From assembly GCA_016870195.1 (NCBI GenBank), contig VGCC01000004.1, forward strand, positions 1 through 36,842: DNA of 36,842 nucleotides, written 5' to 3'. Of the stretch, positions 1-36,842 are shown piece by piece (position 1 is the stretch's first letter; every line of letters starts with the position of its first letter). The translations under genes and the position numbers were made by a program. Below the pieces are notes generated by a model, which was not told the DNA's origin, searched no databases, and saw only the letters and a list, made by a program, of their open reading frames with translations. This DNA comes from Actinomycetota bacterium. Lineage in GTDB: Bacteria; Actinomycetota; Actinomycetes; S36-B12.

Positions 1-948
1 GTCGTGGCAGGCGCTGGATACGACCGCGGAAACCAAATCACCCTTGGGAATCACCACACCGCCGAGTTCGACGTCCTCGACGGCGGTGGCCTGCATGGTG
101 CCGATCGGCGCCATCCAGCGCAGCGCCTCGTTGACGGCGTCGTCCCACTTCTCCGGGTGCTCGCGCACGAAGCGCATCTGATCCGGGTGCATCAGTAGAC
201 CGGCCAGGCACGAGGCTGCGCCATGGCCGGGCTCCTGCATCCCACCCAAGAGGATCACCTTGATCGAGGGCAGCAGGTACTCGATCTGACGGAACGCTCC
301 GGCCGGACATCCGTGGGTGAGCATCGATGCGATCGCTGAGTCATCCGGTTGCGTCTGCCAAGCCTGCATGAGCGGGCGCAACTCTGCTTCGATCTCCGCG
401 GCGACCGCATCATTCGCCGCGGACTTCTCGGGATCGTTCTCGAAATTCGTTGCGCCTTGCGCCAATCCGCGGAACCAGTCCTGCAGCCGATCCGCGGACA
501 TGTGACCCAATCCGAGGACCCGGGCTAGCGCCAGCACGCTGATGGGCTCGAAGTACTCGACGACGAGTTCTGCCTGACGGTCCGGCTTAGCGAGTAAACG
601 CTCCACATATTCGACCGCGATCGGTGTGACGAGATCATCGATGTACTCGGCCACCTTCTTGGGACGGAATTTCTCATCGAGGGTGCGGCGCAGTTCGAGG
701 TGCTCCGCTCCGTCCATGGTCATGAGAGTGCGGCCCCCGAACGAGCGGTCCACGGGGGCATCGGGTGCCTTGGCGGTGAACAGTTCCGAGCGCTTGGTGA
801 CGAACTCGACATCGGGCAGCCGGGTGACCAGCCAGCAGTTCACGGCAGGTACCCAGGCGACCGGCTGCTCGGCCCGCAACCGGGCGTAGATCGGGTAGGG
901 ATCGGCGTCGAGGTCATCGACGGTGATGGTGTCCGCATAGGTAGGCAC
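1..948 (-). CDS. Cytochrome P450, CYP255/GcoA-like (3' end beyond window)
   Basis: The minus strand reads open from a GTG at 948 to the window edge, giving 316 residues, so about 90 residues including the heme Cys loop are missing. The ExxR motif is at E274-R277. The I-helix carries GGMQEPGHG (residues 235-243) instead of the usual AGxET. From memory, the same QEPGHG signature and the following ALRW / SPI-type segment occur in GcoA (CYP255A), the aryl-O-demethylase that works with reductase GcoB. Family knowledge therefore suggests oxidation or O-demethylation of a small methoxylated aromatic, but the substrate is inference. No GcoB-like reductase is in the window. The gene is divergent from the next P450 with 56 bases between starts. 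A TTGAAT box sits six bases before the GTG, and TTG at 960 is an alternative start. Confidence 0.85.
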   Translation of the reverse strand, partial: MPTYADTITVDDLDADPYPIYARLRAEQPVAWVPAVNCWLVTRLPDVEFVTKRSELFTAKAPDAPVDRSFGGRTLMTMDGAEHLELRRTLDEKFRPKKVAEYIDDLVTPIAVEYVERLLAKPDRQAELVVEYFEPISVLALARVLGLGHMSADRLQDWFRGLAQGATNFENDPEKSAANDAVAAEIEAELRPLMQAWQTQPDDSAIASMLTHGCPAGAFRQIEYLLPSIKVILLGGMQEPGHGAASCLAGLLMHPDQMRFVREHPEKWDDAVNEALRWMAPIGTMQATAVEDVELGGVVIPKGDLVSAVVSSACHD

Positions 949-1004
949 GTGCGTATTCAACCTTCCTGGGACCGGGGCTGTCTGGCCGTATTACGGTTCC
1001 GCGC

Positions 1005-2225
1005 ATGGAGACACTCCTCACCCAACGCACCGTGTCCGATGTCGAGGACGCGGCGCGCCGGCAGCGATTCCCACGAGGAGCGGCACTCGAGTTCGACGAC
1101 ATCTCGGTGGCTGGACGCGAGGGTGCCCTCGACCACGTCCGCGAGACTGAGCCGATCACCTGGGCTCCGGCAATCGGCGGATGGTTGGTCACCGGGCGTG
1201 ACGCCGCTCGTGAAGTCCTTGCCCGCAATGCCGGCCTCACCGTCGAGGCCGAGCAGAACCTGGTCCGGGCAGCTGCCGGTCGAATGATGCTCACCGTCGA
1301 CGGTGACGAACAGGCCCGCATGCGCAAACCCTTCGAGGGACCGTTCAAGGGAAGCGTTGTGCAGGACTACTACGCGGCACCGCTACTGGAGTTGGTCACG
1401 GAACTTATCGATGCCTTCATCGATAGTGGTGAGGTCGAATTAGACGATGCGTTTGCTGCGCCGTTCGCTATCCGCACAGCGGGTCAGTCACTCGGACTCT
1501 CGCTGGACGATATTCCGGCGATGACATCTATCTACTCGGCGATCGCCGGAGGGATGGACTATGACGGTGACCCGGAGCCAATTCGGCGTGCCGAGGCAGC
1601 ATGTGAGCAACTCAACGCGATCCTGCTGCCCGAACTCGAACGCAATCGCCGCAACCCCGGTCATTCGCTGACCGCGCTCTTGGCCAAGGATCCACAGGGA
1701 CTCACGGATGATGAGATCGTTGCACAACTCCGAGTCGTGATGTTTGGTGCAATCGAGACCATCCAGGCTTCTGTCCTCACCACCCTCACGCTGCTTCTTC
1801 AGCACCCCGAACAACTCGACCAGGTACGATGCGATGCCGGGCTCCTAGCAAACTCTCAGGAGGAAGCTCGTCGATTGATTCCACCAGTCGCATTCATGGA
1901 GCGGTGGACCGAAGGAGCAAAGGTCATTGCGGGAGTCGAAATCCCGGCTCACGAGTTCATCGGTATCTCGGTGGTGGCGACCAACCGCGACCCTGCGACG
2001 TTTGCCGATCCCACGTCTTTCAATATCCACCGAGAGAATTCCAACAGGGGTCTGTCGTTCTCCTTCGGCCCCCACGCCTGTCTCGGAATCCACATGGCAC
2101 GTTTGCAAACCGCCATCGCGGTCGAGCAGATGATTACTCGGCTACCGAATCTCGCGCTGGTGTCCGCCGGGCCAGCGTCCGGCTTCGCCTTCCGGCGTCC
2201 TACGAACGTCGTCGTCCGCTGGTGA
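1005..2225 (+). CDS. Cytochrome P450 monooxygenase
   Basis: A full-length soluble P450 of 406 residues. The I-helix has FGAIET (247-252) with the acid in place. The ExxR motif lies at E286/E287 to R289/R290. The heme loop is FSFGPHACLG with the thiolate ligand C359. It is probably a class I bacterial P450 needing a ferredoxin and reductase, such as the pair at 13774-15155. I cannot assign a CYP family or substrate. The gene is divergent from the CYP255-like gene. A TACGGT box lies seven bases before the ATG and no Shine-Dalgarno is visible, so the mRNA may be leaderless. The FAH-family gene follows 76 bases downstream on the same strand, which fits oxidation of an aromatic followed by ring-fission product handling. 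Confidence 0.9.
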   Translation: METLLTQRTVSDVEDAARRQRFPRGAALEFDDISVAGREGALDHVRETEPITWAPAIGGWLVTGRDAAREVLARNAGLTVEAEQNLVRAAAGRMMLTVDGDEQARMRKPFEGPFKGSVVQDYYAAPLLELVTELIDAFIDSGEVELDDAFAAPFAIRTAGQSLGLSLDDIPAMTSIYSAIAGGMDYDGDPEPIRRAEAACEQLNAILLPELERNRRNPGHSLTALLAKDPQGLTDDEIVAQLRVVMFGAIETIQASVLTTLTLLLQHPEQLDQVRCDAGLLANSQEEARRLIPPVAFMERWTEGAKVIAGVEIPAHEFIGISVVATNRDPATFADPTSFNIHRENSNRGLSFSFGPHACLGIHMARLQTAIAVEQMITRLPNLALVSAGPASGFAFRRPTNVVVRW

Positions 2226-2301
2226 TCATTGACCCGCGGGAACAACTCGTTCCGCTGCCAGGCAGAATCCGGATCCGAATCACGGAACGAGAGGACCCAC
2301 C

Positions 2302-3165
2302 ATGCGCATGACCGCCCTCGATGGCCGCGCCCATGTCCAGATCGGCGATCACCTAGTCGACGTCGCCGAGGGAAGCAACGGAGCCCTCCCCTCCGATCCG
2401 ATGGCGGTGCTCGCCCGGTGGGGTGAGGTGCGCGCCTGGGCTGGTCCTGCGGGTGACGGCGTGACTCCCGTGGCGCTCGACGAGTCCCGGGTCACGTGCC
2501 CCGTGCCCGCTCCTCGCCAGGTCTTCGCGATCGGCCTTAACTACCGCCTGCATGCAATCGAGTCGGGCCTGGCGATCCCGGAAGTCCCGATGGTGTTCAC
2601 CAAGTTCCAGTCCTCGATCGCGGACCCCTACGCCGATTTGGTCGTCGCCACGGAGAAGGTGGACTGGGAGATCGAACTCGCGGTCATCATCGGCTCGATA
2701 ACGCGGGGAGTATCGCGCGATAACGCGTGGTCGCACGTCGCCGGACTGGCCGTCGCGCAGGACTACAGCGCGCGAGACGTCCAGATGACACCGAAGGGTG
2801 CGCCGCAATTCAGCCTGGGGAAGAGCTTCCCCGGATTCCTCCCACTGGGACCCTGGGTGGTCACCCCCGACGAACTCCCCAACCCGGACTCCCTGCGCCT
2901 CTGGTGCGATATCGATGGTGAGCGCATGCAGGACAGCAACACCGACGATCTGATCTTCCCCGTCCCGGTTCTGATCGAGTACTTGTCCTCGGTCACCACG
3001 CTGTTCCCCGGCGATGTCATCGTGACCGGCACACCCGCGGGGGTCGGCATCGGTCGCGACCCGCAGGTATTCCTGCGCGCGGGCCAAGTGGTGGAGTCCA
3101 GCATCGAGGGGCTCGGCACGATGCGGCAGCGCACGGTGCCCGGTTCCTGGTCGTGGACCCCCTGA
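2302..3165 (+). CDS. Fumarylacetoacetate hydrolase (FAH) family protein
   Basis: The product has 287 residues with the FAH fold signature: IGLNY (77-81), the metal ligands DWEIEL with E123 and E125, QDYSARD with D154, GKSF (173-176) and a GDVIVTGTPAGVG loop near residue 240. Members hydrolyse, decarboxylate or isomerise acylpyruvate-type products of aromatic ring cleavage using Mg2+ or Mn2+. The exact reaction cannot be read from sequence. The start is the ATG after an AGAGGA ribosome site. It lies downstream of the P450 at 1005 in the same direction and ends 82 bases before the tRNA. A second, more HpaG-like paralogue sits at 15204. Confidence 0.88.
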   Translation: MRMTALDGRAHVQIGDHLVDVAEGSNGALPSDPMAVLARWGEVRAWAGPAGDGVTPVALDESRVTCPVPAPRQVFAIGLNYRLHAIESGLAIPEVPMVFTKFQSSIADPYADLVVATEKVDWEIELAVIIGSITRGVSRDNAWSHVAGLAVAQDYSARDVQMTPKGAPQFSLGKSFPGFLPLGPWVVTPDELPNPDSLRLWCDIDGERMQDSNTDDLIFPVPVLIEYLSSVTTLFPGDVIVTGTPAGVGIGRDPQVFLRAGQVVESSIEGLGTMRQRTVPGSWSWTP

Positions 3166-3247
3166 TCGCGCACCATCACACCGTCGGACGGCACGCCGCT
3201 GCCGATACCCTTCCGACTCGAGGAGTGCACAACTCCCCGTGGAACTC

Positions 3248-3319
3248 GGGTCGCTAGCTCAACGGTAGAGCTGCGGACTTTTAATCCGTAGGTTCCGGGT
3301 TCGAGCCCCGGGCGACCCA
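3248..3319 (+). tRNA. tRNA-Lys (anticodon UUU)
   Basis: All four arms fold. The acceptor GGGTCGC (3248-3254) pairs with GCGACCC (3312-3318). The D stem GCTC/GAGC closes a 7-base loop. The anticodon stem GCGGA/TCCGT closes loop CTTTTAA with anticodon TTT at 3280-3282. The T stem CCGGG/CCCGG closes loop TTCGAGC. The discriminator is A at 3319 and CCA is not encoded. The gene serves as the integration site of the small element that follows. Confidence 0.95.
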
Positions 3320-3320
3320 C
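3280..3320 (+). repeat. Attachment-site repeat, copy 1 (3' part of tRNA-Lys)
   Basis: These 41 bases run from the anticodon to one base past the tRNA-Lys. They recur at 4644-4684 with one mismatch (G at 3288, T at 4652). This is the classic footprint of tyrosine-recombinase integration into a tRNA 3' end: copy 1 restores the tRNA and copy 2 marks the far junction. Confidence 0.85.
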
Positions 3321-3334
3321 AACTGGATGTGTAG

Positions 3335-3426
3335 TTCCGCCTGATGCGTGACGTGTTGGCTTCGGCTTGCGGGTTACGTGGCTTCGCCTGATTGGTGACG
3401 CTGGTTCCGCCTGATGGGTGACACTC
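3335..3426 (+). repeat. Degenerate 22-base direct repeats before a transposase stub
   Basis: Copies of a motif like TTCCGCCTGATGGGTGAC start at 3335, 3361 (weak), 3383 and 3405. The last three are exactly 22 bases apart. They sit directly upstream of the transposase start and could be transposase-binding sites in an insertion sequence end. The function is inferred. Confidence 0.5.
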
Positions 3427-3431
3427 GCTTG

Positions 3432-3689
3432 ATGGTGGTGGAGCTGAGTGTTGTGGAGCAGAGGTATCAGGCCGTTTTGGCTGTGATTCGTGATGGTGTG
3501 CCGGTGGTGGAGGTGGCGCGTCGGTTCGACGTGTCACGTCAGGCGGTGCATCGCTGGCTGCGGTGGTATGAGCAGCAGGGGTTGGGTGGTTTGGCTGATC
3601 GTTCGCATCGGTCGCCGCGGTGTTCGCATCAGATGCCTGCGGCGGTGGGGGACTGTGGGCGGCCTCATTCGCCGTGGGAGTTGGGTTGA
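3432..3689 (+). pseudogene. Truncated IS481-family transposase (N-terminal helix-turn-helix)
   Basis: From ATG 3432 the frame encodes MVVELSVVEQRYQAVL, a helix-turn-helix (VARRFDVSRQAVHRWLRWYEQ) and GLADRSHRS...HQMP, which match the start of IS481-family transposases as I know them. After about 75 residues the similarity degrades (a WELG segment where a WGxRRI-type segment is expected) and a stop follows at 3689. The DDE catalytic core is absent. It is therefore a non-functional relic inside the tRNA-Lys element. ATG 3414 is an alternative start but adds sequence that belongs to the upstream repeat. Confidence 0.75.
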
Positions 3690-3946
3690 ACGACGGATTC
3701 CGCAGGGGCATCTGCGCGAGCCTGGCCGTGAGGCCAGAATTCGCCGAATCCGGCCTGATCGTGCGGACGCGTAGTCCGTAGGTTCAGGCTGGGGCCGGCA
3801 CGTGAGCCGGCCCAGGCTGGCAGACGCTGCCATCACGGTGGTCCCAACGCCGCAGACGAGCGCCCAACTGGGCAGGATCCGGTCCGGTCGGGCAGGCACA
3901 AGGACGGGCCCCATCCCGTTCAAGAGTTTCGTAGTACAATATTGGT
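3690..3946. other. Non-coding stretch with a strong hairpin
   Basis: No gene is visible here. A perfect 8-base inverted repeat, GGGCCGGC-ACGTGA-GCCGGCCC, spans 3792-3813 and is bracketed by direct CAGGCTGG copies. It lacks a T tract, so it may be a transposon end or a processed structure rather than a terminator. The end of the stretch carries the upstream region of the broken toxin gene. Confidence 0.45.
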
Positions 3947-4209
3947 GTGCGTGAGGTCGGTATCCACTCCAGTGCCCGACGGCACGGGATCGAGGATGGC
4001 GACATCAGGCACGCGATCACCCATGCCGTGTTCAGCGACGACATCGACCCCGAGCCCCCGGTTCGGCGCCTCCACCTCGGGCCAGACCGTGCCGGGACAT
4101 GCTGGAGATCGTGACGTTGCACTTCGACGATGGTGGCGTGCTCGCGATCCACGCGATGCGCATGACGAAGCAGTACTGGCGACTCCTGGAGGGGTACCGC
4201 AATGGCTAA
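3947..4209 (+). pseudogene. Frameshifted toxin of a toxin-antitoxin pair
   Basis: From GTG 3947 the frame reads VREVGIHSSARRHGIEDGDIRHAI and continues to LHLGPDRAG, then runs into a stop. Shifting by one base at about 4096-4098 restores MLEIVTLHFDDG and LAIHAMRMTKQYWRLL up to a stop at 4207-4209. The composite matches a small toxin-like family common in actinobacteria (HGI.D.DI.HA...LGPDRAGN.LE...IHAM), usually followed by a ribbon-helix-helix antitoxin. One missing base between GGG and ACATG explains the break. It overlaps the antitoxin start by 8 bases, as an intact operon would. Confidence 0.7.
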
Positions 4210-4477
4210 GAAGAAGATCCTCGGCGTTTCTGGTGGTCGGCCGATCACGCAGGCCGATGTCGAGCGGATGGCAGACGAGGCCGAGCGAGGCTACGGCGAC
4301 GACCAGCTTCGCCATGTCGGCAGGGGTCGCCCCACTCTGGGTAGCGGCCCTGCCAAGGCGGTCCAGGCCCGGTTGGACCCCGAGTTGCATGCTGCCCTGC
4401 AGCGGCGTGCCAAGGCCGATCACAAGACATCAAGTGAGATCGTCCGCGAGGCACTGCACGAGTACCTGTCGGCGTGA
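4202..4477 (+). CDS. Ribbon-helix-helix (CopG-like) antitoxin
   Basis: The product has 91 residues. The N-terminal half is basic and polar. The C-terminal third, AVQARLDPELHAALQRRAK followed by SSEIVREALHEYL, is a standard ribbon-helix-helix fold used for DNA binding and dimerisation. It overlaps the toxin's restored 3' end and so is translationally coupled to it. In such pairs this protein neutralises the toxin and represses the operon. Here the toxin is broken, so the antitoxin may be an orphan free to decay, or the frameshift may be a sequencing error. It lies inside the tRNA-Lys element. Confidence 0.75.
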   Translation: MAKKKILGVSGGRPITQADVERMADEAERGYGDDQLRHVGRGRPTLGSGPAKAVQARLDPELHAALQRRAKADHKTSSEIVREALHEYLSA

Positions 4478-4503
4478 GAATGGGCGAGCCTGACCATCAA
4501 CAG

Positions 4504-4585
4504 TGGCCCTTACCTGGCCCTTACATGCTCGGGGGCGGTGGCCCTTTCTTGACGGGTCTGGGTGGCTCTGGGAGAGTCTGGGTGG
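4504..4585 (+). repeat. Short repeats near the distal att site
   Basis: TGGCCCTT occurs at 4504, 4515 and 4539, and GTCTGGGTGG at 4556 and 4576. The repeats lie in the gene-free 4478-4643 segment just inside the distal attachment repeat, where integrase arm-type sites would be expected. That role is a guess. Confidence 0.35.
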
Positions 4586-4643
4586 ATCGGAATCCGATGC
4601 AATCGCTTGACTTTCGGGTGGCTGTGGCGTGATCGCCAAGGCC

Positions 4644-4684
4644 TTTAATCCTTAGGTTCCGGGTTCGAGCCCCGGGCGACCCAC
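4644..4684 (+). repeat. Attachment-site repeat, copy 2 (tRNA-Lys 3' remnant)
   Basis: This matches 3280-3320 at 40 of 41 positions. The bases just upstream are partly tRNA-like: GGGTGGC (4616-4622) could pair with GCGACCC with one mismatch, and GGCG-TGAT-CGCC (4626-4637) resembles a D arm. The whole of 4616-4683 may therefore be a decayed tRNA-Lys-like copy. Confidence 0.8.
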
Positions 4685-4686
4685 TT

Positions 4687-4989
4687 TCAGTCGTCGATGA
4701 CGTCGATGGTGAAAGTCGCCCGCGATCCCTCGGACAGGTTCAGCTCCTGTCGCACCTGTTTCTTCAGCGGCAAGATGTAGGTGCCCGAACTCTTGCTCGG
4801 GAATATCGATGTGCGCCAGGTGACCTCCTTGGACGTTACCTCGACGCGCACGCTCCCGAATCCGCGGAGGCGTCCGTCCATCAGATCGGCGATCTCGTCG
4901 GCGATGTCGTCGGGAAGGCTTACGAAGTGCCAGGGGGAGTCCCCCTGCCACAGCCACACCGTGCCCGTGAACCGGAAATGCGAGCCCAC
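4687..4989 (-). CDS. DUF1905 domain protein
   Basis: From GTG 4989 the product has 100 residues covering a complete DUF1905 domain: FRFTGTVWLWQGDSPWHFVSLP, a GFGSVRVEVT segment, WRTSIFPSKSSGTYILPLKK, and the C-terminal LNLSEGSRATFTIDVIDD. Function is not known for the family; it is a small beta-rich domain that often stands alone. I chose 4989 because the domain starts right there and a CATACT -10 box lies exactly six bases upstream, the leaderless spacing seen elsewhere in this window. A GTG at 5052 would add 21 unrelated residues. It ends three bases past the distal att repeat. Confidence 0.8.
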   Translation of the reverse strand: MGSHFRFTGTVWLWQGDSPWHFVSLPDDIADEIADLMDGRLRGFGSVRVEVTSKEVTWRTSIFPSKSSGTYILPLKKQVRQELNLSEGSRATFTIDVIDD

Positions 4990-5143
4990 TCGTGCAGTAT
5001 GTCCGATTTGTCCCCGCAATGGATCGGGAATCTCGGATAACAGCTCGATCACCTCACGTCGGCCCCGGCCCGGCCGATGAATATGAAGGCGCCTCGGGCC
5101 CTCATTCCCATGGGTCCCTTTTCCTCAGCAAGCTCCCCCTCCT

Positions 5144-5151
5144 GCCGATAG
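5144..5151 (+). promoter_or_regulatory. Possible sigma-28-type -10 box before flgN
   Basis: GCCGATAG matches the flagellar sigma-28 -10 consensus GCCGATAA at 7 of 8 bases and lies 44 bases before the flgN start. No convincing TAAA -35 box is present. It fits the flagellar identity of the genes but could be chance. Confidence 0.3.
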
Positions 5152-5194
5152 GGCTATAGGTAGAAGGTGTCCGCGTGCTCGGGAAGGAGGCGGT

Positions 5195-5688
5195 ATGGAC
5201 CTTTCGGGGCTGTCCGCCGTCCTGTGGCGGGAGCGCGAAGTGCTCGACGACCTGCTCTACCGACTCGACGTCCAGCAGCTCCTCCTGATGAGCGGCCGGG
5301 ACATGTGGCTGGTTCGGGCGAGTCGGGAGATCGAGGAATCCATCGAGCGGGTCCGCTCCATCGAGCTCGAACGAGCGATCCTGTTCGACGCGGCCGCTCG
5401 GGAGCTGGGCCTAGAGCCCTCGCCGAGCCTGTCGAATATCGCCGCGGTGGTCGATGAGCCGTGGAGGGGCCTGCTCACCGACCATTACGACGCCTTCATG
5501 GACCTGTCCACTCGAATCCAGGCGATTATCTCCCTCAACCGGGAGTTGGCGGCCTCAGCCCAGCAGGCTGCCCAGGACGTGATTTCGGGGATCCGTGGCG
5601 AAAGCGAGCCCCCCTGCACCTCTACCAACCGACTGGCACTCCCGAGCGTGACTCCCGGGCCGCCGTCTTCGTGGACGAGGGCCTCTGA
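5195..5688 (+). pseudogene. flgN: flgN flagellar hook-junction chaperone, frameshifted
   Basis: The start follows a strong GGAAGGAGG site. The frame encodes a helical FlgN-like protein (MDLSGLSAVLWREREVLDDLL, LSTRIQAIISLNREL), the cytoplasmic chaperone for FlgK and FlgL export. At residue about 139 the frame shifts. Adding one C to the six-C run at 5609-5614 would give a C-terminus ending HLYQPTG...RAAVFVDEGL, as FlgN proteins do. It would also put the stop at 5686-5688, overlapping the FlgK start as TGATG. The restored length would be 164 residues. As written, the original frame runs on to 5812 inside flgK. The cause is either a real one-base loss, phase variation or a sequencing error. Confidence 0.8.
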
Positions 5689-6272
5689 TGAGTACCTGGT
5701 TGGGTATCTCGACCGCGTTGTCGTCGCTGCGCACGCAAAGGGTCGCCATCGATGTCACGGGCCAGAACATCGCGAACGTCAATACCCCGGGGTACGCGCG
5801 GCAGCGTGTTGACCTCACCGCCGGCATCGGCGTGGACGTCAGTTCTATTCAGCGCCTGTATAGCGGAGTTTTGGGCAGTCGTTCCCGCACTGAAGAAGCG
5901 CAACTCCAGGACTTCACGGTGACCAGCACCGCGCTCAAGGAAATCGAGCAGGTGTTCGCGGAACCGAGCGCGAAGAACCCCGTGGGGTTCGGTCGATTGA
6001 CAGTGCGTCACATCGCCGCGGCCCCCGCCGTGGATTTCCGTGCGAATGGCCAGGTTCTCTTCGGGGCCCTGACCAACGGCGCGTCGGCGACCAAGCGAGT
6101 CGAGGCGGCAAACTACGCGATCACCGTGTCATTGGCGAGCAATGAGGCCGTGGTTCTGGGCCCGACCGCGGTGAATGCCGTGCGGCCGTTCAACACCATC
6201 GTCTACGCGTGGGGCTCCGCCACCGACGGGACGCTGGCGTTGGCGACCCAGCGGGTGAACGCCAAGGGTTAG
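5688..6272 (+). pseudogene. flgK: flgK N-terminus fused to a DUF4397 C-terminal fragment
   Basis: Residues 1 to about 96 are the FlgK (hook-associated protein 1) N-terminus: STWLGISTALSSLRTQRVA, then DVTGQNIANVNTPGYARQRVDL and the RTEEAQLQD...IEQVFAEPS helix. From about residue 103 the text switches to TVRHIAAAPAVDFRANGQ...VLGPTAVNAVRPFNTIVYAWGSATDGTL, a DUF4397 domain lacking any export signal. FlgK proteins run to about 450 residues or more, so most of flgK and the start of the DUF4397 gene are gone. The joint, near 5976-5996, is in frame, giving 194 residues. A deletion that removed the rest of the flagellar operon is the simplest cause. The end overlaps the convergent potassium channel gene by 4 bases. 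Confidence 0.85.
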
Positions 6273-7081
6273 GACTTCGCGTCGAGCTTGGCCTGCAACG
6301 AGGCCACCATGCTCTTCAACTCACTGAGCTCTGAGAGAACCTCTTCGCTCGGATCGGGTCGGGCAGCCTTGTTGCGGGCCAGGCTTGCTGCGACGGCGGC
6401 AGTCACGGCACTCAGCACACCGATGCCGAAGAACATGATCAGTACGGCGAGGGCTCGTCCCACCCGCGTGACCGGGACGAAATCGCCGTAGCCGACGGTG
6501 GTGATGGTCTCGAAGGACCACCAGATCGAATCTCCGAAGTTGATGATCTCGGCTCCGGTTGCCCCGCGCTCTGCGTTGAGCACCATCAGTCCGCCCACCC
6601 AGACGATGAGCAGGACGCCCAGGATCCCGGAGGCGATGCCACCACTGGTCAGGATGCTCCCGGTTTTGCCGCGGGTGAGGATCCCCTTGCTGGTGAACAC
6701 CCGTAGCGCACGCAGGGCGCGCAACTGCGGAATGACCACGGTGATGGTGTCGAGGGCGTTGTTCTTGAAGAAGCTCTTCTTGACCGGGTCCACTATGAAG
6801 CGGAACAGCAGGTCGAGCGCGAACAGCAGCCACAGCAGGTAGCCGAATAGCTGCATGTATTGGAACCAGGCTTGCTGGGGGTAGTACCAGATCGCCTGCG
6901 CGGTGAAGGTGAACAGGTAGATCAGGGCGAGCACCGAGAGCGCGAGCGTGGTCTTCGCCTCGTACGTCTTCAGGAAGACCCAACGCTTCATCTGCGCGGG
7001 GTCGAGGGGGCGCGGTGGCGGTGGAGTGCCGGGTGGCGGTGGGATATCGGCTGGCGGTGGAGTGTCAGCCGCCGTCGCCAT
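6269..7081 (-). CDS. Voltage-gated-type potassium channel
   Basis: The product has 270 residues. A proline-rich N-terminal tail (8-26) precedes membrane helices at about 44-64, 76-95, a DTITVVIPQLRALRALRVF voltage-sensor-like segment with R121, R124 and R127, and 148-168. A pore loop follows with the selectivity filter TTVGYGD (194-200), then a last helix to about 235 and a short C-terminal coiled coil (244-268). This is the Kv-like S1-S6 plan with a reduced S4, in the bacterial ion-transport/Ion_trans_2 group. It should conduct K+ across the cytoplasmic membrane, with gating unknown. It converges on and overlaps the FlgK-DUF4397 fusion, so it stands as a single gene. Confidence 0.9.
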   Translation of the reverse strand: MATAADTPPPADIPPPPGTPPPPRPLDPAQMKRWVFLKTYEAKTTLALSVLALIYLFTFTAQAIWYYPQQAWFQYMQLFGYLLWLLFALDLLFRFIVDPVKKSFFKNNALDTITVVIPQLRALRALRVFTSKGILTRGKTGSILTSGGIASGILGVLLIVWVGGLMVLNAERGATGAEIINFGDSIWWSFETITTVGYGDFVPVTRVGRALAVLIMFFGIGVLSAVTAAVAASLARNKAARPDPSEEVLSELSELKSMVASLQAKLDAKS

Positions 7082-7178
7082 GCGTTGATGCTAGGGACGA
7101 ATCCGCTATTCCCCCGGGAATGACGTTGCTCGAGGACCTCGAATGTCGCATCCGCGGAGCGTGTGGTTCCCTTGAGGA

Positions 7179-8498
7179 ATGCGCATCTGGGTTGCCCTGG
7201 TCTCCGCGTGCGCACTTGTCGCGGGTGGAACCCCCGCGTCGGCGGAACCACGGGTCTTTGGTGGTTCGGTTGCGGTCGGCAATCCGATCGTGACCGGCAC
7301 CGCGTATGTCACGGGCAACCTCTATCGCATCTGCAGCGCGTCTGTGTGGCGGCCGCGGATCCTGCTCACCGCCGCACATTGCGTGACCGAGGAGAACTCG
7401 GGTGCCCTCATCGATCCGTCGCGACTGCAGATCAACACCCCTGGTGCCCCGTACCAACTCGCGGGTGGGTCCCTGGTCGCGCGGAGCCCCGCGCGCGTGG
7501 TGCAGATCATCACGCCACCGGGATTCGTGCAGGTCGGCCGGCAGGTGATGGCCAACGACATTGCCGCACTCGTGCTCGACTCCGATATCGGACCCACGCT
7601 GATCAGTCGCCTCGCCTCGCGTGGGGAGATCGGACTCTGGACCTCCCAGAACGCTCCGGTCCTTGCGGCCGGCTACGGACGCACGTCCCTGACGGGCGGG
7701 GGAGGGGACGTTCCGGCCCAGGTTTCGCTTCCCCTCGCAAGCATCGATGAGGGCTACCGCGGATCCACCGGCTGGGTGATCAACTCACGCACCGCGGGAG
7801 TCGGCGATATCTGTTCGGGTGACAGCGGTGGTCCGCGATGGGCCTCGTCCACGACCGGGAACCTGCTTGCGGGTGTGATCGCCGGAGGATCCTGCGGGAC
7901 CTCGATCGTAGGTGCGGCCTCGTTCGTTCCCATCACCTATCTATCGGTAGTGAACGCCGCCTTGGCCGCCACGGGGAACCCGCTGGTCCCCAGCGGACCG
8001 ACGAATGTGAAGTCCGCGGTCGTCGGCACCACGCGCACCACATGGTGGACGGCACCGGAGGTCGCCCCCGAGTTCGCCACGTCATATCAGGTGGTGGGCA
8101 TTGACGGGAACGCCGTATGCAACGGTGCGGGCACGATCTGCACCGCTCCCGTCGCATCCGTGCCCGCGGAGGCGGCCGTGCGCTCAATGAACGCCCAGGG
8201 TGAGGGGGATACGGCCCTCGTTCCTGCCTTCACCGTGCTCAAGCCGACCCCGCCGCGGGTGAAGCCGAAACGCGGTTCGGTGCAGATCGGAGTGACGGCC
8301 GTCGACTACCCGCGGGTCTCCGCCTACAGCGTGCGCACCACCGGGGGCAAGCAGGTATGCAAGATCCCGAGTGGTGATGAGGTGTTGTCCTGCACCATCG
8401 ACGTCAAAAGCGGCAAGCACCGCTATCGCGTGCTCGCGATCACCCCCGAGGGCCCGAGTGCGGTCTCTGACTGGTCGCGCACCGTCCGCGTGAAGTGA
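7179..8498 (+). CDS. Secreted trypsin-like serine protease with C-terminal Fn3-like domains
   Basis: The product has 439 residues. A signal peptide (MRIWVALVSACALVAG, cleavage after ASA at about 22) precedes an S1 domain with the full triad: H67 in LTAAHC, D127 in ANDIAAL and S216 in GDSGGP. Cys residues at 52/68 and near the active serine can form disulfides. Residues about 270-439 look like two fibronectin type III-like modules (for example TTWWTAPEVAPEFATSYQV and YRVLAITPEGPSAVSDWS), which would hold the enzyme on a surface or substrate. The target is unknown. GAGGA lies directly against the ATG, closer than usual. The 97 bases upstream contain no recognisable feature. Confidence 0.88.
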   Translation: MRIWVALVSACALVAGGTPASAEPRVFGGSVAVGNPIVTGTAYVTGNLYRICSASVWRPRILLTAAHCVTEENSGALIDPSRLQINTPGAPYQLAGGSLVARSPARVVQIITPPGFVQVGRQVMANDIAALVLDSDIGPTLISRLASRGEIGLWTSQNAPVLAAGYGRTSLTGGGGDVPAQVSLPLASIDEGYRGSTGWVINSRTAGVGDICSGDSGGPRWASSTTGNLLAGVIAGGSCGTSIVGAASFVPITYLSVVNAALAATGNPLVPSGPTNVKSAVVGTTRTTWWTAPEVAPEFATSYQVVGIDGNAVCNGAGTICTAPVASVPAEAAVRSMNAQGEGDTALVPAFTVLKPTPPRVKPKRGSVQIGVTAVDYPRVSAYSVRTTGGKQVCKIPSGDEVLSCTIDVKSGKHRYRVLAITPEGPSAVSDWSRTVRVK

Positions 8499-8558
8499 TC
8501 CCCGTGGCGTTGAGCCGGGTGCACCACCTAGGCTCCTCCGGAGCGAAAGGAGTGTGCG

Positions 8559-8816
8559 ATGGCGGACGATGACATCGAGATTGGTGAAGATCTCCAGATC
8601 GACGTCGTAGTGGACGAGAACAACGTGGTGATCGGCGCGATCTCCGATGATCTCGTCGTGGCGAGCGGACCCGACGGATCCGTGGTCGACGAGACCATCG
8701 ACGTGCTCGACGCCGACGGCAATCTCCTCCTCGAGGACGAGAAGATCAGCGTCTACGACGCCGACGCCGATCTGATCGCGCAGTCCGAGACCGTGGTGCT
8801 CCCCCTCGAGGAGTAG
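8559..8816 (+). CDS. Very acidic small protein of unknown function
   Basis: The product has 85 residues with 17 Asp, 9 Glu and a single Lys, with no Arg or His. It has no signal peptide. The sequence alternates hydrophobic and acidic residues (IDVVVDENNVVIGAI, ETIDVLDADGNLLLEDEK), which suggests beta strands. AAAGGAG lies well placed before the ATG. The stop overlaps the start of the downstream secreted nuclease by one base, so the two are co-translated. A nucleic-acid mimic or nuclease inhibitor is a possible role; metal binding is another. I do not recognise a family. Confidence 0.75.
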   Translation: MADDDIEIGEDLQIDVVVDENNVVIGAISDDLVVASGPDGSVVDETIDVLDADGNLLLEDEKISVYDADADLIAQSETVVLPLEE

Positions 8817-9460
8817 TGCGCATCCGGGGGCAACTGGTAGGCGGGGGACTGCTCCTCGCGCTGGCGTGGGGGGTCTCGACCCCCGCGCATGCCGATTCAC
8901 GGGAGCAGGCACTGCGCGTGCTCAATTCACTCCCCGTCAGTCAGGAACGCGGGGACGGGTATGACCGCGACCTCTTCCGTCACTGGTCCGATCTTGATGG
9001 CAATGGGTGCGACACCCGTGAGGACGTGCTCGCCACCGAACGAGCGGCGGGAGTTGTGCGTGACTGCCGCGTGGTCGGTGGGACGTGGATCTCCCGCTAC
9101 GACGGACGCACCACCACGGAGGCCCGCACCTTCGACATCGATCACATGGTTCCGCTCAAGGAAGCCTGGGACTCCGGTGCCTGGCGGTGGGATGCGCGGA
9201 CCCGGGAGACTTTCGCCAACGACGTCGGGTACTCGGGTTCGCTGATCGCCGTGACTGCGGGGAGCAATAGGTCGAAGTCCGATCGCGACCCCACCGAATG
9301 GCTTCCCGACCGCGACGTGTGCTGGTATGCCAAAACCTGGGTCGCGGTCAAGTACCGGTGGCGCCTCGCCGTCGACTCCACGGAGAAATCCGCGCTCACG
9401 CGCATTCTGCGAGGGTGCCCGCCGCTCATGACTGTTCCCGACATCGTCGGCACACGCTGA
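8816..9460 (+). CDS. Secreted HNH-type nuclease (DUF1524-like)
   Basis: From GTG 8816 the product has 214 residues. A signal peptide ([26 protein letters not shown]) is followed by the mature domain. The catalytic beta-beta-alpha metal motif is [14 protein letters not shown] (H110), with NRSKSDRDP (151-159) and the conserved CDTRED and DCRVV.G.W segments seen in exported actinobacterial GmrSD/HNH-family nucleases. Several Cys residues fit an extracellular enzyme. It should cut DNA outside the cell, for nutrient scavenging or defence. It is coupled to the acidic protein upstream. Confidence 0.88.
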
Positions 9461-9482
9461 GCGCCTGTGCCAGATTACGCAT

Positions 9483-10883
9483 ATGGCACTCGTAGCAGGG
9501 GTCGACTCCTCCACGCAGTCCGTGAAGGTTGTAATCCGGGACGCTGAGACGGGTGAGCTCCTCCGCGAGGCGCGGGGGACGCACCCGGATGCCACGGAGG
9601 TCGACCCGCGCCTGTGGTGGCGCGAGTTGAGCAGCGCTCTCGACGGGTTCCTCGACGGTGTGGTCGGACTCAGCGTTGCGGGTCAACAGCACGGCATGGT
9701 CGCCCTCGATGCTGCGGGTGAACCCGTCCGGGATGCACTGCTCTGGAACGACACCCGCTCCGCGCGTGATGCCGAGGACCTGGTGGCAGAGCTCGGCGGA
9801 CCGCAGGCGTGGGCCGACGCGGTGGGCAGCGTTCCCCTGGCCGCCTTCACCGTGAGCAAGGTGCGTTGGATGGCGCGCAACGAACCGGAGAACGCAGCGC
9901 GCACCCACCGGATCCTCCTGCCGCACGATTACTTGACCTGGAAGTTGGCCGGGACGCCCGCGGGAGCGGCAACGGATCGTGGTGACGCGAGCGGCACCGG
10001 GTACTGGTCGCCTGCGGAGAATGCGTACCGGTTCGACCTGCTGGAGTTGGCGCTCGGTCGGGTCGTCGACCTGCCCGTCGTAGCAGCGCCGCACGAACAC
10101 GTGGGCACGATCGTGGGCACGGACATCGTGCTCGGGCCCGGTACGGGGGACAACATGTCCGCCGCGCTCGCACTCGATCTGCTGCCCGGCGATGTGGTGG
10201 TCTCCCTGGGGACATCGGGCACCGCGTTCGCGGTGTCGGAGACACCGAGCAGTGACGCATCCGGACTCGTCGCGGGGTTCGCGGATGCCCGGGGGCGCTT
10301 CCTCCCCCTGGTCTGCACGCTGAACGCCGCGCGCGTCCTGACGTCCACGGCCTCGATGCTCGGCTTGGACATGGATGACTTCGCGCGTGCCGCGCTCAGT
10401 GCACCGCCGGGAGCCGATGGCCTCGTACTACTTCCCTACTTCGATGGTGAGCGCACTCCGAACCTGCCCGATGCGCGCGGCACCCTGCACGGCATCACCC
10501 GGCACAACCTCACTCCCGCGCACATCGCTCGGGCATCGATCGAAGGAATGCTCTGCGGTCTCGCCGACGCCGTCGATGCGCTCGTCGACGTCGGCGTGAC
10601 ACCGCGACGGGTCCTGCTCATCGGTGGAGCCGCGGCGAACCCCGCCGTGGCCCAGGTGGCGGCCACCCTGTTCGCGGTTCCCGTTCTCGTCCCGACGCCG
10701 GGTGAGTACGTCGCCGATGGCGCCGCACGTCAGGCCGCGTGGGTCGTATCTGGGAGTGCCGAGCCGCCCGCATGGCGCGGACCCCTGACCGATGCGGTCG
10801 AGTTCGCGCCGACGCCGCACGCGGGGATCAGGGAGAACTACGCCGACGCGCGCACCCGGATGCACTCCGACGGGACTGCGTGA
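9483..10883 (+). CDS. xylB: Xylulokinase
   Basis: A 466-residue FGGY-family sugar kinase that phosphorylates D-xylulose to xylulose-5-phosphate for the pentose phosphate pathway. It shows [10 protein letters not shown] (6-15), VAGQQHGMV (66-73), [11 protein letters not shown] (87-96), the likely catalytic base D223 in TGDNMS, and the nucleotide loops SLGTSGT (241-247) and [12 protein letters not shown] near 380. No Shine-Dalgarno is visible, and CAGATT lies six bases before the ATG, so it may be leaderless. The stop overlaps the ROK regulator start (GTGA). Xylose isomerase and transporters are not in the window. Confidence 0.93.
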
Positions 10884-12004
10884 GCGGCGCCCGAACACGG
10901 GCCTTGGTCGTGCTGCACGAGAGCGGCACGATCAGTCGCTCGGATCTCGGATCCGCTCTCGGCATCACCCGAAGCACGGCCGCCGCGATCGCCGCGGAGT
11001 TATGCCGGGCCGGGTATGCCGAGGAGAGCGGTGGACGGAGTGGCCACGTCGGCCGACCGTCTCTCACTCTGCGCGCCCAACCGACCTCGATCGTGGTCCT
11101 GAGCGTCGATATGCGCGTCGACTCCTGCCATGCCCTGGCGTACGGATTCGGTGGTGCGCATCTCGCGCGCGAGGTGATCGATCGGGAGATGGCGGGAATG
11201 TCTCCGGACGAGGCCGGTGCGACCGTTGCGCGCGCACTTGAGGCAGTCCAGAGTGCGTTGCCTGCGCAAAGCCGCGTTGCCGCCATATCTATCTCGGTGC
11301 CCGGCATCGTCGATGCCTACACCGGTTTCGTCTCCTACGCGCCCCATCTCGGTTGGCGGGATGTCGAGTGGGGCGCTGCGGTCCTGACCGCGTTGGGCAC
11401 ACCGCTGCCCGTGTCCTTCGGGAATGACGCGAACCTCGGTGCACTGGGGGAGCATCTGCGTGGAGCGGGACGCGGCGTGGAGGCGATGCTCTACGTGTCC
11501 GGAGGTATCGGCATCGGTGGCGGCTACGTGGAACGGGGCCGCGTGCGCATGGGTGGTGCGGGATTCGCGGGGGAGATCGGGCACATGCCGATCGACCCCG
11601 ACGGTGAGCCGTGTCCGTGCGCAGCACGCGGGTGCTGGGAAACGCTCATAGGACGGGATGTGATCGCATCGCGATGGAACGGTGACTACGACGACCTCCT
11701 CGAAGCGGCCCGCCGCGGCGATGAGGAAGCACTGGAGGTGATGAACGTGACCGGTCACTGGCTTGGGCTCGGACTCCGGGGACTCATCGCGATCACGGAT
11801 CCGGCGCGGGTGGTGCTCGGAGGTCACCTGGCACCACTCCTTCCCCTGGTCGTCGCGCAGGTCCACGCGGAGTGCGCATCGCTGCCGCAGGTGCGTGCCG
11901 GGCGTGTCGACATCGTGGCGGGTGCGTTGGGTCAAGACGCTGCTCTGATCGGCGGCGGGGAGGTGCAGATTATGGCAACGATCGGATCGGTATCACCGAT
12001 CTAG
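10880..12004 (+). CDS. ROK-family transcriptional repressor (XylR-like)
   Basis: The start is the GTG at 10880, overlapping the xylB stop. It gives 374 residues and begins directly at the DNA-binding domain; the longer frame from 10739 would run through xylB. Residues about 5-50 form a winged helix ([27 protein letters not shown]). The ROK domain follows, with the zinc motif GEIGHM (231-236) and [10 protein letters not shown] (C245, C247, C252) and the phosphate-binding [10 protein letters not shown] (206-215). ROK repressors of this layout sense a sugar and control sugar-use genes, here most likely xylB. Confidence 0.9.
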
Positions 12005-12034
12005 GCGATCGGGGATGTGCGGAATGTGCTGATG

Positions 12035-12056
12035 TGTCCCCGCTGAACGGGGGACA
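12035..12056. terminator. Hairpin after the ROK gene
   Basis: TGTCCCC and GGGGACA form a 7-base stem around an 8-base loop about 30 bases past the ROK stop. The following bases (TTGCCTGTCCC) are only mildly T-rich. It may assist termination. Confidence 0.4.
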
Positions 12057-12155
12057 TTGCCTGTCCCTTGACTGTCAATTCACGGACATATCGCGAGTGT
12101 GGGTGGAGGATGGTGTCACTGCTCACCCCCCGAGCAGTGGGCCCTCGGGCCCAGG

Positions 12156-12190
12156 AGACCCGTGCGTCGGCCCCCCAGCCGCACGGGTCT
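12156..12190. terminator. Bidirectional-type terminator between convergent genes
   Basis: AGACCCGTGCG and CGCACGGGTCT make a perfect 11-base stem with a 13-base loop, followed by TCTTCATGTT. It separates the plus-strand xylB-ROK operon from the minus-strand operon ending at 12212. A smaller TGGGCCC/GGGCCCA palindrome precedes it at 12138-12153. Confidence 0.75.
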
Positions 12191-12211
12191 TCTTCATGTT
12201 GGGCGCGCGTA

Positions 12212-13729
12212 TTAGGCGCGCGGCTCGAACATCCCGAGCAGCGCCGCGATGCCGAGCACCGAGCGGGGCGCGTATGCCGCTCGCCAGAGTCCACCGTGGT
12301 TCGCGCCCTGGATATAGAGGTCCATCGGGTTGTCGAGTGGCGTGGCGGGATTCGCCGACGACGCCGGATTGCGCAGATCGTGCACGAGGAGCGCAGCCAT
12401 GAGTGCTGTCGATGTCGCGGGCTCGAACACCTCGACACCGAAGCGATCGGCGCCCGCGTACGCGGCGGCAAGCGCGCGGTTCTTGATCACCGACTGCGTG
12501 CGGGTGGCGGGTGCGAGGTTCAGGGACACGGGAGTCCCCTCGGCGCGGGCGACGAGCGCGCGCCAGCGCTGGATGCGCTTGGCGAGGATGTAGTTCGGAC
12601 CCTGCTGGGGGATGAGGGAGTCGTTCATCCCCACGACTCGACCCGAACCCGTGGTGTACGTCTCGGGGTAGTTCGGCTCGAACTGACCGAAGAGCCGCAG
12701 GGGTGCCTGCAGAAGGCCGGAGACTCCACGGGAGTCCCAGCGGCGACGCGACTCCGTCACGCATTCCTCGGGGACCATGAACACATCCGTCGGAGTTGCC
12801 AGGAACGCCAGGGTGATGTCGTCACGACTCTTCTGGAGTTCGACTATGACCGCGTCGACTGCCATCGAGAGACGAGCGTGCACGGCACCGTCGGCGTAGG
12901 CGTAGCTGCCGAGCGCGAACGGTTGGTCGATCTCCGCCAGCCACGCACCGATCGCGGGCATCGCGGTGAGCAGGTCCGCACCCGCGACACCCGCGATGAC
13001 CTGGTCGTCGTCGGGATGGATCAAGCCGCCGACCACGAAGGGGGCTGCACCGGCCGTCGTCGGGATCGGGATGCGCAGACTTCCGGAAGTGCTGCGCGTG
13101 ATCGCGATCAGTCGTTCCCAGACAGCGGGTCGAGCGAGATCGATCGCGTGTACGCGAGCACCCCAGCGTAGCAGCGATCGGGTTGGCGCCATCTCGGCAC
13201 CGGCGCCGAGGAGTGCGATGTCCACGTCGTGCAGGTCCAGCCAGTCGGGGTTGTCCAGGACCAGGTGGATCGCGGCACCGAAGGATGGTTCGGCAACACC
13301 CTCTGCCACCCACGCATCGACCTGGCGTCGGAGGTCGGGACCGAAGAGCCGTCGCCCGCGGTAGGGAACGGACAGATCCATCTCCCGGGCACTGCGGCCC
13401 GAGACCGTCACCGAGGCGAAGTCGGAGCGGGAGGGGAGGTCACCGAGGGAGAGTTCCTCGCCATCCTGCGTGAAGGTGAAGCGCCGGTGGGCGGAGTCCA
13501 GTCCGGCTCGGGAGATGGCGATGGCCGCCTGCGTAGTGCGGGTGGCGGCCACGGTGATGTCGCGAAGGGGCTGGAGATAGCCGCGGCGCCAATCCTTCGT
13601 GTGCTCGATGCGCGCGGCGAGCGCGGGATCGACCCCGCGGATCGAGTCGGCGAAGATCGTCCGCCCCGTGGCCGACGTGCTGCGCTTACCGTCCCCTCCC
13701 CGGGGGAAGTTCACACCGGCATCGACCAT
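12212..13729 (-). CDS. Conserved-looking protein of unknown function with a Rossmann-like loop
   Basis: The product has 505 residues. I do not recognise a named family. Residues about 165-200 contain DIALLGAGAEMAPTRSLLR followed by WGARVHAIDLARP, shaped like a nucleotide-binding beta-alpha-beta unit (GxGxE, then an acidic strand end). Near the C-terminus are GANHGGLWRAAYAPRSVLG and FEPNYPETYTTGSGRVVG. There is no signal peptide or clear membrane segment. It is last in the ferredoxin reductase operon, 44 bases downstream. It also has its own likely leaderless start: TATCCT lies exactly six bases before the ATG. An NAD(P)- or SAM-dependent enzyme is possible but unproven. Confidence 0.75.
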   Translation of the reverse strand: MVDAGVNFPRGGDGKRSTSATGRTIFADSIRGVDPALAARIEHTKDWRRGYLQPLRDITVAATRTTQAAIAISRAGLDSAHRRFTFTQDGEELSLGDLPSRSDFASVTVSGRSAREMDLSVPYRGRRLFGPDLRRQVDAWVAEGVAEPSFGAAIHLVLDNPDWLDLHDVDIALLGAGAEMAPTRSLLRWGARVHAIDLARPAVWERLIAITRSTSGSLRIPIPTTAGAAPFVVGGLIHPDDDQVIAGVAGADLLTAMPAIGAWLAEIDQPFALGSYAYADGAVHARLSMAVDAVIVELQKSRDDITLAFLATPTDVFMVPEECVTESRRRWDSRGVSGLLQAPLRLFGQFEPNYPETYTTGSGRVVGMNDSLIPQQGPNYILAKRIQRWRALVARAEGTPVSLNLAPATRTQSVIKNRALAAAYAGADRFGVEVFEPATSTALMAALLVHDLRNPASSANPATPLDNPMDLYIQGANHGGLWRAAYAPRSVLGIAALLGMFEPRA

Positions 13730-13773
13730 CGGCGCAGGATATCCGTCGAGGTTCGCACGGGGGATGCGTGCAC

Positions 13774-14964
13774 TTAGCCGCGAGCACGCTCCAACAGCCG
13801 TGCTCGGTATGGCGCGAGTTCACTGGTGCGATCGATACCGACCACGCCGACGAGCCCGGTGTCGTCGAGGTACTCGACGATGCACGGGCCGTCGACATCA
13901 CCGTCGACGAGCGTGATCCGGTTGGCGATCCCGGGCATGCCGAACGACTGCACCTTGTGCTTGTACTGGTCGGACCAGAACGACGGCATCGCGGTGAAGG
14001 GTGCGGTGGCGGGTTCCTGTCCGCTCAGGATCGCGCCCAGGGTTGCGCCTGCGCGCTTGCCGGTCTCCGTCGGCATGTTCCAGTGCTCGATGCGGCGGGC
14101 CGGTCCGGGGAAGAGTGCGTTGGGGTGGCGGGCGAGGTCACCGACGGCGACCATCGGGCACGGCGCATCGATCACGCGCATCCCGTCATCGACGAGGAGG
14201 CCATCCGAGAGGTCGAGGCCGTTGCCCTCGAGCCACTCGGTGTTCGCGACCGAGCCGACCGCTTCGATCACGACGTCGGCGTTGAGCACCGTGCCATCAT
14301 CGAGGCGCGCACCGACCACATGGTCTTCGCCGAGGAATTCGCTGATGGTGTGGCCAAGGTGGAACGTGACGCCCTTCGCCTCGTGACGTCTGCGCATGCC
14401 GGCACCGAGTTCGCGGCCGAGTGGTCGGATCATCGGCTCCTCGTCGAGTGCGACCACGTGCACGGTGGCACCGAGACCCACGGCGGTGGCCGCGACCTCG
14501 CATCCGATGAAGCCGGCACCCATGATCACCACGCGCGCGCCGGGGACGAGGTACTCGCGGACGCCCGCGGCGTCCTGGGCGGTGCGCAGGAAGTAGCGAC
14601 CCTTCTCGGGTCCGGGAATGGGCAGGGCGCGTGGTCGGATGCCGCTCGCCACGACGAGCCCGTCGAACGGGAGCACCGAGCCATCGGCGAGCGTGACCGT
14701 CTGCGCGGTGAGATCGCTGGACACCACAGGGGACCCCAGTCGCCACTCGACGTCGTCGATACTCGCCTTGCGCCGGAACTCGAGTTGCTCGACCGACACC
14801 CCGCCGGCGAGTGCTTCCTTGGAGAGCGGCGGACGGTTATAGGGGCGATGCGGCTCGTCACCGACGATGACGATGTGTCCATCGTACCCGGCCCCGCGCA
14901 GGGACTCCGCCGCCCGCAGGCCGCCGAGACCCGCCCCGACGACGACGACCTGCCCGCTGGTCAT
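13774..14964 (-). CDS. FAD-dependent NAD(P)H:ferredoxin reductase
   Basis: The product has 396 residues and two dinucleotide-binding loops: VVVGAGLGGL (7-16) for FAD and IMGAGFIGCEVAA (147-159) for NAD(P)H. RPPLSKE (44-50) is the hallmark of the rhodocoxin/putidaredoxin reductase group, and VAVGDLARH is the C-terminal FAD contact. It passes electrons from NAD(P)H to a small ferredoxin serving P450s. It overlaps the ferredoxin gene by four bases (ATGA), so the two form a unit. It is the only P450 redox pair in the window and could serve all four P450s. Confidence 0.93.
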   Translation of the reverse strand: MTSGQVVVVGAGLGGLRAAESLRGAGYDGHIVIVGDEPHRPYNRPPLSKEALAGGVSVEQLEFRRKASIDDVEWRLGSPVVSSDLTAQTVTLADGSVLPFDGLVVASGIRPRALPIPGPEKGRYFLRTAQDAAGVREYLVPGARVVIMGAGFIGCEVAATAVGLGATVHVVALDEEPMIRPLGRELGAGMRRRHEAKGVTFHLGHTISEFLGEDHVVGARLDDGTVLNADVVIEAVGSVANTEWLEGNGLDLSDGLLVDDGMRVIDAPCPMVAVGDLARHPNALFPGPARRIEHWNMPTETGKRAGATLGAILSGQEPATAPFTAMPSFWSDQYKHKVQSFGMPGIANRITLVDGDVDGPCIVEYLDDTGLVGVVGIDRTSELAPYRARLLERARG

Positions 14965-15155
14965 GACAGTTCGAAGCTGATCGCCTGCATCGGGCAGACG
15001 TCGGCCGCCGACTCCACATCGGCGAGACGGTCGTCGCCAACCTCCTTGGTGTACTTCAACTTGCCGTCGTCATCGAGGTGGAAGACATCCTCCGCCTCGA
15101 AGCAGCATTGGCCGTAGTGCTGGCACTTGTCCATGTCGACGTTGATCGTGACCAT
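14961..15155 (-). CDS. Small 3Fe-4S ferredoxin
   Basis: The product has 64 residues. Cluster ligands are C11, C17 and C54 (followed by Pro). The motif CQHYGQC leaves Y14 where a 4Fe-4S ferredoxin has the extra Cys, so a 3Fe-4S cluster is expected, as in P450-partner ferredoxins of actinobacteria. C18 is an extra Cys next to the ligand. The ATG follows GAGGAGAG. It is coupled to the reductase downstream and sits 48 bases after the FAH gene, so it probably belongs to the meta-cleavage operon. A weak copy of the shared operator (GTCCGTACCCGAGTC) lies just upstream. Confidence 0.93.
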   Translation of the reverse strand: MVTINVDMDKCQHYGQCCFEAEDVFHLDDDGKLKYTKEVGDDRLADVESAADVCPMQAISFELS

Positions 15156-15203
15156 CTCTCTCCTCTGTCCGTACCCGAGTCTGGCAAGCGCATGGTTAGG
15201 GAA

Positions 15204-16079
15204 CTACTTCTCCTCGACTAAGGATGGGTAAAGATCCTTCGAGGGTGTGCGAATCCCCCGGAACTCCCAGTCACCACCCTGCGCGGTCGAGATGACCTCC
15301 TCGCTCTCCGAGGGTTGTGCGCCCACGTCGGTGCGGATGGGGTTCGGACCCTCGACGATCACATTGCGCAGGGTGCCGAGTCCCTCGACCTCTACCTCGA
15401 CGATGTCGCCGGGATAGACCGTGCGGGAGTTCGCCGGGGTGCCGGAGAAAATCAGATCGCCCGGTACGAGGGTGATGGTGCGGGCGATGTCCGCGACCAG
15501 GTAGTTCATGTCCCATTCCATGCCGTCGGTGGTGTCATCCTGCTTCACCACTCCGTTAACGAGGGTTCGGATGCGCTTGCCCCGCGGGTCCCAGTCCGTA
15601 ACGAGTCCGGGCCCGATCGGGGCCAGGGTGTCGGATCCCTTCACTCGCAGCATCGAGCCCGCATCGGTGTCGCGGAAGTCGTGCAGTCCGTAGTCGTTGC
15701 CGACGGTGAATCCGGCGATGTAGTCCGGGGCTTCGGCGGGGGAGATGTTGCGGCATACCTTCCCGATCACGATCACGATCTCGCCCTCGTAGTTGAGCCA
15801 CTTGCAGCCCCGGGGCCGGACGACGTCTCCTTCGTGGGAGTTCAAGGCCGTGATCGGCTTGTGGAAATAGGTGGGTGCCGGAGGGAGTTTCGTCATGAAC
15901 TCCTTTGTGCGGGAATCGTAGTTCAAGTGCACGCAGATGATCTTGGTCGGCTCGACCGGTGGAAGGTGGATGGCATCGGCAATGGCGACGACACGACCGT
16001 CACCCGCGACGAGGGAATCACCCTCACGCACCACCTGGCAGGGATATCCGTCGAGCAGGATCCTGCGGTACTCGGTCAT
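15204..16079 (-). CDS. FAH-family isomerase/decarboxylase, HpaG/HpcE-like
   Basis: From ATG 16079 (ATGA overlap with the upstream dioxygenase stop) the product has 291 residues. It has CVHLNYDSRTKEF (49-61), the metal site LNYEGEIVIVIGK (E98, E100) with GNDYGLHDFRD (D129), GSDTLAPIGPG and GDLIFSGTPANSRTVYPGD. These features fit the homoprotocatechuate pathway enzyme that decarboxylates or isomerises the ring-fission acid (5-oxopent-3-ene-1,2,5-tricarboxylate or hydroxyheptadienedioate). Its position after the dehydrogenase and extradiol dioxygenase supports this. A longer frame from 16103 would invade the dioxygenase. Confidence 0.85.
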   Translation of the reverse strand: MTEYRRILLDGYPCQVVREGDSLVAGDGRVVAIADAIHLPPVEPTKIICVHLNYDSRTKEFMTKLPPAPTYFHKPITALNSHEGDVVRPRGCKWLNYEGEIVIVIGKVCRNISPAEAPDYIAGFTVGNDYGLHDFRDTDAGSMLRVKGSDTLAPIGPGLVTDWDPRGKRIRTLVNGVVKQDDTTDGMEWDMNYLVADIARTITLVPGDLIFSGTPANSRTVYPGDIVEVEVEGLGTLRNVIVEGPNPIRTDVGAQPSESEEVISTAQGGDWEFRGIRTPSKDLYPSLVEEK

Positions 16080-16975
16080 GCAGCCGCCTTTGTGCCGGTC
16101 CATCCCGTCGCGGGACGCTCGAACCAGATGTGCACCTGACCCGTACCCACCGAGTTCTCGTATTCACTGTAGAGCTCACCCGGGGCGACCACGTCATCCT
16201 CACCGAGGGCACCGATCATCATCAGGTAGTGGGCGAAGCGCGCCTCGGGCTTGTACTTCAAAAACTCCGGCATCGTCTCGATGACGCGACGGTGGTCACC
16301 CTGCGCGAACCACTCGAGTCGCTCGAGGTCGGCGGCGTAGGCCTCCGGAGTGAAGATGTGCGCCGGATCGCTGGCCTCGTGGTCGCGGATCTCGCGCAAG
16401 GGCCAGAACGTGTGGGACATCGCGCCCGAGGCGATGAGCAGTACCTTGCGATCGGAGCGTTCGATCGCATCCTTGATCGCGCGGCCGGCGCGGAGGAAAT
16501 CCTCGGTGTCACCGGTCTGGCAGACGCTCACCGACATCCAGCGCTTGTCCGGCAATCCACGGCCGAGGAAGTCCCAGAGGTTGATCGTGGCGTAGAAGAT
16601 AGGAAGGTAGGGATCATCAATCGCGGTCAACCAGGTTCCCGCTCCTGGTCCCGCGGCGGCGATCGCGTGGGCCAACTCCGGATCACCGGGGAAGTCGTAG
16701 GGGATGCGGCACATCCCGCGGGGGAGTTCCTCGGAGGTGAACAATCCGGCCCGGCGATCCTGTGCGGTCACCACAAACTCGACGGTGGTGGCCCAGTGAG
16801 AGTCCAGGACGATGACGGTGTCGTAGTCGAGGGTGTCGAACTTGTCCGCTCGCAGAGAGCGCAATCCGGGGACCAGCGAGATCTCCTTGCCTTCGTTCAG
16901 TTCCCGGCGGACCTCCTCCGGCAACATGATGGTGGGAACGTGTGCGAGCAGCGCGGCCCCAACAACCTCACCCAT
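16076..16975 (-). CDS. hpaD: Class III extradiol dioxygenase, homoprotocatechuate 2,3-dioxygenase-like
   Basis: From ATG 16975, five bases after an AAGGAG site, the product has 299 residues. It follows the HpcB/HpaD plan: LLAHVPTIM with iron ligand H12, VIVLDSHW with H60, the YTSEELP-like FTSEELP, LLIASGAMSHTF and a terminal GTGQVH segment. This LigB-type Fe(II) enzyme opens a catechol ring next to a hydroxyl. The closest known role is cleavage of 3,4-dihydroxyphenylacetate to 5-carboxymethyl-2-hydroxymuconate semialdehyde, which suits the dehydrogenase two bases upstream. A related catechol substrate is possible. Confidence 0.85.
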   Translation of the reverse strand: MGEVVGAALLAHVPTIMLPEEVRRELNEGKEISLVPGLRSLRADKFDTLDYDTVIVLDSHWATTVEFVVTAQDRRAGLFTSEELPRGMCRIPYDFPGDPELAHAIAAAGPGAGTWLTAIDDPYLPIFYATINLWDFLGRGLPDKRWMSVSVCQTGDTEDFLRAGRAIKDAIERSDRKVLLIASGAMSHTFWPLREIRDHEASDPAHIFTPEAYAADLERLEWFAQGDHRRVIETMPEFLKYKPEARFAHYLMMIGALGEDDVVAPGELYSEYENSVGTGQVHIWFERPATGWTGTKAAA

Positions 16976-16977
16976 GA

Positions 16978-18441
16978 CTACTCCTTCCAGCCGTTCGGTG
17001 AATACACGGTGTTCTTGACATCCGCATAGAAGTCGAAGGACCACAGTCCGCCCTCGCGGCCGATACCGGACTTCTTCGATCCGCCGAAGGGTGCGGCGAG
17101 ATCGCGGACGAAAAAGCAGTTGACCCAGATGGTTCCGGCGACCAGGTGCGCGCAGAAACGCTCGGCACGTTCGCGGTTCCCACTCACCACGCAGGCAGCA
17201 AGTCCGAACTCGGTGCCGTTGGCCTGCGCGAGGCCTTCTTCGTCCGTGTCGAAGGTCTGCATGGTGAGCACCGGTCCGAAGACCTCCTGCGTGAGAATCT
17301 CGCTTCCGGCAGGTGCATCGACGATCAACGTGGGCGTGAAGTAGTGGCTCCCGATCGCGGTGTTGACCTCTCCGCCGTAGGCGACCGTGGCACCGGCCGC
17401 TCTCGCTCGGTCGACGAACCCCTGGATGCGCTCGATGTGCTTCAGGTGGATGTTCGGCCCGATCTGGGTGGACTCGTCGCGGGGATCACCCTGGCGGATC
17501 TGCGCCGCGCGCTCGGCGAACCGCTTCGCGAATTCCTCGGCGATACCGGCCTGCACGAGGAGGCGCGTTCCCGCCAGACACACCTGTCCGGCGTTGTCGT
17601 ACTGCTCGATGGCGAGGTCGACCGCGAGATCGAGGTCGGCGTCGTCGAGGATCACCGTCGGGCTCTTGCCGCCCAGCTCGAAGGAGCAGGGGATCAGGTT
17701 CTCCGCAGCGTTGCGCGCGATCACCTTGGCCGTCGGCACGGACCCGGTGAAGCAGATACGCGCGACGTCGGGATTGAGGGTGAGCGGCGCACCCGCCTCG
17801 GGGCCGTATCCCTGGACGACGTTGAAGACTCCCGCAGGAAGCCCGGCCTCGTGCGCGAGGTCGGCGAAGTACGACGCTGTGAGCGGTGCCCACTCCGGTG
17901 GCTTGAGGATGACGGTGTCACCCGAGGCCAAGGCCGGACCGATGCGCCAGGTGGCGAGCATCAGTGGCGCGTTCCACGGCGTGATGATCACCGTGGGTCC
18001 CGAGGGATCCCAGGACACGTGGTTCTCGTGTCCGCGTGTCTCCCAGACCGGATGGTGGAGATCGTTGATCACGTAGTCGGCGAAGAAGCGAATGTTCATG
18101 ACCACGCGCGGCATGACTCCGCGGAGGTGTGAACGCAGCAGGGAGCCGTTGTCGAGTGTCTCGATATTCGCGAGTTGCTCGATGTGCGCCTCGACGTTGT
18201 CGGCGACCGCGTGCAGGATCGCCCCCCGTTCCCGTGGGGTGAGACGTGCCCAGGCGGGGAAGGCGGCTGTGGCCGCAGCAACTGCTGCATCGGCCTCGGT
18301 TGATCCCCCGCGGCTGATCTCGCCGAGGATCGCACCGTCCACCGGGGAGACGTCCGTGAAGGTCTCCGCGGAGCCGACACGTCGTCCACCGATCCAGTGG
18401 CGGGTGTCGACCTCGACCCCGGCGATCGCGATGGTGCTCAT
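16978..18441 (-). CDS. hpaE: Aldehyde dehydrogenase, 5-carboxymethyl-2-hydroxymuconate-semialdehyde dehydrogenase-like
   Basis: From ATG 18441 (GAGGA seven bases upstream) the product has 487 residues of the ALDH superfamily. It has TPWNAPLML, the NAD site VILKPPEWAP, the general base E255 in FELGGKSP, the catalytic thiol C288 in NAGQVCLAGTR, and EVFGPV near the C-terminus. It oxidises the ring-fission semialdehyde to the acid with NAD+. It leads the operon that continues with the extradiol dioxygenase and FAH enzyme. Its promoter (TTGCCA, 18 bases, GATAAT) abuts a copy of the shared 18-base operator, so it is probably repressed without substrate. Confidence 0.87.
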   Translation of the reverse strand: MSTIAIAGVEVDTRHWIGGRRVGSAETFTDVSPVDGAILGEISRGGSTEADAAVAAATAAFPAWARLTPRERGAILHAVADNVEAHIEQLANIETLDNGSLLRSHLRGVMPRVVMNIRFFADYVINDLHHPVWETRGHENHVSWDPSGPTVIITPWNAPLMLATWRIGPALASGDTVILKPPEWAPLTASYFADLAHEAGLPAGVFNVVQGYGPEAGAPLTLNPDVARICFTGSVPTAKVIARNAAENLIPCSFELGGKSPTVILDDADLDLAVDLAIEQYDNAGQVCLAGTRLLVQAGIAEEFAKRFAERAAQIRQGDPRDESTQIGPNIHLKHIERIQGFVDRARAAGATVAYGGEVNTAIGSHYFTPTLIVDAPAGSEILTQEVFGPVLTMQTFDTDEEGLAQANGTEFGLAACVVSGNRERAERFCAHLVAGTIWVNCFFVRDLAAPFGGSKKSGIGREGGLWSFDFYADVKNTVYSPNGWKE

Positions 18442-18466
18442 GCCCGTCCTCATGCCTCGATGGAAA

Positions 18467-18514
18467 CCGTTTGGACCCTAACGGATTATCGGGCTCCCGT
18501 CACCCGGTTGGCAA
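18467..18514 (-). promoter_or_regulatory. Promoter and operator of the meta-cleavage operon
   Basis: Reading the minus strand, a TTGCCA -35 (18509-18514) and GATAAT -10 (18485-18490) are 18 bases apart. The inverted repeat CCGTT-TGGACCCT-AACGG (18467-18484) starts directly after the -10. It is one of five matching sites in this window. Confidence 0.75.
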
Positions 18515-19042
18515 CTAGGCCCGACGGCGCCCGGGGCGGACGTCCTCGTCCTGCTCCACGGCGCGGATCAGGTCGCGCAGCACGGAGGCCGCCTCCTGCT
18601 TGCGTGAACGGTCCAGGTGCCGGGACACGTGGCGTTCCTCGGTGTTGAACTCCGGGAACAGTCGCTTCATGAGCCGTCGCCCGGACGGGGTGAGCTCCAC
18701 CAGGACCAGCCGGCCGTCCTGCTTATCCCGGCTCCGGGTCACCAGGCCGCGCCCCTCGAGGGTGCTGAGTACTCCGCTCAGGGTCGCTTTGGAGAACCCG
18801 GCCTCGGCGGCGATCTCCCGGGTCTCGATCGGCTCCCAGATCCAGGTGACCCAGAGGACGACGAACGCCGTCCACGTGAGCTCGGACTTGGCGAGCACCG
18901 TGCGCTCCAAGTGGTTACGCACCGCATTCGCGGCGCGGAAGAGGTTGGAGGCGACGGCCATGGCGTCGAAATCGAGGTCCATCCCGCCGAGGCGCGCGGC
19001 AACGGCCGACTCCGTCTCGCTGAGCGTGTGCTGGCCGGCCAT
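18515..19042 (-). CDS. MarR-family transcriptional regulator
   Basis: The product has 175 residues. A winged helix spans about 60-125: SELTWTAFVVLWVTW, TREIAAEAGFSKATLSGVLSTLEGRGLVTR, then the wing DKQDGRLVLVELT. The flanking helices make the MarR dimer. MarR proteins of this kind (HpaR is the model) repress aromatic degradation operons and release DNA when a phenolic ligand binds. The start follows GGGGGGAGGTGAC. It lies between two copies of the shared operator (18467 and 19122), which makes it one candidate for the regulon's repressor. The TetR protein at 25095 is the other. Confidence 0.9.
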   Translation of the reverse strand: MAGQHTLSETESAVAARLGGMDLDFDAMAVASNLFRAANAVRNHLERTVLAKSELTWTAFVVLWVTWIWEPIETREIAAEAGFSKATLSGVLSTLEGRGLVTRSRDKQDGRLVLVELTPSGRRLMKRLFPEFNTEERHVSRHLDRSRKQEAASVLRDLIRAVEQDEDVRPGRRRA

Positions 19043-19102
19043 GTCACCTCCCCCCGACGTTGGGCGCCCTCACCGTAGCCCAGTTCCGGGAAGTGCTTGC
19101 CT

Positions 19103-19139
19103 CGAACGTTCGGATGCATAATGATTTGGACCCGAACGA
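19103..19139 (+). promoter_or_regulatory. Operator and -10 before the P450 at 19158
   Basis: TGATT-TGGACCCG-AACGA (19122-19139) is a copy of the shared operator and overlaps by one base a CATAAT -10 box (19117-19122). A separate perfect palindrome CGAACGTTCG lies at 19103-19112. The site sits between the divergent MarR and P450 genes. Confidence 0.65.
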
Positions 19140-19157
19140 CTTCTCGGAGGAGAGCTC

Positions 19158-20402
19158 ATGGGGACGACGACGGCGATCACCCTTGCGAATCTCGATCTGT
19201 TCGCGGACGGTGCTCCCTGGGGTGTCTTCGACGAGCTCCGGACCCACGACCCGGTTTCCTGGAACGAGGAGGAGTCACCCAATCACGGGTTCTGGGCGGT
19301 GACGCGCTACCACGACATCGTCGAGGTGCTCCGGGATACGGAGACATTCTCCAGCGAGATCGGTGCCGTGAACCTCGAGGAACTCGATGCGAGTCAGATC
19401 GAGATCCGCAAGTCGATGCTCGAAACCGATGGGGTGCGGCACCGTGCGCTCCGGAAGTTGTTGCAGCCCCAGTTCACCCCGCGGTCGCTTGCCGTCTACG
19501 AGTCATTCCTGCGTGCCATCACGGCGAACACGTTGGACACGGCACTGGCGAAGGGATCCTTCGACTACGTCGACGACGTGGCCGCCGACTTCCCGATCCG
19601 CGTGCTCGCGCGACTCTTCGATGTCCCGGAAGACGACGCAGACAAGTTGATCGCCTGGGGCAACCGGATGGTCGGCAACACTGATCCGGAAAGCGCAGAT
19701 GTGCTGGCCACCGATCCCGAGAGTGAGAAGTACCGCGATCTTCCCTTCCGCTCGCCGGCTGCGCTTGAGGTGTTCGAGTACGGCTTCGATCTCGCCAATA
19801 AGCGTCGTGGAGGAAAGGGCTCCGACCTGATCTCGCAGTTGGTGAATCAGACGCCGATCGACGGCGCACCGTTGGATGACCGTGATTTCCGAAACTATTT
19901 CCTACTTCTCGTGGTTGCAGGAAACGAGACCACTCGGCACACCATCTCGCACACGATGAACCACCTGATGCGTAATCCGGAACAGACGGCGATCCTGCGC
20001 GAGGATCCGTCGAAGATTCAGTGGGCCGTTGAGGAATTCCTGCGCATGGCCAGCCCGGTGTATCACTTCCGCCGCACCGCCACGCGCGATGTCACTCTCG
20101 GTGGGCGCGATATCAAGGCGGGGGACAAGGTCGTGGTGTGGTTCGCGTCGGGGAATCGAGACCCGGAGGTATTCAAGGATCCCTACCGCTTCGATGTGCA
20201 GCGCCGTCCCAATGAGCACATGGCCTTCGGTCGCGGTGGGCCGCACATGTGTCTGGGCAATTCCCTCGCTCGTCTCGAGATCCAGATCATGTACGAGGAC
20301 CTGTTGTCCCGTGACGTCGAGCTCGTGTCCGATGGCGACATTGACTATCTGCGGTCGAACTTCGTGCATGGAATCAAGCGATTCCCGGTGAATGTCAGGT
20401 AG
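19158..20402 (+). CDS. Cytochrome P450, CYP124/125/142-like clan
   Basis: A complete 414-residue P450. It has AGNETT in the I-helix (254-259), ExxR at E293-R296, and the heme loop FGRGGPHMCLG with C365. The tail ends in LRSNFVHGIKRFPV. The RSNF..GIK tail and the VYHFRRTATRDV segment resemble the CYP124/125/142 clan, known for hydroxylating steroid side chains and branched lipids, but members of the clan vary. The ATG follows GGAGGAGAG. The promoter carries the shared operator. It is close in kind to the P450 at 34649. The substrate is unknown; context suggests a step in aromatic amine catabolism. Confidence 0.92.
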   Translation: MGTTTAITLANLDLFADGAPWGVFDELRTHDPVSWNEEESPNHGFWAVTRYHDIVEVLRDTETFSSEIGAVNLEELDASQIEIRKSMLETDGVRHRALRKLLQPQFTPRSLAVYESFLRAITANTLDTALAKGSFDYVDDVAADFPIRVLARLFDVPEDDADKLIAWGNRMVGNTDPESADVLATDPESEKYRDLPFRSPAALEVFEYGFDLANKRRGGKGSDLISQLVNQTPIDGAPLDDRDFRNYFLLLVVAGNETTRHTISHTMNHLMRNPEQTAILREDPSKIQWAVEEFLRMASPVYHFRRTATRDVTLGGRDIKAGDKVVVWFASGNRDPEVFKDPYRFDVQRRPNEHMAFGRGGPHMCLGNSLARLEIQIMYEDLLSRDVELVSDGDIDYLRSNFVHGIKRFPVNVR

Positions 20403-21114
20403 AGGCAACCTTCGTCAGGAACCCGTCCACCAACGCCTGGGCGCGTGCGCGGGCAGCCGGTTCCTCCGCGTAGGTCATCGCGAGCATCACCTGGGGATCC
20501 TGTCCGTCCTCGGCGATGTGCTTCAGGGCGTCGTCGGGAGAGGTTCCCCACTCGCGCAGGGTGTCACCGGTGACTTCGGGATGGAATTGAAGCGCGAGGT
20601 TGCGCCGGAGGACGAAAGCTTGTGAAGCACGGGTGTTGCGCGCAATCTCGCGCGCACCCGGGGGAAGGGTCCAGCGGTCGTAGTGGAATTGGAACCACGG
20701 GCCCGGCCCGACGATCTCGGGTTCGTCGGCCATGATCACCGCCCACCCGATCTCATTCGCGCCGCGCGGCGCCGGCGCGACCGTGCCACCGTGCGCGCGG
20801 GCCAGGATCTGGCCGCCGAAGCAGATGCCGAACACCGGTACCCCGAGTCGGTCGGCACTCCGCAGCCACTCGAGTTCGGGTTGGAGCCAGGTGCCGATCG
20901 TGGCGTCGTCCCAAGCACCCCACGGTGATCCCATCGGGACGAGGACGTCGTACTCAGCGGGATCGGGGAACTGGAAATTGACGCTCGGGGATGTGTAGCG
21001 CTCACCGGGGACAACCAGCGACTCCACGATGTCGTAGCCGCGGGCGGCGAATGCGTCTCCGATCAGTCCGGGCGGACTGAGATGGTCGTGTTGGAGGAAG
21101 AGGGCCTTCATCAT
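20395..21114 (-). CDS. Class I glutamine amidotransferase-like hydrolase
   Basis: The product has 239 residues. The triad is visible: nucleophile C98 in FGICFGGQ, and H178 and E180 in LQFHPE. The layout resembles the GMP-synthase amidotransferase-like group. Known relatives next to GS-like ligases are PuuD (gamma-glutamyl-GABA hydrolase) and the aniline protein AtdA2/TdnT, so removal or transfer of a gamma-glutamyl group is a reasonable guess. It converges on the P450 with an 8-base overlap and is divergent from the GS-like gene at 21211 across a shared operator. GGGAGGTGG precedes two ATGs; the second (21111) is better spaced. Confidence 0.85.
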   Translation of the reverse strand: MMKALFLQHDHLSPPGLIGDAFAARGYDIVESLVVPGERYTSPSVNFQFPDPAEYDVLVPMGSPWGAWDDATIGTWLQPELEWLRSADRLGVPVFGICFGGQILARAHGGTVAPAPRGANEIGWAVIMADEPEIVGPGPWFQFHYDRWTLPPGAREIARNTRASQAFVLRRNLALQFHPEVTGDTLREWGTSPDDALKHIAEDGQDPQVMLAMTYAEEPAARARAQALVDGFLTKVAST

Positions 21115-21167
21115 CCACCTCCCTTGTCGAAATCCCGGAAGGGGACCACGCTAGGGGGTCCGGGTTC

Positions 21168-21194
21168 TAGGATCGATCGTTGGTACCCGAACGA
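21168..21194 (+). promoter_or_regulatory. Operator and -10 before the first GS-like gene
   Basis: TCGTT-GGTACCCG-AACGA (21177-21194) is the most symmetric copy of the shared operator. It begins three bases after a TAGGAT -10 box (21168-21173). It lies between the divergent amidotransferase and GS-like genes and could control both. Confidence 0.7.
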
Positions 21195-21210
21195 TATTGG
21201 AGGAGACGTC

Positions 21211-22560
21211 ATGACGGTGGACCTAGCCGAACTCCGGCAGGAACTCCAGGATCGGGGGATCGATGTCCTCCGGCTGATCTACCCGGATGTCCTGGGCATC
21301 ACCCGATCCAAGGACCTCCTCGTCTCCCAGCTCGAGCGTGCAGCGGCGCACGGACCGGCCTTCTGCCAAGGCGTCTGGGTCACGAACACCCGTGGCGGCG
21401 TACTCGACGGGCACGGCAGCATTTCGGATGGTCTGCCCGATCTCGTCTCGCGTCTGGACGCGACCACCATCCGCACCGTCCCGTGGGAACCGGGACTGGC
21501 CTACGTCATTGCCGACGCGTTCGAACCCAATGGCGATCCGAGTCCCATCGCGCCCAGGTCGGTGCTCGCTCGGGTCCTCGATCGCTACGAGACCCTGGGC
21601 CTCGTACCTGTCACGGGGCCTGAACTCGAGTTCTACATCGCGCACCGACCCGAGGGATCCTGGACGCGAGTACTGAACAAGACCGGTCGCGTCTATACGA
21701 CGGGAGCCATGGTCGATCCCGACGGAGTCTTCCTCGAGATGTTGCGCATGATCGACCGTCTCGAGATCGGCGCATTCGCCGGTAATCACGAGTTCTCCCC
21801 CTCGCAGTACGAGATCAATCTCTGGCATTCCGATGCGCTGGATGCCGCCGATCGCACCTTCCTCTTCAAGACGGGCGTCAAGGACATCGCGGCTGCGCAG
21901 GGACTTCTTGCCACCTTCATGGGCAAGCCGTGGAACGACGAAGGGGGCAGTGGATTCCATCTGCACTTCTCGGTCACCGACGACGACGATGTCAATCGGA
22001 TGCACTCGGGTGATGGTGAGCTGAGCGATACAGCGCTGGCGATGATCGCTGGAATCATCGAGCATTCGGCAGCCCTCTCCGCGCTGACGAATCCGACGAT
22101 CAACGCGTTCAAGCGTCTCGGACCGGACACCCTCGCCCCGTACCGCGCCAACTGGGGTTACGACAACCGCAGCGCGATGATCCGCATCCCACCGGAACGC
22201 GGGCAGGGGACACGGCTGGAGTTGCGCATCGGCGATGGTGCCGCGAATCCCTACGTCATTGCAGCCGCCGTTCTCGCCGCGGCCCTCGATGGCATCGAAC
22301 GCGATCTGACGCCTCCACCGGCCCAAGCCGGATGGACGTACGAAGATGAGTCGGCCCCGGTGTTGCCGATGTCGCTGCAGGAGGCACTCGACGCTCTCGC
22401 CGCGGACACGCATCTGGCCGATGTGCTCGGCGCCACCTTCGTCAGCACCTTCGTCACCTTGAAGAAGGACGAGCTCGAGCGATACGCGGCCGAGGTCGAG
22501 GATTCGGTAACCCGCGATGTCACCCAGTGGGAGATCGACGAGTACATCGAGGACTACTAG
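21211..22560 (+). CDS. Glutamine synthetase-like gamma-glutamyl-amine ligase (copy 1)
   Basis: From ATG 21211 (GGAGGAGAC upstream) the product has 449 residues. It keeps the GS metal and ATP residues: GPELEFYI (E138, E140), NHEFSPSQYEINL (E194, E201), GSGFHLHFS (H250, H252), NPTINAFKRL and RIPPERGQGTRLELRIGDGAANPY. The N-terminal beta-grasp is shorter than in housekeeping GlnA, and the ammonium-site region is diverged, as in PuuA, IpuC and the aniline ligase AtdA1/TdnQ. These join glutamate to an amine using ATP. The adjacent amidotransferase fits removal later. The amine is unknown, and GlnA itself is unlikely given the context. Confidence 0.87.
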   Translation: MTVDLAELRQELQDRGIDVLRLIYPDVLGITRSKDLLVSQLERAAAHGPAFCQGVWVTNTRGGVLDGHGSISDGLPDLVSRLDATTIRTVPWEPGLAYVIADAFEPNGDPSPIAPRSVLARVLDRYETLGLVPVTGPELEFYIAHRPEGSWTRVLNKTGRVYTTGAMVDPDGVFLEMLRMIDRLEIGAFAGNHEFSPSQYEINLWHSDALDAADRTFLFKTGVKDIAAAQGLLATFMGKPWNDEGGSGFHLHFSVTDDDDVNRMHSGDGELSDTALAMIAGIIEHSAALSALTNPTINAFKRLGPDTLAPYRANWGYDNRSAMIRIPPERGQGTRLELRIGDGAANPYVIAAAVLAAALDGIERDLTPPPAQAGWTYEDESAPVLPMSLQEALDALAADTHLADVLGATFVSTFVTLKKDELERYAAEVEDSVTRDVTQWEIDEYIEDY

Positions 22561-22610
22561 GCCGAAACCGCGACTCAGGCGTCGATGGAGGATGTACTAC
22601 ATTGACGCAC

Positions 22611-22895
22611 ATGAGCGATACGGTAGGCCTGCGGGCCCTGCAGCAGAACGCGTCCGCGGTGGTGGCCCGGGTGGTGGCCGGCGAGGAGGTCGTGATCACG
22701 GATCGTGGCCGGCCGGTGGCGCGGATCGTTCCGTTGCAGCCGCGCCCACGGGGATTGCAGGAGTTGATCGATGAGGGCCTCCTCACTCCGGCAACGCGCT
22801 CGATCAGTGACCTGCCTCCTCCGATCGCCCTCTCGGGAGGTCCGACCGCGAGTGAGATCTTGGCGGAGATGCGAGAGGCGGACCGCGAAAGGTGA
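22611..22895 (+). CDS. Phd/YefM-type antitoxin
   Basis: The product has 94 residues. The N-terminal VGLRALQQNASAVVARVVAGEEVVITDRGRPVARIVPL is the Phd/YefM DNA-binding fold. The C-terminal ASEILAEMREADRER is the typical toxin-wrapping helix. Its stop overlaps the PIN toxin start (GTGA). It blocks the toxin and autoregulates the operon. The pair sits between two parts of the catabolic cluster and looks like an insertion. Confidence 0.9.
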   Translation: MSDTVGLRALQQNASAVVARVVAGEEVVITDRGRPVARIVPLQPRPRGLQELIDEGLLTPATRSISDLPPPIALSGGPTASEILAEMREADRER

Positions 22896-23284
22896 TCCAC
22901 TACATGGACTCCTCGGCTTTCATGAAGCTTGTGCTTCGCGAAGATCATTCCGATGCGTTGATCACATGGGTGGAGAGTGGTTCCCCGGACATCGCCTTAT
23001 CGGAGCTCGTCGTTGCTGAGTGCTTGAGAACTGCGCGGAGACTGGGTCCTCAGATCGTTGTGGAGACCCGAGCGGCGCTGGCCTCCTTTCGCATGCGGAC
23101 CATGAACGCGGAAATCTGGCGTTGGGCGGGCGAGATCGACCCTCACTCCCTCCGGACTTTGGATGCCCTGCATCTGTCGGTCGCCTTGAGTTTTGGTGCG
23201 CATCTCGAATCCGTAGTGACCTACGACAAGCGCCTGACAGAAGCCTGCACGGCGTACGGGATTCGGGTACTCGCTCCCGTGTGA
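22892..23284 (+). CDS. vapC: VapC-type PIN-domain toxin
   Basis: The product has 130 residues with the PIN acidic residues D6 (MDSSAFMK), E43 (VAECLR), D91 (TLDALHL) and D112 (TYDKRL), which bind Mg2+ for RNA cleavage. VapC toxins cut tRNA or rRNA when the antitoxin is lost. All key residues are present, so it should be active. It starts at a GTG overlapping the antitoxin stop and ends directly against the convergent LLM oxidoreductase gene with no gap. Confidence 0.92.
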   Translation: MIHYMDSSAFMKLVLREDHSDALITWVESGSPDIALSELVVAECLRTARRLGPQIVVETRAALASFRMRTMNAEIWRWAGEIDPHSLRTLDALHLSVALSFGAHLESVVTYDKRLTEACTAYGIRVLAPV

Positions 23285-24214
23285 TCACTGAGCATCGACC
23301 CGTGCGATCACGTCGCGGCAGAACCGCCCATGGTCGCTCGGATCGTCGATGAAGATGCTCGGCTTGATGCAGAACGTGGTGAATCCCAGAGCCATTTGAC
23401 GTGGGATCTCTTCAAGAGCCTCGGGAAGTGGTGCCACCGAATCGTCGTCTGGGAACCTGACACGAGTGCCACCAACGAGTTCGAACTCCTCCCAACTCCG
23501 TCCAAGTTGAGCGAGGCTGGACTTGAGGAGCGCCACATCGTCCTCGTGCACCCGGCCCACCGGATGGAAGCCGGAGCCGTAACGGGCGAGCCGCTCGATG
23601 ATCTTCGGGTGGACCCGCTCCCCACCGAACCACATCGCCGGTCCCGCCGGTCGCGTCGGCTTGGGTTCGAGGTAGACGTCGTCGAAGCTGAAGAATTCAC
23701 CGTGATGTGTCACGGGTGACGTGGACCAGACCTTCGACCAGATATCCAATTCCTCATCGAGGATCCGACCACGTGACGTGAAGTCAATGCCGAGTGCCGC
23801 GTATTCATCGCGGTGCCAACTGACTGTGGGTTGGATGACGAGCCGTCCCTCGGACATCAGGTCGAGTGCCGCAAGATCATGCGCGAGAACGAGTGGGTGA
23901 CGCAGCGGTGCGATCAGCGCGATGGCACCGATGCGGATGCGTGTGGTTGCCGCGGCGATCGCACTCAAGAGGACGATGTTGGACGGCCAGGGCGTGGCCG
24001 GATCCTGGTTGCCGGGCATCGCGTAGTCGCGCGGATTCGCCATGCGGCCTTCGCTGCCGGCACTGGGTCCCAGGAGCACGTGATCACTCACCATGACCAT
24101 GTCGAAGCCCGCGTCCTCGGCCTCCTGGGCCATGCGCACGATCCCGCGCAGATCACGCGGATCGAGCATGGTGTGGTTCTCGGTGAGAACACTGACCATG
24201 CGTGGCGGGGCCAT
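23285..24214 (-). CDS. LLM-class (luciferase-like) F420 or FMN oxidoreductase
   Basis: The product has 309 residues of the bacterial luciferase-like TIM barrel: AEDAGFDMVMVSDHVLLGP, TTRIRIGAIALIAPLRHPLVLAHDLAALDLMSEGRLVI, SRGRILDEELDIWSKVW and GPAMWFGGERVHPKIIERLARYGSGFHPVG. The family includes F420-dependent dehydrogenases and two-component FMN monooxygenases; the cofactor cannot be settled here. It follows the acetoacetate-decarboxylase-like gene by 10 bases on the same strand, so the two share a promoter. No Shine-Dalgarno is clear, and M6 (24199) is an alternative start. Confidence 0.87.
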   Translation of the reverse strand: MAPPRMVSVLTENHTMLDPRDLRGIVRMAQEAEDAGFDMVMVSDHVLLGPSAGSEGRMANPRDYAMPGNQDPATPWPSNIVLLSAIAAATTRIRIGAIALIAPLRHPLVLAHDLAALDLMSEGRLVIQPTVSWHRDEYAALGIDFTSRGRILDEELDIWSKVWSTSPVTHHGEFFSFDDVYLEPKPTRPAGPAMWFGGERVHPKIIERLARYGSGFHPVGRVHEDDVALLKSSLAQLGRSWEEFELVGGTRVRFPDDDSVAPLPEALEEIPRQMALGFTTFCIKPSIFIDDPSDHGRFCRDVIARVDAQ

Positions 24215-24224
24215 GGGTGGTGGC

Positions 24225-25022
24225 TCAGACCGAAGCGGAGTTATCCGTCAGGAGCTTTCCCCCTGCGAAGGTCACTCCAACCTCGCGGTAGTAACCGCCG
24301 ATGATCTCCTCGACCGGGAGCAGGCTTGCGGGCTGGTCCCAGGGGGAGTCGTGCAGTTCGAGTTCGGCGTCACCGCGCCACGGATCGCCGAGATCTGCAT
24401 CGACACCGGACATCGTCACGATCTGCGACAGAGACATCCCCTCACCTGCGATCGAGGGCATACAGCGGTGATGGACCATGGGGTGCCCATTGACGAAACC
24501 ATTCTTGTCGCACTTCTCGCGCAGGGTGACCTTGGCCGATGCGAGCCGATGGTCGTAGGCAGCGAGGGATGCGCCAAAGGTTCCTCCCGCCGCAACGCGC
24601 GGAGCGGCCTTTCCGTGGTGGAACGCGCGGGTCACGTAGATGCTGCCCAACTTCTTCGGATACCCCTGGAACCAGCCGCGACCGATGGCGAAGTCCGTTG
24701 TGACCCAGATGAGAACACACCGGCTGTAGGTGACGCCCTGGTACGCGGCACGCACGACGACGAAGGCCTCGAGGTACTGCGCACGCGACGGGTCGAGGAG
24801 CTCCTCGCGATCGGCGCTGCAGGATTGCCAATCCGCCCAGATGAACGCAACCGCCCCCGGATCCTCGGGTGCGAGGTCGAGTTCGTCGGGAAGGATCGCG
24901 CGCACGTTAGCCGGATCCGTGCGGTACTCGACGGTCAGCAGGGTTCCCGAGTAGTACCACGGCATCGGGGGCACGAGGGCGGTGCGACCGTCGGGGGTGA
25001 ACGGGGGGAGGAATCCAGCCAT
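24225..25022 (-). CDS. Acetoacetate decarboxylase-fold protein
   Basis: The product has 265 residues. YPKKLGSIYV (121-130) carries the Lys that forms the Schiff base in acetoacetate decarboxylase. MPWYYSGTLLTVEYRTDP at the N-terminus and WQSCSADREELLDP also fit the family. Members decarboxylate beta-keto acids or act as aldolase-dehydratases; the substrate here is not known. It leads a two-gene operon with the LLM oxidoreductase. TAGGCT lies six bases before the ATG, giving a leaderless transcript, and the shared operator (25042-25059) covers the -35 region. Confidence 0.85.
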   Translation of the reverse strand: MAGFLPPFTPDGRTALVPPMPWYYSGTLLTVEYRTDPANVRAILPDELDLAPEDPGAVAFIWADWQSCSADREELLDPSRAQYLEAFVVVRAAYQGVTYSRCVLIWVTTDFAIGRGWFQGYPKKLGSIYVTRAFHHGKAAPRVAAGGTFGASLAAYDHRLASAKVTLREKCDKNGFVNGHPMVHHRCMPSIAGEGMSLSQIVTMSGVDADLGDPWRGDAELELHDSPWDQPASLLPVEEIIGGYYREVGVTFAGGKLLTDNSASV

Positions 25023-25028
25023 GGCGGG

Positions 25029-25088
25029 AGCCTACCGAGAACTGTTCGGTCCCGAACGGTTTTTGCAGAGGCGTCCACTCGCTAGCCT
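25029..25088. promoter_or_regulatory. Divergent promoters around a shared operator (decarboxylase-like / TetR)
   Basis: The operator CTGTT-CGGTCCCG-AACGG (25042-25059) lies between two leaderless promoters. The minus one has TAGGCT at 25029-25034, six bases before the ATG at 25022. The plus one has TAGCCT at 25083-25088, six bases before the GTG at 25095. This is the layout of a self-regulating repressor gene. Confidence 0.7.
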
Positions 25089-25094
25089 TCGCGT

Positions 25095-25748
25095 GTGGCG
25101 CGCGCAGCTCGGGGACGTCCGGCCCGGCTGAGTCGGGACACCATCTGTCAGGCCGCGCTCGACCTCCTCGCCGACACCGATGCCGCCACCTTCAGCCTCC
25201 GGGCACTCGGTGACCGGCTCGGGGTCGACGCGACAGCGATCTACCGACACTTCCACGACAAGGACGACCTCCTCCGCGAAGTGGGGGACCGTGCCCTGGC
25301 TCCGGTGACGCGTGGTTTTACCACCTCCGCGGATGCGCGTGATGACATCCGGCGCATGTGCACGCGCCTGCGTAAGACGATGCTGCGCAGTCAAGTGGCG
25401 CTGACGCTCACGGCCTTCGGACCAACGCGGCGCGGAAACGAATTACGGATCACCGAGGTGATGCTCGACGCGCTGAGTCGGTGCGGTCTCAGCGAGGAGG
25501 AGACCGTCATGGCGTATCACGTGCTCATCGAGTACACGATCGGCTCCGCAACCCTGGACGGCCCCCTGGCTGCACCGGGGGCGGACAGGCGTGGCACGTA
25601 CCGCACCTGGCGTGCGGATTACGCGGGACTCCCCGTCGAGCAGTACCCCACGTCGGTGCGGATGGCGCAGAAGCTCTACCCCTCGAGCGATGTCGTGTTC
25701 GCTGCGGGACTCGATGCCCTGATCGCTGGTCTGACCGGGCGTCAGTAG
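25095..25748 (+). CDS. TetR-family transcriptional regulator
   Basis: The product has 217 residues from GTG 25095. The N-terminal helix-turn-helix covers about 13-60: SRDTICQAALDLLADTD, FSLRALGDRLGVDATAIYRHFHDKDDLLREV. The rest is a helical ligand and dimer domain of the tetracycline-repressor C-terminal type. The transcript looks leaderless. It lies next to the operator at 25042, so it may repress itself, the decarboxylase-like gene and the four other sites in the window. It converges with a 7-base overlap on the second GS-like gene. Confidence 0.92.
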   Translation: MARAARGRPARLSRDTICQAALDLLADTDAATFSLRALGDRLGVDATAIYRHFHDKDDLLREVGDRALAPVTRGFTTSADARDDIRRMCTRLRKTMLRSQVALTLTAFGPTRRGNELRITEVMLDALSRCGLSEEETVMAYHVLIEYTIGSATLDGPLAAPGADRRGTYRTWRADYAGLPVEQYPTSVRMAQKLYPSSDVVFAAGLDALIAGLTGRQ

Positions 25749-27010
25749 ACGCGCGAGTACTCGTTCTGCTCCCAGTCGGTGACTGCGGCGACCCAACGCC
25801 CGCACTCGCGCCGCTTGAGTTCCAGGTAGACCTCGATGAGGTCCGGATGGAAATACGAGCACAGGACCGAATCCGCTTCGAGTGCATCGAGTGCTTCGGA
25901 GAGCGAGTGCGGTGTGTGTCGGTCGGTGTTCGGTGCCGAGTCTGCGTCACCGACCTGCGGCTCGGGAAGGGTCAGGTTCCGCTCCACACCGGAGAGGCCG
26001 GCGGCGAAGAGCGCCGCAGTAAGCAGATGGGGTGAGGCCGCACCATCCGCCATCCGGTGTTCGATGCGCGTGGTGGCGCCGCGCTGTCCCGGTATGCGCA
26101 CGGTGGAGATGCGGTTGTCCAGGCCCCAGTTGGCCCAGTAACCACTCAACATGCCGGGGACCAGTCGCTTGTACGAGTTCACCGTGGGTCCCGCGAATGC
26201 CGCCAGTGCCTTATGGTGATCGAGGAGCCCGGCGACGAAGGACTTCGCTACGTCGGAGAGGCCATTCGTATCCGACTCGTCGATGAGCGCATTGCGTCCG
26301 GATGCATCGTTCAGGCTCATGTTGACGTGCATGCCGCTGCCCACGGCGTCGCCGAAGGGCCGGGCCATGAACGTGATGTCGATTCCGTTTCGGCGCGCGA
26401 CTTCGCGAGCGAGGATGCGGAAGAGAAAAGCGGCATCGGCCGCGCTCATCGCATCCTGGTAGTGCAGCGAGACTTCGACTTGGCTCGGGGTGAACTCGCT
26501 GTTGACCCCCTCCACTTTGAGGTCCGCGGCCTCGGCGGTCTCGGCGATCAACTCGAGGGTTCCGGTGGGATCGGCACCCGGACCAATCCCGTAGACCCGA
26601 TGGTCGGGGACGGGGAGTTTGGTCAACGGAGTGCGACCGGCGAGGAGGAAGAACTCCATTTCATATCCGCTCACCGGCGTGAGCCCGTGCTCACTCCACC
26701 GGTCCATCACCGACCGCAGCGCACGACGTGAGTCCAGGGGGAGCGGGCGACCGTCGGCGAAGTGCAGGAGTGCCATGCCCACCTGACGGTCACCCCACGG
26801 TCGCAGGGTTCCGTCCTCGAATCTGGCCTCCATGTCGGGGAAGCCGGAGCTGGTCGAGTAGTTCGGTGTCTCGAGGAACTCCAGGTCGAGGCCCTGCACC
26901 ATGACCGTGATGGCGTAGTGGGTGGGGTGATCACGACGGGCGGCCGGAACGGTCTTGCCGTGTGCGAGTCCGAGCAGATCCGGGAAGAGGATGTCGATCT
27001 GGGAGGACAC
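25742..27010 (-). CDS. Glutamine synthetase-like gamma-glutamyl-amine ligase (copy 2)
   Basis: From GTG 27010 (GAGGAG eight bases upstream, two bases after the NicX-like stop) the product has 422 residues. Metal and substrate residues are kept: GYEMEFFL (E117, E119), NSEFTPSQVEVSL (E172, E179), GSGMHVNMSL (H228), GPTVNSYKRL, and RIPGQRGATTRIEHRMADGAASPH. The N-terminus is short and starts inside the beta-grasp domain. It is diverged from copy 1 and probably uses a different amine. Being last in the NicD-NicX operon, it may activate an amino-substituted heterocycle or a ring-fission product amine. Confidence 0.85.
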   Translation of the reverse strand: MSSQIDILFPDLLGLAHGKTVPAARRDHPTHYAITVMVQGLDLEFLETPNYSTSSGFPDMEARFEDGTLRPWGDRQVGMALLHFADGRPLPLDSRRALRSVMDRWSEHGLTPVSGYEMEFFLLAGRTPLTKLPVPDHRVYGIGPGADPTGTLELIAETAEAADLKVEGVNSEFTPSQVEVSLHYQDAMSAADAAFLFRILAREVARRNGIDITFMARPFGDAVGSGMHVNMSLNDASGRNALIDESDTNGLSDVAKSFVAGLLDHHKALAAFAGPTVNSYKRLVPGMLSGYWANWGLDNRISTVRIPGQRGATTRIEHRMADGAASPHLLTAALFAAGLSGVERNLTLPEPQVGDADSAPNTDRHTPHSLSEALDALEADSVLCSYFHPDLIEVYLELKRRECGRWVAAVTDWEQNEYSRVY

Positions 27011-27012
27011 GA

Positions 27013-28068
27013 CTACATCTCCTCGCCCGCGGCCACGCCCACCAGGCGCCCCCGGTCCACGACCTGGTGGTCATCCAGGAAGACGCTGCACTCGCGCATG
27101 GGAATGTCGAAATGACATACGCTGAAACGCTCGGCGTTCTCGTTGGCGCCGGTGCTGTACATGAAGTTCCCCTCGAAGGCGCGTGCCTCGGTGCCGTTGA
27201 ACTGCGACCGGTCGTAGAGCTCGAGGTAGTCCCAGCGGGCCGCGGGATTCATTCCCCATCCGATGTGCGAGGTGGCGTATGCATCGGCATCGAACGCGGA
27301 CATATACGACTTGAGCATCTCAGCCTGGTAGCCGTTGCCCTCGATCGCCACCACGAAGTCGTCCTCGATCGTCAACGTGATCGGATCCTGCACGTAATGC
27401 TTGAAGGTGATGTTGATGTCGCCGGGAGCGAGGACGATCTGCCCATTCACGCGATGGCGCGCCGGGAAGGCGAGCACCAAGCCCCCCGGCCAGTGCGCGA
27501 TCTCCCCCGGTCCCTGGATCACGCCCGTGGATCCCGCGGTGAAAGCGTCGGCGAGTTCGACGTGGATGTCCGTTCCGATATCGCTGGTGGCACGCATGAC
27601 TGTGGACGAACGCAGTACGTCATGCGATTTCGCCACGCGTCGTGCCATGTCCTCGTCGTGGGGGAGGCGCTCGAAGATCTCCGGATGCTCGTTGCTGATC
27701 ATGAACACCGACGTTCCTGCGCCGAGGATGTCCCGCAATTCCCGGGAGTGCAGGAGTCCTTCCACGGTCACGTCGATGACGAGTGGCACCGAGGACACGG
27801 CTGCAACCGCTCCGGCGTGACCCTTGAGCGCCAGCGACGTTCCCGTCGAACGCAACGCGACCGGCCCACCGTTGGCGGGTGTTCGCATCACCACCTCGAA
27901 AGGCCGGGCTCCGAGGAACTCCGCGGCGAGGATCGATGTGGCCACCAGTTCGGGCCGACTATCGCTTTCCGAGAGGATCACGCACTCGTCGCCGGCCTTG
28001 AGGCCGTTGAGCGCGAATTGCTGCGCGAAGCGCTGCACCCACCGCCACTCGGTGTTCCCAGTCCTCAC
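27013..28068 (-). CDS. nicX: NicX-like 2,5-dihydroxypyridine 5,6-dioxygenase
   Basis: The product has 351 residues from GTG 28068, which overlaps the upstream hydrolase stop (GTGA) and follows GGGAGGTC. From memory it parallels Pseudomonas putida NicX: SHIGWGMNPAARW with H268, ARAFEGNFMYSTGAN, and CHFDIPMRECSVFLDD with H319 and D321, matching NicX iron ligands H265, H318 and D320. NicX opens 2,5-dihydroxypyridine to N-formylmaleamate using Fe(II) and O2. The fold belongs to the M29 peptidase-like group, but the conserved iron residues and the neighbouring hydrolase favour a dioxygenase. The ring substrate could be another hydroxylated pyridine. Confidence 0.82.
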   Translation of the reverse strand: MRTGNTEWRWVQRFAQQFALNGLKAGDECVILSESDSRPELVATSILAAEFLGARPFEVVMRTPANGGPVALRSTGTSLALKGHAGAVAAVSSVPLVIDVTVEGLLHSRELRDILGAGTSVFMISNEHPEIFERLPHDEDMARRVAKSHDVLRSSTVMRATSDIGTDIHVELADAFTAGSTGVIQGPGEIAHWPGGLVLAFPARHRVNGQIVLAPGDINITFKHYVQDPITLTIEDDFVVAIEGNGYQAEMLKSYMSAFDADAYATSHIGWGMNPAARWDYLELYDRSQFNGTEARAFEGNFMYSTGANENAERFSVCHFDIPMRECSVFLDDHQVVDRGRLVGVAAGEEM

Positions 28069-28850
28069 GGCATGACCTCCCGCCAGTGACGCGCGACCGC
28101 AGTGTTCACAGCATCCTCGGCCTCCAGGTTCAGCACATGACCGACCCCCGGGACGACCTCCAGACGACCATTCGGCAGCAGGTCGGCGATCGCCTGCGCG
28201 TAGGACACTGGCGTCTCGTCGTCGAGTTCCCCGACCAGGACGAGCGTGGGGGTGGTGATCGAGGGGAGGAGCCCCCGGCTGTCATGGCTGGCGATGGTGG
28301 ACAGCGAATCCAGGAGGCCTGCGAGCGGAACGCGGCCCATCGCCTCGATCGCTTCGGGGAGGACGTGCGCGCCATTGGGGCCCACGAGCGAGGGGAGGAT
28401 CAGAGGGGCGGCGGCCGCCGGGCTGCCCATCTGCTCGAGGCCGGCGAGCCGTGCGGCGCGCCATTCATCCGGATCCGTTCCATCGAGCCCGAACTTGGGG
28501 CTGGTGCACAGCAGGGTCAGGCTGCGGATGCGATCGGGGGCCAGAGCCGTTACGTACTGGGCGATCATCCCGCCGAAGGACATGCCGACCAGATCGACGG
28601 GTTCGCCAGGCGAGACGGTGTCGATGAGGGAGAGGGCGGCGCGGGCGTAGGCATCGAAGGTGGTGTCGAGCACCGGAGTCGATTCCCCGTACCCGGGTGC
28701 ATCCCATGCGACACATCGCCGCAGCTCGGACATAACCTCCAATTGCGGACGCCACGCGGTGCGTCCACCCCCGAGCCCGTGCAGGAACACCGCGACCGGA
28801 CCCTGGCCCGCCTCCCGCCATGCCACGGGCGAGGCATCGACGTCGATCAC
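28065..28850 (-). CDS. Alpha/beta hydrolase, NicD-like N-formylmaleamate deformylase candidate
   Basis: From GTG 28850 the product has 261 residues, near the length of NicD. The triad is S91 in VGMSFGGM, D210 in GELDDETP and H238 in GVGHVLNLE; the oxyanion loop is FLHGLGGG. NicD hydrolyses N-formylmaleamate, the NicX product, to maleamate and formate, and here the gene overlaps the NicX-like start. Other meta-cleavage hydrolases share this fold, so the assignment rests on position. The GTG is set by a TTGACA, 17 bases, TACCGT promoter that ends six bases before it. A longer reading frame upstream crosses that promoter. Confidence 0.78.
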   Translation of the reverse strand: MIDVDASPVAWREAGQGPVAVFLHGLGGGRTAWRPQLEVMSELRRCVAWDAPGYGESTPVLDTTFDAYARAALSLIDTVSPGEPVDLVGMSFGGMIAQYVTALAPDRIRSLTLLCTSPKFGLDGTDPDEWRAARLAGLEQMGSPAAAAPLILPSLVGPNGAHVLPEAIEAMGRVPLAGLLDSLSTIASHDSRGLLPSITTPTLVLVGELDDETPVSYAQAIADLLPNGRLEVVPGVGHVLNLEAEDAVNTAVARHWREVMP

Positions 28851-28925
28851 GTGGGAACGGTAGGCACCACACGCACTATTGTCAACGCTGTTGACAAAAG
28901 TCCCGCGGTCCATCACGATCGCGTC
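28851..28925. promoter_or_regulatory. Mirrored divergent leaderless promoters sharing a palindrome
   Basis: The palindrome TTGTCAAC-GCT-GTTGACAA (28879-28897) contains a TTGACA -35 on each strand. On minus, TTGACA (28880-28885) is 17 bases from TACCGT (28857-28862), then six bases to the hydrolase GTG. On plus, TTGACA (28891-28896) is 17 bases from CACGAT (28914-28919), then six bases to the ATG at 28926. A repressor dimer on the palindrome would block both. Confidence 0.75.
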
Positions 28926-30158
28926 ATGACACCACCAGTCGCAGCCCACGAAGGCACCCGGGTGCACACCGGCGTGCCTGGGAACTCCGGCCCCGTGAAG
29001 TCCCGGGACGAACTCGTCACAGTGATCCGCGATCTCGGCCCGTCCTTCCGCGAACGCGCGGTCGACATCGATCGCAACGCGGTCTTCCCGTTCCAGAACT
29101 TCGCCGATCTCCGCGATGCCGGATTCCTCGCACTCTGCGTGCCGGCCCACTACGGCGGTCTCGGTGCGAGTTACGCGGACTACGTTCGCGTGTCGGCGGA
29201 GATTGGTCGCTACTGCGGCTCGACAGCGCTCACCTTCAACATGCACAACGCGACCATGCTCTGGGCGGGGGAGGTCAGCGACCTACTGGACATGAGTCCT
29301 GAGCAGCGCGAGACCCACGAGCGGCGCCGCGGGGAGATGTTCCGCGGAGTCGTCGAGGATGGCGAGATCCACTCGCAACCATTCAGCGAGGGGCTCAACC
29401 CAGGGGCACTTGCAGGTGTCGCAACGAAGGCCGAGTTGACCGACGGCGGGTATCTCGTCACCGGGCGGAAGATCTTCGCCTCCCTGTCGGGAGCCGCACA
29501 CCGCTACAACGTCACCTGTCAGGTACCGGGCGAGGAGTTCCTGAGATTGCTGTCGGTGCGTGCCGATGCACCCGGCGTCGAGATCGTCGACGACTGGGAC
29601 CCGCTCGGAATGCGTGGAACAGTCTCGCGCACGCTCCTCCTGAAGGAAGTTTTCGTTCCCTTCGACGACGAGATCATGCCGGGTGGGATGTACGACCAGG
29701 CGGCCAACCGGTATCCCTTCCTCTTCATGTCCTTGGCGCCGTCCTATCTCGGGCTGACCCAGGGGATCATCGACTTCACCCGCGATTACCTGCGTGGTGA
29801 GTTGCCGGGTGCGGCCACGGGCACGGGTCGCCGCGACAACCCGATCAAGCAACTCGGCTGGGCCGAGATGCAGATCAAGTTCGAACAGAGCCGTGCTCTC
29901 CTGTTCACCGCGGTTGACAACGCGCACTTGGATCCCGACGTCGACACCATGGTGCAGGCGTGGGCCGCCGTCTACACCGTCATGGAGCACGCGAACCAGG
30001 TCGCGAGCATTGCGGTGCGCGTCTGCGGCGGCCAGTCCATGTTGAAGCACCTGGCGCTCGAGCGGATGTATCGCGATTCGCGGCTCGGCTCGCTGATGCT
30101 CCCGTGGAGTGCGGAGGTCGCCCTCGAGCGCATTGGCAAGGCCCGTCTGTATGACTGA
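28926..30158 (+). CDS. Acyl-CoA dehydrogenase-fold flavoprotein
   Basis: From ATG 28926 the product has 410 residues; the much longer frame starting at 28086 is antisense to the hydrolase. The ACAD plan is visible: helical N-terminus, DLRDAGFLALCVPAHYGGLGASYADY, the TGRKIFASLSGAAHRYNVTC beta domain, and the C-terminal helices ending VCGGQSMLKHLALERMYRDSRLGSLMLPWSAEVALERIG. The usual catalytic Glu region is diverged, and the tail resembles flavin monooxygenases of the DszC/HsaA type as well as dehydrogenases. Either an acyl-CoA oxidation or an aryl hydroxylation is possible. It overlaps the CoA ligase gene by 8 bases, which leans towards an aryl-CoA or acyl-CoA substrate. Confidence 0.82.
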   Translation: MTPPVAAHEGTRVHTGVPGNSGPVKSRDELVTVIRDLGPSFRERAVDIDRNAVFPFQNFADLRDAGFLALCVPAHYGGLGASYADYVRVSAEIGRYCGSTALTFNMHNATMLWAGEVSDLLDMSPEQRETHERRRGEMFRGVVEDGEIHSQPFSEGLNPGALAGVATKAELTDGGYLVTGRKIFASLSGAAHRYNVTCQVPGEEFLRLLSVRADAPGVEIVDDWDPLGMRGTVSRTLLLKEVFVPFDDEIMPGGMYDQAANRYPFLFMSLAPSYLGLTQGIIDFTRDYLRGELPGAATGTGRRDNPIKQLGWAEMQIKFEQSRALLFTAVDNAHLDPDVDTMVQAWAAVYTVMEHANQVASIAVRVCGGQSMLKHLALERMYRDSRLGSLMLPWSAEVALERIGKARLYD

Positions 30159-31743
30159 GCCGACGGGCCACGTCGATACCTTCACCCGCGATCGACTTCC
30201 CCCGCGGCAGCAGTGGCCAGTCCTCCTGCGCGACAAAGAACCCCCTCGCATCAACGCCTGTGTGGAACTCCTCGACCGCACCATCAATAGGCATGGTGCT
30301 GACCGAACGGCATTCATCGCTGCCGACGGGACGTGGACCTACGGCCAATTACTCGACGACGTGCAGCGATGCGCGCATGTTCTCCGCTCAGCGGGGGTGG
30401 TGTCAGGTTCGCGTGTGCTCCTCCGGGCACCGAACAATGGGTGGCTGGCGATCGCCTGGCTTGCGACCCTTCGACTCGGCGGGGTAGCGGTCACGACCGC
30501 GCCGTTGCTCCGGGCGATGGAACTCGATCCGATCGTGGACATCTCCGCGCCCGCCGTCGCCCTGGTCGACCACCGATTCCTGGACGAGTGGGAGAAGGTC
30601 GCCGGATTCGCGGGATCGACGATCGTCGTCGGGTCCGGCGCAGCGGACTCCCTCGAATCACGCGCGCACGCGGCCCATCCCCTTGTCGATGTCGCCGATA
30701 CCGCTGCCGACGACATCGCGCTTCTCGCGTTCACCTCCGGCACCACCGGCAAGCCGAAGTCCACGATGCACGAACACCAGGACATCCTTGCGATCGCCGA
30801 CACCTTCAGTACGCACATCGTCAAGCCCACATCGGATGACGTGTTCGGCGGGAGTCCGCCTTTGGCCTTCACCTTCGGTCTCGGTGGACTCGTGATCTTC
30901 CCGATGCGCATCGGCGCGTCGTCGGTGCTGCTCGAGAACGGCGCACCGCCTCACCTGCTCGCGGCGATCGATCGGGAGCGCATCACCTGCCTCTTCACCG
31001 CCCCCACCGCGTACCGCGCGATGCTCCCGATGCTGACGGAGCACGATGTGTCGTCGTTGCGCCGGTGCGTGTCCGCGGGTGAGACGCTGCCCGAGTCGAC
31101 GTGGCGGGCCTGGTTCGACGCCACCGATGTGCCGCTCATCGATGGCATCGGTGCCACCGAGATGCTGCACATCTTCATCTCCGCCGCCGATGAGGACATC
31201 CGTCCGGGGAGTACCGGTCGGGTGGTCCCCGGATATGAAGCGGCCGTCCTCGACTCGGACCTGGTGCCGATGGCTCCCGGCACGGTGGGCCGACTCGCAG
31301 TGCGTGGCCCGACGGGCTGCCGGTATCTCGCCGACGATCGCCAGACCGCGTACGTGCAGGGTGGCTGGAACATCACCGGTGACCTCTACAGCATGGACGC
31401 CGACGGCTACTTCACCTACGTCTCGCGCGCCGACGACCTGATCGTCTCCAGCGGGTACAACATCGCGGCACCGGAGGTGGAGAACGCACTTCTGATGCAC
31501 CCCGCCGTGGCGGAGGTCGCGGTCGTGGGTGCACCCGATGCGGATCGGGGGACTGTCGTTAAGGCGTTCGTGCGCTGCACGGAGGGATACGCCGGTTCCG
31601 AGGCACTCGCCGTGGAACTCCAGGACCACGTCAAGGCCACCATCGCGCCCTACAAGTACCCCCGGCTTGTCGAGTTCGTCGCCGACCTGCCCAAGACCGT
31701 CACGGGGAAGCTGCAGCGCCACCGTCTCAAGGCCGTGGAATAG
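30151..31743 (+). CDS. Aryl-CoA ligase (benzoate/2-aminobenzoate-CoA ligase-like)
   Basis: From ATG 30151 the product has 530 residues of the ANL superfamily. The P-loop motif FTSGTTGKPKSTMHEHQ (194-210) is clear, followed by GIGATEMLHIFIS, the hinge region DLYSMDADGYFTYVSRADD, SSGYNIAAPEVE and the catalytic Lys in KTVTGKLQRHRL. The start DRLPPRQQWP and the GATEMLHIF motif resemble benzoate- and 2-aminobenzoate-CoA ligases. It adenylates an aromatic carboxylate and links it to CoA. It is coupled to the ACAD-fold gene, so both probably handle one CoA-bound intermediate. Confidence 0.88.
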   Translation: MTEPTGHVDTFTRDRLPPRQQWPVLLRDKEPPRINACVELLDRTINRHGADRTAFIAADGTWTYGQLLDDVQRCAHVLRSAGVVSGSRVLLRAPNNGWLAIAWLATLRLGGVAVTTAPLLRAMELDPIVDISAPAVALVDHRFLDEWEKVAGFAGSTIVVGSGAADSLESRAHAAHPLVDVADTAADDIALLAFTSGTTGKPKSTMHEHQDILAIADTFSTHIVKPTSDDVFGGSPPLAFTFGLGGLVIFPMRIGASSVLLENGAPPHLLAAIDRERITCLFTAPTAYRAMLPMLTEHDVSSLRRCVSAGETLPESTWRAWFDATDVPLIDGIGATEMLHIFISAADEDIRPGSTGRVVPGYEAAVLDSDLVPMAPGTVGRLAVRGPTGCRYLADDRQTAYVQGGWNITGDLYSMDADGYFTYVSRADDLIVSSGYNIAAPEVENALLMHPAVAEVAVVGAPDADRGTVVKAFVRCTEGYAGSEALAVELQDHVKATIAPYKYPRLVEFVADLPKTVTGKLQRHRLKAVE

Positions 31744-31822
31744 AACTCACCCCGATGAGGGAAATCGGCCCCTTGAATCGGCCAAGTCGCTTGACGGCGA
31801 ATATTTGATACAGGAGCCTTGG

Positions 31823-31840
31823 GCCTTTGGACCCGTACGA
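31823..31840 (+). promoter_or_regulatory. Shared operator before the APC permease
   Basis: GCCTT-TGGACCCG-TACGA matches the right half of the shared operator (TGGACCCG is identical to the 19122 site) and lies 14 bases before the permease start. The rest of the 111-base gap has no clear promoter. Confidence 0.55.
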
Positions 31841-31854
31841 CCATCGGAGGAGAG

Positions 31855-33402
31855 ATGTCACAACGGGAAAACCTTCCCACGTCAGACCAGGCGTTGCAGC
31901 CTGGTGATCCGGAGACCAAGTCCACCAGCCTGAGGAAAGGTTCCCTCGGTCTGATCGGCATCGTCTTCTTCGTCGTCGCAGCGGCGGCGCCACTTGCCGG
32001 CATGACCGGCGCCTTCCCCGTCGCCATGGGGCTCGGTGTCGGCTCCGGGGCGGCCGGCATGTACGTCGGCGTCGGCCTTCTGCTGCTCATCTTCAGCGTT
32101 GGCTACGCAACCATGACCCACTACGTGACGAACACGGGCGCGTTCTTCGCATATGTGGGACGTGGTCTGGGCATCACCTGGGGCGTGGGTTCGGCCTTCG
32201 CATCGGTGGTGGCCTACATCGCGGTCATGTGGGGCGTGCTGGGCTTCCTCGCGGGACAGCTCACGTTCCAAATGGAGGCGAAGTTCGGTCTCGCCCTCCC
32301 GTGGTGGGTCTACGCATTCATCATCCTCGCCGCGGTATTCGCGCTCTCGGCCGCATCGGTCGATGTGGGTGCGAAGGTTCTCGGCGTCTTGCTGGCCATC
32401 GAGTTGCTCGGACTGGTGGTTCTCGCCCTAGCGATCCTCTTCCAGGGAGGTGGGCCCGACGGCCTTGACTTCGGTGCGTCCTTCTCACCGGCGAGCATCT
32501 TCACCGAAGCGATCCCCGGAGGTATCGGTATCGCATTCGCGTTCGCACTCGCATCCTTTATCGGCTTCGAGGCGACCGCGATCTACGGCGAGGAGTCACG
32601 GGATCCAAAGCGCACGGTGCCGAGGGCCACGTACACCTCGGTGCTGCTCGTCACCGTACTCTTCGCGCTCGTCGGATGGGGGTTGGTGTCCGGCCTCGGT
32701 GCCACCGACATCCAGACGAAGGTTTTCGAGGTCACCGCGATCGACGGCGTGCCCCTGGCCGATCCATCGGCAATCCTCTTCGGTCTGAGCACGGAGTTCG
32801 TCGGCTCATGGCTGACGGAGATCTTCAGCTGGTTGATCCTGACCTCGCTGTTCGCCGCCACGCTCGCATTCCAGAACAGTGCTGCGCGCTACTTCTTTGC
32901 GATGGGGCGTGCGGGAGTCCTTCCCAAGGCCCTGGATCGGACGAACAAGGCCCAGGCGCCGATCATGGCGACCGGACTCGTCACCGTCCTCGGGGTGATC
33001 ATCGTCGTCTTGTCGATGATCTTCGCCTGGGATCCGATCCTGAACATCTTCTACTGGTTCGGGGCTGTTGCGGTGATCGCGATCGTGCTGACCGAGATCC
33101 TGGTGAGCATCGCCGTGATCGTGTACTTCGCGCGCACAAAGCAGGACACGCGCGTGTGGAATACGAAGATCGCGCCGATCATCGCCATCATCGGTCTCGC
33201 CGTGGGCGAATACATGCTCATGGCGCACTTCAACCTGTTCTCCGGTACCTCGTCAACACCTGACGCGCTTGCCTGGGAACACAACACGACAGGGTGGATC
33301 CTCATCCTGTTGCCCTTCGTATTATTCCTCATTGGCCTCATCGTGGGTGCCTCGCGCAAGGGCAAGGAGAACTACGACGCTGTGCACAACTTCGCCAGCT
33401 GA
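31855..33402 (+). CDS. APC-superfamily amino acid/amine permease
   Basis: From ATG 31855 (GGAGGAGAG upstream) the product has 515 residues with about 12 membrane helices. TM1 is LGLIGIVFFVVAAAAPLAGMTG with the APC unwound GAFP-type break, and SFIGFEATAIYGEESRDPKRTVPRATY is the conserved TM6-loop signature. It is a proton- or sodium-coupled importer of an amino acid or amine. A shared operator copy lies just upstream, linking it to the P450, GS-like and meta-cleavage genes, so it may import the cluster's substrate. A strong terminator follows. Confidence 0.9.
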   Translation: MSQRENLPTSDQALQPGDPETKSTSLRKGSLGLIGIVFFVVAAAAPLAGMTGAFPVAMGLGVGSGAAGMYVGVGLLLLIFSVGYATMTHYVTNTGAFFAYVGRGLGITWGVGSAFASVVAYIAVMWGVLGFLAGQLTFQMEAKFGLALPWWVYAFIILAAVFALSAASVDVGAKVLGVLLAIELLGLVVLALAILFQGGGPDGLDFGASFSPASIFTEAIPGGIGIAFAFALASFIGFEATAIYGEESRDPKRTVPRATYTSVLLVTVLFALVGWGLVSGLGATDIQTKVFEVTAIDGVPLADPSAILFGLSTEFVGSWLTEIFSWLILTSLFAATLAFQNSAARYFFAMGRAGVLPKALDRTNKAQAPIMATGLVTVLGVIIVVLSMIFAWDPILNIFYWFGAVAVIAIVLTEILVSIAVIVYFARTKQDTRVWNTKIAPIIAIIGLAVGEYMLMAHFNLFSGTSSTPDALAWEHNTTGWILILLPFVLFLIGLIVGASRKGKENYDAVHNFAS

Positions 33403-33414
33403 AGCACTGTTCGA

Positions 33415-33450
33415 GAAGGGGGGCGCGTCCTGCGCCCCCCTTCTTGTTTC
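33415..33450 (+). terminator. Rho-independent terminator after the permease
   Basis: GAAGGGGGGCGC and GCGCCCCCCTTC form a perfect 12-base stem with a 5-base loop (33415-33443), followed by TTGTTTC. It starts 12 bases after the permease stop. Confidence 0.88.
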
Positions 33451-33480
33451 CCACACCCATGAGCCCTAGGGTCACCAGCG

Positions 33481-34662
33481 ATGACCGTGAACGCGCAGGT
33501 GCGCCCGAACGTCATCGTCGTGATGGGCGTCATCGCGGTGATCGCCTTCACCCTGCGAGTTGGCCTCACGAGCGTTCCCTCGGTCCTCGAGAGCATCCAG
33601 GGATCGACAGGATGGAGCGATGTCACGCTGGGCGCGTTGACGACGATCCCGGTCCTGTGCATGGGTGTCTTCGCGCTCCAGGTGCCGCGCTTCGCTCGGC
33701 GCATCGGGACCCGCGCCGCGGTGACGTTCGGACTCGTTCTCCTCGCGGTGGGGATGGCTGTTCGCGGACTGGAATCCCTGCCATATCTGCTCTTCGTGGC
33801 AGCCTTCCTGGTCGGCCTAGGGATCGCGGTCGTCGCCGGCCTCGTGCCTGCGCTCGTGCGCTCGGTGATGCCCGCGGCGACCGGTCTCGGCTCGGGAATC
33901 TGGACCGCGGTGATGTTCACCGGCGCAGCGCTGGGTGGAGCGCTCACTCCCACCTTCGCTCTGTGGTTCGGATCCTGGGGGTGGGCCCTGGCGGTCTGGG
34001 CAATTCCCGCTGTGCTCGCCGTCCTCCTCTGGTGGCCGACGCCGACGCCGCAGTATGCAGCCATGGCGACATCCCCGGTGCGAATTCGGGAACTCCCATG
34101 GCGCGACCACCGTGCCTGGGCATTGACCCTCTACTCGGCGACGAACTCCATCGTGTTCTACAGCACCGTGGCCTGGTTGGCACCCTCCTACGTCGAACGC
34201 GGAAACTCGCAGGCGGCAGCGGGCGGACTCTTCGGTGTGTACGTCATCGGCACGATCGTCGCCGGTCTCCTCCTGCCCTGGATCGGCCATCGAGTACGAG
34301 GACGCAGATTCCTGCTCGCGATCGTTGTCGTACTGGCCTCCGCAATGCTGCTGGTGATCGGATTCGCACCCGATACCGCAACACTCCCTGTCCTCATCCT
34401 CTTCGGATTCGCATTGAGTGGTTCCTTCGCGCTAGTGCTCGCGTTGCTCAGCGAATACGGCAGCGATGCGGCTGGCTCCGCGCGGCTCACCGCCATGGTC
34501 TTGTTCGTGACCTATGTCCTCGCCGCACTCGGGCCACTGTTCATCGGTGCGCTGATCGCCGCCACCGACTCGTGGCCCCTGGTCTATTCGGTGCTGGCCA
34601 TTCTCTGCCTGGCGCAGGCGGCATTCGTGGTGCCCCTACGGCGCGACGTCAGGATCGGGTGA
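33481..34662 (+). CDS. MFS transporter, CynX/NimT-like
   Basis: The product has 393 residues with about 12 membrane helices, and the loop RFARRIGTRAAVTFGL after TM2 matches the MFS motif A region. The first segment, FTLRVGLTSVPSVLESIQGSTGWSDVTLGALTTIPVLCMG, resembles the CynX/NimT (cyanate, 2-nitroimidazole) group. It may export a toxic intermediate or take up a small polar compound. TAGGGT lies eight bases before the ATG with no Shine-Dalgarno. It converges on and overlaps the fourth P450 gene by 14 bases. Confidence 0.85.
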   Translation: MTVNAQVRPNVIVVMGVIAVIAFTLRVGLTSVPSVLESIQGSTGWSDVTLGALTTIPVLCMGVFALQVPRFARRIGTRAAVTFGLVLLAVGMAVRGLESLPYLLFVAAFLVGLGIAVVAGLVPALVRSVMPAATGLGSGIWTAVMFTGAALGGALTPTFALWFGSWGWALAVWAIPAVLAVLLWWPTPTPQYAAMATSPVRIRELPWRDHRAWALTLYSATNSIVFYSTVAWLAPSYVERGNSQAAAGGLFGVYVIGTIVAGLLLPWIGHRVRGRRFLLAIVVVLASAMLLVIGFAPDTATLPVLILFGFALSGSFALVLALLSEYGSDAAGSARLTAMVLFVTYVLAALGPLFIGALIAATDSWPLVYSVLAILCLAQAAFVVPLRRDVRIG

Positions 34663-35878
34663 CGAGCCGACCAGGCAGTGACGTGATTCCATTGACGAAA
34701 TTCGACGGGGTCCGCACCATCGGCCCGGTGGATTCGAAGCGGAGGCCGCGCTCCACAATCCCCTCGAGCAGGATGCGGATCTCGAGCCTGGCGAGTGGTG
34801 CACCGAGACAGTGATGCGGGCCCTGGGCTCCGAAGGAAATCATCTTGGGCCTGATGGGACGCTCGACATCGAAGGTCAGTGGCTCATCGAAGACCCGTTC
34901 GTCAAAGTTCGCCGAGGCGTACCAGATGACCACTTTGTCGCCCTCGGAGATTGCTACATCGTGGAGGACTGTGTCGCGGGTGGCAGTGCGTCGCATATGC
35001 AGCACAGGTGACGCGTAGCGGATGACTTCTTCGACGGCGTTCGGGATCAGATCGGGGTCCCGATGAAGTTTCTCCAACTCCTCCGGATTGTCCATGAACG
35101 CCCGAATGCCATTGCTGATCGCGGTCCGGGTGGTCTCGTTCCCGGCGAAGACGAGGAGCTGAAACATGTTCGCGTACTCGGCTTCGGTCAGTTGGTCGCC
35201 GTCCACCATGCCGGTGACGAGCGCGGTGACCACGTCGTCGTGGGGATTCTGGCGACGTTCCTCGCCGAGCTTCCTGCCGTAGTCGAACAGGGCGAATGCC
35301 GCGGGTGAGTTGAACGGCAGGAGTTCCAGCGGAGTGGTGTTCCCGTAGGCGTCGGGTGGTAGTTCCGCGCCGCCGGAGACCAGGTGATCGGTGAGCTCGA
35401 CCATGAGATCCGCGTCCTCGGCGGGAACACCGAGGATGCCGACGAGGACGCGAATGGGTAGTGGAGCGGAAATCGCTTCCACCACATCGATCTCCTGCTC
35501 GGCCAGCGCGGCATCGAGCAATGTGCCGGTGATGCTGCGTGCCGTCCCCTCGTAGTCGCGCACGCGTCGCCCAGTGAAGGCGGGCATCCCGAGCTTTCGG
35601 AGCCGCACATGCTCGGGGGGATCGGTATCGATGAGCGAGCGGCGCGCTTCCATCTGCTCCGGAGTGAGATCCCAGATATTCGACATGCCGCGGGCACTCG
35701 AGTACGTCGCCGCATCGCGCGTCACGGTGACCAGGTCCTCGTAGCGCGTCACCGACCAGAACGGACGACCCTCGTACGTGAGGGATGCCACGGGCTCGTT
35801 ATCGCGCATCCGGCGGAACACGTCGTGGGGTATCCCCCGGGCATAGGTGGAGGGGTCGGTGATGTCGACCGCGGTCAT
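34649..35878 (-). CDS. Cytochrome P450, CYP124/125/142-like clan (second copy)
   Basis: A complete 409-residue P450. It has AGNETT (245-250), ExxR at E284-R287, and FGAQGPHHCLG with heme ligand C357. The PVLHMRRTATRD segment and the SNFVNGI tail match the P450 at 19158, so the two are paralogues or close relatives. It overlaps the alcohol dehydrogenase by four bases (ATGA), so its product is probably an alcohol that the dehydrogenase oxidises next. The substrate is unknown. It needs an external ferredoxin, the nearest being at 14961. Confidence 0.92.
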   Translation of the reverse strand: MTAVDITDPSTYARGIPHDVFRRMRDNEPVASLTYEGRPFWSVTRYEDLVTVTRDAATYSSARGMSNIWDLTPEQMEARRSLIDTDPPEHVRLRKLGMPAFTGRRVRDYEGTARSITGTLLDAALAEQEIDVVEAISAPLPIRVLVGILGVPAEDADLMVELTDHLVSGGAELPPDAYGNTTPLELLPFNSPAAFALFDYGRKLGEERRQNPHDDVVTALVTGMVDGDQLTEAEYANMFQLLVFAGNETTRTAISNGIRAFMDNPEELEKLHRDPDLIPNAVEEVIRYASPVLHMRRTATRDTVLHDVAISEGDKVVIWYASANFDERVFDEPLTFDVERPIRPKMISFGAQGPHHCLGAPLARLEIRILLEGIVERGLRFESTGPMVRTPSNFVNGITSLPGRLVTRS

Positions 35879-36840
35879 GACACCGCGCTCGGAACGATGA
35901 CGAACCGACCCTGCACGTCTCCTTTGGCGAGTCGATCATGGGCACCCTGGATGTCGGTGAGTGAGATCACCTCGATCGGGGAGTGGAGCGGGTGTCGTTG
36001 GGCGAGCTCGACCAGTTCGCCCAACTGCGCACGCGTACCCCACACCGAGGTCATGAAGCGCGCTTCGTGCGGCACGGCACCGAAACCGAAGGGGATAGTG
36101 CCTCCGTACAGACCGACCACGACCGCGATGCCCTGGCGAGCAACGTGATCGCGTGCGGTGACCAGGGTCGCCTCCGCCCCGACGAAATCGATGACTGCGG
36201 TGAACGTTCCCTCGACCTCTCCCGGAGCGACGACCTCCTGGGCCCCGAGGTCGCGCGCGATCGCACGCTTGGCATCCGAGGCATCCACAACCGTGATGTG
36301 TGCGTTGGACTGGGCGGCGAGGAACTGCAGACCGAACTGGCCCAATCCACCCGCGCCGATCACGAGTGCCCGCGGTGCGCCTGCCTCCCGGAGCGTGGGG
36401 AGGACGTGGCTGACGGCGCGGTAGGCGGTGAGACCGCCACAGGCCAAAGGAGCCGCATGCGACGGATCGAGGTCCCCGAGCGGAACGAGATACCCCTCGT
36501 CGGGCACGGCCATGAGTTCGGCATAACCGCCATCGCGAACCAACCCCGCCTCGGTCGCGTTTGGGCAGATCATCTCCTGTGCGGACGAGCACGCCCAGCA
36601 GTCCGGCTTCCGGCAGCCCCAACACGCGTAGACCAGGACGGGGCCGAGCCGGGGGTGACGCGCGGCCACCTCGTGCCCGAGGATGACCGGCAGTGTCGTC
36701 GGATAGTCCCCGGCGGCCGCATGGAGGTCCGAATGGCAGATCCCGCAGGCGAGTACTTCCACCACCGTGTCCCGGCGGGGGTCGGGCACCTCCTGGAGTT
36801 CCAGGGGACTGCCCGGCTCGGTCAGCACCACAGCGCGCAT
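35875..36840 (-). CDS. Zinc-dependent alcohol dehydrogenase (MDR family)
   Basis: The product has 321 residues. The catalytic zinc site is C32 (ACGICHSDLH) with H56 and E57 in GHEV. The structural zinc site is Cys-rich (C73/C76, C81, C84, C92). The NAD(P) loop is VIGAGGLGQFGLQ (about 155-167). It oxidises alcohols or reduces aldehydes. The start ATG lies two bases from the window edge, so an upstream start cannot be excluded. It is first in a two-gene unit with the P450, suggesting consecutive oxidation of one substrate. Confidence 0.88.
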   Translation of the reverse strand: MRAVVLTEPGSPLELQEVPDPRRDTVVEVLACGICHSDLHAAAGDYPTTLPVILGHEVAARHPRLGPVLVYACWGCRKPDCWACSSAQEMICPNATEAGLVRDGGYAELMAVPDEGYLVPLGDLDPSHAAPLACGGLTAYRAVSHVLPTLREAGAPRALVIGAGGLGQFGLQFLAAQSNAHITVVDASDAKRAIARDLGAQEVVAPGEVEGTFTAVIDFVGAEATLVTARDHVARQGIAVVVGLYGGTIPFGFGAVPHEARFMTSVWGTRAQLGELVELAQRHPLHSPIEVISLTDIQGAHDRLAKGDVQGRFVIVPSAVS

Positions 36841-36842
36841 GG

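Follow-up and report, generated by a model that had tools for sequence, protein, structure and literature searches.

NicX of P. putida KT2440 (PDB 7cn3, 7cnt and 7cup) was the sole solved dioxygenase of its fold found in PDB searches. The only substrate reported for it is 2,5-dihydroxypyridine (DHP), and its ligand and mutant data showed that Glu177 contacts N1 and O1 of DHP and that activity is greatly reduced in the alanine mutant (PMC7910607). The quinaldine pathway of Arthrobacter sp. Rue61a comprises a monooxygenase, a ring-opening dioxygenase (HOD, a cofactor-free enzyme of the alpha/beta-hydrolase fold), an alpha/beta-hydrolase amidase, an anthranilate-CoA ligase and a 2-aminobenzoyl-CoA monooxygenase/reductase, a logic described without a glutamine-synthetase-like (GS-like) ligase (PMC3534580). 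The indole-to-anthranilate (iif/WHOP) pathway, as outlined in passages of PMC12538310 citing Sadauskas 2017, begins with a flavin oxygenase and a flavin reductase and yields anthranilate; those passages describe no NicX-type enzyme, hydrolase or GS-like ligase. Gamma-glutamylation of aromatic amines is carried out by NpaA1/AtdA1, followed there by a Rieske dioxygenase and then a catechol-type diol (PMC11335346).

The window, that is, the whole stretch of DNA analysed here, is 36,842 nucleotides long (VGCC01000004.1 positions 1-36,842; GCA_016870195.1, Actinomycetota bacterium, S36-B12), and its host is a freshwater-type actinobacterium. The features considered are as follows.

23285..25022, minus strand: LLM F420-type oxidoreductase and acetoacetate-decarboxylase-like protein (Pfam/NCBIfam), recurrent neighbours
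25095..25748, plus strand: TetR-family regulator (Pfam TetR_N/TetR_C_1), converging on GS2
25742..27010, minus strand: GS2, predicted GS-like gamma-glutamyl-amine ligase (Pfam Gln-synt_C, 1.8e-90)
27013..28068, minus strand: NicX-like protein, predicted non-haem Fe(II) ring-cleaving dioxygenase, GTG start (phmmer, AlphaFold, Fe ligands)
28065..28850, minus strand: alpha/beta hydrolase (Pfam Abhydrolase_1, 1.5e-25)
28879..28897, no strand: operator-like palindrome TTGTCAACGCTGTTGACAA, inside the divergent promoter region 28851-28925
28926..30158, plus strand: acyl-CoA-dehydrogenase-fold flavin monooxygenase, divergent partner (best solved match 5z8t)
30148..31743, plus strand: aryl-CoA ligase, anthranilate-CoA-ligase-like (best solved match 4wv3)
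31855..33402, plus strand: APC-family amino acid/amine permease (Pfam AA_permease, 1.6e-21), kept in the cluster of relatives
34649..35878, minus strand: cytochrome P450, recurrent neighbour in family members
35875..36840, minus strand: zinc alcohol dehydrogenase, recurrent neighbour in family members

The genes for GS2, the NicX-like protein and the hydrolase are arranged in tandem on the minus strand (25742-28850), as the original prediction had stated. That prediction also held that overlapping stops and starts bind all three genes together; this is true of the hydrolase stop and the NicX-like GTG start, which share 4 nt, but not of the NicX-like stop, which is separated from the GS-like start by 2 nt. 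The reported absence of NicC, NicE and NicF was confirmed for the window, and no NicE homologue was found in the window's genome either. Outside the window, in locus L026, the P450 and alcohol dehydrogenase genes are followed by GS3 and then a class-I glutamine amidotransferase. The window also contains homoprotocatechuate genes; these are not always found as neighbours and were considered a module of their own.

A phmmer comparison of solved NicX (7cn3) with the NicX-like protein gave an E value of 4e-57 across 332 residues, with about 35% identity, and no Pfam or NCBIfam model matched the protein (no Pfam match at E 0.001). The AlphaFold model (pLDDT 93) was compared with solved structures by Foldseek. 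The result showed a TM of 0.88-0.91 (rmsd 2.0-2.4) to 7cn3/7cup, whereas the TM to the M29 peptidases PepS/AmpT was about 0.55. In the alignment, His265, Ser302, His318 and Asp320 of P. putida NicX correspond to H268, S305, H319 and D321, so that not only the three iron ligands anticipated from the sequence but the whole four-residue Fe site is matched; all four ligands are present in 39/39 NicX-like homologues. In M29-like proteins of the phylum, the region around His265 shows Glu or Lys-type changes, and Ser302 is missing. Clustering with M29 peptidases and a missing Fe site, the two outcomes named beforehand as counting against the assignment, were examined and neither occurred. Taken together, the alignment and the model indicate that the protein is a NicX-fold Fe(II) dioxygenase rather than an M29 peptidase. 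The viral contigs searched contained no relatives.

The substrate pocket is altered at one key position. Glu177 of NicX is replaced by Ser (S180) in the window's protein, a change that the original prediction had not noted, and this position is Ser in 36/39 homologues, Val or Gly in the remaining ones, and Thr in the Ensifer/Aminobacter/Shinella rows. Other pocket residues (H105, Leu104, H189 and R293) are kept, His189 in 38/39 homologues, and Cys76 is replaced by Gly. An earlier tree that included M29-like proteins was dropped because its end branches reached 8-10 changes per site; in the tree rebuilt without them, the NicX-like clade and canonical NicX were split with 100/99 support. The canonical NicX proteins found in this phylum form a distinct group, and their genes lie with NicD/NicE/NicF. 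At least 546 relatives of the NicX-like protein were confirmed, and the closest 80 among the matches listed are 49-94% identical to it.

The gene arrangement repeats in 12 further genomes of the searched family and order, as well as in other phyla. The arrangement is not a product of chance, and the operon is common to at least two bacterial phyla. Among 34 well-flanked loci, the NicX-like gene is accompanied by the flavin monooxygenase in 33, the hydrolase in 31 and the GS-like ligase in 21; the ligase is missing from the other 13, implying that glutamylation is not essential everywhere. Nicotinate genes, which form the context of canonical NicX of the phylum, are almost absent from these loci (NicC 0, NicF 0, NicE 1). 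Across 83 loci, an acetoacetate-decarboxylase-like gene and a TetR gene are each found near the NicX-like gene in 23, an LLM gene in 11 and the CoA ligase, which is not universal, in 16, other lineages having ligases of only remote similarity. A nicotinate or DHP role for the operon is unlikely. The proposal of NicX chemistry on a new ring is supported by the full Fe site, the NicX fold, the separate clade, the altered substrate residue and the different conserved context.

The palindrome in the divergent promoter region has a core, GTCAACnnnGTTGAC, that is conserved at the equivalent position in relatives, and the number expected by chance in the window is 0.01. The pattern WGTCAACNNNGTTGACW was found in 14/15 genomes with the NicX-like gene and 1/15 without it, and a reversed-pattern control gave 0. 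The TetR protein (25095..25748) is a candidate for the regulator acting on this site. Operator sites elsewhere in the genomes lie mostly within unrelated genes (ribD in G000, an inositol gene end in g9) and were taken as chance. An exception is a site in G027, upstream of an FMN-reductase/flavin-reductase pair at a hydroxylase locus; relaxed scans at other hydroxylase loci did not confirm a site of this type.

The partner proteins were examined by alignment. GS2 scores under every NCBIfam GS cut-off and keeps the metal/ATP/Glu residues E129, E131, E212, E220, H269, R321, R339, R344 and R359, while flap residue E327 is changed to Leu/Phe (Leu in the window). The DGSS loop is lost from the alignment, which leaves the place of Asp50 ambiguous; at the other positions GS2 has the pattern of a GS-like organic-amine ligase, in which the ATP, Glu and metal residues persist and those of the ammonium site and the flap have gone. 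Loss of the flap Glu with intact Glu, ATP and metal sites counts for a predicted organic-amine ligase activity (PMC11335346), consistent with the amine chemistry that the ligase had been taken to hint at. In Flexivirga and Ornithinimicrobium, a gene for a PuuD-like gamma-glutamyl hydrolase comes after the GS-like gene. The 28926..30158 product best matches a flavin-containing monooxygenase (5z8t) and lacks the acyl-CoA dehydrogenase catalytic Glu. A flavin reductase gene is not adjacent in the window itself but adjoins in L080-L085, Ensifer, Aminobacter, L143 and L144; the fold, the missing Glu and the reductase partner in these other lineages are the features of a two-component flavin monooxygenase. 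The CoA ligase matched the anthranilate-CoA ligase 4wv3 with 311 bits (1.7e-91) against 257 bits for benzoate-CoA ligase, its Shinella homologue gave 303 versus 266 bits, and the window's protein falls under the NCBIfam benzoate-CoA ligase cut-off (356.5 vs 375), which places it, by sequence score, nearer the characterised anthranilate-CoA ligase. The hydrolase has Ser109/His256 (numbering from 28904) within GxSxG and GH motifs. Its description as NicD-like could not be upheld beyond the common alpha/beta-hydrolase fold: it matched two bona fide NicD neighbours of NicX genes with only 23 and 28 bits, a fold-level match (18-22% in alignment).

Within the same taxonomic family, genome-level co-occurrence was determined for the CoA ligase and for lower-pathway genes. 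The anthranilate-CoA-ligase-like gene and a gentisate-type cupin dioxygenase each occur in 10/11 genomes with the NicX-like gene and 0/17 without it, and a salicylyl-/2-aminobenzoyl-CoA 5-hydroxylase in 10/11 versus 3/17, in a set of mostly MAGs with short contigs whose shared ancestry makes the Fisher p-values too small. In G008, the CoA ligase is on the contig carrying the cupin and hydroxylase. In Aminobacter, cupin, FAH, CN-hydrolase and flavin reductase genes immediately precede the NicX-like operon, and in Shinella the same CoA ligase (51%) lies by genes for tryptophan dioxygenase and kynureninase and for the salicylyl/2-aminobenzoyl-CoA hydroxylase, adjacent to the operon. A purely kynurenine-derived role was rejected, as tryptophan dioxygenase does not track the NicX-like gene (8/11 vs 14/17); genus g9 has ligase, cupin and hydroxylase without it. 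The hydroxylase scores as salicylyl-CoA 5-hydroxylase, and the node could therefore be salicylate/gentisate instead of anthranilate.

On the best reading of these data, the operon forms the central part of an upper catabolic pathway not yet characterised. The APC permease would import an amine-bearing aromatic, which GS2 may gamma-glutamylate; the monooxygenase, using reduced flavin, would hydroxylate the N-containing ring, the NicX-type Fe(II) dioxygenase would cleave this ring beside the new hydroxyl, and the hydrolase would cut the ring-opening product (N-formyl, N-acyl or C-C). The anthranilate-CoA-ligase-like enzyme could then activate the freed 2-aminobenzoate-type acid, which would enter a lower pathway encoded elsewhere in the genome, comprising the 5-hydroxylase, the gentisate-type cupin, an FAH hydrolase and a carbon-nitrogen hydrolase. 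We give about an even chance to the general scheme of monooxygenation, NicX-type cleavage of a probably benzo-fused N-ring and hydrolysis to an anthranilate-type acid, in which we infer the substrate, the step order and the role of glutamylation. The presence of two ring-cleaving dioxygenases in one pathway is suggestive of a substrate with two rings, for example a derivative of indole or quinolone. Our specific proposal, which is tentative and rather short of even odds, is that the NicX-fold enzyme opens a benzo-fused N-heterocycle of this type, on or near a gamma-glutamylated amine, in an undescribed anthranilate-forming pathway that would be common in Acidimicrobiia, freshwater actinobacteria and some proteobacteria.

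Other substrates would account for part of the data. If the NicX-like protein opened a monocyclic hydroquinone/p-aminophenol-type ring such as 5-hydroxyanthranilate, a carboxyl would replace N1 of DHP, explaining the Glu177 to Ser change, and the hydrolase would remove formyl from carbon. The para contacts H105 and H189 are kept and the N1/O1 contact alone is lost (PMC7910607), and the anthranilate-CoA ligase and 5-hydroxylase genes co-occur; however, the gentisate-type cupin would already cleave that ring, leaving two enzymes competing for it, and we regard this reading as unlikely. An N-substituted or amino-substituted hydroxypyridone is rather improbable. A smaller residue 177 fits an N-substituent, pyridone cleavage is the nearest known chemistry (PMC7910607), and an amine would suit the permease and GS2, which would use it before or after opening; FAD-oxidoreductase/aminomethyltransferase neighbours in Aminobacter hint at N-methyl chemistry there. 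However, the operon lacks an adjoining amidase/maleate isomerase pair (NicF/NicE), and the linked CoA ligase, CoA hydroxylase and cupin genes fit a benzenoid intermediate of 2-aminobenzoate type better than maleamate derived from a pyridine. The suggestion that the pathway starts from an amino-substituted pyridine found no direct support. Homarine and 4-aminopyridine were weighed as substrates, and literature searches gave no described match.

An ordinary DHP dioxygenase in a rearranged nicotinate or hydroxypyridine pathway would agree with the identity to NicX, every Fe ligand and most pocket residues, but E177, required for near-normal DHP activity, is gone from all clade members sampled, the canonical NicX group of the phylum stands apart with its own partner genes and the hydrolase is not NicD-like, making this very doubtful. 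That the protein is an M29-type aminopeptidase or a degenerate relative is hardly credible: NCBI annotates relatives as 'peptidase M29', but both the overlay (TM 0.9 to NicX) and the complete Fe site including Ser302 are against it.

A testable substrate class would bring a second ring system to NicX chemistry, in a large sister clade of NicX with the same iron site, an altered substrate contact and a fixed partner-gene set. It would also give function to genes that now carry the labels 'peptidase M29' and 'acyl-CoA dehydrogenase', and would add a nitrogen-heterocycle or aromatic-amine trait to uncultured aquatic actinobacteria. Compared with NicX, the protein is alike in fold, iron site, His105/Leu104/His189/Arg293 and a neighbouring alpha/beta hydrolase, but differs in Glu177 (Ser/Thr), Cys76 (Gly) and its own clade; in its context, flavin monooxygenase, GS-like ligase and CoA ligase replace NicC/NicE/NicF, and the hydrolase is unrelated to NicD beyond the fold. 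The proposed pathway resembles the quinaldine pathway in logic, whereas the ring-opener here would be a NicX-fold iron enzyme instead of HOD, and it resembles the iif/WHOP pathway, as outlined in PMC12538310, in its initial flavin oxygenase and reductase and its anthranilate product. GS2 is like NpaA1/AtdA1 in lacking ammonium-use residues with ATP/Glu/metal residues intact, but unlike in its partners, which are a NicX-type enzyme and an acyl-CoA-dehydrogenase-fold monooxygenase.

The genes around the NicX-like gene, in a source genome of 2.13 Mb (87 contigs, 99% complete), are laid out as follows.

25742-27010, minus strand: GS-like protein
27013-28068, minus strand: NicX-like protein
28065-28850, minus strand: alpha/beta hydrolase
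28926-30158, divergent from the NicX-like operon: acyl-CoA-dehydrogenase-fold gene
30148-31743, downstream of the acyl-CoA-dehydrogenase-fold gene: aryl-CoA ligase
after the ligase: APC permease and MFS transporter
after the transporters, opposite strand: P450 and alcohol dehydrogenase

The original prediction bound the three minus-strand genes together by overlapping stops and starts; this holds for the hydrolase and NicX-like genes (4-nt overlap), whereas the NicX-like and GS-like genes lie 2 nt apart. The operon is real, widespread and coherent, and its nearest named relatives among the matches listed are actinobacterial MAGs. Public MAG records titled Bifidobacterium breve (L069, L070, L071 and L104) also hold the cluster at 71-83% identity, a label that is almost certainly wrong.

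A PDB search with the NicX-like protein returned Pseudomonas putida NicX (7cn3, E 4e-57) and no other convincing match. The AlphaFold model (pLDDT 93) superposed on NicX with a TM of 0.88-0.91, compared with only about 0.55 for M29 aminopeptidases; neither of the outcomes named as counting against the original prediction, grouping with M29 peptidases or lack of the Fe site, occurred. In NicX, the iron ligands are His265, Ser302, His318 and Asp320, the last positioned by Arg293, and 2,5-dihydroxypyridine (DHP) is held by Glu177, His189, His105 and Leu104, with Glu177 contacting its N1 and O1 (PMC7910607). Among 39 window-clade homologues, all four ligands, His105, Leu104 and Arg293 were invariant and His189 was conserved in 38; the Glu177 position was Ser in 36 and Glu in none, with Thr in the alphaproteobacterial rows. 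At this position canonical NicX proteins (three from the same phylum among them) have Glu or Gln, and their genes adjoin NicD/NicE/NicF; in M29-like proteins of the phylum, Glu stands in place of His265 and Ser302 is missing. A maximum-likelihood tree separated the window clade from canonical NicX by a branch with 100/99 support. Taken together, the iron site, NicX fold, loss of Glu177 and separate clade indicate, from sequence and model, that an iron-dependent ring-cleaving dioxygenase is to be expected, bearing out the predicted NicX type, and that DHP is probably not its substrate. The loss of Glu177 fits another group on the N1 side of the substrate.

Partner counts come from 34 loci flanked by 5 kb or more on each side, drawn from 80 named genome contigs and, in addition, from plasmids. 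Within 8 kb of the NicX-like gene lay an acyl-CoA-dehydrogenase-type gene (33/34), the hydrolase gene (31/34) and a GS-like gene (21/34), compared with NicC in none, NicF in none and NicE in one; neither the nicotinate nor the NicD reading is supported, and the "NicD-like" hydrolase resembles NicD at the fold level only. The acyl-CoA-dehydrogenase-type protein best matched the flavin-containing monooxygenase 5z8t by sequence and by fold, alignment to a true dehydrogenase showed that it lacks the catalytic Glu and is nitrososynthase-like there, and flavin reductase genes adjoin it in several lineages; on these grounds we interpret it as the oxygenase component of a two-component system. A PuuD-like gamma-glutamyl hydrolase gene follows the GS-like gene in Flexivirga and Ornithinimicrobium. 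In Flexivirga, the GS-like gene is of the proteobacterial type (65%) and its NicX-like neighbour is actinobacterial, which suggests that linkage to a glutamylating enzyme originated or was re-established at least twice.

The divergent region contains TTGTCAACGCTGTTGACAA at 28879-28897, and its core, GTCAACnnnGTTGAC, occupies the same place in relatives despite diverged flanks. In 30 genomes, WGTCAACNNNGTTGACW was found in 14 of 15 with the NicX-like gene (at the NicX-like locus in 13 of these 14) and in 1 of 15 without it; the reversed control pattern occurred in 0/30. The operon is bordered by a TetR gene, whose product is likely the reader of the palindrome. One perfect core copy (L186 11682; G027:C1:26682) lies just before an FMN-reductase/flavin-reductase pair at a hydroxylase locus; this pair may belong to the regulon and supply reduced flavin. 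The other hydroxylase loci scanned showed no such copy.

Among solved structures, the window CoA ligase best matched an anthranilate-CoA ligase (311 bits vs 257 to benzoate-CoA ligase). A ligase 51% identical to it is found in Shinella, in a gene group directly adjoining the NicX-like operon, with tryptophan 2,3-dioxygenase, kynureninase, a bifunctional salicylyl-/2-aminobenzoyl-CoA hydroxylase and a kynurenine-formamidase-like hydrolase (identified by eye). The last gene, intact in Shinella, is fragmented beside the NicX-like operon of an Ensifer adhaerens plasmid (L061 21928-22341). In the window's family, 11 genomes with the NicX-like gene were compared with 17 without, using Fisher values that ignore shared ancestry and serve only as a guide: hydroxylase homologues (NF006101) occurred in 10/11 vs 3/17, the CoA ligase in 10/11 vs 0/17, and a gentisate-type cupin in 10/11 vs 0/17 (6/6 vs 0/7 by genus). 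Tryptophan dioxygenase showed no link (8/11 vs 14/17), and genus g9 lacks it while holding all other linked genes. In the window's and related genomes, the hydroxylase homologues are grouped with the cupin, an FAH hydrolase, a carbon-nitrogen hydrolase and an indolepyruvate-oxidoreductase-like gene. In genome G008, the CoA ligase lies outside the NicX-like cluster and shares a contig with the hydroxylase and cupin; Aminobacter carries cupin, FAH and carbon-nitrogen hydrolase orthologues and a flavin reductase immediately before the NicX-like gene, and near the NicX-like gene of one Acidimicrobiales locus lie cupin, FAH and a NicE homologue.

In the most likely scheme, whose substrate, step order and purpose of glutamylation we infer, an amine-bearing aromatic would be taken up and glutamylated, the flavin monooxygenase would hydroxylate the ring, and the NicX-like enzyme would cut beside the new hydroxyl in the manner of NicX on DHP. 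Hydrolysis would then yield a 2-aminobenzoate-type acid. After activation to the CoA ester, this would receive a hydroxyl at C5 and have its ring opened by the gentisate-type cupin. Since one pathway would hold two ring-cleaving enzymes, a two-ring substrate of indole or quinolone type is favoured; the N-CH=C(OH) unit of DHP also occurs in indoxyl, whose cleavage would give N-formylanthranilate. A hydroquinone/5-hydroxyanthranilate-type compound or an N-substituted pyridone is a possible alternative substrate of the NicX-like enzyme. The predicted use of NicX chemistry on a new ring is supported, the ring itself being putative.

Elsewhere in the window, homoprotocatechuate-type genes (15204-18453 and 19158-22560; FAH-family, LigB dioxygenase, aldehyde dehydrogenase, MarR) adjoin a second GS-like gene, a class-I glutamine amidotransferase and a P450; this looks like a separate gamma-glutamylated aromatic-amine route, possibly for a tyramine-like substrate. 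Just past the right end on the same contig (L026 925-7439) lie a third GS-like gene and a second glutamine amidotransferase, then a CaiB-type CoA transferase, acyl-CoA dehydrogenase, aldehyde dehydrogenase and GntR; in Acidimicrobiia, several of these are again found close to the NicX-like gene (acyl-CoA dehydrogenase 73-74% identical). A Phd/YefM-type antitoxin and PIN-domain toxin (22599-23284) separate the GS1 (GS-like) and LLM genes. At 5195-6272, a FlgN-like gene overlaps an ORF that matches the flagellar rod/hook N-terminus over its first 36 residues and has a tail that looks unlike FlgK, possibly a remnant or fusion. A 505-residue frame (12212-13729, minus strand) with no Pfam match lies beside a ferredoxin-reductase-like gene.

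No description of the NicX-like gene set was found in the open-access papers searched. The GS-like protein conserves the metal, ATP and glutamate residues and lacks the flap Glu and an alignable DGSS loop, a pattern in line with NpaA1-type organic-amine ligases (PMC11335346). The window clade shares its iron ligands with P. putida NicX but carries another residue in place of Glu177.
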